NCBI GenBank assembly: GCA_002840505.1
Contig: PHBC01000009.1
Location: 1-64,000 of the forward strand
DNA length: 64,000 bases
Reading direction: 5' to 3'
Origin: Deltaproteobacteria bacterium HGW-Deltaproteobacteria-2
GTDB lineage: Bacteria; Desulfobacterota; Syntrophia; Syntrophales; Smithellaceae
Shown here: in pieces, positions 1 to 64,000 of the stretch
Layout: each line of letters starts with the position of its first letter
Numbering within the stretch: position 1 is the stretch's first letter
Translations under genes and position numbers: made by a program
Notes under the pieces: generated by a model
What the model saw: only the letters and a program-made list of their open reading frames with translations
The model's database searches: none
Told to the model about the DNA's origin: nothing

Positions 1-334
1 TTCTACGGGTGTCATCGGCAAGCATCACTCTTGCGGTTTGATCTGCTCTGCAAATCTGATTAGCTATGTAATAAGAACTATACGGCTCTATTGCCATATG
101 TTCAAGTCCACCTTTTCTAAGCAGTTTTTTGTTTAATGTTAGAAAATCGGTGTAATTTCTTTCATTGCATGTTTCCAGTTTTTTCCCTGTCAAGTATTCG
201 ATAACATCAGTTACAGTAAAATTGTTCGCGCCTATTTTCCCCATCAGATTGATCGTTGAGGGATTGTACATGATGTAGTATTTACTTACATTACTATGTT
301 TTTTAGAGGATATATCAGATATTTTATCTGTCAT
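1..334 (-). CDS. Hypothetical protein, cut by the left window edge
   Basis: An open frame runs on the minus strand from an ATG at 334 to the edge without a stop (111 codons visible). A GAGGA Shine-Dalgarno lies about 7 bases before the ATG, which supports the start. The visible N-terminal part begins MTDKISDISSKKHSNV and is soluble-looking, with no signal peptide or membrane segment. I do not recognise the family. The region is AT-rich compared with the housekeeping genes that follow, which fits an accessory gene, but that is inference. Confidence 0.55.
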   Translation of the reverse strand, partial: MTDKISDISSKKHSNVSKYYIMYNPSTINLMGKIGANNFTVTDVIEYLTGKKLETCNERNYTDFLTLNKKLLRKGGLEHMAIEPYSSYYIANQICRADQTARVMLADDTRR

Positions 335-474
335 TGAGATGTCCTCATAATCGATAAAAAGATAACGAATGTATTTCTTCAAAAAGTTTAGGGCAAATTA
401 TGCAAAAGCTAAGAGATGAGTCCAAAAAATCAATTTGAATATTTAAAAGATTACGGTTTAGATTTACCATAAAA

Positions 475-696
475 ATGAAAATATGGAAATTGTTGATAAT
501 AGAAGAAAAAAATATATTAAATTACGTTAAAGACAACAAACTTTCAGAATTCAATATTAATGTCATTGAGGAATTTATCAAACAGGACAAGGAAACAATA
601 AAATTCTATGCTAAGTCATTGAAAGATAAGGAGGCCGGAATTAAAAAATTAAAAATTGAAAAGTTTGCCGCAATGGGAAAGAAATTAAAAATATGA
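475..696 (+). CDS. Possible small lysine-rich protein (doubtful)
   Basis: A 73-codon frame with a Lys/Glu/Ile-rich product that would form helices. There is no convincing ribosome-binding site before the ATG; the bases upstream are only AT-rich. An 18-codon frame (ATG at 416, stop at 470-472) ends just before it in another phase, so the pair could be the remains of one longer broken gene. No family is recognised. It may be chance coding in AT-rich DNA. Confidence 0.22.
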   Translation: MKIWKLLIIEEKNILNYVKDNKLSEFNINVIEEFIKQDKETIKFYAKSLKDKEAGIKKLKIEKFAAMGKKLKI

Positions 697-831
697 AAGG
701 CGGCTCAAGTTAATAATATCTAATCCGGGGATAAACAAGTCAGTGAGAAACAAGAATCCTGTCTTAGAGTTCTAATCTGCACAGGTACTGGTAAAATGGA
801 GTTTTTCACTTAAAAAATATAAGGAAAAGAA

Positions 832-863
832 AAAAGGGTTTTCAAATATTTGAAAACCCTTTT
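832..863 (-). terminator. Intrinsic terminator after tRNA-Lys
   Basis: Near-perfect hairpin: AAAAGGGTTTT and AAAACCCTTTT arms around a short AT-rich centre. On the minus strand it lies directly after the tRNA-Lys 3' CCA and is followed by a T-rich run. The arms also end in T on the plus strand, so it could work both ways. Confidence 0.8.
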
Positions 864-868
864 AAAAA

Positions 869-943
869 TGGTGGGCCGTGGGGGATTTGAACCCCCGGCC
901 AATGGATTAAAAGTCCACTGCTCTACCGCTGAGCTAACAGCCC
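869..943 (-). tRNA. tRNA-Lys (anticodon TTT)
   Basis: Read on the minus strand it folds as a standard cloverleaf. The acceptor stem is GGGCTGT with ACGGCCC, followed by discriminator A and an encoded CCA. The D-arm has GCTC/GAGC, the anticodon loop is CTTTTAA (anticodon TTT) and the T-arm has GGTTCAAAT. The length is 75 nt with CCA. A terminator hairpin follows immediately. Confidence 0.95.
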
Positions 944-979
944 ACTTTAGTTCTGAATGTGTCAAGCAGAAACTGCTAC

Positions 980-1102
980 CGGCTTATTAAAAAGTCCATC
1001 TACTGCGTTGCGCTGCATCATTCGTCATTGCGGCGTATGAAAAAATACGCCTCATTTCTCATAATTTGCGCGCCTTGTATCTGGAGCTTTTTTATTAAGC
1101 CG
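980..1102. repeat. Palindromic intergenic element (~123 bp)
   Basis: The ends are inverted copies: CGGCTTATTAAAAAG at the left and CTTTTTTATTAAGCCG at the right, with one length difference. Inside there is a second dyad, GCGGCGTAT and ATACGCC. It lies between tRNA-Lys and the 3' end of purA and has no coding potential. It resembles the REP/MITE-like elements scattered between genes in deltaproteobacteria; that similarity is from memory. No second full copy was seen in this window. Confidence 0.55.
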
Positions 1103-1146
1103 TCCAAGTATGCTTAACGCATATAATTTTATTTTAAAATATTAAA

Positions 1147-2454
<1,308 letters not shown>

Positions 2455-2474
2455 TTATTTCTCTTCAATAATAA

Positions 2475-3602
2475 TTAAAGGTTTTTAATTTTTTCGTTGA
2501 AAACTTTTTCCAATTCTACAAGCGCCGTTTTGAGATCAGCCTCCTCGATAGTCGGACCGCACCAGAAACGGTAACCGGCTGGTGCTTCTTTATAGGAGTT
2601 GATATCGTGAGCGACATTTTTTTTGCTCAGATCTGAAGCGATGCTTTTTAGGAACTTGCTCTTTTCATCGTTGCCCAGTGCTTTGACCTTGGGATGAGTT
2701 ACGCTCAGGCACACGGAAGTGTTAGAGCGAACTTTGGGATCATCGGCCAGAAATTCTATCCAGTCTGTTTTAGCGACCCAGTCGGATACGACTTTAAGAT
2801 TGGCCTGACTTTTTTTGATCAGACCATCCAAGCCGAACTTGCCTGCCCATTCCAGAGCATCCAAATAGTCCTCCACGCAAAGCATAGAGGGCGTGTTGAT
2901 GACATCACCGTCAAAGATGGCTTTGCTGATTTTGTCACCTTTTTTAAGACGGAAAATTTTGGGCATAGGCCAGGGCGGATCATAAGATTCCAAACGGGCG
3001 ACAGCTCTCGGGCTTAAAATCATCATGCCGTGTGCGGCTTCGCCGCCCAGACATTTCTGCCAGGAAAAGGTTAAAACGTCTATCTTACTCCAATCAATTT
3101 CCATCGCAAAAGCAGCGCTGGTTGCGTCGCAAAGCGACAGGCCTTCACGGTTGGCTGGGATCCAATTGTAATCGGGAACTTTCACACCGCTGGTTGTTCC
3201 ATTGGCGACAAAAACCACGTCATTTGTCCAGTCAACTTTGGAAAGATCCGGAATTTTGCCGTAATCGGCTTTGAGAACGGTAGGATTGAGCTTTAGTTGT
3301 TTGGCGACATCCGTTGCCCAGCCGTTGGAAAAACTTTCCCAAACTAATACGGTGACCGGTTTGGGGCCTAAGAGTGACCACATGGCGCATTCAAAAGCGC
3401 CGGTATCAGAAGCCGGAAGAATGCCCACAAGGTAATCCGCCGGAATGTTTAAGATTTTTCGCGTATCGTTGATGGCTTTAACGATTCTTTCTTTGCCCAG
3501 AGCGGAACGGTGTGAGCGACCGACCGGCGCGCTCTTCAGCGCGTCGATATTCCACGCTGGCCTCTTGCTGCAGGGACCGGAACTGAAATTAGGGTTTTGC
3601 AT
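2475..3602 (-). CDS. serC: Phosphoserine aminotransferase
   Basis: PLP enzyme converting 3-phosphohydroxypyruvate plus glutamate to phosphoserine in serine synthesis. The sequence resembles the longer SerC subgroup (TIGR01365-like) with N-terminal [11 protein letters not shown] and [10 protein letters not shown]. The PLP lysine is in [10 protein letters not shown], near residue 183. I take the ATG at 3602, three codons into the longest frame, because AAGGA lies 8 bases before it, while the ATG at 3611 directly abuts that site. No serA is adjacent. It is followed at 23 bases by purA. Confidence 0.9.
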
Positions 3603-3872
3603 ACTAAACATCCTTCAAGTAAAATTTTTAAACTTGCCATTCATATCAGTATTGAAATCTTTACTCAAGGAATTTTAGTTTGCTTTGCGGGGATCAGAAA
3701 CAATTTTTGTCAATTGTTATTATATGTAATTGCTTGTAATAAAAAGATAAAACGTCAAAAACTAATTAACGAACAGAGATCACTTATTTTAAGGATAGTT
3801 ATTTTTTATCTTTAATAAAGATAACTTTCTTTTTAGGGGGATTTTTTGAAAAATATTTACATCGCGCAATAA

Positions 3873-5348
3873 TTATGATGGGTTTTCGTTATTGCTTCTT
3901 CTTTTTTTATTTCTTGGCCGTGGTTTCCTGTCTTTATTCTTTTGTGTAGAATTAATCGCCTGATCTGCGATGGCAATCGGTGCTGGCGGCGCGTGCAGAG
4001 ATAGCTGATAGTAATCGTCCAGCAGCATTGTAATCAATTCCAGTTCATCCTCCGATTGGGCAAGATTACGCGCCAACGGCAAAAAACGCTTCATGCGTTC
4101 GATTTGAAGATTATCGCGGGAGCGCAGACGTGCTTCTAGAAGCGCCGTTATTCGTTCGGCGACAACCCTTTCCAGTTCGTCATCACCGGGTAAGGGACGT
4201 TCTTCCATGTTGATGTCATAAAAACGGGCAATACTCTGCAGTTTGAATTTTTCCATTTCCGCGACTAAAGAAATAGCTACTCCGCTTGATCCCATGCGTC
4301 CTGTTCGTCCGGCCCGATGAATGTAAGCTTCCGGATCCTCCGGCGGTTCATACTGGATAACATGAGACAAATCGGGGATGTCAATACCGCGAGCGGCAAC
4401 ATCGGTTGCCACGAGGAATCGCAGAGCCCCGCGCCGCACACGGGCCATGACCTTTTCTCGCATGCTCTGTGCCAGATCGGAACTGAGTTCATCGGCGTCA
4501 TAACCAAAACGTTTAAGCACGACGGAAAGATAATGTACGGTGTCCTTTGTGTTGCAGAAAATAATGGCCGAAGATGGATTCTCGATTTCAATTATACGCA
4601 CAAGCGACCGCTCTTTGCGCATGCCCGGAACGACATAATAAATGTGCTCGATTTCAGCAATATGCACCTGATTGCCGCTTAAACTCAATAATTTTGACTT
4701 ATGCAGGAATTGATCGGATAAACGAATTACCTGCGGAGGGAACGTCGCGGAAAACATACTGCTGAGTATTTTATTCGAGGGTATGTATTTGCGAATTTTT
4801 ACCATATCGGGATAAAAACCCATGGATAACATCCGGTCGGCTTCATCGAAAATCAAAATTTTAAGATGATCCAGCGAAAGGGTGTTTTTTAAAAGATGAT
4901 CCAGAATACGTCCCGGCGTGCCGATCACAATTTGAGCGCCGCCGCGAAATGCTTCCAGTTGCGCGTTGTATCCCACGCCTCCATAAACCACTGCTATTCT
5001 AATATTTGTTCCCTGGGTCAGCATTTGGGCTTCTCGGGATACCTGAAGGGCCAGTTCGCGGGTGGGAACAAGCACGAGAGCCTGTGCAACATTTTGCTGC
5101 GCGTTAATTTTTTCTATAATAGGCAGGATATAGGCTCCGGTTTTGCCGCTACCGGTTCGGGACTGCACCATCATATCCTGGCCCGCTAAAAAATAAGGAA
5201 TGGATTTGGCCTGCACGGGTACCAGAGTTTTCCATCCGGCGCGATCGCAGGCGTCGCGCATCTCGGTTGTTAGTTCTTCCATGGAAATTTCCGGCAGAAC
5301 ATCATCCGGCTGAATAGTCTTTTGATCCGTTTCTTTATTTTCTTCCAT
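3873..5348 (-). CDS. DEAD-box ATP-dependent RNA helicase
   Basis: Unwinds RNA duplexes with ATP; likely acts in ribosome assembly or RNA decay. From the chosen start (MEENKETDQ) the motifs run in order: the Q-motif area, the Walker A segment SRTGSGKT near residue 65, PTRELA near 97, TPGR near 145, DEAD near 169, SAT, and the C-terminal HRAGRTGR. The tail is basic (KDRKPRPRNKKRRS), typical of RNA-binding extensions. The frame is open to 5453, but the ATG at 5348 has GAGGA about 6 bases upstream and the extra 35 residues look non-coding. The RhlE/CshA-like subgroup cannot be fixed. Confidence 0.93.
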   Translation of the reverse strand: MEENKETDQKTIQPDDVLPEISMEELTTEMRDACDRAGWKTLVPVQAKSIPYFLAGQDMMVQSRTGSGKTGAYILPIIEKINAQQNVAQALVLVPTRELALQVSREAQMLTQGTNIRIAVVYGGVGYNAQLEAFRGGAQIVIGTPGRILDHLLKNTLSLDHLKILIFDEADRMLSMGFYPDMVKIRKYIPSNKILSSMFSATFPPQVIRLSDQFLHKSKLLSLSGNQVHIAEIEHIYYVVPGMRKERSLVRIIEIENPSSAIIFCNTKDTVHYLSVVLKRFGYDADELSSDLAQSMREKVMARVRRGALRFLVATDVAARGIDIPDLSHVIQYEPPEDPEAYIHRAGRTGRMGSSGVAISLVAEMEKFKLQSIARFYDINMEERPLPGDDELERVVAERITALLEARLRSRDNLQIERMKRFLPLARNLAQSEDELELITMLLDDYYQLSLHAPPAPIAIADQAINSTQKNKDRKPRPRNKKRRSNNENPS

Positions 5349-5913
5349 AATGAGTCCTCGATTTTCACAAGCAAAGCGTGGTAAAATTTGTAAGTCGTAG
5401 TGACACTCGCTAATCCCGATTACATCGGGAGAAGCGTAAGTGGAACTATCCAAATCCGATTTTTTGGAATCGGAAACTATCCCTGAACATTAGCGAAGGG
5501 GATTAATACCTTTTAATAATAATCTTTTGAGCTATTTATTTTAGTATCATTCAATAATCAAGAAGAAAGTTGGATTTCTTTTGATCTGGTCAAGTAAAAT
5601 TAAGGACACCTAGTTAAGCTGCATTTGCTAATAACTGAATTCTAGGAATATTCATGATAAGAAATGTCAAGAGGAAACTGGAAATTTCCCAGATTTCTTA
5701 ATTATTCTTTAAAATTTCAACAGTCTGCTATTTTTAAAATTCAACTCTATATTGACAGATATGCAGGGAAAAGTTTTAAACTTTCCCTGCTAACCTGAAC
5801 AACATTAATATTATTGCAGTTTTAAAATAGTTTAGTCGAACGCCTAAATTTAACTTGACATCTGGATTGTGCTTCATTTATTATTAGTTATAAGACTAAA
5901 CAGGAGGATTTTT
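5349..5913. other. 565-bp intergenic region between helicase and ald
   Basis: Divergent promoter region. It holds a CCCGAT/ATCGGG hairpin at about 5415-5430 and a CCGATT/AATCGG hairpin at about 5456-5473, the latter flanked by two copies of AACTATCC. The middle (5520-5840) is AT-rich and I see no gene in it. The ald promoter is at the right end. Confidence 0.5.
5855..5884 (+). promoter_or_regulatory. Sigma-70-type promoter for the ald group
   Basis: TTGACA at 5855-5860 and TATTAT at 5879-5884 with an 18-base spacer, about 30 bases before the ald start codon. Confidence 0.65.
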
Positions 5914-7032
<1,119 letters not shown>

Positions 7033-7091
7033 AGGCAGTCACATATATATAGATGGATGGATTTAAAATATTTTCTTTAAAGGAGAAAAAT

Positions 7092-8726
7092 ATGAACCAT
7101 CAGGCAGAGCTAGTGCTTAGTAATGCAGTGCTCTGGGCGTTGTGCCCCATGAAGAGATTTCCGGGTGGCATGCGCATTGTAGACGGCAAGATAATGCAGA
7201 TTTACAACCGCGCCTCCATGCCGCAGCTACCAATGGCGGACCTCGGGGGCATGCATATCATACCGGGGCTTATCGATGCCCACCAGCATTTCTTCGTTTC
7301 TGCCCTGTTGCCGCTCTACGGTGACGCCGGGGCCTGGCGGTCCAAGGCAGACGCCCTGGCTGCCATCGAGGCCGCATGCCGGCCGGGTGGGACGGACAAA
7401 CGCTGGGTCATGTTCTCAGGTTTAAACAACGCCATATGGAAGAATCCTGCCCTTCCCGGCCTAGCCGAGATCGATGCGATTGCTGCCTCAACGCCGGTGC
7501 TGGTTATCGATACCTCCCTTCACCACGGGCTTTTCTCGAGCGCGGCACTGATTCGCGCCGGAATCAACCGGCAGTCGCTCAAGTTTCCCACCGATGTCGA
7601 TCTCACGTTTGCCGGCCGGCTCAAAGGCGCCATCTGGGAGGATGCCATGGGCCGGATGATCTTTGCCATGTACCGCGAGGTCATTCATAATTACAGCACC
7701 GAAGAGCGACGTAAGCTTATCCTGGATGCGGCCGAGCGCTGCCTGCGCAAAGGGCTGACGCATGTGCACGATCCGGGCGTTCCATCCGATGTCCAGCGGC
7801 TGCTCAAGGACGCCCAGCCGTACACCCCGCTTAAACTCAGCTGGTCCGTGACGGGTTATGAGGGTCTGTTCTCGCCGCTTGCGCTCAAGGACGATCTGGA
7901 GGCCCTCAATTCCCCGCATGCACCCAAGAGCGCGAAGTTCTTTCTGGACGGCGCCGCCCGCACGGCGTCTTCCATGCCGGTCATAGCGGGATTAAAGACC
8001 GCCTTGAAGGCTGCGAAGAACAGCGTGTTGCAGGGCAATGCAGCGCCGTTGCGCCAGCTGTTCGAACAGAAGATCATCCTGAAAAACGGGGAGCTGACGC
8101 TGCCCTACCAGCGCTACCCGGACACGGACGAGCTCATCAACTGGGCCGGGATGTTCGCGGACAAAGGCTATCGGCTGGTCATGCATGCCTTGGGCAATGT
8201 GGCGGCATGCCAGGCAGCTCAAGCGGTCCAGAACTTGGGCATGGGGGGCGGCTCATCAATCGAACACGTGACGCTCATGCACCCCGGTGGTTTGGATACC
8301 TTTGCCGGCTGCGGCGCTGTAGCATCACTCCAGCCTGGGTTCATCCCATTCTATGCCGAAACCATCGAGCGGATGGGCGCTATTCCCCCCTATCTGAAGG
8401 TGATCCCGTTGAGGAGTCTCATGGATCGGGGCGTTTCCGTCTGCATCAGTTCCGACGGACCATGCGCCTCGGATGATCCGCTGCACAACATCCGGCGGGC
8501 CGTCGATCGGAAGAGGATGGACGGCACAATGTTTGATCCCGGCGAGGCGATCAGCGAAATCGAGGCTTTGACCGCGGGCACGATCGGGGGAAGCCGTTCG
8601 CTGGGGCTAAAAAACGACGGTCTGGTCGAGGGAGCGGCGGCGACCTTCTGTGTCGTCGACGGAGACCCCTTCTCGGATAACAGCCGCGTGGTCCAGACAT
8701 GGATCGACGGAAAACGGGCTTTTTAA
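7092..8726 (+). CDS. Amidohydrolase family 3 protein (YtcJ-like)
   Basis: Metal-dependent hydrolase of the amidohydrolase superfamily; the substrate is unknown, probably an N-acyl or formamide-type compound. Visible metal-site motifs are GLIDAHQHF near residue 60, HALGN near 365 and IEHV near 390, with SSDGPCASDDPL near 455 supplying the catalytic Asp region. There is no signal peptide, so it is cytosolic. The start ATG has AAAGGAG about 6 bases upstream. It lies 59 bases after ald and 63 before the aminotransferase. This gene is clearly more GC-rich than the flanking housekeeping genes, suggesting separate origin. Annotated activities within this family are unreliable. Confidence 0.82.
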   Translation: MNHQAELVLSNAVLWALCPMKRFPGGMRIVDGKIMQIYNRASMPQLPMADLGGMHIIPGLIDAHQHFFVSALLPLYGDAGAWRSKADALAAIEAACRPGGTDKRWVMFSGLNNAIWKNPALPGLAEIDAIAASTPVLVIDTSLHHGLFSSAALIRAGINRQSLKFPTDVDLTFAGRLKGAIWEDAMGRMIFAMYREVIHNYSTEERRKLILDAAERCLRKGLTHVHDPGVPSDVQRLLKDAQPYTPLKLSWSVTGYEGLFSPLALKDDLEALNSPHAPKSAKFFLDGAARTASSMPVIAGLKTALKAAKNSVLQGNAAPLRQLFEQKIILKNGELTLPYQRYPDTDELINWAGMFADKGYRLVMHALGNVAACQAAQAVQNLGMGGGSSIEHVTLMHPGGLDTFAGCGAVASLQPGFIPFYAETIERMGAIPPYLKVIPLRSLMDRGVSVCISSDGPCASDDPLHNIRRAVDRKRMDGTMFDPGEAISEIEALTAGTIGGSRSLGLKNDGLVEGAAATFCVVDGDPFSDNSRVVQTWIDGKRAF

Positions 8727-8789
8727 TATCGTAACGGAAAATTGTCTGAAAGGTTTTTAAACACTATTTATACAAGAAGGGAGGCTAAG

Positions 8790-10208
8790 ATGTCAGATAA
8801 AATAAGTGTGACGATGGATCATGAGGAACGAGATTATATCCAGCAATTATTCGGCAAGCATATCTCTTGGGGACAGGTACGGTATCTGCGTTGTGCTAAT
8901 ATGGATGTATACGAGCGAACGCGAAAAGGAAGCACCTTCACCGACGCCGTCAGCGGCGTGCGGTTCTATGATTGCTTCAGCTCGGCAGGATGTTTTAATG
9001 TCGGCAGAGGAAATACCGAAATAATGGATACACTGCGTGATGCTCTAAATGACCACGATATGGGATCGCACGGACTCCTGTCCAAAGCCAAGGTTTCCTT
9101 TGCCATGAAACTTGCGTCTCTCTGTCCGGGGGATTTAAATAAAGTAGTCCTCTGCGCTTCAGGTGCGGATGCCTGTGCCGGGGCAATTAAGCTTGCCAAG
9201 GGAGCCACAGGCCGGAACGATGTAATCACCATGAAAAAAGCCTATCACGGCCATGAAGGCTTCAGCCTCTCGGCCAACGGCAAAGACTACTATAAAAATC
9301 TCTTCCTTCCACTCATGCCGGGGTTCCACTTGGTGGACTTCAACGATCTGGAAGAAGTTAAACGCCTTGCCGGAAAAAACATTGCAGCGATAGTGCTGGA
9401 GCCCGTGCAGGGCGAGGGCGGCATCCACGTGGCAACCATGGAGTACATGAAAGGCCTGCGGAAAATTTGCGATGAAAACGGCATCATGCTCATCTTCGAC
9501 GAAGTTCAGACCGGCTTTGGCCGTACGGGAACGCTATGGGCTATGGAACAATACGGCGTAATTCCCGACATTATGTTTACGGCCAAGGCCATTAGTGGCG
9601 GTGTCTATCCTAACGGAGCTGTTGTTTACCGCGAAATTAAACCGCTGACCGAGTATGTGGAAGCCAATCCGCTTTTCCACTCTTCCCACGGAGGAGGCAC
9701 AGACCTGGGCTGCATCGTCTCGTCTGCGGTGCTGGATTATATTGTGGAAAATAAGGTGTGGGAAAACGCGGCCAAAGTGGGCAAACGCTTCAAGGACGGG
9801 CTTAACGAAATAGGAAGGGCCAATTCCGACTTCGTCAAAGAGGTGCGCGGCTTGGGCTTGATGATCGGCATCGAGTATAAGTACGAATTTATCGGATCGC
9901 TGATGGCTGACTGCCTTAGCCGGAAAGGCGTCTGGGCGGTGTTTTCGGCCAACGCCCCGCAGGTCATGCGCTTCCAGATTCCCATCACCGCAAGCATGGC
10001 GGAAGTTGAAGACATTTTGCGCCGCATTAAGGCCGCGGTCAGGGCAATGCGCGGGTATCTTATCTTCCTGATACCCTTGGCCGTGATACCTTTCATGAGG
10101 AGAATTTTAGATAATGTGCATGTCCAGATCATTGTATTTAATCTACTGCGTGATATTGAGGAATTTGTCCGCAGACTCTTTCCGAAAAAACAGGAGGTGA
10201 AATTATGA
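8790..10208 (+). CDS. Class-III PLP aminotransferase with hydrophobic C-terminal tail
   Basis: Fold-type I omega-aminotransferase-like enzyme of the GABA/ornithine/glutamate-1-semialdehyde mutase group. It has AYHGHEGF for cofactor stacking, EPVQGEGG, the PLP-binding Asp in IFDEVQTGFGRTG, and the Schiff-base lysine K266 in FTAKAISGG, so it looks active. The start has GGGAGG about 6 bases upstream. The usual domain ends near residue 420; about 50 further residues follow, including the apolar GYLIFLIPLAVIPF, which could be a membrane anchor or interface. The stop overlaps the next gene by 4 bases (ATGA). The substrate is unknown. Confidence 0.88.
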   Translation: MSDKISVTMDHEERDYIQQLFGKHISWGQVRYLRCANMDVYERTRKGSTFTDAVSGVRFYDCFSSAGCFNVGRGNTEIMDTLRDALNDHDMGSHGLLSKAKVSFAMKLASLCPGDLNKVVLCASGADACAGAIKLAKGATGRNDVITMKKAYHGHEGFSLSANGKDYYKNLFLPLMPGFHLVDFNDLEEVKRLAGKNIAAIVLEPVQGEGGIHVATMEYMKGLRKICDENGIMLIFDEVQTGFGRTGTLWAMEQYGVIPDIMFTAKAISGGVYPNGAVVYREIKPLTEYVEANPLFHSSHGGGTDLGCIVSSAVLDYIVENKVWENAAKVGKRFKDGLNEIGRANSDFVKEVRGLGLMIGIEYKYEFIGSLMADCLSRKGVWAVFSANAPQVMRFQIPITASMAEVEDILRRIKAAVRAMRGYLIFLIPLAVIPFMRRILDNVHVQIIVFNLLRDIEEFVRRLFPKKQEVKL

Positions 10209-11449
10209 AAAAAACCGCCACGCAAGGCCAAGTATCAAAAGAAGAAATATTTCGCAATGCTGAAAAAGTTTTTTCCATAAGTTTAGTAAATCTGCTGCGC
10301 GAAAAAGGTCATGACTTTCTGGAGCATGGATATGCCGATACTACCCTGAACGATTCGGACGGCAATCGTTATCTCGATTGCTGCACCTCAAGCGCCGCAT
10401 TCAATCTTGGCCGAAGAAATGCCGCCATTATTAAACGCTTCAAGGAAGCCATTTATGAGACGGATCAGGGAAACTTCATCATGCCCTCCCAGGAGAAGAC
10501 GCTGCTGGCCAGAAAGATTTCCGAATTTGTGCCCGGCAATCTGGATTGCGTGCTTTACGGCGTGACCCGCGGCGAATCCATGGAGGCCGCGTGCAAACTT
10601 GCCAGAGGATTTACTTCTCGTCCCGAACTGGTTACCATTGACGGAGCCTGTTACGGCGAATCGGGCTTCGCCCTTTCGCTTTCCGAAAGAAAGGGCAAGG
10701 AACAGTTCGGCCAACTCATCCAATCCGTTAAGGTCATTCCCTGGGGCGATATCGAAGCTGCCAGGCGGGTAATCGGGCAGGAAACCGCCGCCGTTGTCAT
10801 GGAACCCATTCAGACGGAGAACCATTGCCGCACGGCTGATAAAAGCTATTATACTCAAATCCGGACATTGTGCGACGAGACAGGCGCCAAACTCATCTTT
10901 GACGAAACCCAAAGCGGATTCGGCCGCACAGGCACAAGATTCTTTTTCGAGCAGTTCGAAGTAAAACCGGATATATTGATTATCGGAGAAGCCCTCACAT
11001 CCGGTATCTTTCCCATGACCGCAATGGTCTTTACCGCAGAACTCAAGGATTTCTTCGATATTCATCCTCTCATCCATTTATGCACCTTCGGCGGACATGA
11101 TCTCGGATGTCTGGTGGCCATGACGGCGCTGGATGAATACAACCGGTTGAAGCCATGGGAAAACGCGGCGTATTTGGGAGATCTATTGATCAAAGAACTT
11201 TCTTCTTTGGCGAAAACAAGCAGCGGCAAGATTATTTCGGTGGCAGGCAGGGGCTTGCTCATATCGATTAAGCTTGCCGATAATAATATGGCCCTTAAAT
11301 TTTGCGCCGCCGCGCGTATCGCCGGGATGCTGGTTGATACAGGCAGTGTGGACACAGGCACTGTTCTCATCAGGCCAAGCCTGCTTATCGACAGGGATGA
11401 CGCGGACAAAATCTTGTATATCGTCGCCAGAACATTGCAGGCGATCTGA
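10205..11449 (+). CDS. Class-III aminotransferase paralogue lacking the PLP lysine
   Basis: Homologous to the preceding gene over nearly its whole length: the DCCTSSAAFNLGRRN, EPIQTENH and IFDETQSGFGRTG blocks align with matching blocks there. The Schiff-base lysine position, FTAKAISGG in the partner, is IIGEALTSG here, giving Glu262; the codon is GAA at 10988-10990. The conserved Tyr-His before the Gly of the cofactor loop is Cys-Tyr. Normal transamination therefore seems impossible. The frame is intact and translationally coupled to the active paralogue, so it is probably a maintained non-catalytic partner or an enzyme of changed chemistry rather than a pseudogene. Confidence 0.85.
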   Translation: MKKTATQGQVSKEEIFRNAEKVFSISLVNLLREKGHDFLEHGYADTTLNDSDGNRYLDCCTSSAAFNLGRRNAAIIKRFKEAIYETDQGNFIMPSQEKTLLARKISEFVPGNLDCVLYGVTRGESMEAACKLARGFTSRPELVTIDGACYGESGFALSLSERKGKEQFGQLIQSVKVIPWGDIEAARRVIGQETAAVVMEPIQTENHCRTADKSYYTQIRTLCDETGAKLIFDETQSGFGRTGTRFFFEQFEVKPDILIIGEALTSGIFPMTAMVFTAELKDFFDIHPLIHLCTFGGHDLGCLVAMTALDEYNRLKPWENAAYLGDLLIKELSSLAKTSSGKIISVAGRGLLISIKLADNNMALKFCAAARIAGMLVDTGSVDTGTVLIRPSLLIDRDDADKILYIVARTLQAI

Positions 11450-11501
11450 ATCTGTAATACAATTTCCAAAGCATGGACTGGGCGGCGCACCCGCCCGGTT
11501 C

Positions 11502-11530
11502 TTGACCTCAACCGCAAATTATGACATAAA
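11502..11530 (+). promoter_or_regulatory. Possible promoter of the TetR gene
   Basis: TTGACC at 11502-11507 and CATAAA at 11525-11530, 17-base spacer. A GGGCGG/CCGCCC hairpin lies just upstream (about 11480-11496) and may end the preceding operon, although no T-run follows it. Confidence 0.4.
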
Positions 11531-11566
11531 ATTTGCACTTCTATACGGGATGGTGAGGATAAAATA

Positions 11567-12157
11567 ATGGCGCGTAAGAATGTACAGGAAGAACGCAAGC
11601 TTCAGATTCTCAAAGCTCTGGATTCGTGTCTCCTGAAAAAATCCTTCGAAAAAACCTCCATCAAAGACATCGCGAGTGTCGCCGGTGTCAATCATGGAGT
11701 CCTGCATTATTACTTCACCAGCAAAGAAGACATTCTCCTGAATTATATCGACTACATAATGGATAAATATCAGGCGCTGGCCGGTGAACTGTTCGCGACC
11801 GTGAGTCCAGATAAGTTCACAAAGGAACAGTACATTGAAGAAGCCCTCGGATTCGTAAACAACCGCATTACACTCGACAAGAATCTCTCACGTATATTTA
11901 TTGAGATATGGGAAATTTCTCTTTATAATAAAAAGGTAAAAGCCAAACTCCAGGAAACCTACATCCGCTGGATTGAGGAAGTAACATTCGTGATATCACA
12001 TTATATAGACGACAAATCATATGCCCGCAATATTAGCATTGCCATGGTGGCCTTCTGGGAAGGCATGGCCCTGTTTTCCTCCGTCTTCCCCCGCGAAACT
12101 CTAAACATTGAAGTAGTCATCAAGAGATTTCAGGAGAAGTTGCTGGAGATCTTTTAG
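11567..12157 (+). CDS. TetR/AcrR family transcriptional regulator
   Basis: 196 residues. The N-terminal TetR helix-turn-helix is at about residues 10-55: ILKALDSCLLKKSFEKTS, then IKDIASVAGVNHGVLHYYF, the characteristic recognition-helix pattern, then SKEDILL. The C-terminal ligand domain is all-helical and diverse as usual. GTGAGG lies about 9 bases upstream of the ATG. It sits 117 bases after the aminotransferase pair on the same strand and is the obvious candidate regulator of that group, perhaps sensing an amine or acyl ligand; this is inferred from position only. Confidence 0.9.
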   Translation: MARKNVQEERKLQILKALDSCLLKKSFEKTSIKDIASVAGVNHGVLHYYFTSKEDILLNYIDYIMDKYQALAGELFATVSPDKFTKEQYIEEALGFVNNRITLDKNLSRIFIEIWEISLYNKKVKAKLQETYIRWIEEVTFVISHYIDDKSYARNISIAMVAFWEGMALFSSVFPRETLNIEVVIKRFQEKLLEIF

Positions 12158-12230
12158 AAACCACATGGGATTTCTTTTAAGGCTGTACGGAAAGGTTTCA
12201 AGCCGTTGCCTGAAGAAGGAGAAATAAAAT

Positions 12231-13589
12231 TTGAAAAAGAGCAAGACAGGTTTCTTTTGTCAGCATTGCGGTTACATGTCGCCAAAATGGTTGGGAAAAT
12301 GTCCCTCCTGCAACGGATGGAATTGTTTTGCCGAGGAATTAATCAGCGAATCCGATTCCGGCAGCCGCTCGGAAATGAAATTTGACGGCAAGCCTCTTCC
12401 CATAGATGATCTTTCCGTTGAAGAAAGCAATCGAATCATTACAGGTATCGCCGAGATTGACCGTGTCCTGGGAGGCGGTATTGTCGGAGGTTCGGCAATC
12501 TTAATTGGCGGAGAACCGGGCATTGGTAAATCAACGCTCATGCTTCAAATGATGCATAATTTAGCGGGGCAGGGATTGAAAGTTTTATACGTTTCCGGTG
12601 AGGAATCGGCTAGTCAAATTAAGATGCGTAGCGAAAGGGTCGGAGCCGCATCCAAAGATTTACTGGTTCTGGTAGAGATTTCTCTGGAAAAGATTCTGGA
12701 GCAAATTAAAGCAGTTTCTCCGGCCGTTGTGGTTATTGACTCTATTCAAACTCTTTATTCGGGCGAACTCATGTCCGCTCCCGGCAGTGTCGGACAGGTA
12801 CGCGAAGCTTCGTCAAGACTGATTCTTTTTTCTAAAAAATTTGGCATTCCTGTTTTTCTGGTCGGCCATGTAACAAAAGATGGTTCCATTGCCGGACCAA
12901 AAGTGCTGGAACACATGGTGGATACTGTTCTTTACTTCGAAGGTGACAGCTCTCATACTTATCGCATTGTCAGAGGTATAAAAAACCGTTTTGGACCGAC
13001 AAACGAAATCGGAGTTTTTGAAATGCGGGATAAAGGGCTGAAGGAAGTACCCAACCCTTCCACTTTTTTTCTGGCGGAGCGGCCGCAAAATGTTGCCGGT
13101 TCTGTGGTTGTACCCTCTCTGGAAGGCACAAGGCCGATCCTGGTGGAAATTCAGGCTCTCGTTAGTTCCACAAATTTCGGAACTCCGCGCCGGACAGCTA
13201 TCGGTGTCGATTATAACCGCGTTTCGCTTCTGGTAGCGGTACTGGATAAGATTTGCGGTCTGCATTTGAGCGGGTCGGACATTTTTATCAATGTCGCTGG
13301 TGGCGTCCGGGTGGAAGAACCGGCAGTTGATCTGGGAATAGTTGCCGCCATGACGTCGAGTTTTCTGGATAAGCCTATTGACGCGCGGACAATTGTTCTG
13401 GGAGAGGTGGGGTTGGCCGGAGAAGTTAGGGCTGTTTCGCAGATGGATGTGCGCGTAAATGAAGCGGCACGTTTGGGTTTTACCCGCTGTTTAGTTCCGA
13501 AATCAAACGCGGCACAACTGGGAAAAACAGCCAAAATGGATATTTGCAAAATCGGTTCTCTAAAAGAATTGCTGGAAAATTTATTTTAA
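12231..13589 (+). CDS. radA: DNA repair protein RadA (Sms)
   Basis: RecA-like DnaB-type helicase that promotes branch migration in recombination. It shows an N-terminal C4 zinc finger (CQHCGYMSPKWLGKCPSC, residues 10-27), Walker A GGEPGIGKST near residue 90, the diagnostic KNRFG motif near residue 250, and a C-terminal Lon-like domain with GGVRVEEPAVDLGI. The 452-residue length is normal. The start is TTG at 12231 with AGGAG about 8 bases upstream; no in-frame ATG precedes the zinc finger. Confidence 0.96.
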   Translation: MKKSKTGFFCQHCGYMSPKWLGKCPSCNGWNCFAEELISESDSGSRSEMKFDGKPLPIDDLSVEESNRIITGIAEIDRVLGGGIVGGSAILIGGEPGIGKSTLMLQMMHNLAGQGLKVLYVSGEESASQIKMRSERVGAASKDLLVLVEISLEKILEQIKAVSPAVVVIDSIQTLYSGELMSAPGSVGQVREASSRLILFSKKFGIPVFLVGHVTKDGSIAGPKVLEHMVDTVLYFEGDSSHTYRIVRGIKNRFGPTNEIGVFEMRDKGLKEVPNPSTFFLAERPQNVAGSVVVPSLEGTRPILVEIQALVSSTNFGTPRRTAIGVDYNRVSLLVAVLDKICGLHLSGSDIFINVAGGVRVEEPAVDLGIVAAMTSSFLDKPIDARTIVLGEVGLAGEVRAVSQMDVRVNEAARLGFTRCLVPKSNAAQLGKTAKMDICKIGSLKELLENLF

Positions 13590-13612
13590 TTAGTATAAAT
13601 GCCACAAGCATC

Positions 13613-13640
13613 TTGACATATGAAAAATGGTGCATAAGAT
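13613..13640 (+). promoter_or_regulatory. groESL promoter
   Basis: TTGACA at 13613-13618 and TAAGAT at 13635-13640, 16-base spacer, about 65 bases before groES. Downstream, TCAGCACTC at 13654-13662 matches 8 of 9 bases of the left arm of the HrcA operator (CIRCE), but no right arm is present. Confidence 0.6.
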
Positions 13641-13705
13641 ACCCCTGTTAAAATCAGCACTCTGTTAAATATAATTACAAAAAGAAAGAAAGGAGCATAA
13701 AGAGT

Positions 13706-13996
13706 ATGAAAATCAGACCTTTACAGGATAGAATCATTGTAAAACGTTTGGAAGAAGAACACAAAACAAAAGGGGGAATAATCATCCCTGACACAGCCAA
13801 AGAAAAACCAATCGAAGGAAAAGTCGTTGCCGTGGGCAAGGGCAAAGCTGCCGATGATGGCAAACTTATCAAACCCGAAGTCAGCGTGGGAGATAAAGTC
13901 CTTTTCAGCAAATACGGTGGAACGGAAGTCAAGATCGACGGCGAAGAATACCTGATCATGAGAGAAGAAGACATTCTCGGCATTATTGAAAAATAA
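13706..13996 (+). CDS. groES: Co-chaperonin GroES
   Basis: Heptameric lid of the GroEL chamber; cytosolic. The product has 96 residues and opens with [18 protein letters not shown]. The mobile loop [16 protein letters not shown] is near residues 21-36, and the C-terminal half contains [21 protein letters not shown], all canonical. AGGAG lies about 10 bases before the ATG. groEL follows after 27 bases. Confidence 0.98.
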
Positions 13997-15667
<1,671 letters not shown>

Positions 15668-15671
15668 ACCA

Positions 15672-15800
15672 AGCCGCTTCCTACGGCTACCTTTGTTGGC
15701 ATCGTCGTCGGCTTCCTCAACGTATTAATGATACGCCTGCGGAACCTCCTCCTTGCCGCCTCGGTATCCTGATGAAATTGGCATGGTTTGAAGCCGATTG
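15672..15800. repeat. Dispersed GC-rich repeat, copy A
   Basis: Non-coding stretch after groEL containing GGCTTCCTCAACGTAT and CTCCTTGCCGCCTCGGTATC. Both blocks recur in copy C near 63898-63955, and the second recurs in copy B near 16200. Its ends contain AAGCCG in the same orientation and TTGGCAT twice. Probably a degenerate intergenic repeat family. Confidence 0.5.
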
Positions 15801-15810
15801 TAAAATTATG

Positions 15811-15850
15811 AAAAAGCCTCTTGTCCGGTTGGATAAGAGGCTTTTTATTT
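15811..15850 (+). terminator. groESL intrinsic terminator
   Basis: Perfect 12-bp stem, AAAAAGCCTCTT with AAGAGGCTTTTT, 12-base loop, followed by TATTTT. The symmetric A and T runs mean it can also terminate the convergent DUF493 gene. Confidence 0.9.
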
Positions 15851-15869
15851 TCAAGAAAAACACCACAAT

Positions 15870-16133
15870 CTATAAGATAATCTTTACGGCCCGGTGGGCT
15901 TTCAGGGCTTCATAAATGGCTGTTCGGTGAGATTCGCTTTCTACTAATAACTCAACGTTCAGGCAGTGATATTTTGCCGCCGTGCTGCTGCGTGAATGAA
16001 AAATTTTATAGGCGCGGTCAAGGATGATTTCCGATACTGCCTGCCGCATTTCATCCGCATCGGGACCGATGATCTTGTAAACCCAAAGGCAGGGGTACTT
16101 CAACTGAACCCTTCGCTTTTCGCTATCCGGCAC
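15870..16133 (-). CDS. DUF493 (YbeD-like) family protein
   Basis: 87 residues with the family signature YPCLWVYKIIG near residue 13 and a compact alpha/beta (ACT-like ferredoxin-fold) pattern to the end. E. coli YbeD is a small cytosolic protein of uncertain role, suspected to be regulatory because of its ACT-like fold. The start is GTG at 16133 with GGGAGA about 10 bases upstream; stops lie just before it in frame. It converges on groEL and shares the terminator region. Confidence 0.8.
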   Translation of the reverse strand: MPDSEKRRVQLKYPCLWVYKIIGPDADEMRQAVSEIILDRAYKIFHSRSSTAAKYHCLNVELLVESESHRTAIYEALKAHRAVKIIL

Positions 16134-16607
16134 CTTATTACATTCTCCCTATTACTTTACTGATTCAATAAAATAAGCTTTAATTTAAATCAAGATTTTC
16201 TTGCCGCTTCGTTATCCTTATGACCGGATGCGCAACTAAAGGGCGCGCAATAGAAATAAGATTTTTCACCCTACCGGGAAGTGATGTCGAACATGCGGCG
16301 GCTTCCGAGCGAATGGTATAAATGTTTCGCAGTATTGTTGTAGTTTTGAAGTTAATAGAAGTAATGGATTTGTCAAGAAATTTATAGAAATAAATATCAG
16401 AGTTGTACTTGAAAGTCGCTAAGTTATATGATAGTGCACTGCAACGGAACCGAGCAGGATTGATTTGACGTTTTGATGTTAAGAATGATCAGGTTTCCAT
16501 CTGCATCATTTTTAATTATATAATTGCTATAGGGTACGTCCTTGAGCAATGGCAAAATTTTCGCGGTTTAGCCGCTATTTTTTTTAAGATGTAAGGAGTA
16601 ACATAAA
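16134..16607. other. 474-bp intergenic region upstream of ileS
   Basis: It contains repeat copy B (16196-16258), then AT-rich sequence without a convincing ORF. Just before ileS a short GCGG/CCGC hairpin followed by eight T (about 16561-16586) could act as an attenuator. I see no T-box structure. Confidence 0.4.
16196..16258. repeat. Dispersed repeat, copy B (partial)
   Basis: CTTGCCGCTTCGTTATCCTT followed by TGACCGGATGCGCAAC and AAAGGGCGCGCAATAG matches, with scattered changes, the right half of copy C near 63935-63994. It shares GCCGCTTCGTTATCCT with copy A. Confidence 0.5.
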
Positions 16608-19397
16608 ATGGATTACAAAGAGACCTTGAATCTTCCCCAGACTGATTTTCCGATGAAGGCGAATCTGGCTCAGCGTGAGCCTCAGATGCTCAAAAAATGG
16701 GAAGATATGGATATTTATAAGAAAATCAGACAGATGGCCACAGGCAAAAAGCCTTATATTCTGCATGATGGTCCTCCTTACGCCAACGGCAATATTCATT
16801 TAGGCACTGCGCTCAATAAAATAATTAAAGATATAGTTGTTAAGTCAAAAAACATGGCTGGCTTTGACGGCGTGTATGTGCCGGGCTGGGATTGCCACGG
16901 CCTGCCTATAGAGCATCAGGTGGATAAAGAACTGGGCGCCAAGAAGGCGACGATGTCGCAGGTAGAAAAACGCCGCGCCTGCCGTGTTTACGCGGAAAAA
17001 TATGTCAACATTCAGCGCGGACAATTCAAACGTCTGGGTGTTTTTGGCGAATGGGATAATCCCTATTTGACAATGGCCTATCCCTATGAGGCGGCGACTG
17101 TTGCCGAATTCGGCAAGCTTTACCTCAACGGCAGTGTTTACAAAGGAAAGAAACCCGTTTACTGGTGCGCTACCTGTAAAACCGCGCTGGCGGAAGCGGA
17201 AGTGGAATACGCCGATCATTCCACGCCATCTATTTATGTCAAATTTAATTTTATCTCTGATGTCAGTCAGATTTTGCCGAAACTTGCCGGTCAGAAAGTT
17301 TCAATGGTTATCTGGACAACCACGCCCTGGACGATTCCGGCTAATCTGGCGATTGCCGTTAAGGATGATTTTATCTACGCCGCGGTGAAAATTGATGATG
17401 AAGTGCTGATTATCGCCAGGGACATGCTGGATTATTGTCTGGACGCTTTCGGTTATCGCGGTAAGCCCTACGAAATTATCGATGAATTCAAGGGCGAAGT
17501 TCTGGAAGGACAGAAATGCGTTCATCCGCTGATCAAAAGACACAGTCTTTTAATTCTGGCGCCATTTGTCACGCTGGAGGCCGGAACCGGCGCTGTGCAT
17601 ATTGCTCCCGGTCATGGACAGGAAGACTATGAAATCGGTCTGGAATACGGCTTGGATAATTACGCGCCGGTAGACGATGCGGGAAAATTCACGGAAGATG
17701 TTGAACATTTCGCCGGCCAGTTTGTTTTCGACGCCAATGACAACGTCATTAAAAAGCTGGATGAAGTAGGTGCGCTAATGGGGCATGTGCCGATGCAGCA
17801 TTCCTATCCGCATTGCTGGCGCTGCAAGAAACCAATCATTTTCCGTTCCACGGAACAGTGGTTCATCTCGATGGAGAAAAACGATCTGCGCAAAAAAGCG
17901 CTGGCCTGCATCAATGAAGTTAAATGGATTCCCTCGTGGGGACGCGACCGTATTTACGGTATGGTAGAAAACCGTCCAGATTGGTGTATCTCGCGTCAGA
18001 GACTGTGGGGAGTGCCGATTACCGTTTTCTACTGCGCGAAGTGTAAAAACGAAGTGATGACCAAAGAAATCATGAATCATCTTGTTGAGCTGGTGAACAA
18101 GGGTGGCGCGGATGTCTGGTTTGAAAAAGAACCGAAAGATCTGATGCCCAAACATACAACTTGCCCTCATTGTCACGGAACCGAGTTTACCAAGGAATTG
18201 AATATTCTGGACGTCTGGTTTGATTCCGGTGTGTCTCACGCGGCAGTGCTGGAAAAACGTCCTGATTTAAGTTCACCTTGCGATATGTATTTGGAGGGTT
18301 CCGATCAGCACCGAGGCTGGTTTCATTCCTCGCTTCTGGAATCCGTGGGTACGCGTGGCCGCGCGCCTTACAAAAGCGTACTTACCCATGGTTTTGTCGT
18401 GGACGGCGAAGGCAAAAAAATGTCTAAGTCCGTCGGCAATGTCATCGGAGCCGAAGAAGCTATCGACAAATACGGCGCGGAAATTTTGCGTCTGTGGGTA
18501 GCGGCTGAAGATTACACCGATGACATTCGTATTTCGGATGAAATTCTTAAACGCCTGATGGAAGCTTATCGCCGGATTCGCAACACCAGCCGGTTCATTC
18601 TGGGCAACCTTTACGATTTTAACGTGGATAAAGATGCAGTCGACTATGATCAGATGAGGGAGATGGATCAGTGGGCACTGCATCGCCTGCAGGAAGTTAT
18701 CAAGAGAGTGACGGAAGCTTATGAGCGTCATCAGTTCCATGTGGTTTTCTATACGCTATACAATTATTGTACCGTTGATTTGAGCGCTCTTTACCTTGAT
18801 GTCTTGAAAGACCGTCTCTATACCAACAAGGCTGCCTCCACTGTACGCCGCTCCGGTCAGACCGCAATGTTTATAATTCTGGATTCGATGACCAGATTGC
18901 TCGCGCCGATTCTTACCTTCACCTCCGAAGAAGTCTGGTCGGCGATGCCTCCCTGGAGTAAAAAAGAGGAAAGCATTCATCTGGCTCAGTTCCCGCCGGT
19001 TAATGAAAAATATTTGAATACCGAACTTGGTGAGCGTTGGAAGGCGATGATTGACGCCAAAGCAGAAATTGCCAAAGCTGTCGAGCAGGCAAGGAAAGAA
19101 AAAATTATCGGTCATTCACTGGATGCCCGTATCACCGTCGCGTCGCCGGAAAAAATGAGCGCTTTATTCGCTTCACATCTGGAAGATATGCGCGCGTTGT
19201 TGATTGTGTCACAGTTGCAATTGGCCGATGCGAAGGATATTGCCACGCCTTTCAAGAGTGAAGAAATCGAAGGTCTGGTAATTGGTGTGGAAAAAGCCCG
19301 CGGCGGCAAATGCGAACGCTGTTGGATCTATGAAGAATCCGTCGGTTCGGACGCGAAACATCCGACAGTTTGTTCTCGCTGTTTGCCGAATTTATAG
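16608..19397 (+). CDS. ileS: Isoleucyl-tRNA synthetase
   Basis: Class-I aminoacyl-tRNA synthetase charging tRNA-Ile, with editing of valine. The product has 929 residues. The HIGH-type motif ([11 protein letters not shown]) is near residue 58 and KMSKSVGN near residue 605. The editing-domain segment [13 protein letters not shown] is near residue 235. A C-terminal zinc finger has CERCW and CSRC, typical of bacterial IleS. AAGGAG lies 9 bases before the ATG. It is followed after 24 bases by lspA, a common pairing, because prolipoprotein processing and ileS are often co-transcribed. Confidence 0.98.
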
Positions 19398-19421
19398 AAA
19401 ATATTCTTTAAGGAGATCTCC

Positions 19422-19907
19422 TTGAAAAAAAATATCATAATTTTTATTCTTGGTGCTGCTGTAGTCGTTGCTTTGGATCAAATAACGAAAGCTGCTATTG
19501 TGGGAAATTTTTCGATACATGAATCACACACTGTTATTGATGGTTTGTTTAATATTGTGTATGTGATGAATCCCGGTGCCGCCTTTGGATTTCTGGCCGA
19601 TGCTTCCGAAACTTTCCGCCGTATTTTCTTTATTGGAATTACCGCGACAGTTATTCTGCTGATCATTTATTACATAGTGAAAAGCAGCTTGCAGAATACG
19701 CTTTATGTGATATCTCTGACGCTTATTTTTTCAGGCGCTGTCGGAAATCTCATTGACCGGATACGTTTCGGTGCGGTGGTTGATTTTCTGGATGTCTATA
19801 TCGGGACAGCCCACTGGCCGGCGTTTAATGTCGCGGATTCGTCAATTTCCGTGGGAGCTGTATTAATGATTTGGGGTATGATTATAAACCGAAAGAAAGC
19901 AACCTAG
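19422..19907 (+). CDS. lspA: Lipoprotein signal peptidase (signal peptidase II)
   Basis: Inner-membrane aspartyl protease removing signal peptides from diacylglyceryl-prolipoproteins. 161 residues with four predicted membrane segments. The catalytic Asp boxes are present: GAVGNLIDRIRFGAVVDF near residue 107 and FNVADSSISVG near residue 137. The start is TTG at 19422 with AAGGAG about 7 bases upstream. It directly follows ileS. Confidence 0.96.
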   Translation: MKKNIIIFILGAAVVVALDQITKAAIVGNFSIHESHTVIDGLFNIVYVMNPGAAFGFLADASETFRRIFFIGITATVILLIIYYIVKSSLQNTLYVISLTLIFSGAVGNLIDRIRFGAVVDFLDVYIGTAHWPAFNVADSSISVGAVLMIWGMIINRKKAT

Positions 19908-19943
19908 TTTTGGTACTATTCCTGAATTTACTGGAAATTATCT

Positions 19944-20234
19944 TTATTGCTTTGTTCCTTTTAATCTATCCAATTCTTCTTTATAGCGTTCAGCTTGAGC
20001 TTTTACCGATTCAATTTCTTCCTGGGCTTTTTCCAATTTTTCTTCTTGTCTTTGTCTTTCTTCTCTGATTTTTTCTTGAAGTTCATCTAATCCTACATAA
20101 ATGGCCAAAGCTCCGCCTAGTAGTAAAAAAATGGGGAACGCTCCCTTAACAAGAGTTATAAAATCTGACCAGCAGAATATTAAACTGATCAACCCGAGGA
20201 TGGCGGAAATGATTCCGCCGATGAGCAGAGACAT
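19944..20234 (-). CDS. Small membrane protein with C-terminal coiled coil
   Basis: 96 residues. Two hydrophobic segments (about residues 2-22 and 30-50, the second FPIFLLLGGALAIYVGL) are followed by a charged helix of about 45 residues rich in Glu, Lys, Gln and Arg with heptad spacing, ending ELDRLKGTKQ. I take the ATG at 20234, since GGAGG lies 7 bases before it and abuts the alternative ATG at 20240. It converges on lspA. The family is not recognised; similar short membrane plus coiled-coil proteins are common and uncharacterised. Confidence 0.7.
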   Translation of the reverse strand: MSLLIGGIISAILGLISLIFCWSDFITLVKGAFPIFLLLGGALAIYVGLDELQEKIREERQRQEEKLEKAQEEIESVKAQAERYKEELDRLKGTKQ

Positions 20235-20364
20235 AAGCATACCTCCGGTAAATATGACAAATTAATTGAATCTTAATAAATTATGGTTATTTTTTATCAT
20301 AAAAAAAATGTTTCAACAAGCCGGAAATAGATGACTATTAAGGTGAAAATGGTGAAAATATTTC

Positions 20365-20393
20365 TTGATTTAAAGCAATTCATCATTTAAATA
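20365..20393 (+). promoter_or_regulatory. Possible promoter of hisIGB
   Basis: TTGATT at 20365-20370 and TAAATA at 20388-20393 with a 17-base spacer, about 30 bases before the hisI start codon. Confidence 0.45.
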
Positions 20394-20422
20394 TAAGAAT
20401 TTAGAAAAGATATGAGGATAAT

Positions 20423-20797
20423 ATGATTGAGCCAGATTTTGCCAAAGGGGATGGTTTAGTCCCTGCTATTGTTCAAGATGCTGAAACTAAAGAAGTTCTT
20501 ATGATGGCTTACATGAATAGTGAATCATGGCAAGCCACCTTAAAAACAGGTAAAGCTACTTATTGGAGCCGGTCACGCCAGAAGCTCTGGTTAAAAGGTG
20601 AAACTTCAGGAAATTTTCAATTGATCAAGGCGGTTTTTATTGATTGCGATAACGATACAATTTTGTTGCAGGTCAAACAAATTGGAGAAGCTGCCTGTCA
20701 TACAGGATACAGATCGTGTTTTTATAGAAAACTAAGTGGTGAAAATTTTGTTGCTGTTGGAGAGAAGGTTTTCAATCCAGAGGAAGTATATAAATGA
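20423..20797 (+). CDS. hisI: Phosphoribosyl-AMP cyclohydrolase
   Basis: Third step of histidine biosynthesis, opening the adenine ring of PR-AMP; zinc and magnesium dependent. 124 residues, the single-domain form without the HisE pyrophosphatase. Diagnostic segments are EVLMMAYMN near residue 25, [19 protein letters not shown] near 45, [11 protein letters not shown] with its metal-binding Asp residues, and [11 protein letters not shown] near 95. GAGG lies about 7 bases upstream. The stop overlaps the hisG start by ATGA. Confidence 0.95.
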
Positions 20798-21666
20798 AAG
20801 TTTTGAAATTAGGTATTCCCAAGGGTAGTCTGGAAGCAAATACTATAGATTTGTTTAAAAAAGCCGGCTGGCGTATAACCAGTGATGCTCGCAGTTATTT
20901 CCCGGATATAGATGATCCGGAAATTTCGTGTAAACTGGTTCGAGCTCAGGAAATGTCGCGTTATGTGGAGGATGGCACGCTTGATCTCGGCCTCACTGGA
21001 ATTGACTGGATCATGGAGAATTCATCGGACGTTGTTGTCGTGCAGGATTTGATTTATTCCAAGGTATCGACACAGCAGGCACGCTGGGTGCTGGTTGTCC
21101 GTGAAGATTCACCTTACAAATCAATGAAGGATATGGAAGGCAAGAGAATATCAACCGAACTGGTGAATTTTACGAAAAAGTATTTCGCCGAAAAAAACAT
21201 CAATATTCATGTGGAATTTTCCTGGGGTGCGACGGAAGCCAAGGTTGTTGAAGGTTTGGTGGATGCCGTTGTGGAAGTAACTGAAACCGGTTCAACAATT
21301 AAAGCAAATAAATTGCGAATTATTCACGAGCTGATGAAAACCAACACGCAGTTAATTGCTAATCGCGCCGCTTGGAAGAATCCATGGAAACGAAAAAAAA
21401 TCGAGCAAATAGCTACGATGCTCAATGGTTCTTTACAGGCAATGGGCAAGGTGGGACTGAAACTAAATGTTTCCAAAGAAAATTTGAAAAAAGTTATGTC
21501 TTTGCTACCTTCGCTCAAATCTCCCACGATTTCCAGTTTATCTTCGGACAAGTGGTTTGCCATAGAATCTATTGTCGACGCGAAAATCATGCGAGATTTA
21601 ATCCCCAAACTTCTGGAAGCAGGAGCGCAGGGTCTAATTGAATATCCTTTAAACAAAGTTATTTAG
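20794..21666 (+). CDS. hisG: ATP phosphoribosyltransferase (long form)
   Basis: First and feedback-controlled step of histidine synthesis, condensing ATP and PRPP. 290 residues, the long HisG form with a C-terminal ACT-like regulatory domain (from about residue 215, [17 protein letters not shown] to the end) that binds histidine. It begins [23 protein letters not shown] and has [14 protein letters not shown], the PRPP-binding segment, near residue 158. It does not need HisZ. It is translationally coupled to hisI; hisB follows after 14 bases. Confidence 0.95.
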
Positions 21667-21680
21667 CGGAGAAAACAATC

Positions 21681-22268
21681 ATGGACAGAAAAGCGAAAAT
21701 TAGCCGCAAAACAAAAGAAACCGATATTAATCTTGAGATTGATCTGGATAAAACCACGGGAAGCAGGATTGATACAACAATTCCTTTTTTTAACCATATG
21801 CTGGAACTCTTCGCGCGCCACGGCTTTGTTAAACTCGTTGTTAAAAGTACGGGTGACACGCACATTGATGACCATCACTTGATCGAAGACCTGGGAATTT
21901 GCCTGGGAAAAGCTACTGCGCAGGCTCTAGGTAACAAGATAGGCATTAATCGCTACGGTTCCGCTTGTGTGCCTATGGATGAATGCCTGTGTCAGGTGGA
22001 TATGGATATTTCCGGTCGTCCCTATTTAATTTACAATGTTAAATACGGACGCTGCAAAATCGTTGGATTCGATCCGGCTCTGGTTAAAGAATTTTTTAAA
22101 GCGTTTACGGATAATAGCGGAATTACATTGCATATAAATTTTTTGTATGGCGATAATGGTCACCACATTGTTGAGGCGATATTCAAATCTTTTGCCCGTG
22201 CCTTTAGAAACGCTGTAGCTTTAAATGAAAATATTAAAGGTGTTCTTTCCACAAAAGGAAGGCTTTAG
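21681..22268 (+). CDS. hisB: Imidazoleglycerol-phosphate dehydratase
   Basis: Dehydrates imidazoleglycerol phosphate to imidazoleacetol phosphate using a manganese centre. 195 residues, the monofunctional form. Family signatures are PFFNHMLELFARHG near residue 34, DTHIDDHHLIEDLGICLG near residue 59 (metal-binding His/Glu), and the second half GDNGHHIVEAIFKSFARA near residue 155. GGAG lies about 9 bases upstream. It is the third gene of a tight hisI-hisG-hisB unit. Confidence 0.96.
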   Translation: MDRKAKISRKTKETDINLEIDLDKTTGSRIDTTIPFFNHMLELFARHGFVKLVVKSTGDTHIDDHHLIEDLGICLGKATAQALGNKIGINRYGSACVPMDECLCQVDMDISGRPYLIYNVKYGRCKIVGFDPALVKEFFKAFTDNSGITLHINFLYGDNGHHIVEAIFKSFARAFRNAVALNENIKGVLSTKGRL

Positions 22269-22275
22269 TAAGTTA

Positions 22276-22304
22276 GAATTTGCTTTCTGTTAGAAAGTAA
22301 ATTC
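22276..22304 (+). terminator. Hairpin after hisB
   Basis: Thirteen-pair stem GAATTTGCTTTCT / AGAAAGTAAATTC with a GTT loop. No T-run follows directly. A second hairpin CGGGA/TCCCG follows at about 22328-22342. Together they could end or attenuate hisIGB transcription. Confidence 0.45.
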
Positions 22305-22372
22305 ATTAACGCATTCATTCCGCAGGAGCGGGACTTATCCCGTTTATTGGGGTAAAAGAGGGAGGTTAAACA

Positions 22373-23059
22373 TTGCTTAATAATTTTTCGGAGAAAATTA
22401 ACTGTGTTGCGGGTTTTCTTTTGGTCGTTTTTCTGGCTTTTTCGACCACAGTTCAGGCCCAGGAAAAGAATGCGGGAAACACTAAACCTCTAATGCGGAC
22501 AGCCGTAATATCTTTTCAACCATTGACCGCTGGAGATGGGCAGGGCAACACAGTGATTTGCCCGATTTGCGGCATAGGCTATTCCAGTGGGAAAATATTG
22601 AAAGGATCAGAGAATATAGTTGAAGAAATATTTGTTGATAAGCTTCATGAATTGAAAGGAATGGAATTAATTCCCTCGGATAAAGTACAGGATGTCTATA
22701 AAATAATTGCTTCCGAATCGATGAAGGAACCTTTGGTGAACGTTTTTAAAAAAGTTGGCAAGGAATTGGGAGCGGATATTGTAGCCGTGGGTTATGTTTA
22801 CCGTTATATAGAGAGGGAAGGTTACAAATATTCAGTGGAGCATCCTGCCTCTGTATTTTTTGAAATTCATTTGATTAACACTATCGACGGTAGGATAATT
22901 TGGAAAGGATTTTTTGACAGAACGCAAAAGTCATTAATGGAAGATGTTTTCCAAATATCTTCGTTCTTCAAAGGTGGTGGTACTTGGATGACTGCACGCC
23001 AATTGACGGAACAAGGTATGAATAAAATTTTTGAAACGTTTCCTGGTGTTGAACATTAA
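22373..23059 (+). CDS. Secreted hypothetical protein with CPICG motif
   Basis: 228 residues. The N-terminus has a signal peptide (hydrophobic VAGFLLVVFLAFSTT, likely cut after VQAQ), so it is exported. It is not a lipoprotein, because no lipobox Cys follows the hydrophobic segment. A CPICGIGYSSG motif lies near residue 63. The rest has the alternating pattern seen in TolB-N/CsgG-like periplasmic domains: VEEIFVDKL, IPSDKVQDVY, GADIVAVGYVYRY, then INTIDGRIIWKGFFD. The start is TTG at 22373 with GGGAGG about 7 bases upstream. It sits between hisB and hisA without an obvious link to histidine. The function is unknown. Confidence 0.72.
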   Translation: MLNNFSEKINCVAGFLLVVFLAFSTTVQAQEKNAGNTKPLMRTAVISFQPLTAGDGQGNTVICPICGIGYSSGKILKGSENIVEEIFVDKLHELKGMELIPSDKVQDVYKIIASESMKEPLVNVFKKVGKELGADIVAVGYVYRYIEREGYKYSVEHPASVFFEIHLINTIDGRIIWKGFFDRTQKSLMEDVFQISSFFKGGGTWMTARQLTEQGMNKIFETFPGVEH

Positions 23060-23147
23060 GCATGCTTTTCAAAATACTATAATTCAAGTGATCCCATCTG
23101 ATTATTGGTTTTTTAAGTAAATGATTTAAATGCCGTCTATATTTAAA

Positions 23148-23176
23148 TTGACTGTGTCTTGTTTTAAGAGATAATT
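23148..23176 (+). promoter_or_regulatory. Possible hisA promoter
   Basis: TTGACT at 23148-23153 and ATAATT at 23171-23176 with a 17-base spacer, 45 bases before hisA. Confidence 0.45.
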
Positions 23177-23220
23177 ATTTTTATTAAAGTAAATAGGACT
23201 TTTTCACAAGAGGTGTTCGA

Positions 23221-23952
23221 TTGATCATTATTCCAGCTATAGATATTAAAGATGGAAAATGCGTAAGGCTAGCCCAGGGTGATTTTGACCGTTTAACAAT
23301 ATATGGGAATAATCCTGTGGATACGGCAATAACATGGATGGAACAAGGTGCCGAATTAATCCATATTGTTGATCTGGACGGTTCCGTTGCCGGTTTGCCT
23401 CGCAATGCAAACATTGTTCTGGAGATCGCAAAAAAAGTTGATATTCCAATTCAGGTTGGCGGCGGCATTAGGGACATGGAGACCATTGAGTTTTATTTAA
23501 GCAATGGTGTCGGGAGCGTTATCCTGGGCACAGCGGCGTTGCAAGATGAAAAAATCATCCAGGATGCCTGTGAAACGTTTCCGGAAAAAATAATTTTAGG
23601 TATTGATGCTTTGAAGGGGAAAGTAGCCATCCGGGGCTGGACACAAAAAACTGAACAAAACGCGGTTGATCTTGCAAGGCGTTACGAAAACCATAATGTA
23701 AAGGCCATTGTTTATACTGATATTTTGCGTGATGGTATGGGTACGGGACTCAACCTTGAAGCAACAATAGCATTAGCTAAGGCTGTAAGCATTCCGGTGA
23801 TTGCTTCCGGTGGTGTTGCTACTGTAGATGATATCAAAAAACTTCTGGCAATAGACGATTGCGAAATTTATGGAGTGATTATTGGCCGTGCTCTTTATAC
23901 AGGTGCAATTTCTCTGGAGGAAGCGATTAAAGAAAGTAAAAAGGTTTCTTAG
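23221..23952 (+). CDS. hisA: ProFAR isomerase
   Basis: TIM-barrel enzyme isomerising ProFAR to PRFAR in histidine synthesis. 243 residues. The N-terminal catalytic Asp is in IIPAIDIKDGKCVRL (residue 8). IHIVDLDGS is near residue 44, QVGGGIRD near residue 76, the second catalytic Asp is in YTDILRDGMGTG near residue 170, and a phosphate-binding VIASGGVAT is near residue 198. The start is TTG at 23221 with AGAGGTG upstream. hisF and hisH are not adjacent. Confidence 0.95.
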   Translation: MIIIPAIDIKDGKCVRLAQGDFDRLTIYGNNPVDTAITWMEQGAELIHIVDLDGSVAGLPRNANIVLEIAKKVDIPIQVGGGIRDMETIEFYLSNGVGSVILGTAALQDEKIIQDACETFPEKIILGIDALKGKVAIRGWTQKTEQNAVDLARRYENHNVKAIVYTDILRDGMGTGLNLEATIALAKAVSIPVIASGGVATVDDIKKLLAIDDCEIYGVIIGRALYTGAISLEEAIKESKKVS

Positions 23953-23977
23953 ATGAAAGAGTCAGGAGGCGGTAATT

Positions 23978-24322
23978 ATGTCAGATTGTATCTTTTGTAG
24001 AATAATTAAAGGGGATATCCCTTGTAGTAAAGTTTATGAAGATGTTAACATTTTAGCATTTGATGATATACATCCGATGGCTCCGGTACATGTTGTCATC
24101 ATTCCGAAAAATCATATTTCCACTTTGATGGATGTCGACACAGAAAAAAATGACATTGTGAATAAGCTGACTGCTGCGGCGCAAAAGGTGGCGAAAATAA
24201 AAAAAATTGACGCCAGTGGTTTTCGTACGGCGATCAATTGCAATGCTGAAGGTGGCCAGGTGGTGTTTCATTTGCACATGCATCTTCTGGGTGGCAGGAA
24301 ATTGCAGGATCCTTTGGGGTAA
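23978..24322 (+). CDS. HIT family protein (HinT-like)
   Basis: Nucleoside phosphoramidase-type hydrolase. 114 residues with the N-terminal CIFCRIIKGDIPC, DDIHPMAPVHVVIIPK near residue 30, and the histidine triad HLHMHLLGG near residue 98. AGGAGG lies 8 bases upstream. It sits at the head of a yqeY-dnaG-rpoD run with small gaps. Confidence 0.93.
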   Translation: MSDCIFCRIIKGDIPCSKVYEDVNILAFDDIHPMAPVHVVIIPKNHISTLMDVDTEKNDIVNKLTAAAQKVAKIKKIDASGFRTAINCNAEGGQVVFHLHMHLLGGRKLQDPLG

Positions 24323-24340
24323 ACAAAAAAGGTGAATATT

Positions 24341-24787
24341 ATGGATATTAATACCAAGGTAAATGCTGAAATGGTTACAGCTGCTAAAGCCAAGGATAAG
24401 ATTCGGCTTTCGGCTATTCGCATGTTAAAAACAGCTTTGCATAACAAGGAAATTGAATTAATGCGGCCGTTAAACGAGAACGAAACACTGCAGATTCTTT
24501 CCGCGATAGTCAAGCAACGGAAAGATTCTATAGAACAGTTTGCCCAAGGTGGAAGAACTGACTTGGTGGAAAAAGAAGAGGCGGAACTGAAAGTTGTGCA
24601 GGAATTCATGCCTGAGCAAATGTCGGATGATGATGTTGATAATGTAATCAGGAAAACTATTGCGGAAGTAGGAGCTGTTTCGGTCAAAGATATGGGAAAA
24701 GTAATGAAACTATTAATGACGCAACTGACCGGTAAGGCTGATGGTAAAATGGTTGGCGAAAAAGTTAAAGCACTATTATCCCAATAA
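24341..24787 (+). CDS. GatB/YqeY domain protein
   Basis: 148 residues of the YqeY family, an all-helical domain also found at the C-terminus of GatB, where it contacts tRNA. Signature segments are SAIRMLKTALHNKEIE near residue 24, FAQGGRTDLVEKEEAELKVVQEFMPEQMS near 70, and MGKVMKLLMTQLTGKADGKMV near the end. I take the ATG at 24341, with AAAAGG 8 bases upstream, over a GTG three codons earlier. It is often next to dnaG-rpoD in other proteobacteria and firmicutes. Confidence 0.92.
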   Translation: MDINTKVNAEMVTAAKAKDKIRLSAIRMLKTALHNKEIELMRPLNENETLQILSAIVKQRKDSIEQFAQGGRTDLVEKEEAELKVVQEFMPEQMSDDDVDNVIRKTIAEVGAVSVKDMGKVMKLLMTQLTGKADGKMVGEKVKALLSQ

Positions 24788-24835
24788 AACGTTGGAGTGT
24801 AGACAGGTTTAAATTTCAAACAGGTAAAATACTCA

Positions 24836-26605
24836 ATGCGTTTTGATGATAATAAGATTGAAGAAATCAAAAGCAGAGTAGATATTGTAGAACTGGCTTC
24901 CGAATATCTTACTTTGAAAAAAGCAGGACGGAATTTTACAGGGCTATGTCCGTTTCATCAGGAAAAAACTCCATCATTTACAGTAAATCGCGATAAGCAG
25001 ATATTTTACTGTTTTGGCTGCGGTGAGGGCGGCAATGTCGTTACGTTTTTGATGAAAATTGCCGATAAAACTTTTCCGGAAGCAATTAAAATTTTGGCGG
25101 AAAAAACGGGAGTTGTTTTGCCGCCGATGCTCTCCGGCAAAGGAGCTCAGCAGAAGGATTCACTGAAGGAAAGCATAATTAATTTGAATTTAAGAGCGGC
25201 ACAGCATTTCAGTCGCAATCTTTCTTCCGGGGCAGGTAAAGTTGCCCGTGAATATTTGCAAAACAGAAGTATTTCCGAGGAAACCATCAAGCAATTCCGG
25301 TTGGGATATGTTCCCGATACATGGCGTTCTTTGACAGATTACATTGAAAGCAGCGGTTTATCCCTGAAGTTGGCCGAACAGGCGGGTTTGGTAATCACCG
25401 GGAAAGAGGGGAGTTATTATGACCGGTTTCGTAGCCGTCTTATTTTTCCCATTGAGAATGTTTTTGGTGAAATAGTGGCTTTTGGCGGCCGAATTATGGA
25501 GAAGGGCGAGCCGAAATATCTCAATTCACCGGAATCGCCGGTTTATATTAAGGGAAAGAATTTATACGGTCTGAACAAAGCAAAAGAAGCAATTCGCAAA
25601 AAAGGTTTTGCTCTTATTGTTGAGGGATATTTTGATTTGATTTCTTTGTGGAATGCAGGTATCTGCAATGTTGTTGCTACATTAGGTACCGCGCTAACCC
25701 GGGAGCATCTTGAACTCCTGCGCCGTTATACGGTTGAAGTTGTTGCACTTTTTGATCCGGATGAAGCGGGCATAAAAGCGCTTGACCGTAGTCTGGAATT
25801 ATTCTTAGGCATGAGAATGCGGGCCAGGGCGTTAATTTTACCGGAAAAATACGATCCCGATGATTATATAAAAAAATATGGTAAAGATAAGCTCGATGAA
25901 CTGATTGCCAATGCTCCGGCGATAAGTGATTACTATATTGATAATGTTTTGGGCGGCGGTAAAACTTTTGAAGATAAAAGGGATATGATAAAAACCGCCA
26001 TGGAATTTATCAATAAGATTGACGATGAAATAGAAAAAAATCTTTTTATTAAGCGCATTGCAGAAAAATTGGGTATCAATCAGGAACTGTTAAAAAAAGA
26101 ACTTTATAAAAAAGGAGTACAGATAAAACAAAAAACAACCGGCGAAAAACAAAATATTAAGGTTCACATTGATCCGGTAGAAGTTCATTTAATCCTTCTA
26201 TTGCTGGAGTATCCACAGAAAACAGGTCAGGTGGAAAGTGAAAAGGTGTTGGATTATTTTCTGCACACGGAATTGAAGACTCTGGGAGAAAAAATTATTG
26301 AAGCATATAAACTTTTGGGTTTCGTAGATATCAACGTTATCTTATCAAACGATGGTGATCGGTCTTTGCGTGAAAAAATATATCAATTGAGTATTAATGA
26401 ATCACCGATGGATGATAAAACGATGGGAAAAGATTTTACTGATACTGTAAGAAAAATAAAAGGGAAATGGTATAAGGAGCAACAACGTCAAATTCAGCTC
26501 AAGTTGAAGCAAGCGGAAGAAAGCGGCAATGAAGAAATGATTAATAATCTGACTTGCCAGAAACAGAATTTGATGAGAGAAGAAAGAAGTTTAATTAACA
26601 AATAA
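24836..26605 (+). CDS. dnaG: DNA primase
   Basis: Synthesises RNA primers for replication. 589 residues. The N-terminal CHC2 zinc-binding domain is [11 protein letters not shown] and [11 protein letters not shown] (about residues 39-65). A central TOPRIM domain has [16 protein letters not shown] near residue 262 and LFDPDEAG near residue 305. The C-terminal helicase-binding region is more variable. It is followed by rpoD after 20 bases, the remnant of the classic macromolecular-synthesis operon. Confidence 0.97.
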
Positions 26606-26625
26606 TAAAACTTAGGAGATGCCCA

Positions 26626-28350
26626 ATGGCAAAAGAAGTACAGTCTGATGAAGTTAATAAATTAATTTTACTGGGCGAAGAAAAAGGTTTTCTAACTTAC
26701 GACGATGTCAACGATACATTGCTGCCAGATGTTACATCTTCGGAACAAATTGATGATATTATTATGCTTTTTGGAGAAAAGAATATTGATATCATTGATA
26801 CCGAGCAGGGCGAAAAGTTGACTGTGAAAAAACCGGTTAAAGATATAAGCATTGGCACCACTAATTTTAAGGAAATGCTGGCTCTGGTTTCCACCGCAGA
26901 CAAAACCGGCGATCCGGTAAAAATGTATCTGCGCGAGATGGGATCGGTTTCTCTGTTGAGTCGCGAAGGGGAAGTGGAAATAGCCAAAAAAATTGAAGAA
27001 GGCGCGCGCGAAACAATGTCGGCAATTTTTCGTCTGTCCGTTTCGATTAATGAAGTGTTCAATATCGGCGATAAACTGATAAGCGGTGAAATTAAGAGCA
27101 AACACGTTGTCGACAATATTGAAGATGAAGAAGGCTTCATGGAAGAGGATGAACATAAGGAAAGAATTCTGAAACTGATAGGCAGAATTAGGAAATTTAA
27201 TGATGAAAATAATATTTTGCGCGCGAAGCTCAAGTCCAGTACTTTAAGTATTAAGAAGCGAGAATTATTAAAAGCCGACTTGGAGAAAAACACAAAAAAC
27301 ATTATCACCCTTTGCCGGAAGGTTCGTTTCAGTAAAAAACAAATTCATCGATTTATTGAACGCCTGCGGAATTCGGCGGATGAAATTGAAGTAGCGGAAA
27401 AAGTTACTGCACCTTACAAAAAAGAAACAAAAACAACCGCAGCTAAGTCGAAAAAAGATAAAAGAGGCGTTGCCAAAAAAGAAGTTATTCAGGTGAAACC
27501 GTCTAAAAAAAATGATGCGGTAGTCAGGGAAGCGCATAAAAAGATAAGGCAAATTGAGAAGGAAGTAGGCATATCAGCAACAGCTCTTAAAACGATTATT
27601 AAGACGATAGAAGAGGGTGAAAGAAAAGCGGAAATAGCTCAACGAACGCTTGTAGAAGCAAATTTACGGTTGGTTGTGAGTATTGCTAAAAAATACACTA
27701 ATCGTGGATTGCAGTTTCTAGATTTGATTCAGGAAGGCAATATCGGTTTGATGAAGGCCGTAGATAAATTTGAGTATCAGCGTGGTTATAAATTTTCTAC
27801 TTATGCTACATGGTGGATCAGACAGGCGATCACACGGGCTATTGCTGATCAAGCGCGTACTATAAGAATTCCTGTTCACATGATTGAGACAATCAACAAG
27901 CTTATTCGCACTTCCCGTTATCTGGTGCAGGAGTTAGGCCGAGAGCCTACTCCTGAAGAAATAGCCAATAAAATGGAATATCCGCTGGAAAAAGTCAGGA
28001 AAGTATTAAAAATTGCAAAAGAACCGATTTCTTTGGAAACTCCTATAGGCGAAGAAGAAGACAGCCATTTAGGCGATTTTATCGAAGATAAGAAAATCAT
28101 ATCTCCTTCGGAAGCAACAATTAATATAGATTTGGCGGAACAAACGCGAAAAATATTAAAAACACTGACTTCGCGTGAAGAGAAAGTTTTACGAATGCGT
28201 TTTGGTATTAGCGACCGTTTAAATTCTTTGATGGGAGAAGAAAGAACGTCAACGGATTTAACAGAGACATTTACGGAAGTTACCGAAGTTATTGAAGCCC
28301 CTGTATTAAAAAAAGTGAAGGATAAATCGAAGAAACGTTCAGCAAAATAG
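26626..28350 (+). CDS. rpoD: RNA polymerase primary sigma factor RpoD, region 4.2 aberrant
   Basis: 574 residues. Region 1.1-like N-terminus; region 1.2 from about residue 96 ([11 protein letters not shown]); a non-conserved insert; regions 2.1-2.4 ([20 protein letters not shown], then [19 protein letters not shown]) near residues 345-410; region 3; and region 4.1 ending [14 protein letters not shown] near residue 528. The remaining 46 residues ([16 protein letters not shown] onward) should contain region 4.2 with the TRERIRQIEAKAL recognition helix. It is absent; only IEA and a basic tail are reminiscent. Other frames contain no displaced region 4.2, so a simple frameshift does not explain it. 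The position after dnaG argues it is the housekeeping gene. Confidence 0.9.
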
Positions 28351-28360
28351 TAAAATAGTA

Positions 28361-28389
28361 TTGACAATCTTTCTATTTGAATATATCAA
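28361..28389 (+). promoter_or_regulatory. Promoter of tRNA(CAT)
   Basis: TTGACA at 28361-28366 and TATCAA at 28384-28389, 17-base spacer, about 31 bases before the tRNA. A second TTGACA at 28397-28402 is too close to the tRNA to drive it. Confidence 0.55.
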
Positions 28390-28420
28390 GTTTCATTTGA
28401 CATATAACAAAGAAAATGGG

Positions 28421-28496
28421 GGGCCTATAGCTCAACTGGTAGAGCCACCGGCTCATAACCGGTAGGTCCCTGGTTCGACTCCAGGTGGGCCCACCA
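28421..28496 (+). tRNA. tRNA with CAT anticodon (elongator Met, or Ile2)
   Basis: Acceptor GGGCCTA pairs with TGGGCCC, followed by discriminator A and an encoded CCA. The D-arm is GCTC/GAGC, the anticodon stem is CCGGC/ACCGG with loop TCATA (anticodon CAT), and the T-arm GGTTCGACT is normal. The body resembles the tRNA placed after rpoD in other deltaproteobacteria and usually called Met. The acceptor lacks the 1-72 mismatch of initiators. Lysidine-modified Ile2 cannot be fully excluded from sequence alone. Confidence 0.93.
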
Positions 28497-28517
28497 GATA
28501 AAACGAGAAGGAAAGCA

Positions 28518-28649
28518 ATGACGACCATAGGGAAAATCATTTTTCGTAAAGGCAAAGGAGGTTTAACAACATTTGTAACTGCCGTGATGGGACGAACAGT
28601 GTCATCATTACACGGTACAGATGATAAAACTATAAAGATTTATCCTTAA
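28518..28649 (+). CDS. Small ORF, 43 aa, between tRNA(CAT) and a terminator
   Basis: ATG at 28518 with GAAGGA about 6 bases upstream; stop TAA at 28647-28649. The product begins MTTIGKIIFRKGKGGLTTF and ends TDDKTIKIYP: basic in the first half, with one weakly hydrophobic stretch (TTFVTAVMG). It starts 22 bases after the tRNA and a strong terminator follows 2 bases after its stop, so it is cleanly bounded as a transcript with the tRNA. No family is recognised. It may be a genuine small protein. Confidence 0.55.
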   Translation: MTTIGKIIFRKGKGGLTTFVTAVMGRTVSSLHGTDDKTIKIYP

Positions 28650-28650
28650 A

Positions 28651-28680
28651 AAATGCACCCCTGGAAGGTGCATTTTTTTT
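28651..28680 (+). terminator. Intrinsic terminator
   Basis: AAATGCACC and GGTGCATTT arms with a CCTGGAA loop and a run of eight T (28673-28680). It ends the tRNA(CAT)/small-ORF transcript. Confidence 0.9.
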
Positions 28681-28713
28681 ATCCAAAATTACAATAGAAG
28701 AAGGAGAAAGTTA

Positions 28714-29433
28714 TTGAAAGAGAATTTATTATTATTAATAAAACTTCAGGAATGTGATTCGCAGTTAGTCAATTTATCCGCCAAGAAAAAAAAACTACCG
28801 GAAGATACAGATAAGCTGGATAAAGAATTCAACTCTTTTAAAGAAGGAATCGAGAAAAACAAAACAAAGTATGATGAACTGAAATCCCGCCATACGGAAA
28901 GTGAAAACAAGATTAAAAGACTCAATGAGGGCATTGTAAAAACAAAAGAAAGGTTGCTGGAGGTTAAGAACAATAAAGAATACCAGGCTATGCTCAAGGA
29001 AATAGACATTGCGGAATCATCGCGCGGTAACATTGAAACGGAAATAATCTCGATATTGGAAGAGTTGGATAAACTTTCTATTTTAGTAAAAAAAGATGAG
29101 GAAATTTTAAAACAGAGCAAAAACAAATACGAACAGGAAAAGAGAATAATCGAGAACGATCTGAATACAATAGATGCCGATATTTTGGATTGGGAAAAGA
29201 AGCGTATTGATTTGAGAAAGAATGTTGCTGAAGATCTCCTGGCTAAATATGAAAAAATAAAAAAAAGAAATCAGGGCATCGGTGTAATTTCCGTTTGGAA
29301 ATCGGTTTGCAACGGATGCCATATGAATATTCCGCCGCAGCTTTACAATGAATTGCAAAGATCGGAAGAGTTGCTTAGTTGTCCCAATTGTGACCGGATA
29401 ATGTATTTTCAGGATATGGAGAAACCGGCTTAA
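28714..29433 (+). CDS. Coiled-coil protein with C-terminal C4 zinc ribbon
   Basis: 239 residues. About residues 10-170 form a long coiled coil with repeated Lys/Glu heptads. A C4 zinc ribbon closes the protein: CNGCHMNIPPQ near residue 200 and CPNCDRIMYF near residue 223. This is the C4-type zinc-ribbon family (formerly DUF164) found in many bacteria, often beside RNase H or Nif3-like genes, with suspected but unproven nucleic-acid binding. The start is TTG at 28714 with AAGGAG about 8 bases upstream. It is followed after 5 bases by the RNase H-like gene. Confidence 0.9.
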   Translation: MKENLLLLIKLQECDSQLVNLSAKKKKLPEDTDKLDKEFNSFKEGIEKNKTKYDELKSRHTESENKIKRLNEGIVKTKERLLEVKNNKEYQAMLKEIDIAESSRGNIETEIISILEELDKLSILVKKDEEILKQSKNKYEQEKRIIENDLNTIDADILDWEKKRIDLRKNVAEDLLAKYEKIKKRNQGIGVISVWKSVCNGCHMNIPPQLYNELQRSEELLSCPNCDRIMYFQDMEKPA

Positions 29434-29438
29434 GTCCT

Positions 29439-29846
29439 ATGATGGAGAAAAATTATAAATTATTCAGTGATGGCGCTTGCCGTGGCAATCCTGGTGTTGG
29501 TGGCGCTGGTGCTGTCATAACGGATGATCGGGAAAATGTTGTTTGGGAAGGCAAGGAATATTTGGGACATTGTACCAATAACATCGCTGAATACAGAGCG
29601 CTAATTATGGGACTAAATGGCGCTCTTGATAATGGTTATAAGAATCTGGAAGTCTATCTCGATTCAGAACTTCTGACTAAGCAAATCAACGGTTCCTACC
29701 GTGTTAAAAATGAAAACCTGAAGATTCTAATGAAAGATATCCGAGGCTTAATGGCTTCTTTTGATTCAGTTGCGGTTAGACACGTTCCCCGGCTTCACAA
29801 CAGTCATGCCGATAGGTTGGCCAATCTGGCGATTGATGAAAATTAA
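29439..29846 (+). CDS. Ribonuclease H-like protein
   Basis: 135 residues of the RNase HI fold; it would cleave RNA in RNA-DNA hybrids. The four carboxylates are all visible: Asp in LFSDGACRGNPG near residue 11, Glu in NNIAEYRAL near 51, Asp in VYLDSELL near 73, and Asp in NSHADRLAN near 125. This is the short plant/archaeal-like type lacking the basic protrusion of E. coli RNase HI. It is tightly coupled to the zinc-ribbon gene upstream. A convergent gene ends 24 bases downstream. Confidence 0.88.
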   Translation: MMEKNYKLFSDGACRGNPGVGGAGAVITDDRENVVWEGKEYLGHCTNNIAEYRALIMGLNGALDNGYKNLEVYLDSELLTKQINGSYRVKNENLKILMKDIRGLMASFDSVAVRHVPRLHNSHADRLANLAIDEN

Positions 29847-29870
29847 TCCAATTGGATGTTGTCCCTAATT

Positions 29871-31610
29871 TCAATACAGGATTTCAAAAATTCTTGCCAG
29901 ATTTATAGCCGTGCCGAATTTTTCTTCTTTGTGCGCCAGATCTGCGAAAAAGATTTCCTGTGTGTTCAAATCAAGCTCTTTCAGGAAAAGCTTTTCGCGT
30001 GCGGTGGCCACGGATTTATCAGCTATGTAAACCATTATTTCTGATTCGAGATAAGCGCTCCGGAGCGAGAGATTATAAGAACCAACGGCCACGCATTTTC
30101 CATCGATAATGAATTGTTTAACGTGATAATATGGTTTCTGTTTAAGGTTTGGGTCGCAACCATATTCGTATATGCGTACCCCTGCGACCAGCAGGTCGCG
30201 GTAATAGTTCAGTGAAATGTAGTGACAAAGCGACATGGCTAATTCCTGACCGGTTTCATAAGAGTTGGTCAGGATACGCACATCAATCCCCTTGCGTGCG
30301 GCGTCTATCAGTGCGTTCTGCAATTTTAGCGGTAAGGCTAAATATTGTGATGTAAGATAGATCTTGGATTGGGCCATAAGGCAAGCGTGGACCAGTTCGT
30401 CCAAGTTGGTGTATGAGCCGTCCCATGGTCGGGAGTGTACCAGTCGGGCTGGTATTCCTTGGGGCAGAGGCTCTATAGAAGGGGCATGATTGTTCAGTGT
30501 TCCTCCACCGAATGTCAGCCAGTTTTGCCGAAAGGCCTTGTCCAGTTCAGTCACAATAGGTCCACTCAAGAGGATATCGAGATCCTTATACCAGAAAAAA
30601 TAACTCTCTGTTAAGTTGCGGCCACCCATAATCGCCTTTTGACCATCGACAATGAGCATTTTTTCATGAATGGCATAGTCGATCATGATCTGACCCTTAC
30701 CGCGTTCTTCCTCCCAGCGCCGGAAAGGGTTGTCCTGAGGCAGGGATTTATAGAGCAGATAATTGTCCTGCATTTTTTTATACCAAGGCGAGGATATGGT
30801 ACTAACACTGTGGGGCAGACTGAGATCACCGCCAAGGATTACTTCTATGCCATGCCGTTTTAAATTGAGATAAGCCAGCGATGATGTGCCCAACTGTGTA
30901 TAGCGGTTAATAATTAGCTTAACATCAATACCTTTTGCCGCCTTGTTTTTGAGCATCTCGATCAGACGTGCGGTTTGTCCAGTGTCTTCCAGGTAGTAAG
31001 TTTGCAGGTATATGGTATGTTGAGCGCCGGCGAGCAAATTCAACCATTGCTCAAAGGCATATTTGCCATTGTCCAGAAATTCCACACCATTGCCTTCAAT
31101 AAAACGCGTTTTCACCTCAGTATCCGACAGTATTTGTTGTGTTTGTGACAGGACAGGAGATTCTCCAGAGATTGGAGGGAGTGCAATGTGGATGTCTGCT
31201 ATGGTGTATATTGGGGCAACTTTGGCGAAGGTGACTTGTATCGGGATTTTGTAATGGCCGGGTTTAATCTCGGGAGATAGTGTTAAATAAATGCAGTAGC
31301 GTTTTTGACCTTGTGTCGTGATATAGGGAAAAATCTGGATATTTTGACCAATACCGGTTGTGTCAACCGAAAACACGGGATTTTCTGCCTTTTCCGGTGT
31401 AATGGAAAGGTCAATACAGACCTTCTTGTGAATTCCAACATAGATGGTTTGAGGATAGACAGTATACTCAGCAGTACCTGTAAAGTGCTCGGTCTTGTTG
31501 CGTATTGCAGAATTGCAGCCGCAGAAGATAGTTTGCACAATAATAAGTATAATTGCTATTATAACTCTCTGGTTGTGCATTATTTTTTTGCTGCGACATT
31601 GCTTCTGCAT
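29871..31610 (-). CDS. Phospholipase D-like (cardiolipin synthase-type) envelope protein
   Basis: 579 residues. The N-terminal hydrophobic helix (VIIAIILIIVQTIFCGC) could be a lipoprotein signal with Cys as the modified residue. About residues 40-150 form a beta-rich domain. Two HKD motifs follow: HEKMLIVDGQKAIMGGRN and HVKQFIIDGKCVAVGSYN, each with H-x-K-x4-D. It probably acts on phospholipids outside the inner membrane, but the substrate is unknown. The start is unclear: an ATG at 31580 gives a tidier signal peptide, and neither start has a good ribosome site. It follows proB on the same strand. Confidence 0.85.
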   Translation of the reverse strand: MQKQCRSKKIMHNQRVIIAIILIIVQTIFCGCNSAIRNKTEHFTGTAEYTVYPQTIYVGIHKKVCIDLSITPEKAENPVFSVDTTGIGQNIQIFPYITTQGQKRYCIYLTLSPEIKPGHYKIPIQVTFAKVAPIYTIADIHIALPPISGESPVLSQTQQILSDTEVKTRFIEGNGVEFLDNGKYAFEQWLNLLAGAQHTIYLQTYYLEDTGQTARLIEMLKNKAAKGIDVKLIINRYTQLGTSSLAYLNLKRHGIEVILGGDLSLPHSVSTISSPWYKKMQDNYLLYKSLPQDNPFRRWEEERGKGQIMIDYAIHEKMLIVDGQKAIMGGRNLTESYFFWYKDLDILLSGPIVTELDKAFRQNWLTFGGGTLNNHAPSIEPLPQGIPARLVHSRPWDGSYTNLDELVHACLMAQSKIYLTSQYLALPLKLQNALIDAARKGIDVRILTNSYETGQELAMSLCHYISLNYYRDLLVAGVRIYEYGCDPNLKQKPYYHVKQFIIDGKCVAVGSYNLSLRSAYLESEIMVYIADKSVATAREKLFLKELDLNTQEIFFADLAHKEEKFGTAINLARIFEILY

Positions 31611-31674
31611 GAGTTAACTATGAACATTCGTTTGCTGAGGAAAAATAAAGAAGGTAATATTTTAGTATTAAATC

Positions 31675-32820
31675 TTATTTTTTCATGTTTTGTTTAGTTA
31701 TAGCCAGATTATCGCGGTGGATTACTTCGTCATAATCTTTATGACCCAGAACCTGGTTGATCTGAGATGTTTTCAGTCCCTTGATTCTGTTTATTTCAGT
31801 GGAGCTGAAATTAACTAATCCTTTGGCTAGAATTGAGCCTTTGCGGTCAATACAGACCACCGGATCACCCAGATTAAAATCTCCTTCCACGTCGACGATG
31901 CCCGAAGGAAGCAGGCTTTTTCCTTTCTCCAATAATGCTTTTTTTGCTCCATCGTCAATTATAAGTTTGCCTCGGGGACGCAGGGTGAAAGCGATCCAGT
32001 ATTTCTTACTGTTCAGGCGATGTGACATAGGCAAAAACAGCGTGCCTATTTCTTTGCCCTCCATGATATCAATTAAAACTTTTTTCTTTTTCCCCGGAGC
32101 TATAATGCAGGGAATGCCGATAGCGGTAACTTTCTTGGCAGCCTGAAATTTGCTTTTCATTCCTCCTGTGCCCGCGGATGACGTTTCATCCGTAGCGGCG
32201 GCTTCAATTTCTTCAGAACATTCACTGACAACTCGTATAAGTTTAGCTTTTTTAGATACCATCGGATTGCAATCATAAAGGCCGTCAATGCTTGTCAGGT
32301 TAATAAAAAGATCGGCTTCAATTATGTTGGCGATCATTGCGGCAAGATTGTCGTTATCTCCGAATTTTATTTCATCAACAGCGACGGTATCGTTTTCATT
32401 GATAATAGGAATGGCTCCCCATTCCATCAGCGTCGAAAGAGTGTTGCGGATATTCAAATATCTCTGGCGATCGGTAACATCGGAAAACGTCAAAAGTATT
32501 TGAGCGACATAAAGTCCGTTTTTTTCGAAAGATTTGGAATAGACGCGCATTAATCTTCCCTGACCGATAGCGGCTGCGGCTTGTTTTTCGGGAATGCTTT
32601 TAAGGTTTTCAGTAATATTCATGCGATGTTTGCCTGAAACAATCGCACCGGAAGTTACCAATACTACAGAATATCCTTTTTGTACCAAACTGGACATATC
32701 CGACACCAGCGAATCAATGATTTTTAGATCCAGGCCGTCACTACCGGTCAGGACTGCAGAACCGACCTTGATAAGAATTATTTTGGCATTGACTAGGACA
32801 TCCCGGCGAATATTTTTCAT
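31675..32820 (-). CDS. proB: Glutamate 5-kinase
   Basis: First step of proline synthesis, phosphorylating the gamma-carboxyl of glutamate. 381 residues with the amino-acid-kinase fold: VKVGSAVLTG-like N-terminus IILIKVGSAVLTG near residue 13, NENDTVAVDEIKFGDNDNLAA near residue 140, and GTGGMKSKFQAAKK near residue 215. A C-terminal PUA domain (about residues 285-370) is present. It lies 19 bases after obgE. No proA follows; the next gene is unrelated. Confidence 0.96.
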   Translation of the reverse strand: MKNIRRDVLVNAKIILIKVGSAVLTGSDGLDLKIIDSLVSDMSSLVQKGYSVVLVTSGAIVSGKHRMNITENLKSIPEKQAAAAIGQGRLMRVYSKSFEKNGLYVAQILLTFSDVTDRQRYLNIRNTLSTLMEWGAIPIINENDTVAVDEIKFGDNDNLAAMIANIIEADLFINLTSIDGLYDCNPMVSKKAKLIRVVSECSEEIEAAATDETSSAGTGGMKSKFQAAKKVTAIGIPCIIAPGKKKKVLIDIMEGKEIGTLFLPMSHRLNSKKYWIAFTLRPRGKLIIDDGAKKALLEKGKSLLPSGIVDVEGDFNLGDPVVCIDRKGSILAKGLVNFSSTEINRIKGLKTSQINQVLGHKDYDEVIHRDNLAITKQNMKK

Positions 32821-32839
32821 GACTTTATTTGCGTCCGGC

Positions 32840-33835
32840 TTAATTTAATATTTTAATTATCTTGTTTAGAATTTCTTTCATTCCTTCTCCGGTAACAGCG
32901 GAAAAAGGATGCAATATTATGCCCTTTTTTTTGAATAGAGCAACTTCTTTTTTGGCGTTTTCTTTCACATAGGGCAGGTCTATTTTATTAAGAGCCACAA
33001 TTTGCTGTTTTTCCAACAATTCGGGATTATAATGCTCTAACTCCTTATTGATAGCGGTAAAATTAGACCAGGCGTTGGTATTGGGCTCCGTGGAAATATC
33101 AATAATGTGCAGCAGCAGGGATGTTCTTTCTATATGTTTTAAAAATTTGATGCCCATGCCCAGGCCATCATGCGCGCCGGAGATGAGGCCCGGTATATCG
33201 GCAATGACAAAACTTTTACTGTCTGAATATTTTACAACTCCCAGATGCGGTGTAATAGTGGTGAAAGGGTAATCAGCTATTTTGGGTTTTGCTGCCGACA
33301 CGCGAGAAATAAAAGTTGACTTCCCGGCGTTGGGAAAACCGATAATGCCTACATCAGCCAGCAATTTCAATTCCAGTTTGAGAGTAAATTCCTCACCCTC
33401 CATTCCATCTTGAGCGAAGCGGGGTGTCTGATGTGTGGATGTTGTAAAATGAGCGTTTCCTTTACCGCCAATGCCGCCGTGAGCGACGATAAAAGTTTGT
33501 TCCGGTTGAGATAAGTCGGCGAACACTTCCCCTGTTTCAAAATTTTTTACGATTGTTCCCACCGGCACGGCAACGACAAGATCTTCAGCGCTTTTGCCGG
33601 TGCGATGATTGCCTGAGCCGTGACCGCCATTTTTAGCAAATTGATGCTGTTGATATTTTAAATCCAGCAGGGTGTGATGGCTTTCCGTCGCGCGGAAAAT
33701 AACATCGCCGCCTTTGCCACCGTCACCGCCGTCGGGGCCGCCTTTCGGCACGAATTTTTCACGCCGGAAACTCACACAACCTTTTCCGCCGTGACCGGCC
33801 TTGACATAAATTTTTGCTTCATCAACAAATTTCAT
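32840..33835 (-). CDS. obgE: GTPase Obg (CgtA)
   Basis: Ribosome-associated GTPase for 50S assembly and stress control. 331 residues. The glycine-rich Obg domain opens MKFVDEAKIYVKAGHGGKGCVSFRREKFVPKGGPDGGDGG. The G domain has the P-loop GFPNAGKST near residue 165, DIPG near 212, and NKID near 281. It lacks the extra C-terminal domain of some homologues. It lies downstream of rplU-rpmA, the usual deltaproteobacterial order. Confidence 0.97.
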   Translation of the reverse strand: MKFVDEAKIYVKAGHGGKGCVSFRREKFVPKGGPDGGDGGKGGDVIFRATESHHTLLDLKYQQHQFAKNGGHGSGNHRTGKSAEDLVVAVPVGTIVKNFETGEVFADLSQPEQTFIVAHGGIGGKGNAHFTTSTHQTPRFAQDGMEGEEFTLKLELKLLADVGIIGFPNAGKSTFISRVSAAKPKIADYPFTTITPHLGVVKYSDSKSFVIADIPGLISGAHDGLGMGIKFLKHIERTSLLLHIIDISTEPNTNAWSNFTAINKELEHYNPELLEKQQIVALNKIDLPYVKENAKKEVALFKKKGIILHPFSAVTGEGMKEILNKIIKILN

Positions 33836-33889
33836 AAATAGTGCCCGGATAGATTTTTTTAGTTAAAATAAATATCTTTATATTTCGAC

Positions 33890-33970
33890 ATCACCATCCC
33901 GCGTCGCTTCGCTCCTGGGATAGTTCGACCAACGCTTTGAGTTTCACTTCGTTCGCTCTCAGCGGGTCTC
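33890..33970. other. Repeat-like intergenic segment between rpmA and obgE
   Basis: GCGTCGCTTCGCTCCTGGGATAG and TTTCACTTCGTTCGCTCTCAGCGGG segments resemble fragments of dispersed palindromic elements. No coding potential is visible. No matching copy was seen elsewhere in the window. Confidence 0.25.
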
Positions 33971-33978
33971 ACTAAAAT

Positions 33979-34007
33979 AAAAAGGCGCTTGGTGTAAGCG
34001 CCTTTTT
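33979..34007 (-). terminator. Terminator or attenuator after rpmA
   Basis: AAAAAGGCGCTT / AAGCGCCTTTTTT stem with a GGTGT loop, T-runs on both strands. It lies 25 bases after rpmA on the minus strand and before obgE, so it probably sets the ribosomal-protein to obgE/proB ratio. Confidence 0.85.
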
Positions 34008-34031
34008 TATTAAAATATCCAGCTATCATTT

Positions 34032-34286
34032 TTATGATGCGTAAACGCTCACTTTTTTTCTCGTTTTATCAAGCCTTTCATATTTTACCACGCCGTCAAT
34101 CAGCGAGAAAATAGTAAAATCCTTACCCAATCCCACGTTATTGCCCGGGTGAATTTTTGTTCCTACCTGTCGCACAATGATAGAGCCCGCGTTGATTTTC
34201 TGGCCGGCAAACACTTTTATGCCCCGTCTTTGAGAATTACTGTCTCTACCATTGCGGGAGCTTCCTTGACCTTTTTTATGTGCCAT
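34032..34286 (-). CDS. rpmA: 50S ribosomal protein L27
   Basis: 84 residues; begins [20 protein letters not shown] and contains [19 protein letters not shown], the L27 signature. The N-terminal tail reaches the peptidyl-transferase centre. There is no extended cleavable N-terminus of the firmicute type. GGAGG lies 6 bases before the ATG. It follows rplU by 12 bases. Confidence 0.98.
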
Positions 34287-34298
34287 GACTTCCTCCGC

Positions 34299-34610
34299 TT
34301 ATATTGAAATCTTTGTTATTTTCATATTGGTTAAATTCTGGCGATGTCCGGTTTTCTTATGAAAACCTTTGCGTCGTATCATATGGTAAACTATAAGTTT
34401 CGGACCTTTCTTTTGAGAGATAATTTTGCCGACCACTTTGGCGCCATCTACAAAAGGTTTGCCGATTTTTACTTCTTTATCGTCGGAGACCATCAGGACT
34501 TCGTTAAAAACAACTTCATCTCCCTTTTCACCCATAAGTTTTTCCACGGATAAAACATCACCTTCTGTTACCTTGTGCTGTTTCCCACCTGTTTTTATTA
34601 CTGCATACAT
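34299..34610 (-). CDS. rplU: 50S ribosomal protein L21
   Basis: 103 residues from the chosen [23 protein letters not shown], then [19 protein letters not shown] and the C-terminal [16 protein letters not shown], all diagnostic of L21, which binds 23S rRNA. The ATG at 34610 has AAGGG 7 bases upstream; the in-frame ATG at 34616 is one base from that site. It is the first gene of the rplU-rpmA(-obgE-proB) operon, with a consensus promoter just upstream. Confidence 0.98.
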
Positions 34611-34651
34611 AAGCATACCCTTCTTACTTAAAATTGAAATTGAACCTGTAG

Positions 34652-34680
34652 CTTATAGATAAAATGGATCTTTTTGTCAA
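34652..34680 (-). promoter_or_regulatory. Sigma-70 promoter of rplU
   Basis: Read on the minus strand: TTGACA (34675-34680), 17-base spacer, TATAAG (34652-34657), about 40 bases before rplU. The best consensus match in the window. Confidence 0.75.
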
Positions 34681-34883
34681 TAGAATTTAAGTTTTGATGG
34701 GAAATATTTTATTTTGGGTTCGATTTATAGCTAAGTAGCTGAATTGATACCACAAAATAAAGGTTGATAAACTTTAATATTTAATTAAAGTTACTAAGTT
34801 AGAATTAAAAAGAGGACAATGTATGATTTCACGACTTTCAGTTTTCCGGCTCCTTCAGAATGATATTACGCTGAGAGGATGAT

Positions 34884-36035
34884 ATGGCTGTAATTTCTCT
34901 GCAAAAATGTGCTCGGTACGATAACAAAATCCTTAAAGAAAAAATTCTGGCGGGATTGAGACAGATAGGCTTTGATCCGGCAGAGTTAAAAAATAAACGA
35001 GTGTGTCTGAAGCCCAATCTGCTCATGCCGGTTAATCCTGAACGCGCCGTGACTACGCATCCGGAGCTTTTTAGAGCCGTTGCTCAAATCGTACGTGATT
35101 ACACGAACGATATCGTTTTAATCGAATCGCCTAATCTTTTCGCCTTGAAACCGACCATTAAAAAAACCGGCCTTGCCGAAATTGTAAACGATCTGGAAAT
35201 TAAAATTGCCGACATAAATGTTACTCAGACACTGCGATTTCCTTTGGCACATAGCTATAAAAATATCGATATTTCCAAAGCGTTCTTTGATGTTGACTAT
35301 ATAATCAACATGCCAAAGCTCAAAACGCATGGTTTTACGCATTATACAGGAGCGGTTAAGAATTTATTCGGAGTGATGCCCGGATTAAGTAAAGCGAGGA
35401 TGCACATGAGGGCGCCGTCTCAAATGGAATTTGCCGAGTTTTTGCTTGATTTGTACGGTGGATTGCTGAACGGCTTTGAAAAGCCGAAAAAATTTATTCA
35501 TGTCATGGATGCTGTTGTAGGTATGGAAGGTGAGGGGCCTGGCCCTTCAGGAAAGCCGAAAAATATAGGAGCCGTTATAGTAGGGGGCGATGCCGTGGCC
35601 TTGGATTATGTTGCAGTCAACCTGGTGGGCCTCAAAATGAAAAAAGTCTTTACTCTTACGGAGGGATTCCGGCGCGGATATGGAGTTAAATCGCCTGATG
35701 ACATACAGATGAGGGGCGAATCTCTGGAAGAAATGCGAATAAATGATTTTTTGCCGCCGAAGAGCGTTGTGAGAGGAGGCGTAATATGGCCTTTAACATC
35801 CCCGACGATCAAAAATCTTTTTGTAGAAAAACCTGTGCCGAGAGTTGATGCCTGTACGCTTTGCTACAACTGTATGACGGTGTGTCCGGCTGACGCTATT
35901 GCTAAAGCTGATGACGCCAAAGTACCCCGGTATAATTACCGAAAATGTATCCGTTGTTTTTGCTGCATGGAAACTTGTCCGGAGGCTGCCATTAACTTGA
36001 AAAAGGGTGTTTTACAGTGGTTGATGCGAACATGA
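34884..36035 (+). CDS. DUF362 iron-sulfur protein
   Basis: 383 residues. The N-terminal DUF362 domain (about 1-290) has CLKPNLLMPVNPERAVTTHP, then PKLKTHGFTHYTGAVKNLFG and DAVVGMEGEGPGPSG, the family hallmarks. The C-terminal 2x[4Fe-4S] ferredoxin domain has CTLCYNCMTVCPADAI and CIRCFCCMETCPEAAI. It is cytosolic. DUF362 proteins are frequent in strict anaerobes; their substrates are mostly unknown, with an electron-transfer or reductive role suspected. GAGGATGAT precedes the ATG. Confidence 0.9.
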   Translation: MAVISLQKCARYDNKILKEKILAGLRQIGFDPAELKNKRVCLKPNLLMPVNPERAVTTHPELFRAVAQIVRDYTNDIVLIESPNLFALKPTIKKTGLAEIVNDLEIKIADINVTQTLRFPLAHSYKNIDISKAFFDVDYIINMPKLKTHGFTHYTGAVKNLFGVMPGLSKARMHMRAPSQMEFAEFLLDLYGGLLNGFEKPKKFIHVMDAVVGMEGEGPGPSGKPKNIGAVIVGGDAVALDYVAVNLVGLKMKKVFTLTEGFRRGYGVKSPDDIQMRGESLEEMRINDFLPPKSVVRGGVIWPLTSPTIKNLFVEKPVPRVDACTLCYNCMTVCPADAIAKADDAKVPRYNYRKCIRCFCCMETCPEAAINLKKGVLQWLMRT

Positions 36036-36102
36036 ACCGACAGAAACGGGGGGATCGTCATTATAAAACAAATTCATGCTTTAAAGATTTTGGAGGTTTG
36101 CC

Positions 36103-36939
36103 ATGAACACTAATGCTCCAGTAGTGCTTATCAGTGGATGTTCAACGGGAATAGGTCGCGCGCTGGCGGTAGAATTTGCCGCGCGTAACTGGCGGGTATT
36201 TGCTACCGCCCGAAAACCGGAAGTTATCAATGATCTGAAAGCCCCAAACGTGGATGTAACCGTCCTGGATGTAACTGATGAAACATCTATAAAGGCTTGT
36301 GTAGATTCTGTCATCACTAAAACCGGCCGGATTGACATGCTGGTCAACAACGCGGGGCTTCTTCTTATTGGACCTCTGGTTGAACTGGAAACCAGCGAAT
36401 TGCGGCATCAGTTTGAAACTAACGTGATAGGACTCAACGCGCTAACCCGTGCAGCCGTCCCTCACATGATTAAGAGAAAATCGGGCAAAATAGTGAACAT
36501 CAGCAGTGTTTCGGGAGTATTACCCACGCCATTTGCCGGCGCTTATTGTTCCACAAAAGCGGCTGTGACCGCTTTATCCGACTCTCTGCGCATGGAACTA
36601 GCACCCTTCGGTATTAACGTTGTTACCGTGCAGCCTGGAGGCATCAAATCGAATCTGTCCGGCAACGCCGATAAAGGGCTCGGCCGTTTCAGAAAAACCC
36701 CTTATGGTCCGATACAAGAATTTATTGTTGCGCGGGCAAACGCTTCGCAGGAAAACGCAACTCCCGCGGAAGTATTCGCGAAAGAGCTTGTCGATAAACT
36801 TGAACGGAAAAAAACGCCGAAGTTCATCCGCGTCGGGAAGGATTCGACACTGCTTCCCCTTATTGCCAGGTTTCCGCGCGCGCTCACTGACGCGTTGCTC
36901 AGTAAAAAATTCGGACTTAATAAACTTTCAGCAGGTTGA
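36103..36939 (+). CDS. Short-chain dehydrogenase/reductase
   Basis: 278 residues of the classical SDR family. The cofactor loop SGCSTGIGRALA is near residue 9, NNAG near residue 81, the catalytic Ser in NISSVSG near 131, and Tyr/Lys in YCSTKAA near 147. An acidic residue after the second strand is not obvious, and the Arg/Lys-rich ATARKPE suggests NADPH. The substrate is unknown. GGAGG lies 7 bases upstream of the ATG. Confidence 0.9.
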   Translation: MNTNAPVVLISGCSTGIGRALAVEFAARNWRVFATARKPEVINDLKAPNVDVTVLDVTDETSIKACVDSVITKTGRIDMLVNNAGLLLIGPLVELETSELRHQFETNVIGLNALTRAAVPHMIKRKSGKIVNISSVSGVLPTPFAGAYCSTKAAVTALSDSLRMELAPFGINVVTVQPGGIKSNLSGNADKGLGRFRKTPYGPIQEFIVARANASQENATPAEVFAKELVDKLERKKTPKFIRVGKDSTLLPLIARFPRALTDALLSKKFGLNKLSAG

Positions 36940-37064
36940 AGCTAAAAGTTTGACAACAATCAGCATATAATCCATAATTCTCTTGAAACAATAAATTATG
37001 CTACTTATAAATTTAATGTCAAAAATCAATTTATCATCAAAATACAATGTGGAAGTGAGACAAA

Positions 37065-37934
37065 ATGAAATACGGAATTATCGCTAATCCTGTTTCCGGC
37101 AAATGTTCTCTGGATGATAAACGCAAAATTTTGAATGAAGTAGCCGGTATTCTGAAAGATGTGACCATCGCAGGTTTGGATACAAAATCTCCGGAAGAAT
37201 TCAGTCAATGTGCTTGTGAACTTTCCCGGAAAGTGAAGATACTGCTTGTGGCCGGAGGTGATGGAGCATTTTATCTGGTAATGAACAGTGTTTCCAAGGA
37301 TGTGCCCTTGGGATATTTGCCTTTTGGTTCTGGTGATGTATTACGGCACACGTTTAATTTGCCGCGTTGCCCCAGGGAAAATGCCCGTTTTATTCAGACC
37401 GCAAAGGAACATTTCGTAGACGTCATCTGTTGTGACGGGAAGACGAAAGCTTTGTTCGCAAGTATTGGCATTGAGGGAAGTATTCTGCTGGAACGGGATG
37501 AGTATTTAAAAAATAACTGGCGCGGTCTTACGGCCTATGCATTGGCGACGCTTAAAGTTTTGTTTGGCGGTTATGTTAACGCGGATTTGCGGATTTCAAT
37601 GAATAATAAAGAAGTGACCGCTTCCCACTCTCTGACTGCTGTTATCACAAAACTTCCCTTTTATGGATACGGCTTTAAAGTCGTGCCACAAGCTCAATTT
37701 GATGACGGATACCTGCATCTCCTGATACTTAACGCGGGACCGGTTAGCACGCTATATGCTCTTGCAACGTCTCTTCTGGGAGGAAACAGAATAGGTGAGT
37801 ATTATAAGTCCAAAGAAATTAATATCACTTCTTCGACGGAGCAGTTACTACAGCGCAACGGCGATCCGGAAAAGGAAAAACGAACTAATTTTTCTTTCAA
37901 AGTTTTACCCAAAGAATTGAAATTGATCTTCTAG
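37065..37934 (+). CDS. Diacylglycerol kinase-family lipid kinase
   Basis: 289 residues, YegS/DgkB/LCB5 fold. NPVSGK is at residues 7-12, the nucleotide-binding VAGGDGAF near residue 62 (the usual GGDGT ends in Ala here), and YLPFGSGDVLRHTF near residue 85. It phosphorylates a lipid alcohol, diacylglycerol or similar. It precedes the accessory island on the same strand by 49 bases, so it may belong to it functionally as a lipid-acceptor enzyme, but that is only positional. Confidence 0.85.
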   Translation: MKYGIIANPVSGKCSLDDKRKILNEVAGILKDVTIAGLDTKSPEEFSQCACELSRKVKILLVAGGDGAFYLVMNSVSKDVPLGYLPFGSGDVLRHTFNLPRCPRENARFIQTAKEHFVDVICCDGKTKALFASIGIEGSILLERDEYLKNNWRGLTAYALATLKVLFGGYVNADLRISMNNKEVTASHSLTAVITKLPFYGYGFKVVPQAQFDDGYLHLLILNAGPVSTLYALATSLLGGNRIGEYYKSKEINITSSTEQLLQRNGDPEKEKRTNFSFKVLPKELKLIF

Positions 37935-37983
37935 CAAATTGATAATAACAACAACTGGTAATTAACAGCAAAAGGTATTCTTT

Positions 37984-39312
37984 ATGAAACAATTCAGTCT
38001 GACTGTATCGGAGAGTAACCGGCCGTTTGCTTTGAATGGTTTTAACTTTCCCGATTTCATAAGTCCTTCCATACACAAAGGAGAAACGGCTCAAACTCAT
38101 TATTTATTTCAATCATCAAAACGTTCGGTTATTTCTCTGCGTGTTGATCTCAAAGGCGAGGGAAAGAATTGTGAACCGGACCTGGTAAAAGAAAAATGTA
38201 AATGGTCGGTAGATAAGGATAAATTTCCTTATGGACAAACAGAGAGTCAGTGGTGGGAATATTGTCTTGCTCCGCATAGCTATCTTCCTCTTGAAAATAG
38301 CTTGATTCAGGTGGGATTGAATCTATTCAACCGCTTTTTACACATAGATTTTAGTTCTCAGTGTGCTAAATTAATTGATCCCGAAATCGGAAATGAGATG
38401 CTTTCGACAACCAACTGGTTTGATAAAACGACGGGCGAATTATGGTTTGCATCATGGCCGGTTGAAGGAACCGCTCGGCGTATTTTGAAGCCGCGGGAAA
38501 ATATCCGCGTAACGATATGGAAATCTTCCCTTCAGAAAAAAAGCATCGATCAGGTATGGCAAGGAGATTTCAGCGATTCATTGCACCAGCTGTTGTTAAG
38601 CTCGGACCGAAAATTTCTTGTTTTGACTGAACTGGGTTTGTATTCTGAAGAAAATGTTTCTGCCGAATCAGAAAATCAAAAAAGATCAGTTGAAAAACAT
38701 AAGCGCAGAAGAGAATTGATTTCATCAAGAATACTTATTTTAAATCTGAAAACGGGAGAGGAATGGCGATTGCCCATTACAACTGCGGGACATGTGGAGT
38801 TTGATCCTGACCATCAGGATGTCTGTTACGTTTCCTGTCACAATATCGGGCTTATCGGAGTCAAAGTTGGTGTCTTCGGAGCCGGTGTTGTAAAGAAACT
38901 TCGCTTGGGAAAAAACGGTCCTGAGGCGGCGGGAGAATTTACGCATCCCGATTTTCATCGGATTACAACGCACATAGTCTTTCGCCATAGGGGGAAAACT
39001 CTTATTGGTGTCAGCGGTTATCCGGATAAAGTATTTCTAATTGACGCTGCCTCAATGAAACTTTTTAAAATTATAGAGCTGGAAAAGGGTGAAAAGGTCG
39101 ATGTTTTAAATTCACCTCATCTTTGTCAGCAGGATAGTTATGGAATAGCCGCTTCAGAAGACGGCGAGTTTGTTCTTGCTGCGGGCACGGGCTTTATCAG
39201 TGTAGCTTCAATTGAAGAGGGACGATTTTCTATTAAAAAAGAAATTGAAGGTTATGATTCCCGTTCATGTTTTACCGGACACCTTGGTTCTTTCAATGCT
39301 CTGAAGGCATAA
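37984..39312 (+). CDS. Hypothetical protein, probable beta-propeller
   Basis: 442 residues with no signal peptide, so cytosolic. About residues 150-440 show repeated four-strand units typical of beta-propellers: ELWFASWPVEGTARRIL, FLVLTELGLYSE, HVEFDPDHQDVCYVSCHNIG, THIVFRHRGKTLIGVSGYPD, YGIAASEDGEFVLAAGTG. A charged insert (SAESENQKRSVEKHKRRREL) interrupts one blade. No catalytic residues are recognised. It ends one base before the chorismatase-like gene, implying co-translation and a shared pathway. It could be a scaffold, or a lyase of the propeller type. Confidence 0.7.
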   Translation: MKQFSLTVSESNRPFALNGFNFPDFISPSIHKGETAQTHYLFQSSKRSVISLRVDLKGEGKNCEPDLVKEKCKWSVDKDKFPYGQTESQWWEYCLAPHSYLPLENSLIQVGLNLFNRFLHIDFSSQCAKLIDPEIGNEMLSTTNWFDKTTGELWFASWPVEGTARRILKPRENIRVTIWKSSLQKKSIDQVWQGDFSDSLHQLLLSSDRKFLVLTELGLYSEENVSAESENQKRSVEKHKRRRELISSRILILNLKTGEEWRLPITTAGHVEFDPDHQDVCYVSCHNIGLIGVKVGVFGAGVVKKLRLGKNGPEAAGEFTHPDFHRITTHIVFRHRGKTLIGVSGYPDKVFLIDAASMKLFKIIELEKGEKVDVLNSPHLCQQDSYGIAASEDGEFVLAAGTGFISVASIEEGRFSIKKEIEGYDSRSCFTGHLGSFNALKA

Positions 39313-39313
39313 A

Positions 39314-40369
39314 ATGGAACAAAATTTAATATTACAGGAAGACAGTTTTTGTCTCGAATTCTTTAAAGGAGACGGAAATATTGTTCAAAAAAACTCTGCA
39401 TGGCGGGAAGAACTGTTTTCTAAAGATAATATATATATTTTACAGGAAACAATAATCGTTCCGCCCGATTTGATTGGTGAGGTAAATGATTATTCTGCTC
39501 AAACCATTGCTCCATCGCGATGTAACAAGCCGTTAGTGTTTATTGGCAGTTCTGAACTTCCCGTTCAATACGCGTCAATTGCAGCAAGAATAGATAGAGA
39601 GAAATCGGTTGTTGATAAAAACAACCAAGGAATAAAAATCACTGCGGATAAATTAAACCTTTTATACAGCGCGCCCATATTAAGCAGAAAAGGAAAAGAT
39701 AAACATCTTTTTGCTGACGCCTTCCATCAGATAATTGAGGTTCTTCGTGGTTTCCAGATGAAGGAATCGACGATTGCGCGCACATGGCTTTTTATGAGAA
39801 ACATTCTCGATGATTATGAAGATCTGAATAAAGCCAGAAAAGAATTCTTCGCGAAATGGAATTGGGCCGCTAATCATTTTCTGCCGGCAAGCACCGGTAT
39901 TCAAAACCGTATTATCGGCAATGAAATCCTGGCATTTCAATTCTGCGCTTTTTCCGGCGATAATGTCGCTATAAAACAAATTTCATCACCGTTGCAAAAT
40001 GAACCAACCGCATACGGCAAATTGTTCAGCCGTGCTGTTGTTGTTAAATTTTCCCGATCTAAATTGCTGTTGATCAGCGGCACAGCTTCGATAAACAAAG
40101 AGGGGGATTCGGTCTATATAGGAGACTTTAATAGTCAGATGAAATTTACACTCGAGATCATATCCGCTATCTTGCAACAGGAAGGTTGTGATTATTCTAA
40201 TATAGCTCAAGCAATCATTTATCTAAAAAGAAGTGAAGATATACGCTCCTGTATTGCTATGCTTGATAAGATGGGATTTCCGCGAGACAGAGCGCTATTC
40301 CAGCTTGGCGTTGATATATGCAGAGATAATTTGTTGTGCGAAATCGAAGTCACTGCGGTGATTGTCTAA
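39314..40369 (+). CDS. Chorismatase-like (FkbO/Hyg5/XanB2-type) protein with RidA-like fold
   Basis: 351 residues. Family hallmarks: RTWLFMRNILDDYEDLNKAR near residue 156, FLPASTGIQ near 194, a RidA-like C-terminal half with LISGTASINKEGDSVYIGD near 256, and the closing motif DICRDNLLCEIE near 336, whose Glu is the general-acid candidate in characterised members. Such enzymes hydrolyse or eliminate chorismate to dihydroxycyclohexadienoate or 3-/4-hydroxybenzoate; which product is made here cannot be read reliably. GAAGG precedes the ATG. It follows the propeller gene without a gap. A decayed partial copy lies at 41589-41717. Confidence 0.78.
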   Translation: MEQNLILQEDSFCLEFFKGDGNIVQKNSAWREELFSKDNIYILQETIIVPPDLIGEVNDYSAQTIAPSRCNKPLVFIGSSELPVQYASIAARIDREKSVVDKNNQGIKITADKLNLLYSAPILSRKGKDKHLFADAFHQIIEVLRGFQMKESTIARTWLFMRNILDDYEDLNKARKEFFAKWNWAANHFLPASTGIQNRIIGNEILAFQFCAFSGDNVAIKQISSPLQNEPTAYGKLFSRAVVVKFSRSKLLLISGTASINKEGDSVYIGDFNSQMKFTLEIISAILQQEGCDYSNIAQAIIYLKRSEDIRSCIAMLDKMGFPRDRALFQLGVDICRDNLLCEIEVTAVIV

Positions 40370-40441
40370 AAGTATAGATAGTTATTTTATCGGACATAAA
40401 AGATCTTAAAGAAATATTTATTTATGGAGTGATGGATTACA

Positions 40442-41569
40442 GTGCGGAAACGAGTATTGTCTTGTAGAATGGTTAAAAGTGTTCAGATATTTTATTTAAT
40501 AAAGAAACATATATCTATATTTATCAAGAATATAATTTATTCCGACAAATTAACATATTATCCTGAAGAGGAAAGAAAAAATAGGATAAGCATCTTCATT
40601 GATAATTTTATTTGGATTCTTCACTTTCATCATGCCAATGAATTTTATTACATTTTGGGATTTGATAGAAAGAACTACACACAATATAGACAAAAATATA
40701 TTAACGGAAGACAATGCCGAAAAATAATTGAACGCAAAAAAATGCAAGTTAGTAATAATTCAAAAATATATGATATTGTTATTCATGATAAATTTATAGC
40801 GGCTCAGTACATGGAATCGTTAGGTTTCCCGGTGCCATCAACAATAGCTGTTGTTTATAATAATAAGATCATACTTCCAAAATCAGATGAAGAGTTTCCA
40901 TTGAATTTCATTATAACTGAAAAGAAATCATTGTTCGAAGATTGCATTTGTAAACCCATTGCCGATTGGGCCGGTAGAGGTATATTCCGCATGCAAGCAA
41001 ATGACGGCAACATAATCATAAACAATAGAAATGTTACAAAAAATAAATTTAAAGATTTATTTTCAAATTCAAAATATATAATTCAAGAGAAGATAATTCA
41101 ACACGAAAAAATGTCAAAATTAAATCCAAATTCTATAAATACAATACGATTAGTCACTTGTTTTGATAATCAAACTGTTCAGCCTTTTTCCGCGGGAGTC
41201 AGGATTGGTATGGAAGGAAATATAACTGATAACTGGCATACCGGAGGCATTTTAGTTCGATTAAATATTGAATCGGGTCTTTTGGATAAATATGGTTTTA
41301 CGCATCCTGAACACAGTGGGAAAAAATATGAAAGACATCCTGAAACAGGAGTTAAATTTGATAGTTATGAAATTCCATATTGTCATAAAGCTATCGACTT
41401 GGCAACAAATCTGCATAAATATTTTTATAATACCCATTCTATAGGATGGGATATAGCTATAACTAAAGAAGGGCCGGTTTTTATTGAAGCAAATCAAGGC
41501 TGGGATCCATATATTCATTTAGTCTTAGAAGATAATTTTTTAGATAAATTTTATACATATTTTAAGTAA
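40442..41569 (+). CDS. Sugar-transfer-associated ATP-grasp protein
   Basis: 375 residues. The ATP-grasp core runs from about residue 170: CKPIADWAGRGIFRM (ATP-binding Lys and Gly-rich loop), then NPNSINTIRLVT, WHTGGILVRL and the metal-binding FIEANQGWDP near residue 350. These match the ATPgrasp_ST family, found in polysaccharide and sugar-modification clusters, and predicted to ligate a carboxylate to an amine or hydroxyl. The start is GTG at 40442; an ATG nine codons later is an alternative and neither site is strong. The gene is more AT-rich than its neighbours. Confidence 0.82.
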   Translation: MRKRVLSCRMVKSVQIFYLIKKHISIFIKNIIYSDKLTYYPEEERKNRISIFIDNFIWILHFHHANEFYYILGFDRKNYTQYRQKYINGRQCRKIIERKKMQVSNNSKIYDIVIHDKFIAAQYMESLGFPVPSTIAVVYNNKIILPKSDEEFPLNFIITEKKSLFEDCICKPIADWAGRGIFRMQANDGNIIINNRNVTKNKFKDLFSNSKYIIQEKIIQHEKMSKLNPNSINTIRLVTCFDNQTVQPFSAGVRIGMEGNITDNWHTGGILVRLNIESGLLDKYGFTHPEHSGKKYERHPETGVKFDSYEIPYCHKAIDLATNLHKYFYNTHSIGWDIAITKEGPVFIEANQGWDPYIHLVLEDNFLDKFYTYFK

Positions 41570-41588
41570 GATTGAATTGCTAGTATAA

Positions 41589-41717
41589 GCACCATTTCAA
41601 CTTGGCGTTGATGTATACGGAGACGATTTGTTTTGTATAATCGAAGCAACTGCGATGATGAATGAAATTTCATTACCAATGCGGCAGCTTTTTAAAAAGG
41701 TTTTAAATGATCCTTAA
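41589..41717 (+). pseudogene. Remnant 3' end of a second chorismatase-like gene
   Basis: 43 codons ending in a stop, preceded directly by an in-frame TAA. The translation starts APFQLGVDVYGDDLFC and closely parallels the C-terminus of the intact gene at 39314-40369 (LFQLGVDICRDNLLCEIEVTAVI). The changes Cys-Arg to Tyr-Gly and Glu to Ile hit the conserved closing motif. A Met-Asn-Glu extension follows. No N-terminal part remains; the ATP-grasp gene lies between the copy and the remnant. A duplication followed by deletion is the simplest reading. Confidence 0.75.
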
Positions 41718-41748
41718 GAATCTTTGCTAGTGAAATGAAAGAGAATCT

Positions 41749-42945
41749 ATGGTGAATCCCACTCTACAACCTTTAAAACTGATTAACTCCGTTTATGGCA
41801 CGACTTCTGTTTTTGTAGCTCGATCATCACCAAATGCTTCTCGTTGGCTGCCGCAAAGTGCTATGGAGCGCGATATGGCGACTGCGTCCATGCTGACAGT
41901 CCTCGGAGATATGCCAATTGTTTGCGCTGCTTCGGTATCCACGCCTGATGCCCTGAGTCTTTTACGCGACGCCGGTTTTCAGATCCCGAAGAAAATTTAT
42001 CGTTATGCAGATGTAAAAGACTATATGAAGATTCTCCATGAATTTTTCAATGATGGTTTGATTATGGTAACGCAACATGTTCATCCTCTATCTGAAATGC
42101 CACCGGAGTACTCCTGGATTGCTCCGCCGGTTCTGTCTTTTGTGAATAATAAAGCGAATCTGGGAAATCTTGTTCCGAAAGAAAATGTCCCTTTTCGTGA
42201 AATTGTATCGGTGGATCGAATTGTCAACAGTAAACGGAAATGGATTGCGCCGGTCGTCATCAAAGCAGTTACTGATGAATCAACGGGTGGGGGAATTGAT
42301 GTCCGTATCTGCCTGAGCGGTGATGATGTTAAAAAGGCAGCTTCATATTTCGCGGACTGTTGCTTTGTGGTTTGTGAGGAATGGCTGGATATTCGGCGAA
42401 ATCTATGTCTTCATTACAGTATAACTAATGACGGAAACATCACTTATCTCGGTTTTACGGAACAGGTAAGCGATGATCAGGGTGCCTACTGCGGTAATTG
42501 GCTTGAAGATGGAACTGTATGCCCGGTCGATGCTGTCGAAGTAGGCGCATCAATCGTTCATACAGCTTATGAACATGGATACTACGGCATTGTGGGAATT
42601 GATGTGGCTGTATGGGAAGAGCAGCCTTGCAAGGTATTTGATTTAAATTTTCGCGCCAATGGTTCTACACCTGCAATTCTTTACTCTCAGAGCGTTTATC
42701 GACATCATCAAAAGCCGGTAATCCGTTTGCGCCGTCTGAAAGGCAGTGGAAACTACCGGGATATGCTCAACTCAGTTTATCGAGCGATGACTAAAGGCAT
42801 TCTGCTGCCCCTGGGCAGTTGTGATCCTGAAAAGGGAAATTATGTTGAAAAACATCCTCTTCTGACGGGGATGATTCTCGGCGAGACACGTCAAGATGTT
42901 TTAGAAAATGAACGCGAACTGGCCTCCATGGGTCTGGATATATAA
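41749..42945 (+). CDS. ATP-grasp domain ligase
   Basis: 398 residues. ATP-grasp core: the ATP-binding Lys in APVVIKAVTDESTGGGIDV near residue 170, CEEWLDIRRNLCLHYSI near 222, and the metal-binding VFDLNFRANGSTP near 305 (Asp-Asn-Arg). The fold forms acyl-phosphates and ligates amines or thiols. The substrate is unknown; in this context, coupling an amino acid or hydroxybenzoate to an amine is plausible. It is followed after 22 bases by the first CapK-like gene, whose longest frame even overlaps it. Confidence 0.82.
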   Translation: MVNPTLQPLKLINSVYGTTSVFVARSSPNASRWLPQSAMERDMATASMLTVLGDMPIVCAASVSTPDALSLLRDAGFQIPKKIYRYADVKDYMKILHEFFNDGLIMVTQHVHPLSEMPPEYSWIAPPVLSFVNNKANLGNLVPKENVPFREIVSVDRIVNSKRKWIAPVVIKAVTDESTGGGIDVRICLSGDDVKKAASYFADCCFVVCEEWLDIRRNLCLHYSITNDGNITYLGFTEQVSDDQGAYCGNWLEDGTVCPVDAVEVGASIVHTAYEHGYYGIVGIDVAVWEEQPCKVFDLNFRANGSTPAILYSQSVYRHHQKPVIRLRRLKGSGNYRDMLNSVYRAMTKGILLPLGSCDPEKGNYVEKHPLLTGMILGETRQDVLENERELASMGLDI

Positions 42946-42967
42946 AAACAAAAGGTCGCCTGAAAGT

Positions 42968-44278
42968 ATGAAAATAGTGAAAGTTTATAGTGAAAATGTG
43001 AGACGTTATGGGTTCTGGTTTGTTGATGCTTTGACGGGTGGACATGTTAGAAAATATCTTCATGATTTAAAAGAGAAACTAGGAGGTGAAGCTGATGCTT
43101 CATCAGATGATTTGATAAAGATTCTTAATCATGCTGTCAATACAACAGAGTTTTACAGCGAATACAAGGGTTACTCAAACATCATGGATTTCCCAGTAAT
43201 AAAAAAGAGTCTGGTCAAAGAAAAATATGATCAGTTTATTTCATCAGAGTATAAAACCGAAAAATTATACAAAGTGCAGACCAGTGGCTCCACCGGAGAG
43301 CGTTTTGTAATGCTGCTGAATAAAAAAAAGAGAAAAAGAGTTATTGCCGAACTTATATACTTTCTTGAGCAGTGCGGTTTTAAGTTGGGATACAGGCATG
43401 TTTATGCCAGAGTGTGGTTTGCGGGTAATAAAAAAGCAAAACTGGAACTGATTGCACATAACACGATTATGTTTGATTGTTCTTTTTTATCCGACGAATC
43501 AATGGACATGCTCTATCAAATGCTGCATAAGGACAATTCCATAAAATGCCTGACCGGTTATGCCACTTTTCTTGCTACAATTGCCTCTTATTTTGATAAA
43601 AAGGGATATACGCCGGATATGTTCAGTATTGAAATTGTCATCAGTGGAGCCGAACGTCTGGAACCAGGCGCTAAAATCTTGCTTAAGAAAGTATTCGGCT
43701 GTACAGTTGTTTCGAGATACGGCAACAGCGAAAATGGTTTTCTGGCGCAGCAAACCAATGATGGAGATAAATTCATTTTAAATACTGCTCATTACTTTTT
43801 TGAAACGCTAAAGCTTGATTCCGATGAGCCCGCTTCTTTGGGAGAACCAGCCAGATTAGTGCTGACAGATCTTTATAATTACGCCATGCCGTTAATTCGT
43901 TATGATACAGAAGATATAGTCATAATGGAAATTTCGGCAGAGAATAGTTATCGAAAATATATTTTAACTGAATTGTCCGGAAGAAAGGCGGATATAATCT
44001 ACGACACGCGGGGTAATAAAATAAGTCCTCACTTTGTTGCTTTGACTTTTCGGCGTTATGATAAGTTGCCTCAATTTCAGCTTATTCAGAACAGTCTCAA
44101 ACAATTTACTTTGAAATTAGAAGGCACCCGCGGCCTATATGATGATAATGATTTTAAGGAAACGATCAGGGAACTGGTTGGCCCGGATGCCATTGTCGAA
44201 ATCGAGTACGTAGATAAAATACCGCATCTTTCATCAGGAAAATTTAGAAAAATAATATGCAATTATAAAGTCAATTAG
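42968..44278 (+). CDS. CapK/PaaK-like adenylate-forming enzyme (1)
   Basis: 436 residues, phenylacetate-CoA ligase-related. The nucleotide-binding loop QTSGSTGERF is near residue 100, VVSRYGNSENG near 247, LVLTDLYNYAMPLIRYDTEDI near 295, and the C-terminal catalytic-Lys segment HLSSGKFRK near 426. CapK-type members occur in capsule and glycan clusters and are thought to activate a carboxylate as AMP ester. I start at the ATG at 42968, after the upstream stop. It is a tandem paralogue of the next gene: the N-termini (RRYGFWFVDALTGGHVRK versus RGLAFWSLDALKGRTVKK) align. Confidence 0.85.
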   Translation: MKIVKVYSENVRRYGFWFVDALTGGHVRKYLHDLKEKLGGEADASSDDLIKILNHAVNTTEFYSEYKGYSNIMDFPVIKKSLVKEKYDQFISSEYKTEKLYKVQTSGSTGERFVMLLNKKKRKRVIAELIYFLEQCGFKLGYRHVYARVWFAGNKKAKLELIAHNTIMFDCSFLSDESMDMLYQMLHKDNSIKCLTGYATFLATIASYFDKKGYTPDMFSIEIVISGAERLEPGAKILLKKVFGCTVVSRYGNSENGFLAQQTNDGDKFILNTAHYFFETLKLDSDEPASLGEPARLVLTDLYNYAMPLIRYDTEDIVIMEISAENSYRKYILTELSGRKADIIYDTRGNKISPHFVALTFRRYDKLPQFQLIQNSLKQFTLKLEGTRGLYDDNDFKETIRELVGPDAIVEIEYVDKIPHLSSGKFRKIICNYKVN

Positions 44279-44285
44279 GAATTCT

Positions 44286-45644
44286 TTGGACTTTAAAGTG
44301 GTTGATGAGATGATAGCAAACGCAATGCATAAATTGAGAGGCCTGGCTTTTTGGTCTTTGGATGCTTTAAAAGGCAGAACTGTAAAAAAAGCATACACTG
44401 AGTTGAAAACATTTGATGCTACGGATAGTCGTTCTGCGAGATTTACGGAGCATCAAAAATCAATATTGCAAAAACTTTTGCAACACGCAATTAATACGAC
44501 GAAATTCTATAAAAAAATTCAAAGCAATTGCCTGTCTGACTTTCCGATAATTGATAAAAATATAATCAAAAATCAGCAAGATGATTTTATGTCGAACAAA
44601 TACGACAGAACTAAATTGTTCACTATGACTACAAGCGGTTCAACGGGAGTAAAGCTTACCTGCTATCAAAATGATGAAAAGAAGAAGAGGGTTCATGCAG
44701 AAGTAATATATTATAGCGGAAAAGCAGGGTACTTAGTGGGAGAAAAATTAATTTATCTACGGGCGATTTCGGAAGAAAGCTATAAGTCTAAACTGCGCCA
44801 ATGGATTCAAAATGAGACGTTGCTGGATATATGTAATTTGGATGACAAGCGTATTGAAGATATATTATCCGACATTGACAAGGCATCCCGTTGGGGTTCA
44901 ATGATATTGGCTTATGCGTCGACTTTTGAGGCGTTTAAAGATTACTTTCAGAGAAAAGGAATGTCAAAAGTCGGCAAAAATAAAGTATACGGTATAATTA
45001 GCAGTTCCGAAATGCTTTTTGATGATACCAGAAACATTATATCCAACGCGTTTCACTGCCGCTGCTTTTCACGATACTCTAATCAGGAAAACGGCATCAT
45101 CGGGCAGGATGATATTGAAGATAATGCTTTTATCATCAATGAGGTTCATTACATAGTCGAAGTGTTTAAAATGAATTCGGACATATTGGCAGAGGAAGGA
45201 GAAGTCGGCCGTCTTGTAATAACTGATCTATACAATTACGCCATGCCGATGATTCGCTATGACACAGGAGATATAGGTTCGATTGTCTATATTCAGAGAA
45301 ATGGCGTGACTAAAAAAGCCATAACAAATTTTGGAGGGCGCAGGGTAGATATGGTATTTGATTGTTATGGCAATCGCCTGTCACCACATATCATTACGGT
45401 TAATTTCTGGCAGTTTCCTGAAATTCAGCAATATCAGTTTATTCAGGAAAGTAAAATAAATTATACATTGAAGATTAATACTCAGGACAGATTTGTCAGA
45501 CAAAAGGAAATGGAAGCATTATTAGAAAAATTGCTAGGTGATAAAGCTGTTATAAAGATAGAAGAGGTTGAAGAAATACCTGTATTGGCTTCCGGAAAAA
45601 GAAAATATATTGTAAATAATATGTGCCATAATGATAATAATTAG
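44286..45644 (+). CDS. CapK/PaaK-like adenylate-forming enzyme (2)
   Basis: 452 residues, paralogue of the preceding gene. TTSGSTGVKL is near residue 118, CFSRYSNQENGIIG near 263, LVITDLYNYAMPMIRYDTGDIGS near 310, and the C-terminal PVLASGKRKYIV near 434 carries the candidate catalytic Lys. The start is TTG at 44286 with AGGA about 6 bases upstream, 7 bases after the previous stop. Two closely related tandem copies suggest activation of two related acids, or a division of labour on the same glycan. Confidence 0.85.
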   Translation: MDFKVVDEMIANAMHKLRGLAFWSLDALKGRTVKKAYTELKTFDATDSRSARFTEHQKSILQKLLQHAINTTKFYKKIQSNCLSDFPIIDKNIIKNQQDDFMSNKYDRTKLFTMTTSGSTGVKLTCYQNDEKKKRVHAEVIYYSGKAGYLVGEKLIYLRAISEESYKSKLRQWIQNETLLDICNLDDKRIEDILSDIDKASRWGSMILAYASTFEAFKDYFQRKGMSKVGKNKVYGIISSSEMLFDDTRNIISNAFHCRCFSRYSNQENGIIGQDDIEDNAFIINEVHYIVEVFKMNSDILAEEGEVGRLVITDLYNYAMPMIRYDTGDIGSIVYIQRNGVTKKAITNFGGRRVDMVFDCYGNRLSPHIITVNFWQFPEIQQYQFIQESKINYTLKINTQDRFVRQKEMEALLEKLLGDKAVIKIEEVEEIPVLASGKRKYIVNNMCHNDNN

Positions 45645-45696
45645 TTTGAATGTTTTTGTATAAGTCCATCAAAAACGAAAATAAAAGGTCTATTGG

Positions 45697-46356
45697 ATGG
45701 CAACTAATCGAAGTAAAAATAAATTCTATCTATCCTTCGGCAAACGCGCATTTGATTTGGTTCTGGCTATTCCTGCTGCCATTGTTTTAATACCCGTGTT
45801 TATAATAATTGCTTTTCTTGTACGCTGGAGATTAGGAAGGCCGATTTTATTCAAACAGATGCGTCCGGGACTGTGGGAAAATCCTTTTACAATTTTCAAA
45901 TTCCGAACTATGACCGATGCGCGTGACCAAGACGGCAAAATGCTTCCTGATGATAAACGTCTAACGCGTCTTGGTGCTTTCCTGCGCAAGACGAGTAGTG
46001 ATGAATTGCCAGAATTGATAAATGTTATCAAAGGCGAAATGAGTATTGTCGGGCCGCGCCCCCTGTTTATGGAATATCTGCCATATTATACAAAACGGGA
46101 GCACTTGCGTCATACTGTTCGTCCGGGAATTACGGGATTATCGCAGATAAGAGGCAGAAATTATCTGCCTTGGAATGAACGTCTGGAAATGGACGTAAAA
46201 TATATTGAGATCATTTCTTTTCCTCAGGATATAAAAATTATATTTGAAACTTTCTTCCAGGTTTTGAAAGCAAAAGATGTTGCTGTTTTACCCAGGACAG
46301 TAAGTATTCCTTTGTCGGAATATAGAGAGAAACATAAAGAAAAGAAATCTGATTGA
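45697..46356 (+). CDS. Initiating sugar transferase (PglC/WcaJ type)
   Basis: 219 residues of the bacterial sugar-transferase family, which moves a phosphosugar from a UDP-sugar to undecaprenyl phosphate at the inner membrane. KRAFDLVLAIPAAIVLIPVFI forms the N-terminal reentrant helix. FKFRTM is near residue 67 and DELPELINVIKGEMSIVGPRP near residue 108 has the catalytic Asp-Glu. This is the short form lacking the WbaP N-terminal membrane domain. It anchors the cluster to a lipid-linked glycan. Confidence 0.93.
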   Translation: MATNRSKNKFYLSFGKRAFDLVLAIPAAIVLIPVFIIIAFLVRWRLGRPILFKQMRPGLWENPFTIFKFRTMTDARDQDGKMLPDDKRLTRLGAFLRKTSSDELPELINVIKGEMSIVGPRPLFMEYLPYYTKREHLRHTVRPGITGLSQIRGRNYLPWNERLEMDVKYIEIISFPQDIKIIFETFFQVLKAKDVAVLPRTVSIPLSEYREKHKEKKSD

Positions 46357-46398
46357 TTAAGTGTGAATTTGAAATAACTTTAATTATTATAGGTATAT

Positions 46399-47463
46399 AT
46401 GAATATATTAATAACAGGAATAGGCGGTCCGACGCCGATTGGAATTGCCAAAAGCATACTCCTGAATGGTAAGTCTAAAAGTGCAAGACTTATAGGAGTT
46501 GACTCGAATAAGTATGCTCCGGGTTTATATAACAAAGAACTTTTTGATAAAACTTATCTGATTCCTCATTCTTCAAGTGACAATTACTGGCGCGTTTTGG
46601 AGTCAATTATTTCTAAAGAACACATCGACTATTCTTTCGTCGTTCCTGAATTAGAAGTATTAAAATGGTCTTTAAAAATGAAGACAGGCCGGATACCGTG
46701 TGACTCTCTTCTTCCCGATTATGAAGTAGCAAAGGTTCTATATGATAAATATGAACTTCATCAAAGATTAATTGGTTCTAATTTGGTTCCCGGAACAATA
46801 AAAGTTGAATTAACTCAGATTGAAAAAAATATCGGTAATCCCCCCCCCAATACTTTCTGGGTCCGGGCGGGATTCGGTGCGGGAGCGACAGGATCATTCA
46901 AAATCAATAAAATGGATGATCTTAGAGCATGGATAAAATTAAATCCTCATATTAAAGACTATATTATCAGCGAATATTTGCCCGGTAGAAATTATGCCTG
47001 CAAGATACTTTTTTACGATGGAAAAGCAATCAGAGCATCATGTGCTCAGAGAATTGATTACTTAATGGCTCATGTTGCACCGTCGGGAATTTCCGGAATG
47101 TGTTCAAGAGGAAAACTTATCAATAAACGGGAAATTGTCGACACCTCCATCAGAGCCTTGAAAATCATTTTTGACGGTTGCGGACAGGAACCGCATGGAA
47201 TGTTTACAGTTGATTATCGTGAGGATGAGTACGGAAATCCAAAAATAACCGAAATAAATATTAGACATGTATCGTTCACATTGGCATTTGCTTTATGCGG
47301 AGCAAATTTTGCAGAGGATTCACTGAGACTTTACTTAAATGATTCTTCCTTTGATCGTGCATTTAAAATCTATGAGTTTGATGATGACTATACATTCATT
47401 AGGGGAGTTGATGCACAGATAAAAATTGTAAAGGATTCAGAAATAAAATCTCTTGTTCCATAA
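46399..47463 (+). CDS. ATP-grasp domain protein (CarB-like)
   Basis: 354 residues. The N-terminal Rossmann-like preATP-grasp half has ILITGIGGPTPIGIAKSIL and LIGVDSNKYAPGLY. The ATP-grasp half has FWVRAGFGAGATGSFKI near residue 150 (ATP-binding) and the metal-binding ITEINIRHVSFT near residue 290. It is related to carbamoyl-phosphate-synthase-like ATP-grasps found in polysaccharide clusters. It contains a run of eight C (46844-46851) in a generally AT-rich gene. The substrate is unknown. It lies 42 bases after the sugar transferase. Confidence 0.85.
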   Translation: MNILITGIGGPTPIGIAKSILLNGKSKSARLIGVDSNKYAPGLYNKELFDKTYLIPHSSSDNYWRVLESIISKEHIDYSFVVPELEVLKWSLKMKTGRIPCDSLLPDYEVAKVLYDKYELHQRLIGSNLVPGTIKVELTQIEKNIGNPPPNTFWVRAGFGAGATGSFKINKMDDLRAWIKLNPHIKDYIISEYLPGRNYACKILFYDGKAIRASCAQRIDYLMAHVAPSGISGMCSRGKLINKREIVDTSIRALKIIFDGCGQEPHGMFTVDYREDEYGNPKITEINIRHVSFTLAFALCGANFAEDSLRLYLNDSSFDRAFKIYEFDDDYTFIRGVDAQIKIVKDSEIKSLVP

Positions 47464-47536
47464 ATAATTGATGGTCATAATTTCAAAATACTCTTATGTT
47501 TTAAAAACCTGTCATGAATTTGGATTGTAAAATATT

Positions 47537-49390
47537 ATGTGCGGCATTGTAGGAAAATATTATTTCAATATTAATCAATATGATTCTTCTGATTTGTCCA
47601 GGATGATGAAGGTTATATCCCACAGAGGGCCTGATTCTTCAGGCACTTTTACAGATGACGTCATGGCGATTGGTTTTCAACGCCTCAGCATCATAGATGT
47701 AAATACCGGTGATCAACCCCTCTATAATGAGACAGGGAAAATAGTTCTTGTTGCCAATGGAGAAATCTATAATTTCAAAGAGCTCCGGGCGACACTTCAA
47801 TCTATGGGCCATGTCTTCAGAACAAAGACGGATTGTGAAGTGATCATTCATCTTTATGAAGAATACGGGAATAGTTCTGTAAAAAAATTAAACGGCATGT
47901 TTGCTTTTTGCCTTTATGATTCCGTGAAGAAAATATTGTTGATGGCACGGGATCGCATGGGAATCAAGCCTCTGTATTTCTATCAAAATGACGATGTTTT
48001 GATTTTTTCGTCCGAAATCAAAGGTATTCTCGCTTCGCGTAGAATGTCAGTAAAGCCTGAAGCAAATGTTCTGGATGAATATCTTTGTTTCGGATCTTTG
48101 TGCAATGGAAGAACATTTTTCTCCAAGATTGTCAGTCTGGAACCAGGCTGTCTAGTGGAAGTCACGAACAGAGGAATTCATTCCCAAAGATACTGGATCC
48201 CGGAAATTGTTGAAAGTACTCTTAGCGAAGCTCAGTACATTGAGAAAATAGAGTCTTCCGTGAATAATTCAGTGCAGCGGCAAATGATGAGCGATGTGCC
48301 TCTTGGCAGTCTCCTCAGCGGAGGAGTGGATTCCAGCTGGGTTAGTGTTGTTGCCAATAAATTAGCTCCGGGTATTAAAACATTTACAATCGGTTTCCCG
48401 GACCCGGCACATAATGAAATTCCCTATGCGCGTTTCACAGCCGGATCTTACGGATTTGATCATCATGATTTTGTAAGTGATAATAAGGAGTATGCCGATT
48501 CGCTGGAACAGACAATATGGCATCATGATGAACCGCTTACTTTTCCGAGTTCCGTACAAAATCGTCTGGTTTGTAGATACGCTCGCGAGTTTGTGAAGGT
48601 TGTGTTGACCGGTGAGGGAGCGGATGAATTATTCGGCGGTTATCCGCGTCAATACCTGAGCAAATTACAGAACCAATTCCTGCTGCTGGGGGGTGTAAAC
48701 CAAAGGGTTATCCTCATGGCTTTAAAATTTTTACCATTTAGGAAGATAAAAACATTAAGGAGATTTCTCGCTTTATCACCTTATGAACTCGTTCTCTGGA
48801 ATGCGGCATTTACAGAGAAGGAAAGGATTGCCTGGTTATTCGATAAAGATGAGCCGGATATCTCCATCAGATTAGAGCAATTGAACAAAGTCTGGAATAA
48901 AAACCTTGATACGATTGACAATCTTCTTTTGTTTGATCAGCAGACATATTTGCGTTCGATTTTAAATATGAAAGATAAAATGAGTATGGCTGAATCAATG
49001 GAACTGAGAGTTCCGACTCTTGATAATGAAATGATTTCCATGGCGCACGAGATTCCGGGGGACGTAAAATTGAGAAGATTGCAGACAAAATATTTATTTA
49101 AGAAGGCCGCAGTCAGACATATACCGCGGAAGATAGTGTACAAGAAGAAAATAGGATTTACTATTCCGGTCGATAAATGGTTGAGAGACAAAAATGGAGT
49201 TGGCAGTTTTCTGGATATGCTGATCGATTCATCGGATAAAATTGAAGGAATCAATAAATCCAAACTAGAAAAAGTGATTTGTGAACATAAAAGCGGAACA
49301 CAAAACCATCAAAATATTCTCGGCCACTTGATTTATTATGTTATTTGGCGACAGCAATATATAGATACTAAACCTTTGTCAGTAAACTAA
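47537..49390 (+). CDS. Asparagine synthase-like glutamine amidotransferase
   Basis: 617 residues. An N-terminal Ntn glutaminase domain with Cys2 (MCGIVGKYYF) and RLSIID near residue 51 is followed by a synthetase domain with the pyrophosphate-binding SGGVDSSWV near residue 262 and LTGEGADELFGGYPRQY near 355. Members encoded inside glycan clusters often amidate a sugar acid or form other amides rather than making asparagine; here the cluster context favours that. Free asparagine synthesis cannot be excluded. Confidence 0.9.
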   Translation: MCGIVGKYYFNINQYDSSDLSRMMKVISHRGPDSSGTFTDDVMAIGFQRLSIIDVNTGDQPLYNETGKIVLVANGEIYNFKELRATLQSMGHVFRTKTDCEVIIHLYEEYGNSSVKKLNGMFAFCLYDSVKKILLMARDRMGIKPLYFYQNDDVLIFSSEIKGILASRRMSVKPEANVLDEYLCFGSLCNGRTFFSKIVSLEPGCLVEVTNRGIHSQRYWIPEIVESTLSEAQYIEKIESSVNNSVQRQMMSDVPLGSLLSGGVDSSWVSVVANKLAPGIKTFTIGFPDPAHNEIPYARFTAGSYGFDHHDFVSDNKEYADSLEQTIWHHDEPLTFPSSVQNRLVCRYAREFVKVVLTGEGADELFGGYPRQYLSKLQNQFLLLGGVNQRVILMALKFLPFRKIKTLRRFLALSPYELVLWNAAFTEKERIAWLFDKDEPDISIRLEQLNKVWNKNLDTIDNLLLFDQQTYLRSILNMKDKMSMAESMELRVPTLDNEMISMAHEIPGDVKLRRLQTKYLFKKAAVRHIPRKIVYKKKIGFTIPVDKWLRDKNGVGSFLDMLIDSSDKIEGINKSKLEKVICEHKSGTQNHQNILGHLIYYVIWRQQYIDTKPLSVN

Positions 49391-49523
49391 GTGGTCTTGT
49401 TTCTAAAAATAATTATCTAATATTTATATCAAAAAAGACACAATCATTGTCTGTTCCATATTCAGAAAAAATATGTAATGTATATATTAATTAACGTACA
49501 TTTATGTTTAAGGGAAAAATGGC

Positions 49524-50741
49524 ATGGGAGATTTGGCAATTAATGGTGGTTTGCCCATACGCAAGAAAAAGTTTCTTCCCTGGCCTTTTTATGATCATGA
49601 TGAAATAGAAGCTGTTTATCGCGTACTTCAATCGGGAAATGTTAATTACTGGACGGGAGAAGAAGGTTGTTTATTTGAAAGAGAATTTGCCGCAAACACA
49701 GGCGTAAATTACGCTGTTGCCTTAATGAATGGTACGGTGGCGCTAGAGGCGGCATTGATGGCGTTGAATATTGGAAAAGATGACGAGGTCATCGTAACGT
49801 CGCGTAGTTATATTGCATCGGCAAGTTCTGCGGTTATACGCGGAGCAAAATGTGTCTTTGCCGATGTTGATCGTAACAGCCAGAACATAACGGCGGAGAC
49901 AATAAAGAAAGTCATAACAATTCGTTCACGCGCAATCATTGCTGTTCATCTGGCCGGTTGGCCCTGTGAAATGGATTCGATAATGGCCCTCGCAAAAGAA
50001 CGTGGACTTGCGGTAATTGAAGATTGCGCCCAGGCCTGCGGAGCTTTTTATAAAGGTCGTCCTGTGGGGTCATTTGGTGATGCCGCCGCTTTTTCTTTTT
50101 GTCAGGATAAAATTATGACCACCGGCGGTGAAGGTGGTATGATTTTAACAAATAATGAAGATATCTGGTCGGAAATATGGTCTTATAAAGACCACGGCAA
50201 AAGTTATAAAGCAGTTTACGAAAATAATGATTTTCATCCGGGCCCATCATTTAAATGGCTGCATGAATCATTCGGAACAAACTTGCGTATGACGGAAATG
50301 CAAGCCGCAATCGGCAGGATTCAACTTCATAAATTGCCCCAATGGATAGAAAGACGCAGGCGAAATGCCGATATTTTAAACAAAGCTTTTATAAATATTC
50401 CGGCATTACGTGTAACTATGCCGCCTGATTATATTGGTCATGCCTACTATAAATATTATGTTTTTATAAATCATGAGAGACTGAAATCCGGTTGGAATAG
50501 AGAACGTGTAGCTATTGCAATTAACGCGGAAGGCATTCCCTGTTTCACCGGCAGTTGCAGTGAAATATATCTGGAAAAAGCTTTTGCCGGCACCGGTATG
50601 CGGCCGAAGAAACGACTACCGGTTGCCAGAGAGTTAGGCGAAACCGTCATGATGTTTCTTGTTCATCCGACTTTATCCGAAAATGATATGCGCGATACTG
50701 TTAAAGCGGTGGAAAAAGTTATGGCCGTTGCCGCTAAATGA
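49524..50741 (+). CDS. DegT/DnrJ/EryC1 family sugar aminotransferase
   Basis: 405 residues of the PLP-dependent sugar aminotransferase family. The N-terminus has YDHDEIEAVYRVLQSGNVNYWTGEEG; ALMNGTVALEAALMAL is near residue 70; IEDCAQACGA near 168; and the Schiff-base Lys is in FSFCQDKIMTTGGEGGM near 200. It would aminate a keto-sugar nucleotide, supplying the amine that the adenylating and ATP-grasp enzymes could acylate. AAGGG lies about 11 bases upstream. It converges on the third CapK gene with one base between stops. Confidence 0.93.
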   Translation: MGDLAINGGLPIRKKKFLPWPFYDHDEIEAVYRVLQSGNVNYWTGEEGCLFEREFAANTGVNYAVALMNGTVALEAALMALNIGKDDEVIVTSRSYIASASSAVIRGAKCVFADVDRNSQNITAETIKKVITIRSRAIIAVHLAGWPCEMDSIMALAKERGLAVIEDCAQACGAFYKGRPVGSFGDAAAFSFCQDKIMTTGGEGGMILTNNEDIWSEIWSYKDHGKSYKAVYENNDFHPGPSFKWLHESFGTNLRMTEMQAAIGRIQLHKLPQWIERRRRNADILNKAFINIPALRVTMPPDYIGHAYYKYYVFINHERLKSGWNRERVAIAINAEGIPCFTGSCSEIYLEKAFAGTGMRPKKRLPVARELGETVMMFLVHPTLSENDMRDTVKAVEKVMAVAAK

Positions 50742-50742
50742 A

Positions 50743-52131
50743 TTATTTGTTTTCCCGGTTGTCTCGTTCACGCTTCCATCGGCTGCTCAACTTGCCCAAC
50801 ACCTGATGGAATTTCTTGCCCGGTTCGGGTCGAAGATCATCAACAATTGAAACTTTCAAACGCATTGCCGGATGAAGAATTTTTAAGTTTTCTTCGACCG
50901 CTCGCCAGAGAGAATTTGAATATGCCGGTCCCGGGACAACTCTGATTTCAATTAAGTCATTACCTTCCTGAATAATCTGGAAAACACGGATTGCTTCAAT
51001 CATGCTCCAGTCTTTTTTATCATGAGGTAAAACGGAATTAACGACATTATACATGATTCTTGGTGAAATTTCCCTCCCATCAGGCAGGACGATAAAGTTT
51101 TCATTACGACCTTCCGTAAGACGCATAACCGGTCCGTTAAATCCGCATTGACATTTTCCCGTCTCTAACAGAATTCCCCGATCTCCCGTTTCATAACGAA
51201 TAAAGGGCATAGAATAATTATATAAATTTGTAATAATCAGATGTCCTTCACTGCCCGGCGGAACGGGAATCCCTCGCTGATCAACGGTCTCAATCCACAC
51301 AGTTGCGGTGTTGGGATGCATAAGTTCCGGATTGGCGGGACATTCCCAGGCAAGATTTCCACCTTCCTCATTATTGTAATAGTCAGCGACGCGGCAACGG
51401 AAGACATTTTCCAGCAATTTGCGTACATGAGGGAATAGAAGTTCCGCTCCGCCGGTTATCAACCGGGGCGAAGGAGGTATAATTTCTTTTTCGCGTAAAG
51501 CGTTGGCCAGATTCCAATATGCTGACGGACGACCACCCATAATGGTTGGTTTTATACTCATAAGAATCGATATCTGCTCTTCCATGGGAATATCGCGAAA
51601 AAGTTTGATTATAGTAATAGGCCCGATTTTCTGGACAATTTTAGTAGAACCATCTTTTCTTTCCGGCCCTACATTTACAAGTGTCATCGGACATGTCAGT
51701 GACGTATTTCGTTTATATGCATCAATAATTGTTATCTTGCGAAAAGCTTCTTCCAATCGGTTCTTATAGACTGTTACCGGTGTGCCTGTTGTTCCTGTAG
51801 TATGTCTAATTACAAGTTTTTCAGGGGAAACATCACGACTCAAGTATTCGGCAGGTCCTGCCACCATAATATCCAAACGTTTAATAATGGGTAGATGTGT
51901 CAGATCTTCAGCTTTTCGAATGACTGCCGGATTTACCCCGGTTTTGTCAAAAGTCCGCCTGTAGAAGGGCACATTTTTATAAGCATGAGAGACAATATAC
52001 CGGACTGATCTGTCCACATCTTTCTTGTTTTTGCGCGGTAAAAATCTTGTCCATCCGCTGATCACCAGGCTGCTCCTTTGATATTGAACCCGTTCTTCTT
52101 TTGCGAAAAGAATATAAAAAAAACAATCCAT
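50743..52131 (-). CDS. CapK/PaaK-like adenylate-forming enzyme (3)
   Basis: 462 residues on the opposite strand to its two relatives. HTTGTTGTPVTVYKN near residue 120 is the AMP-binding loop; RVADYYNNEEGGNLAWECP near 265, LIITNLYNYSMPFIRYETGD near 315 and a C-terminal Lys-rich PGKKFHQVLGK follow. An internal CQCG pair near residue 345 resembles the Cys pairs of some PaaK enzymes and is not seen in the other two. More like true phenylacetate/benzoate-CoA ligases than the tandem pair. The start has no clear ribosome site; an ATG further in is possible. Confidence 0.83.
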   Translation of the reverse strand: MDCFFYILFAKEERVQYQRSSLVISGWTRFLPRKNKKDVDRSVRYIVSHAYKNVPFYRRTFDKTGVNPAVIRKAEDLTHLPIIKRLDIMVAGPAEYLSRDVSPEKLVIRHTTGTTGTPVTVYKNRLEEAFRKITIIDAYKRNTSLTCPMTLVNVGPERKDGSTKIVQKIGPITIIKLFRDIPMEEQISILMSIKPTIMGGRPSAYWNLANALREKEIIPPSPRLITGGAELLFPHVRKLLENVFRCRVADYYNNEEGGNLAWECPANPELMHPNTATVWIETVDQRGIPVPPGSEGHLIITNLYNYSMPFIRYETGDRGILLETGKCQCGFNGPVMRLTEGRNENFIVLPDGREISPRIMYNVVNSVLPHDKKDWSMIEAIRVFQIIQEGNDLIEIRVVPGPAYSNSLWRAVEENLKILHPAMRLKVSIVDDLRPEPGKKFHQVLGKLSSRWKRERDNRENK

Positions 52132-52234
52132 GTGTCAATGAAATAAAAAGTACAGAATACGAGACGTGAATGAAATAAATAAAAATGGCTGAACTATGGT
52201 TTAACATATGATACAAATACCTGAGGCAGGTTAT

Positions 52235-53185
52235 ATGGAAAAACATATCCAAGATATAGAGGCACAAAAAACAGGTGGTCCCTTGGTGCTGGAAATACGC
52301 GGCAATTCACTGGATGACGGTCCGGGCATAAGAAGCGTCGTGTTCATGAAGGGTTGCCCTCTTTCTTGCGTGTGGTGTCACAATCCTGAGAGCAAGAAAC
52401 CGGGTCCCGAGTTGTTGTTCGATGCCTCAATATGTGTGTCGTGCGGAACCTGTGCGGAATTGTGCGAGAGCGGCGCGCTTCGCATGAAGAACAAAAAGCT
52501 CATCGTTGACCGGTCTAAATGCAACCTCTGCTTCTCGTGCACCGATTTGTGTCCTTCCGGAGCGCTGGAACGCGCCGGTAAATCCATGACTGTTGATAAT
52601 GTAATCGACGCGGTCATGAAGGACAAACCGTTTTATGACACATCAGGCGGAGGCGTGACTCTTTCGGGTGGCGAGCCGCTCATGTTCATGGATTTTGCGT
52701 CAGAACTTCTTACTGGTCTTAAGAAAAAAGGTGTACATACTATCGTTGAAACCTGCGGCATTTTCAAACTCGAACGCTTCATTCAACTTGTTCTGCCGCA
52801 TGTGGATATGATTTATTTCGACATCAAGCTCATGGATGCCATGCTCTCCGAGCGTTATACCGGCGTGAAAAATGATCTCATTCTGGCAAACTTCCGGTCG
52901 CTTCATGAAATTTCACTAAAAAAACATCCTGATTTTCTTTTGCCGAGAACACCACTGATTCCGGGCATTACGGACACAGATGAGAATCTCAGAGCGATTG
53001 CCGAATTTCTCTCTTCACTCGGGATAGGAAAAGCTGCTCTTCTCGAGTATAATCCGCTTTGGCATGCCAAATTAAATAAATTAGGAAAAGATGAGCAGGG
53101 AACTGGTAAATCACGCGAATGGATGGACAAAAAACACGTGGCTCACTGCAAGGAAATATTCATTTCAGCGGGAATTTCCGTTTGA
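52235..53185 (+). CDS. Glycyl-radical enzyme activating protein
   Basis: 316 residues, radical-SAM protein of the PflA/HpdA/CutD type. GCPLSCVWCHNPES gives the CxxxCxxC cluster (Cys 41, 45, 48). Two further [4Fe-4S] sites follow in a ferredoxin-like insert: CVSCGTCAELCESGAL and CNLCFSCTDLCPSGAL. GGGVTLSGGEPL near residue 142 is the SAM-binding motif. It installs a glycyl radical in a partner enzyme, which is not encoded in this window. I start at the ATG at 52235 (GAGG 9 bases upstream) instead of the ATG at 52208, which has no site. Confidence 0.92.
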   Translation: MEKHIQDIEAQKTGGPLVLEIRGNSLDDGPGIRSVVFMKGCPLSCVWCHNPESKKPGPELLFDASICVSCGTCAELCESGALRMKNKKLIVDRSKCNLCFSCTDLCPSGALERAGKSMTVDNVIDAVMKDKPFYDTSGGGVTLSGGEPLMFMDFASELLTGLKKKGVHTIVETCGIFKLERFIQLVLPHVDMIYFDIKLMDAMLSERYTGVKNDLILANFRSLHEISLKKHPDFLLPRTPLIPGITDTDENLRAIAEFLSSLGIGKAALLEYNPLWHAKLNKLGKDEQGTGKSREWMDKKHVAHCKEIFISAGISV

Positions 53186-53189
53186 TGCT

Positions 53190-54713
53190 TTATAGATCAA
53201 ATTGCTTCCGGAATCTTGAAAGTCCTTCCTTCAGATAGTAGGGGAGTACGCGGATTGTTGCCCTCAACCTCTTTCTTTGCGATAGTCTGATAACTTGCAG
53301 GTAGGTAATTGGTTCAACAAAAACGATAGCGAATAATCTGGTCACAGAGATGTTCATTTTGAACCAAAGTGAATTAGGTTTTCTACGGAAAAGTTCCAAC
53401 AGAAACTTCAACCAATTTGATGGAATGAAGGTGGCGAGCCGAATCAAATTGTTTATGTTAGTCTTATTATATAGCAAGTAGTCTTTGCTCAGATACTCAT
53501 TGCCCTTTATCAAACCTTTCTCCAGTGCTTGTCTTCGCAGTTCAGTACCAGGATATAGACTTAAGGAGAAAAACTGAGCGTAGAATGGTTTGGGTGTTTC
53601 CATGAGGGTTTGTACGGTATTAATCCTGTCTTTGTCAGTTTCGAAAGGATTGTCCAGAATAACATCATAGAAGGCGGCCAGTTCCTGATTTTTGATAACT
53701 TGCGCCGCCTTAATGAAGTCCTCTTTGCCGGATTGCCGTTGATAGATATCCTGGCATACATGATCGCTTCCGCTCTGCAGGCCGAGACTAATCCAGGAAA
53801 GTCCCGCTGATTTCATCGAGGCGAGTTTGTTCTCGGTAATGAATGTAGGAATGCTCCTGGCGATGAATGGGCGTTTGATTTCCTGCTTATACAAATAACA
53901 AAACCGTTCCATCTCTTCGTCGGACATCGACAAAAAGCAATCGTCCTGAAAATTAATGTATTCAATGAACGGGTATTGGGTGATCGCCATTTTCAATTCA
54001 TCGATAACGCTTGCAAGTTTCCTGAATCTTATTTTTTTTGAATCGTACATCTTTGCCAATGCATTGTTGCAGCAATATGTGCAGGAGAATGGGCATCCTC
54101 TTGAACTCATGATCGAATAGGTTGTGCCTGAGTATCGGGCATATTTTCTGAAAGTTTTTGTGTCCAGAGCGGTTATTCTTCCTTTGTGAAGCACGTAACT
54201 GTTTTTTGGTATATGTTCACATACGGGAAGTACCGATAGATCAATTATGAGAGGATAAAGGGGGGGGTGAACGACCTGGCCGTTTTTTCGGAAAGCGAGG
54301 CTGTTGAGAGACTCCGGACTGGATTCGTTGGCAATTGCGTTGGCGAAATCCACAATGAAATTTTCTCCTTCGCCAATGCATATAAAGTCTGCATATTCTA
54401 TACAAGTCTCCGGTGCTATCGTGGGATGAATACCTCCCCAGATAATGGGCATTGATGGGTAATGTGACTTCAAAATATTTGTCAATTGTCTGGCGCGATC
54501 ATACTCAACAGACATCAGGCTTATGCCTATGAACAAAGGAGAAAGTTTATCTACTAGATTACAAATGGTGTTGGACGTTACGTCATTTTGGAACTTCGGT
54601 ATAAAAAGTATATGTGAAGCAAAGCCATGATCGAGAAGTTGATAGTGGAGGCTTTTTAGGCCTATAACGTCCAAGTCTTCCTGTAGAGAAATCAGTAGAA
54701 CCTTTCTGTTCAT
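53190..54713 (-). CDS. B12-binding-type radical SAM protein
   Basis: 507 residues. The N-terminal cobalamin-binding-like domain (about 1-140) has VLLISLQEDLDVIGLKSLHY and GGIHPTIAPETC, followed by the radical-SAM core with SSRGCPFSCTYCCNN near residue 205 (CxxxCxxC), a GLQSGSDHVCQD segment near 310, and a C-terminal region with FYAQFFSLSLYPGTELR. The reaction is unknown. I start at the ATG at 54713, with AAGG 11 bases upstream; the longer TTG start at 54722 abuts that site. It is convergent with the glycyl-radical activase. Confidence 0.85.
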   Translation of the reverse strand: MNRKVLLISLQEDLDVIGLKSLHYQLLDHGFASHILFIPKFQNDVTSNTICNLVDKLSPLFIGISLMSVEYDRARQLTNILKSHYPSMPIIWGGIHPTIAPETCIEYADFICIGEGENFIVDFANAIANESSPESLNSLAFRKNGQVVHPPLYPLIIDLSVLPVCEHIPKNSYVLHKGRITALDTKTFRKYARYSGTTYSIMSSRGCPFSCTYCCNNALAKMYDSKKIRFRKLASVIDELKMAITQYPFIEYINFQDDCFLSMSDEEMERFCYLYKQEIKRPFIARSIPTFITENKLASMKSAGLSWISLGLQSGSDHVCQDIYQRQSGKEDFIKAAQVIKNQELAAFYDVILDNPFETDKDRINTVQTLMETPKPFYAQFFSLSLYPGTELRRQALEKGLIKGNEYLSKDYLLYNKTNINNLIRLATFIPSNWLKFLLELFRRKPNSLWFKMNISVTRLFAIVFVEPITYLQVIRLSQRKRLRATIRVLPYYLKEGLSRFRKQFDL

Positions 54714-54735
54714 TTTCGGCAAGCCTTTATCTTAT

Positions 54736-54788
54736 TTGATTCGACGCTTAATTGTTTAAATCAATGCTTTATTAAAATCAAATTATTA
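54736..54788. repeat. Direct repeat, left copy
   Basis: Matches 57000-57052 in the same orientation with about four-fifths identity, including the shared core TTTATTAAAATCAAAT. It lies just upstream of the B12/radical-SAM gene. The two copies enclose the methyltransferase, the DUF1722 fusion and the small Cys-rich gene. Confidence 0.6.
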
Positions 54789-54809
54789 TTCGGGAATATT
54801 GGGAAAACT

Positions 54810-55643
54810 TTATCGTATCGCACTGAGAATGTTGGTTTGCTCCGGCACGGGCAGGTCTCTGGGGCGTGACCGGAAATACCGTGTTTCAGCCTCCACAGGT
54901 GTTAGAAACTCCACTTTAGAAAATCCTGCGCGATATAGTTTTTCTTCGATTTCATCGGGTTCGAAATGACTCAGCCATGGTTCACCAAGATTCGTGACGC
55001 TCTGGGCAATTATTGAAGGAACGTCGCCCGGCGGCCGCACGAATGTCAACACTACCTCACTGCCTGCCGGAAACATGGCGACAGAGTGGAGCACGGCATC
55101 AATGGCGTCTTCTTTCAGATACATCATTACACCCAGCCAGGAGAAAAAAACCGGTTTGTCCATCGAAACGTTATATCTGCGCAGGCCTTCATGCAGCGAT
55201 TCATGTTCAAAATTAATATCGGCAAACGAAACATTTCCCGGAATTGTAAGTTTCGCCGCGTCAATGTAGGAACGCTTCAGTGATTGCGTGCCCGAATGAT
55301 CAACTTCGACAATCTTCAATTCTTCTGCCCATGAAGGCTGCCTCAGCGCGAATGTATCGAAACCGGCGCCAAGGATTATATATTGCCTGATTCCGCGCGA
55401 AAACGCGGCGGCAAGTCTGTCTTCCGTAAAACGTGAACGCAGAATTATCCTAGTACGCAATGCCAGAACTTCGGGAGTTTGATAATGATCTTTCGTATCT
55501 TGAATATTCTTTAATGCTTCAGGGCCAAGAAGCGGCAGTGCGACCGGGTCGTCGAAAAGCAGAGGCTTCGCTTCCAGCAACTGGTGTGCCGCCCGCATAT
55601 ACGCAGTTGCTAATGCTGTAAAGCTTGCTTTATTATCAGACAT
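54810..55643 (-). CDS. SAM-dependent methyltransferase (LCM/TIGR00027-like)
   Basis: 277 residues. ATAYMRAAHQ near the N-terminus, RSRFTEDRL near residue 73, the SAM loop YIILGAGFDTFALR near residue 88, EVDHSGTQSLKR near 112 and SWLGVMMYL near 170 match the leucine-carboxyl-methyltransferase-like family that includes polyketide and mycobacterial O-methyltransferases. I take the ATG at 55643, with AGGA about 9 bases upstream; the frame is open 16 codons further. The substrate is unknown. Confidence 0.85.
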   Translation of the reverse strand: MSDNKASFTALATAYMRAAHQLLEAKPLLFDDPVALPLLGPEALKNIQDTKDHYQTPEVLALRTRIILRSRFTEDRLAAAFSRGIRQYIILGAGFDTFALRQPSWAEELKIVEVDHSGTQSLKRSYIDAAKLTIPGNVSFADINFEHESLHEGLRRYNVSMDKPVFFSWLGVMMYLKEDAIDAVLHSVAMFPAGSEVVLTFVRPPGDVPSIIAQSVTNLGEPWLSHFEPDEIEEKLYRAGFSKVEFLTPVEAETRYFRSRPRDLPVPEQTNILSAIR

Positions 55644-55701
55644 TCTTAAATTCCTGTTAGATCTTTTTACAGAACTTAATAAAACCAGCAATTATGTCAT
55701 A

Positions 55702-55778
55702 CCGGCGAAGGCCGGCAGTGTGCCCCTTAGGGTATATCCAGTATTTTTAAGCATTTTCTAGATTCCGGCCTTCGCCAG
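55702..55778. repeat. Palindromic intergenic repeat
   Basis: CCGGCGAAGGCCGG at 55702-55715 is inverted as CCGGCCTTCGCCAG at 55765-55778 with one mismatch. GTCAT precedes the left arm. The arrangement is like the widespread GTCATTCCGGCGAAGGCCGG type of dispersed repeat. Confidence 0.6.
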
Positions 55779-55808
55779 ACGAACAGTGGAGTTTTGCAAA
55801 GATCTCCC

Positions 55809-56507
55809 TTAATGCATCCATGCCTGCAGTTCACCCAATGCGGTTGATTCTTTCAGATAGACTATATCATGCAAGAATGTCAAATGTTGTATTCGTGTTA
55901 ACAGATTTCGCATGGTCTTTTTTTCAATTGCCTTTCCTGAAATCGATGCGTATGAGGAAACATACCCCCACATGTGCTGAATGGTATTCCTGAGATTTCC
56001 TTCAGCGGGCGGACAGCGCAGTAGCGATACCAGTTCCGGATAAATATCATCTATACCCTTGCCGGTTTTTCTCGATGCAACCCAACCGCCCAGGTATTTA
56101 TATTCGGCATCGTCTCTGGCCATCACGGAATATTGATGCTGCGCCCATAACTGCTGTACGTCTTTAGGTAAAGGAATCCGTCCCTGTTCAATATTTTTAT
56201 ATTTTTCGGAAAGGAGTTTGAATTGTGCGGCTGGTATATCAACAAACACTTCCGGCCATTTCTGAGGTTGAGTTTTCAGCAATACGGGAGTTCTATCAAC
56301 GTAACCCCTTAATGTCATTTCCGCCGCTAACAATTTATGGCGCTGGCTAAGCGCCCATCCGAAGCCCTGCCAGCGCAGCGTTTCGGGATGCCGGGAGTAA
56401 CCTTTTTTGTTGTGCTTGATGATAGAAACAATCGCGTGCAGTTCACGGTGTTCACCGAGAAGGCTTTGCCGGTTTAAATAGCCCGGATTGACGTCCCATA
56501 CTCTCAC
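55809..56507 (-). CDS. Pyrimidine-dimer endonuclease-like / DUF1722 fusion protein
   Basis: 232 residues. The N-terminal third (RVWDVNPGYLNRQSLLGEHRE, then GYSRHPETLRW) resembles the T4 endonuclease V-like (Pyr_excise) family. The C-terminal half (WAQHQYSVMARDDAEYKYLG, YPELVSLLRCPPAEGNLRN, QHMWGYVSSY) resembles DUF1722, the YbgA domain. Both calls are from recalled motifs and unverified. E. coli ybgA lies next to the photolyase gene phr, so a UV-repair theme is consistent. The start is GTG at 56507 with AAGGA 7 bases upstream. Confidence 0.65.
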   Translation of the reverse strand: MRVWDVNPGYLNRQSLLGEHRELHAIVSIIKHNKKGYSRHPETLRWQGFGWALSQRHKLLAAEMTLRGYVDRTPVLLKTQPQKWPEVFVDIPAAQFKLLSEKYKNIEQGRIPLPKDVQQLWAQHQYSVMARDDAEYKYLGGWVASRKTGKGIDDIYPELVSLLRCPPAEGNLRNTIQHMWGYVSSYASISGKAIEKKTMRNLLTRIQHLTFLHDIVYLKESTALGELQAWMH

Positions 56508-56517
56508 GTTAGTTTCC

Positions 56518-56655
56518 TTATGTCATTTCGAAGTCCCGCATGCGCGTGATCATACTTGGCGAAAAAATCTATGTCACTTCGACCAAAGGGAGAAGTCTTA
56601 ATTTATTATCATCTATAAGATTCTGCATACCGAAACATCGAGATTCGGAATGACA
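56518..56655. repeat. Fragmentary dispersed repeat
   Basis: TATGTCATTTCGAAG, CTATGTCACTTCGACCAAAG and the inverted CGGAATGACAG lie in this non-coding stretch, resembling the GTCATTTCGA repeats common between bacterial genes. No gene is seen here. Confidence 0.35.
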
Positions 56656-56683
56656 GTTTTTGCTATTGTAACAAAGCCTCGAC

Positions 56684-56710
56684 ATCATCTTTGATTTAGG
56701 AATGGTATTA
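56684..56710. repeat. Solo copy of the 57.1-kb element's terminal repeat
   Basis: ATCATCTTTGATTTAGG followed by AATGGTATTA matches the inverted form of 57066-57092 with a few mismatches, in the same orientation as the right terminus at 57206-57226. Confidence 0.4.
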
Positions 56711-56722
56711 CTTATAGAAGGT

Positions 56723-56947
56723 TTATACATTATAGTTTATTTTCTTGCAATGTGGTTCATGCTTTCTTTGAAGACCTCGGGCAATCTTCTTTCCACAGAA
56801 TGGGCATGGCTCACAGCATGGCAGGGGATGAATAACATGTATTGGATCAATATGGCATGGACAAACACAATCTCCGATATACTTAGGCTTTAACTCTTTT
56901 TTTGTTAAACTTGGAATCAGATCTGATTTAATTTTATTCATGTCCAT
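56723..56947 (-). CDS. Small Cys-rich protein, possible zinc ribbon
   Basis: 74 residues. The N-terminal half is charged (KKELKPKYIGDCVC). Then come CVCPCH, CCEPCPFCGKKI and a final HEPHCKKI, giving several Cys/His pairs of the knuckle CPFCGKK, which suggest metal binding. The ribosome site is weak (AAGAG about 11 bases before the second ATG, at 56941), so the exact start is uncertain. No function is assignable. Confidence 0.5.
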   Translation of the reverse strand: MDMNKIKSDLIPSLTKKELKPKYIGDCVCPCHIDPIHVIHPLPCCEPCPFCGKKIARGLQRKHEPHCKKINYNV

Positions 56948-56999
56948 CGCTCTTATGACGTAGTGTAATTAATTTATGAAATACTTTAAAACAAATCCG

Positions 57000-57052
57000 T
57001 TGATTCAGGGTTTAATTATTTAAACCAATGTTTTATTAAAATCAAATATTTA
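57000..57052. repeat. Direct repeat, right copy
   Basis: Pairs with 54736-54788 in the same orientation. Both begin TTGATTC and share TTTATTAAAATCAAAT. It lies about 50 bases upstream of the small Cys-rich gene. Confidence 0.6.
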
Positions 57053-57068
57053 TTGTGAACATTAACTA

Positions 57069-57226
57069 ACACCAGTTCTAAATTAAAGATGATATTGAGA
57101 CGGCAGTGAAACTCGAGTTACAGTTACGCAGTAAACTGGAATTCGTTAGTTGAACTGTCCCGCTTCAGCGGGGCTAGGTAGAGCGCCTGGCATGCGCCGG
57201 GGATTTCTTTAATTTAGGACTGGTGT
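57069..57226. mobile_element. Small inverted-repeat element (MITE-like), ~158 bp
   Basis: The ends 57069-57089 and 57206-57226 are 21-base inverted repeats with a single mismatch. The right end overlaps the last codons and the stop (57214-57216) of the radical-SAM gene. The core is non-coding and contains a CCCGC/GCGGG hairpin (about 57159-57172) and, at 57170-57206, a stretch resembling tRNA-Ala with internal deletions (GGGGCTA, GGTAGAGCGCCTG, GCATGC). There is no transposase, so if mobile it would need help in trans. Confidence 0.5.
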
Positions 57227-59694
57227 AGGAGACTTTTTGTTCTGACTACTTTAATCTTTTGTGATTCGTCAGCATCAGATTTCAGGACATGAGCGATAAT
57301 ATCGGCGGGCCGGGCCGAACCTTCCTGAATGTGCGGCACGGCAAAAATTATTTTTTTGCCGGCGATATCAAGAATCAGACTTTGCACGAAAGGACGAATA
57401 TCTTTGATGACGGTTTTGCCTTTGGATATTTTTTGTATTTTGAATTCAGAAGCCTCCAGAAAATTCTTGATGTTTTCTTCCATGGCCTTCAGGCGTGAAG
57501 AATCGATAGTGTCGGGAAGGTACAGTTCGTATTCAAAGCCCTTTAACATTTGAGCGATAGCCTTTTCTTCGGCAGAAAGTTTGCTGATTTCTAAAATTTC
57601 AATGCCTTCAGGCAGGGCGGAATTTATTTCACTCTTTAGCAAATTCAAATCTGATAGATATTCCTGCGCGGTAATATCCGCGTATTCCTGCCTGCTTCCC
57701 ATGCCCACGGCAGTGGCTGTGGCAAAGGATATCTTAGGATGCGGATGGTAGCCGAAAGAATAAGCAAGCGTGAGGCTGCTGCGGCGCAAAGCTCGCACTA
57801 AAGCTTGGGATAGTTCCAAATGCGATAAAAACCGGGAGTGTCCAATTTTGCTGAAAGTTAAACGATATTTTTTTTCTGCACCGATTGCAATATCAGGAAC
57901 CGGTGACGATGGCTGAACTGTTTTGATTTCATCTTTTGCCGCAAAAATGTTTTTTGTTGTGGAGAAATCGCATACTCCGCAGTTTTGACAATCGGAAAAC
58001 CGGCAATCATCTGTCGCTGTATGATTTTCCGATTTTTGTTTTTCTTCCAGCAGAAACTCACGGGTCACGCCGCAGTCAATATTATCCCACGGCAGTCGTT
58101 CGTCAATCTTTCGTTCACGGGTGAAATCTTCCGGTTTAATTCCCGCCTCCGTCATCGCTTCCTGCCAGAGGTCGAAACGCAGAATTTCAGTCCAGCCGTC
58201 AAAGCGGCAGCCTTTGCGAAAAGCAGCCTCCAGAAGGACGCCCGCACTTTCATTTCCACGTGAAAATATTCCCTCCAGTAAACTCATCTTTGCGTCATGC
58301 CATTTGACACTCAGGTTGCGGTTCTTGATTCGTTTACGGATAAAGTCCTGCCGTTCATAAGTTTCTTCCAGGGAAATCTGTCTTTGCCATTGAAAGGGCG
58401 TATGCGGTTTGGGAACGAAGGTGGAAAGGCTGATGGTGACCTGCCCGCGATTATTTGCGGCTCGCAGAGCTTCATATCCCAGATTGACAATACCTTCCCA
58501 ATCTTCCCTGGTTTCATTGGGCAAACCGAGCATAAAGTAGAGTTTAATTGATTTCCAGCCGGCAGCGAATATTTTATCCACGGTGGAGAGTAAATCTTCG
58601 GAGGTGTTGCCCTTGTTGATAATCAGGCGCATTTTATCCGTTCCCGCTTCCGGCGCCAGCGTAAAACTGGTTTTCCGTGTTCGTTTGATTTCTTCCATTA
58701 ATGTTGTGTTGAGAGATTCCACGCGCAATGAAGGAAGCGCCAGCGCTACGCGTCGGGAGTGATAGCGGTTCATCAGATTTTGTACCAGAGGCTCAATGCA
58801 ACTGTAATCGCCGGAGCTCAAAGATAAAAGGGATATTTCTTCATGGCCTGTTTCTTGAAGCATCCTTTCGGCCATTTCCATCAGCAGGGAAGTGTTTCTT
58901 TCGCGGTAAGGACGCCAGAGCATTCCCGCCTGACAGAACCGGCAGCCGCGGGTGCAGCCGCGTGCTATTTCCAGTGTGATGCGGTCGTGAATTGTCTGCA
59001 TCAGCGGAACAATGGGTCTTACCGGATGTTTCCATAAATTGAGATCAACGACGTTTCTTTTTTTAATGATTTGATCTTTCCCGTGAACAGCTGGAACGTA
59101 AATGCCGGGAACCGTCGCCAGCTCTTTTATCAGGTTATTTCGGGAAAGGGAGTTTTTCTTACCTGCGCGAATCGCAGACATGATTTCCCCTACGACTTCT
59201 TCTCCCTCGCCGATGACAAAGGCATCAATAAAATCAGCAAGCGGTGCCGGATTAAAACAGCATGGGCCTCCCGCGATTATCAGGGGATGTCCATCTTCGC
59301 GCTCTTTGCGGGCAAGCGGTAATCCTCCCAAATCCAGCATGTTCAGCATGTTGGTGTAAGAAAGTTCATACTGTAAGGAAAAACCGACAATATCAAAATC
59401 TGTCAGCGACTTCTGACTTTCCAGAGAGGTTAACGGAATATTGCCTTCGCGCAGTTGTTTTTCCCTATCCGGCCAGGGGGCAAAACAACGTTCTGCTGTC
59501 ACGTAGAAAATTTCGTTGAGAATAGAATATAGAATCTGCAAACCGAGATGAGACATGCCGACTTCGTATGTATCAGGGAAAGCCAGCAAAAAGCGGACTT
59601 CCGGTTTATCTTTACGGACAGCGTTTACTTCTGTACCGATGTAACGGCTGGGTTTTTCAGCGCCAAGTAAAAGTTCATCGAAATTATTATTCAT
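57214..59694 (-). CDS. TIGR03960-like radical SAM protein fused to DUF2344
   Basis: 826 residues. The first ~600 are the TIGR03960 type: YIGTEVNAVRKDKPEVRFLLAFPDTYEVGMSH, then GGPCCFNPAPLADF near residue 145, and the radical-SAM CxxxCxxC in ARGCTRGCRFCQAGM near 240. The last ~220 (KYRLTFSKIGHSRFLSHLEL, then SFGYHPHPKISFATATAVGMGS) are DUF2344 (TIGR03936). The fusion is known in deltaproteobacteria; a tRNA or rRNA modification role is suspected, not shown. The C-terminal codons coincide with the inverted repeat described at 57206-57226. Confidence 0.92.
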   Translation of the reverse strand: MNNNFDELLLGAEKPSRYIGTEVNAVRKDKPEVRFLLAFPDTYEVGMSHLGLQILYSILNEIFYVTAERCFAPWPDREKQLREGNIPLTSLESQKSLTDFDIVGFSLQYELSYTNMLNMLDLGGLPLARKEREDGHPLIIAGGPCCFNPAPLADFIDAFVIGEGEEVVGEIMSAIRAGKKNSLSRNNLIKELATVPGIYVPAVHGKDQIIKKRNVVDLNLWKHPVRPIVPLMQTIHDRITLEIARGCTRGCRFCQAGMLWRPYRERNTSLLMEMAERMLQETGHEEISLLSLSSGDYSCIEPLVQNLMNRYHSRRVALALPSLRVESLNTTLMEEIKRTRKTSFTLAPEAGTDKMRLIINKGNTSEDLLSTVDKIFAAGWKSIKLYFMLGLPNETREDWEGIVNLGYEALRAANNRGQVTISLSTFVPKPHTPFQWQRQISLEETYERQDFIRKRIKNRNLSVKWHDAKMSLLEGIFSRGNESAGVLLEAAFRKGCRFDGWTEILRFDLWQEAMTEAGIKPEDFTRERKIDERLPWDNIDCGVTREFLLEEKQKSENHTATDDCRFSDCQNCGVCDFSTTKNIFAAKDEIKTVQPSSPVPDIAIGAEKKYRLTFSKIGHSRFLSHLELSQALVRALRRSSLTLAYSFGYHPHPKISFATATAVGMGSRQEYADITAQEYLSDLNLLKSEINSALPEGIEILEISKLSAEEKAIAQMLKGFEYELYLPDTIDSSRLKAMEENIKNFLEASEFKIQKISKGKTVIKDIRPFVQSLILDIAGKKIIFAVPHIQEGSARPADIIAHVLKSDADESQKIKVVRTKSLLHQS

Positions 59695-59700
59695 AATTTA

Positions 59701-59804
59701 CCCCGTTAGAGACCCAAGACTTCGGCAGAAGCAGAATTCTTTTAACATATATTAATTTAAATGCATCCATCTAAAATTTTAAAGTACCCGTTGCTCTAAC
59801 GGGG
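59701..59804. repeat. 11-bp inverted repeat in intergenic region
   Basis: CCCCGTTAGAG at 59701-59711 and CTCTAACGGGG at 59794-59804 are perfect inverted copies, 82 bases apart, just upstream of the radical-SAM gene. Could be ends of a tiny element or a long-range stem. No gene lies inside. Confidence 0.4.
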
Positions 59805-59836
59805 TTTATTTCCCAGTTTATAATCAAGCCGTCAAA

Positions 59837-60235
59837 CTATTCTTCTGAATCGGAGTAAATATGAGGGTGATATTTGTAAGGATTCTTTTTGATATCTTTA
59901 AGTATGGACATCGCCATCTTTTTGGGAAAATTGACGGCGGCAAGATACTCCAGAGAATTACTTTTGAATGTGTTGATTAAATCATCGCGAACAGAATCTT
60001 CGTTTTCCTTAGGCACAAAAGACCGCTCCAGTTTATGTTCGTAGGCAAGTTCATCGCCCATGGTATTTTTTACCTGGACGTAATCCTGAGCGTCCGTGAA
60101 ATAAGATTCTTTCAGATAAATTTTCGTTTGAAAAGAAATTTCCACCTTAACCGTGTCGGCGGCTATGGTGCGTGATAAATCAAAAATCTTTAAATTCAAT
60201 CCATTGGCTAATTTTATTTCTTCAATTAATTTCAT
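59837..60235 (-). CDS. Conserved-looking hypothetical protein
   Basis: 132 residues from the ATG at 60235 (MKLIEEIKLANGLNLKIFDLSR). It is alpha/beta with charged surface patterns, no signal or membrane segment, and an acidic C-terminus (HIYSDSEE). A 19-codon N-terminal extension is open but looks non-coding. It lies upstream of the TIGR03960-like gene on the same strand, separated by 142 bases. I cannot name the family. Confidence 0.65.
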   Translation of the reverse strand: MKLIEEIKLANGLNLKIFDLSRTIAADTVKVEISFQTKIYLKESYFTDAQDYVQVKNTMGDELAYEHKLERSFVPKENEDSVRDDLINTFKSNSLEYLAAVNFPKKMAMSILKDIKKNPYKYHPHIYSDSEE

Positions 60236-60479
60236 TTGTGTCCAGTTTCTAGTTGTTTTATTTAAGAAGGTTGTCCTTATATCAAGTCGCATGTAATCTG
60301 CCGCCTGACAGGCGTCAATTCCCGTTAAAGGTAAAGCCTGTTTTTTATTGCGCTCCTTTCAGTTGCGCTTCCGATCAAATGATAATGCGGCTTGGTATTA
60401 ACATTTTTAAGCTTGACCTGCAACTCTAATCCTTTTATACATAACACGTTGTAAAAATCAACGAAGGTGAAACTGTTTT

Positions 60480-61337
60480 ATGAGCGATGTCAATGCCATT
60501 TTACTTTTGTCTTGCGCCGACAGCAAGGGGATTGTCGCCAAAATTTCCGATTTTATTTTTCGTCGCAATGGCAATATTGTCCATGCCGATCAATATACAT
60601 CCAAAACAGACAAACTTTTCTTTATGCGGATCGAATGGGAACTCAACGGATTCGCTCTTGGCCGTGATGAAATTTCTGCTGCTTTTGCGCCTTTGGCTAG
60701 ACAATTTAAAATGAAATGGGATTTGCATTTTACGGATTATATGCCGCGGACGGCGATTTTTGTCTCTAAACATCTCCATTGCCTGCATGATCTTATTTTG
60801 CGCCGGCATATGGGAGAGTTGGCGTCTGACGTTGAAGCGGTAATCAGTAATCATACAGATGCCCGCGATCTGGTGGAACAATTCGGACTGAAATTTTTCC
60901 ATTTCCCCATCACGGATAAGAACAAGAAAAAACAGGAAGCTAAAGAATTGAAGCTGATGAGGGAGATGAATATTGATCTGGTTGTTTTAGCGCGTTACAT
61001 GCAGGTTCTCAGCGGAAATTTCCTTAAATATTATCCTAATAAGATAATCAATATTCATCATTCATTTTTGCCTGCGTTTGCCGGAGGCAATCCTTATCAG
61101 CAGGCCTATAACCGAGGTGTGAAAATTATCGGAGCAACCGGCCATTATGTGACGGCGCAACTGGACGAAGGACCCATTATCGCTCAGGACGTGATCAAGA
61201 TCAGTCACCGTGACGCTGTTGATGCTATTCAGAGAAAGAGTAAGGATTTGGAAAGAATTGTGCTGGCGCGTGCTTTGCGTTTGCATCTGGAAAATAGAAT
61301 ACTGGTTTATGGATCAAAAACTATTGTGTTTGAGTGA
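60480..61337 (+). CDS. purU: Formyltetrahydrofolate deformylase
   Basis: Hydrolyses 10-formyl-THF to formate and THF. 285 residues: an N-terminal ACT domain (about 1-85, LLSCADSKGIVAKISDFIFR) and a C-terminal formyltransferase-like hydrolase domain with LARYMQVLS near residue 172, the catalytic NIHHSFLPAF near 195 (Asn-His), and GATGHYVTAQLDEGPIIAQD near 220 carrying the Asp. The YITDxLDEGPII pattern is of the PurU type. In an anaerobe it may supply formate or free THF. Confidence 0.95.
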   Translation: MSDVNAILLLSCADSKGIVAKISDFIFRRNGNIVHADQYTSKTDKLFFMRIEWELNGFALGRDEISAAFAPLARQFKMKWDLHFTDYMPRTAIFVSKHLHCLHDLILRRHMGELASDVEAVISNHTDARDLVEQFGLKFFHFPITDKNKKKQEAKELKLMREMNIDLVVLARYMQVLSGNFLKYYPNKIINIHHSFLPAFAGGNPYQQAYNRGVKIIGATGHYVTAQLDEGPIIAQDVIKISHRDAVDAIQRKSKDLERIVLARALRLHLENRILVYGSKTIVFE

Positions 61338-61374
61338 TTCCGGTTCACCTTGCAAGATACCAGGTAAATAAAAA

Positions 61375-62190
61375 ATGTCTGATTCAAAATTTATCATCCT
61401 TTGCCAACCGGATGAATGCAAATCCTGTGGCGCCTGCTGCGGCCTGTATAATTATGTGGACAGTTCCCGCTCGTCTCTTGAGCAGCGGTTGCGTTTGCGG
61501 ACCAAGCGTTTCCAAAAACTTGTAAAAAATCCGGGCGATGTTGCGCTATACGCCCAAGAAACATTTGCTGCCGAAGATTTTAAAAAGAGATATGAAGTAA
61601 TTTATTGCTGCGAATACCTTGGTTTTCTCGACAACGAAGAAAAAAAAGTGGGCTGTCTTTTACATCCGGAGCAAAATTCCGGCATCGATTTACGAGCCTG
61701 TTCGTTTTACGGACAGGAACTTTGCGCCGGTCATTTTTGTCCCAGCCATCATTTTATTCCGCAGTCTCAATCTAAAATCCTGATAAAAATAATTGATGAT
61801 TGGTACCTTTACGGTCTCGTTGTGACCGATATTGATCTGGTTACCCAGTATTTTCGTTTAATTGCCGATAGAATCGGCGGGGAACTTAAACCGGAAGAAT
61901 TCGATAATGTATCTTTAAAAGATATTGCGCTGGAATATTTTAACTGGAAACTTACCTGGCCGTTTCGGTCGCTGGAAACAAACCGGTTAGGTAAATATTA
62001 TTTTGACGGATCGCAATACATGATCAGCTATATTGACTACGCAAAGTTTGGCCGGGAAGTATCGCCGCTTAATGCTATTTTTTTGAGTCTGTCTTCCTCA
62101 TTTAAAAATAATGAGGAAATTGATGAGGCGGAAATGATGATCTGGTCGAATATTGAAAATTTCATTTCCACGTATAAGAGAGAAGGGTAA
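61375..62190 (+). CDS. Cys-rich hypothetical protein
   Basis: 271 residues. The N-terminal CKSCGACCGLYN (residues 14-25) and further Cys residues at CCEYLGF, GCLLHPEQ, RACSFYGQELCAGHFCPSHH resemble the YkgJ/zinc-or-iron-chelating type proteins, suggesting a metal or Fe-S site. The C-terminal half is unrecognised and soluble. It starts 37 bases after purU, no strong ribosome site. No function is assigned. Confidence 0.65.
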   Translation: MSDSKFIILCQPDECKSCGACCGLYNYVDSSRSSLEQRLRLRTKRFQKLVKNPGDVALYAQETFAAEDFKKRYEVIYCCEYLGFLDNEEKKVGCLLHPEQNSGIDLRACSFYGQELCAGHFCPSHHFIPQSQSKILIKIIDDWYLYGLVVTDIDLVTQYFRLIADRIGGELKPEEFDNVSLKDIALEYFNWKLTWPFRSLETNRLGKYYFDGSQYMISYIDYAKFGREVSPLNAIFLSLSSSFKNNEEIDEAEMMIWSNIENFISTYKREG

Positions 62191-62270
62191 TTTTATATTG
62201 ACATACCGCGATAACTTTAGCTAGTGTAAGCCCAATCCTTTATCAATTGATGTTTATTTAAGGGGATTCA

Positions 62271-62795
62271 ATGAATCAAATATCAAAACAAATTCTTTTC
62301 TCCCGTGATGAAATTCAAAAACGGGTAAGAGAAATAGCTTCTCAAATATCACAAGATTACGCCGGACGTGAATTAGTCGTGATCGGTATTCTTAAGGGCG
62401 CGTTCGTTTTTATGGCTGATTTAGTTCGGGAGATCAGCGTTCCTTGTAAGGTCGATTTTGTCAGAGTAGCGAGTTATGGCGCAGGTTCTGAAAGTTCAGG
62501 TAAAGTAGTGATGACAAAAGATATTGAAACTTCAATTAAAGGCCGGGATATTTTGATTGTCGAAGACATTGTTGACAGTGGTCTAACGCTGCAATATCTT
62601 GTTAATTGGCTTAAAGAAAGAAGTCCTCATTCGCTGAAAATTTGCGTTTTCTTAGATAAGCGAAAGAGAAGAAAAGTATCCTTTGAAGCTGACTATGTCG
62701 GTTTCACCATTGATGACGGATTTGTGGTAGGTTATGGATTGGATTTCGATGAACAGTTCCGTTTTTTCCCTGACGTTTATATAATTGAGCAGTGA
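62271..62795 (+). CDS. hpt: Hypoxanthine phosphoribosyltransferase
   Basis: Salvages hypoxanthine or guanine with PRPP to IMP or GMP. 174 residues, typical. VIGILKGAFVFMADLVR is near residue 42, and the PRPP-binding loop ILIVEDIVDSGLTLQYL near residue 97 carries the acidic pair. VGYGLDFDEQFRFFPDVYII closes the protein. AAGGGG precedes the ATG. It is followed after 15 bases by the DUF3426 gene. Confidence 0.95.
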   Translation: MNQISKQILFSRDEIQKRVREIASQISQDYAGRELVVIGILKGAFVFMADLVREISVPCKVDFVRVASYGAGSESSGKVVMTKDIETSIKGRDILIVEDIVDSGLTLQYLVNWLKERSPHSLKICVFLDKRKRRKVSFEADYVGFTIDDGFVVGYGLDFDEQFRFFPDVYIIEQ

Positions 62796-62810
62796 ACAAG
62801 AGGAGAGGGA

Positions 62811-63749
62811 ATGATAATTCAGTGTAGGCAATGCCGGACAAAATTTAGATTTGATGATAATTTGATGCATGGCACCGGTGTGTGGCTCCGGTGCAGCCGC
62901 TGTGGACATGTTTATTTTCAGGAAAATGCTCTAATGAAGCCGGAGAAAGATTTACCGTCAGAACCGGTTAAATCTGCGGAAGAGTCCAAATCGGCCAAAA
63001 AGGGCGATGATTTATCAATGGAATCCCAACACTTTGTCTATCGGGATGCAAACGGCGTGCATTCTCTTGATAAAGCCATGAGAACAAAAAAAGAATTAGA
63101 TGAAGAAATAAATTTGGATATAGAAAAAAGACCGGAAGAAAGCATCAGCATAAAAAATGAAGAAGTTAAACCAAGAGAAGTATTATCTTCAACAAGTTCC
63201 GGAAAAAACTGGAAATTAGCCGTTGGGTCTATTTTTGTTATCCTGATAATTTCCGCCGCAATATTCTTTGTCTTTCCGCAATCCGGTGAACAGATTATTA
63301 ACAATGTTTTAGTATATATCGGCCTTTCAGAGCCGACTCGTCCGGAAATTGCTGTTCCACAGATGGTAAGACTTCAGGACGTACGGCATAGAGTGGTAAA
63401 CAATTATATTTTAGGACCGATCGGTGTTGTAGAAGGAACTGCTGTAAATAGGGCGGAATATCCTATTTCGCGGATATTGATAAAGGGCGATATCCTTGAC
63501 GCTTATTCTGTGGTTTTAGGCGAACATACCAGTTATGCGGGCAATATAATGACTGATGAGGAGCTTACAAATTTATCAGAAGAGGAAATTTTATTAAAAC
63601 TTTCCCGCCAGGAGGGTCTTAATAATTCTAACGATAAAATTATGCCCAACGGACAGATACCTTTCATGGTTGTTTTTACTCACGAGCCGGCAGGAGTAAT
63701 TAAGTCAACGGTTGTGACGGTGGGTGCGGAACGCCTCCTCTCAGAGTAG
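62811..63749 (+). CDS. Zinc-ribbon (MJ0042 type) and DUF3426 membrane protein
   Basis: 312 residues. The N-terminal zinc ribbon (IIQCRQCRTKFRFDDNLM with CSRCGHVYFQEN) is followed by a charged linker, one membrane helix (LAVGSIFVILIISAAIFFVF, about residues 143-163), and a C-terminal DUF3426 domain with GTAVNRAEYPISRILIKGDILDA and GQIPFMVVFTHEP. It is typical of deltaproteobacteria, of unknown role, with the ribbon on the cytosolic side. AGGAGAGGG precedes the ATG. Confidence 0.88.
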   Translation: MIIQCRQCRTKFRFDDNLMHGTGVWLRCSRCGHVYFQENALMKPEKDLPSEPVKSAEESKSAKKGDDLSMESQHFVYRDANGVHSLDKAMRTKKELDEEINLDIEKRPEESISIKNEEVKPREVLSSTSSGKNWKLAVGSIFVILIISAAIFFVFPQSGEQIINNVLVYIGLSEPTRPEIAVPQMVRLQDVRHRVVNNYILGPIGVVEGTAVNRAEYPISRILIKGDILDAYSVVLGEHTSYAGNIMTDEELTNLSEEEILLKLSRQEGLNNSNDKIMPNGQIPFMVVFTHEPAGVIKSTVVTVGAERLLSE

Positions 63750-63879
63750 ACCAATGCGATTGTACTTCCCACTTTACAAGTGGCAAGTGCCGGCAAGGAA
63801 GGAATTTCTTGCTGTTTATGCGCTCCCTACGGGATGCGTGCTTCCGGTCTTCGGTTAACTTTATTGGCACAGCCTGCCC

Positions 63880-63996
63880 CGGCGCAGGCCGGGGGCGTTG
63901 GCTTCCTCAACGTATGTATGTCTCGTTGCCTCCTCCTAGCTGCCTCGTTATCCTTTGACCGTGTGTGCAACCGAAGGGAGCACAATGAAAATTGAC
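63880..63996. repeat. Dispersed repeat, copy C
   Basis: It contains GGCTTCCTCAACGTATG and CTCCTAGCTGCCTCGTTATC, matching copy A, and TGTGCAACCGAAGGGAGCACAAT, matching copy B's GCGCAACTAAAGGGCGCGCAAT. Preceding it, GGCAAGGAAGGAATTTC and GCGCTCCCTACGGGATGCG look like further degenerate parts. The right end coincides with a possible gene start. Confidence 0.5.
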
Positions 63997-64000
63997 CTAT
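63985..64000 (+). CDS. Possible start of a gene cut by the right edge
   Basis: ATG at 63985 with GGGAG 4 bases upstream; only MKIDL is visible. The ribosome site and ATG overlap repeat copy C, whose relative at 16196-16258 has ATAG instead, so the start may be coincidental. Confidence 0.25.

Follow-up and report, generated by a model that had tools for sequence, protein, structure and literature searches.

Does a chorismatase-like gene that lies among amide ligases, adenylate-forming enzymes and a sugar-phosphate transferase work with them in a single pathway, joining a chorismate-derived aryl acid to a lipid-linked glycan? Chorismatases are familiar from polyketides, pigments and ubiquinone. 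The question arose from a sequence-only reading of the window (the whole 64,000-nucleotide stretch of DNA analyzed here), in which such a pathway was proposed. The open reading frames were confirmed at the coordinates given there, and domain searches recovered the chorismatase-like protein, three ATP-grasp ligases, three CapK/PaaK-like proteins, PF02397 transferase, AsnB, DegT and glycyl-radical activase that it had named. The features considered below are the following.

37984..39312, + strand: PROP, 442 aa, partner of the chorismatase gene; unclassified, probably a beta-propeller
39314..40369, + strand: CHOR, chorismatase-like enzyme, 351 aa; TIGR04444, Hyg5/FkbO profile matches and residues
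40442..41569, + strand: GRASP_ST, sugar-transfer-associated ATP-grasp, between CHOR and LDMS; PF14397, E 2e-47
41570..41748, + strand: scar, decayed remnant of another chorismatase gene (its 3' end) with the former CHOR–LDMS spacer
41749..42945, + strand: LDMS, LdmS-like ATP-grasp ligase, 398 aa; NF047900, E 7e-58
42968..44278 (alternative start 42908), + strand: CAPK1, CapK/PaaK-like adenylate-forming enzyme; motifs TSGSTG, YGNSENG, SGKFRK
44286..45644, + strand: CAPK2, second CapK-like enzyme
45697..46356, + strand: SUGT, sugar-phosphate transferase acting on lipid phosphate; PF02397, E 6e-59
46399..47463, + strand: GRASP3, PylC/carbamoyl-phosphate-synthase-like ATP-grasp ligase
47537..49390, + strand: ASNB, glutamine-dependent amidotransferase; TIGR01536, 474 bits (cut-off 267)
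49524..50741, + strand: DEGT, sugar aminotransferase; PF01041, E 2e-94
50743..52131, - strand: CAPK3, third CapK-like enzyme, convergent to DEGT

The window derives from a Smithella-type genome, and its 11 genes between 37984 and 52131 lie inside an insertion. Four related genomes could be read across the insertion site (G309, G307, G300 and G299; G-numbers denote the genomes compared), and in all four the island is missing and the left and right flank genes are separated by 4 to 821 bases, G299 having the widest spacing. This placement, together with a PROP–CHOR order that is kept in nine of nine family genomes with both genes, indicates that the grouping of the genes is more than chance. The stretch appears to be a mobile or exchanged island whose genes tend to be inherited together. 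The genes identified in it include no transposase or integrase, and its identification as a transposon or integron was rejected. The largest intergenic gap within the island is 179 bases, which leaves no space for an acyl carrier protein gene between its genes, and the earlier observation that the cluster has no identified acyl carrier protein held. The domain searches of the island gave no match to a 4,6-dehydratase or to a glycosyltransferase other than SUGT. Predicted promoters and terminators were about as numerous as expected by chance, and Rfam at gathering thresholds reported two tRNAs and nothing else.

The glycyl-radical activase, encoded at 52208, had been counted as a cluster member, an assignment that we dropped: the gene is missing at the site in the cluster-bearing genomes G030 and G306, and a fragment of it occurs in G130, which lacks the cluster. 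The B12-radical-SAM gene was likewise rejected as an island member. Some island-free genomes carry DUF362 at the same site, and several have the site occupied by SDR and DAGK; these genes too were left out of the set.

As judged from its sequence, the 39314 product is a diverged chorismatase that has kept Hyg5-type residues. CHOR combines a RidA-like C-terminus with an FkbO/Hyg5-like match. Against TIGR04444 it reaches E 3.6e-17 and 62.6 bits, below the cut-off of 325, and a CHOR profile searched against PDB finds Hyg5 (5ag3, 4e-21) and FkbO (4bps, 1.4e-15). The sequence-only reading had named beforehand the lack of chorismatase active-site residues as an outcome that would speak against it, and sequence alignment to the solved structures places these residues in CHOR. 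E343, C336, G256 and G195 are invariant in 12 aligned sequences, window included. E343 is the counterpart of Glu-334 of Hyg5, for which PMC7170507 gives a catalytic role. G195, G256 and C336 match the Gly/Gly/Cys of the Hyg5 type (CH-II), namely G164, G231 and C318 of Nat-hyg5, with Hyg5 residue numbers converted by an offset of 9; FkbO (4bps) has Gly at the first of the three positions and Ala at the last two. Homologues from Acidiphilium and Parabacteroides hold all three residues, so that Gly/Gly/Cys do not decide between 3- and 4-hydroxybenzoate. The N-terminal 100 residues of CHOR are not alignable to Hyg5, a long branch separates CHOR from five other homologues in the tree, and in a single-sequence search unnamed Rid-like homologues (102; 97 and 108 bits) outscore Hyg5 (38 bits). 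The pairing of G324 with G348 is not resolved by this tree. A scan of named genomes with CHOR returned Smithella sp. D17 and, as the only other locus, a weakly matching one in Intestinibacter (E 8e-5).

The constant neighbor of CHOR is PROP, which lies directly upstream of it in all nine family genomes holding both genes, CHOR being broken in one of them. The same adjacency occurs on the distant Smac51 plasmid, where the chorismatase relative missed the E 1e-8 limit and was found only as the neighbor of a PROP match. The proposal that PROP is a beta-propeller is weakly supported by its strand pattern and a low-pLDDT model. AlphaFold gave a pLDDT of 34.7 from one sequence and 35.6 from two; in a Foldseek search with the two-sequence model, nearly all of the 50 matches listed (of 902) were beta-propellers with TM scores of about 0.2, which at a pLDDT of about 36 carries little weight. 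Pfam and NCBIfam had no match to PROP up to E 0.1, the only PDB matches to a 7-member profile were two nucleoporin Seh1 chains (E 3.1 and 3.8), and HH-suite self-comparison detected no internal repeat. Single relatives touched AlgF (0.15) and a Lactonase propeller (0.25) in Pfam, each in one of seven members. In an alignment of eight PROP sequences 44 columns are invariant, including H201, H270, E272, H286, H321 and H330.

The relationship between the chorismatase and the remaining genes was assessed from their distribution. CAPK1 is present in eight of 51 family genomes, all of them among the nine CHOR carriers, and in none of the 42 genomes without CHOR (p = 1.4e-8 by Fisher's exact test, a statistic inflated by relatedness). 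The neighborhood comparison that had been suggested as a check thus upholds the co-occurrence within the family, and it does so even across separate contigs in G324. In that genome PROP and CHOR lie on contig C8, away from the glycan genes, and contig C5 carries SUGT-BKACE-LDMS-CAPK1-CAPK2-GRASP3-DEGT, a locus that also includes Polysacc_synt and Polysacc_synt_2 genes. Co-occurrence and the chorismatase residues speak for the idea of one pathway; a strict link is broken by G313, which has PROP and CHOR and lacks LDMS and CAPK1, and by D17, whose CHOR is broken (residues 93-227 missing) beside intact CapK genes, CAPK1 and CAPK2 being 94% and 93% identical to those of the window. In a survey of the phylum, CHOR was found in four of 297 genomes, PROP in two and LDMS in two, numbers too small for a co-occurrence test outside the family. 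Two 27%-identity relatives of LDMS, in G319 and G357, have no PROP and no window-like CapK neighbors and were not counted as orthologues.

What directly follows CHOR differs among genomes. It is an LdmS-like gene in D17 and G302, an ATP-grasp in the window, a Mur ligase fused to peptidyl-tRNA hydrolase in G030, followed there by a PP-loop-like protein (recognized by eye, no Pfam match), and AsnB-like proteins in G305 and G306 (also by eye, no Pfam match). In the window the ATP-grasp is GRASP_ST, whose GC content is 29% vs 39% for the island; other PF14397 members were found in G030 and G313 by Pfam and in G302, G305 and G306 by BLAST. The scar behind GRASP_ST is a direct repeat of 40291-40362 (78%) and aligns over 182 columns, at 77%, with the end of CHOR and the leader of LDMS in D17, which suggests that CHOR once stood directly before LDMS in the window too. 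It is possible, though we hold it only tentatively, that PROP and the diverged CHOR form a two-gene unit supplying an aryl acid, without a carrier protein, for amide decoration of undecaprenyl-linked amino sugars, the downstream amide-ligase cassette being swapped between strains through recombination within the chorismatase gene.

The other members of the set are assigned with varying closeness to known families. SUGT is well above the PF02397 gathering score (199 vs 27 bits), with its motifs in place, and ASNB has the N-terminal MCG and the SGGVDSS motif. LDMS scores 196.2 bits against NF047900, under the cut-off of 475, and matches PDB 7r8p with E 1e-39 over residues 6-391. The three CapK proteins fall far short of every NCBIfam equivalog cut-off (best scores 63, 80 and 102 bits vs 300), and all carry [ST][ST]G[ST]TG, Y-x-N-x-E and GK, which we take to be the adenylation motifs of CapK/PaaK enzymes. 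The adjacency of CAPK2 and CAPK1 recurs in D17 and, more distantly, in G324, and GRASP3 is directly downstream of a CAPK2-like gene in G324 and G348. CAPK3 sits at the same end in the window, D17, G030, G302 and G306 (with one extra ORF between in G306) and was not found in the G324 locus. SUGT and, where seen, DEGT are kept with LDMS and CAPK1. Proteins resembling the acetyltransferase PglD occur in the module in G030 and G302 (Pfam) and G306 (by eye), and just under the Hexapep cut-off in G348; since this fragment accompanies CAPK2 and GRASP3 in G348, the two are not simple substitutes.

The reading that we favor, with a confidence that falls somewhat short of even, is an exchanged surface-glycan island in which an aryl acid is made, joined by an amide to an amino sugar and passed to undecaprenyl phosphate. 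CHOR would convert chorismate to hydroxybenzoate and pyruvate, with PROP as its constant partner, and DEGT would provide an amino sugar linked to a nucleotide. Acids (hydroxybenzoate, amino acids or both) would be adenylated by the CapK enzymes, which, with the ligases LDMS, GRASP3 and GRASP_ST, would form amides on the amino group of the sugar, and ASNB would amidate a free carboxyl. SUGT would then load the sugar phosphate so modified onto undecaprenyl phosphate. This sugar may be the one that starts a longer glycan, the remaining enzymes for which would be encoded elsewhere in the genome. All substrates, the order of steps and the arrival of the hydroxybenzoate on the sugar are what we infer; sequence comparison documents the gene families, chorismatase residues, insertion and co-occurrence.

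Alternatively, the two groups could be neighbors with separate jobs. PROP–CHOR hydroxybenzoate could be used elsewhere, in a signal, a pigment or a quinone-like compound, with LDMS, CAPK, SUGT and DEGT building an aminoacyl-decorated glycan for which CapK activates amino acids, and joint travel would merely reflect the shared exchanged island. We regard this as rather unlikely, although the unaccompanied pair in G313, the separated pair in G324 and the broken CHOR beside intact CapK genes in D17 are all in its favor, as is a distant Acidiphilium chorismatase homologue that adjoins U32 peptidases, one of which carries an annotation for ubiquinone biosynthesis; G324 nevertheless has both groups, and none of the 42 CHOR-less family genomes has CAPK1. 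The varied, mostly amide-forming enzyme types right after CHOR would suit a small aroyl-peptide amide with no glycan at all, assembled from hydroxybenzoate and amino acids by ligases of the ATP-grasp, PP-loop and Mur types; the sugar genes would then provide a carrier or a handle for resistance. The retention of SUGT and DEGT with LDMS and CAPK1 and the position of the G324 module inside a polysaccharide locus make this improbable. Least credible to us is that CHOR is no longer a chorismatase and now serves as a Rid-type protein of other function: its TIGR04444 score, long branch and unalignable N-terminus speak in favor of this, and the invariance of all four tested chorismatase residues speaks against it.

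Several known systems come close to the favored glycan pathway. CHOR resembles the Hyg5/FkbO/XanB2-type chorismatases in its RidA-like C-terminus, catalytic Glu and Hyg5-type Gly and Cys, and differs (in comparison with Hyg5 and FkbO) in falling far under the family cut-off and in its setting beside a propeller-like protein and amide ligases. A tie between chorismatase and polysaccharide has already been claimed, to go by a title cited in PMC3949708, for XanB2 of Xanthomonas oryzae, as the source of 3- and 4-hydroxybenzoate for xanthomonadin, ubiquinone and exopolysaccharide biosynthesis. In Pgl/bacillosamine-type systems, according to PMC6959607, an aminotransferase-made amino sugar bound for Und-P is N-acylated with a variable acyl group, Neisseria PglB and PglB2 adding different ones. 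Acylation in the island would instead be by CapK and ATP-grasp enzymes, and of the bacillosamine-type set the island holds the aminotransferase and transferase only, lacking the 4,6-dehydratase and acetyltransferase. PMC2922099 predicts, as proposed here, that a surface sugar is joined through its amino group to an amino acid by an amide bond; the available part of that account relies on a seryl-tRNA-synthetase-like protein and describes no chorismatase. LDMS is a nearly full-length ATP-grasp relative of the Asp-Met ligase LdmS (PDB 7r8p), and its score makes it LdmS-like only. GRASP_ST is a clear PF14397 member, distinguished by a chorismatase in the same gene set.

If the favored pathway is true, chorismatases would supply a building block for attachment to surface sugars, and the unclassified PROP family would acquire a partner and a role open to testing. 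In methane-forming communities Smithella-type bacteria live as syntrophic partners, and given this way of life we speculate that an exchanged surface decoration could affect cell contact or escape from phages.

Ten genes on the forward strand occupy positions 37984-50741 of the window. The window corresponds to contig C9 in a genome of 3.28 Mb, to which Smithella sp. D17 (Smithellaceae, Syntrophales) is the closest relative with a name. Intergenic gaps range from 1 to 179 bases with the CAPK1 start taken as 42968, our preferred start; opening the frame at 42908 instead would make it longer and give a 38-base overlap with LDMS. CAPK3 is convergent with DEGT, at a gap of 1 base.

37984, +, PROP, probable beta-propeller protein
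39314, +, CHOR, chorismatase-like
40442, +, GRASP_ST, ATP-grasp
41749, +, LDMS, ATP-grasp
42968, +, CAPK1, CapK/PaaK-like
44286, +, CAPK2, CapK/PaaK-like
45697, +, SUGT, sugar transferase
46399, +, GRASP3, ATP-grasp
47537, +, ASNB, AsnB-type amidotransferase
49524, +, DEGT, aminotransferase
50743, -, CAPK3, CapK/PaaK-like

By its sequence CHOR is chorismatase-like, in agreement with the sequence-only reading. A profile of nine relatives matched the solved chorismatases Hyg5 (5ag3, E = 4e-21, profile positions 110-347) and FkbO (4bps, E = 1.4e-15, positions 153-347). In the alignment to these two, the catalytic Glu (E334 in Hyg5; PMC7170507) and the Hyg5-type Gly, Gly and Cys map to E343, G195, G256 and C336, which are invariant in all 12 aligned sequences, window included; FkbO carries Ala where CHOR has G256 and C336. 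The score against the family model (62.6) is far under the cut-off of 325, and the first 100 residues diverge too far to be assessed. On this alignment the four residues leave the product of CHOR unsettled, because a homologue in Acidiphilium, which adjoins U32 peptidases (one annotated with ubiquinone biosynthesis), also has all four, and because, according to the available part of PMC3949708, the chorismatase reaction is not predictable from alignment alone.

PROP and CHOR form one unit. CHOR was found in 9 of 51 genomes of the family (G000, G030, G301, G302, G305, G306, G313, G324 and G348) and directly follows PROP in all nine, with a spacing of at most 21 bases and, in the window, 1 base between the PROP stop codon and CHOR. 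PROP itself occurs in 10 of the 51, the copy in G297 consisting of fragments only. A plasmid of Deltaproteobacteria bacterium Smac51 carries a PROP relative (26% identity, E = 5e-9) and, directly behind it, a CHOR-like gene; the stop of the first overlaps the start of the second. In a pairwise comparison the CHOR-like gene shows 27% identity to CHOR along 201 residues, and it lay under the limit of the collection search. Since the pair is kept on this plasmid, it seems older than the island in the window. PROP was assigned to no family; its columns conserved in 8 of 8 aligned sequences include H201, H270, E272, H286, H321 and H330, which suggests a possible metal or acid-base site (H98, also conserved, was left out of the count as lying outside the part aligned with Smac51 by BLAST). 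The unit appears not to have been described before, as far as the open-licence literature searched reaches.

Chorismatase genes have other neighbours elsewhere. In two genomes of the same phylum (G174, L025:5503-9105; G092, L026:5356-8938) a distant chorismatase gene lies between the gene of a beta-helix protein, before it, and that of a large TPR-repeat protein, after it. The TPR-repeat protein is 69% identical between the two genomes and has a PD40 propeller match in G174; this is a second propeller beside a chorismatase, unrelated in sequence to PROP. A chorismatase-like "Rid family hydrolase" of Parabacteroides (L053:9476-10630) shares a gene row with a porin, an imelysin and a di-heme oxidoreductase, and the gene after it encodes a hemerythrin.

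The distribution of the cluster is patchy and spans several genera, and the proposal that CHOR and CapK genes belong to one pathway is partly supported by their co-occurrence. CAPK1 is present in 8 of the 51 family genomes, every one with PROP and CHOR, and in none of the 42 that lack CHOR (Fisher p = 1.4e-8, relatedness ignored); among CHOR genomes only G313 is without it. LDMS orthologues (50% identity or more) occur in seven genomes, all CHOR-bearing, and two CHOR-less genomes have an LDMS relative at 27%. In G324 the two gene groups lie on separate contigs, PROP-CHOR at 127.6-129.9 kb of C8 and SUGT-BKACE-LDMS-CAPK1-CAPK2-GRASP3-DEGT at about 95.8-103.7 kb of C5, at the same locus as Polysacc_synt and Polysacc_synt_2 genes. 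The PROP and CAPK1 trees group G324 with G348 with strong support; the CHOR tree places both outside the other six family members, without resolving their mutual grouping. Co-occurrence, the split in G324 and the trees together give fair support to a functional link between PROP-CHOR and the LDMS-CAPK module. Against it, PROP-CHOR in G313 adjoins TupA-like and PF14397 ATP-grasps and a SPASM protein, with neither LDMS nor CAPK1, and in D17 (contig JQOA01000002.1, 37406 bases, a locus matched by the CHOR scan) residues 93-227 are absent from CHOR and its frame changes, while CAPK1 shares 94% identity with its counterpart in the window and CAPK2 93%. The CHOR defect may be an error of the draft assembly.

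Within the genus (n = 17) the neighbouring OBG gene is present in all genomes, whereas a whole PROP gene occurs in six, fragments in G297, and no match in ten. The site was examined in all ten, and four were readable across the junction. The DAGK end (window 37934-37943) joins sequence of window 55814-55818 in G309, G307 and G299, at distances of 4, 13 and 821 bases (the last with one ORF inside), and sequence of window 54792 in G300, at 13 bases and with unrelated genes farther left. The others show larger rearrangements (G308, G130), contig breaks (G298, G303, G304) or different genes (G310). From these junctions, the insertion as compared extends to 54791 or 55813. The glycyl-radical activase at 52208, counted in the cluster by the sequence-only reading, appears not to belong there: G030 and G306, which carry the functional set, have neither it nor the radical-SAM gene, yet G130, without the set, has the radical-SAM gene and an activase fragment. 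We therefore infer that the set ends on the right at 52131. The activase (52208-53185) has no enzyme of its own adjoining; in G302 another activase lies beside an 824-aa ORF, glycyl-radical-enzyme-like by eye. The gene at 55809-56507, retained right of the site in many relatives, encodes a protein that has a pyrimidine-dimer glycosylase domain and also matches DUF1722.

The stretch after CHOR appears to have been exchanged. A 72-base segment of the CHOR end (40291-40362) is repeated at 41588-41659 with 78% identity. The interval 41570-41748 holds no open frame today; it matches the D17 sequence from the CHOR tail through the spacer ahead of LDMS (77%, 182 columns) and the corresponding sequence of G302 (67%, 159 columns). 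CHOR directly precedes LDMS in both genomes. The intervening gene at 40442 is AT-rich (29% GC). The simplest reading is an older order CHOR-LDMS, with the 40442 gene arriving by recombination within CHOR. In G030 the gene directly after CHOR encodes a fusion of Mur ligase and peptidyl-tRNA hydrolase (L018:15772-17631), and a PP-loop-like protein comes next; in G305 and G306 CHOR is followed by AsnB-like proteins (PP-loop and AsnB-like assigned by eye, with no Pfam match).

Among the matches listed, titles and abstracts of the open-licence literature held no chorismatase joined to such a cluster; chorismatases of FK506 type are the subject of PMC11888242, to judge from its available part. The component families are known, and their combination appears undescribed as far as the open-licence literature searched reaches. 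XanB2 products are reportedly tied to exopolysaccharide in Xanthomonas oryzae, according to the title of a paper cited in PMC3949708.

In the proposed working, DEGT would, from its family, place an amino group onto a nucleotide sugar, SUGT would likewise hand the sugar phosphate to a lipid, and an aryl acid made by CHOR would be activated by a CapK enzyme. A Neisseria precedent, in the part of PMC6959607 available, has a varying acyl group on the amine and a constant lipid-transfer step. PglD-like acetyltransferases lie in the module in G030 and G302 (Pfam) and G306 (by eye); CAPK2 and GRASP3 occur in the window, D17, G324 and, on a separate contig, G348. The G348 module also has a PglD-like fragment, slightly under the Hexapep cut-off, and G348 therefore holds both kinds. 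It may just as well be amino acids that the CapK enzymes activate. Because the best-studied CapK/PaaK relatives use aryl acids, a CapK-activated aryl acid from CHOR would be the most economical link between the gene groups.
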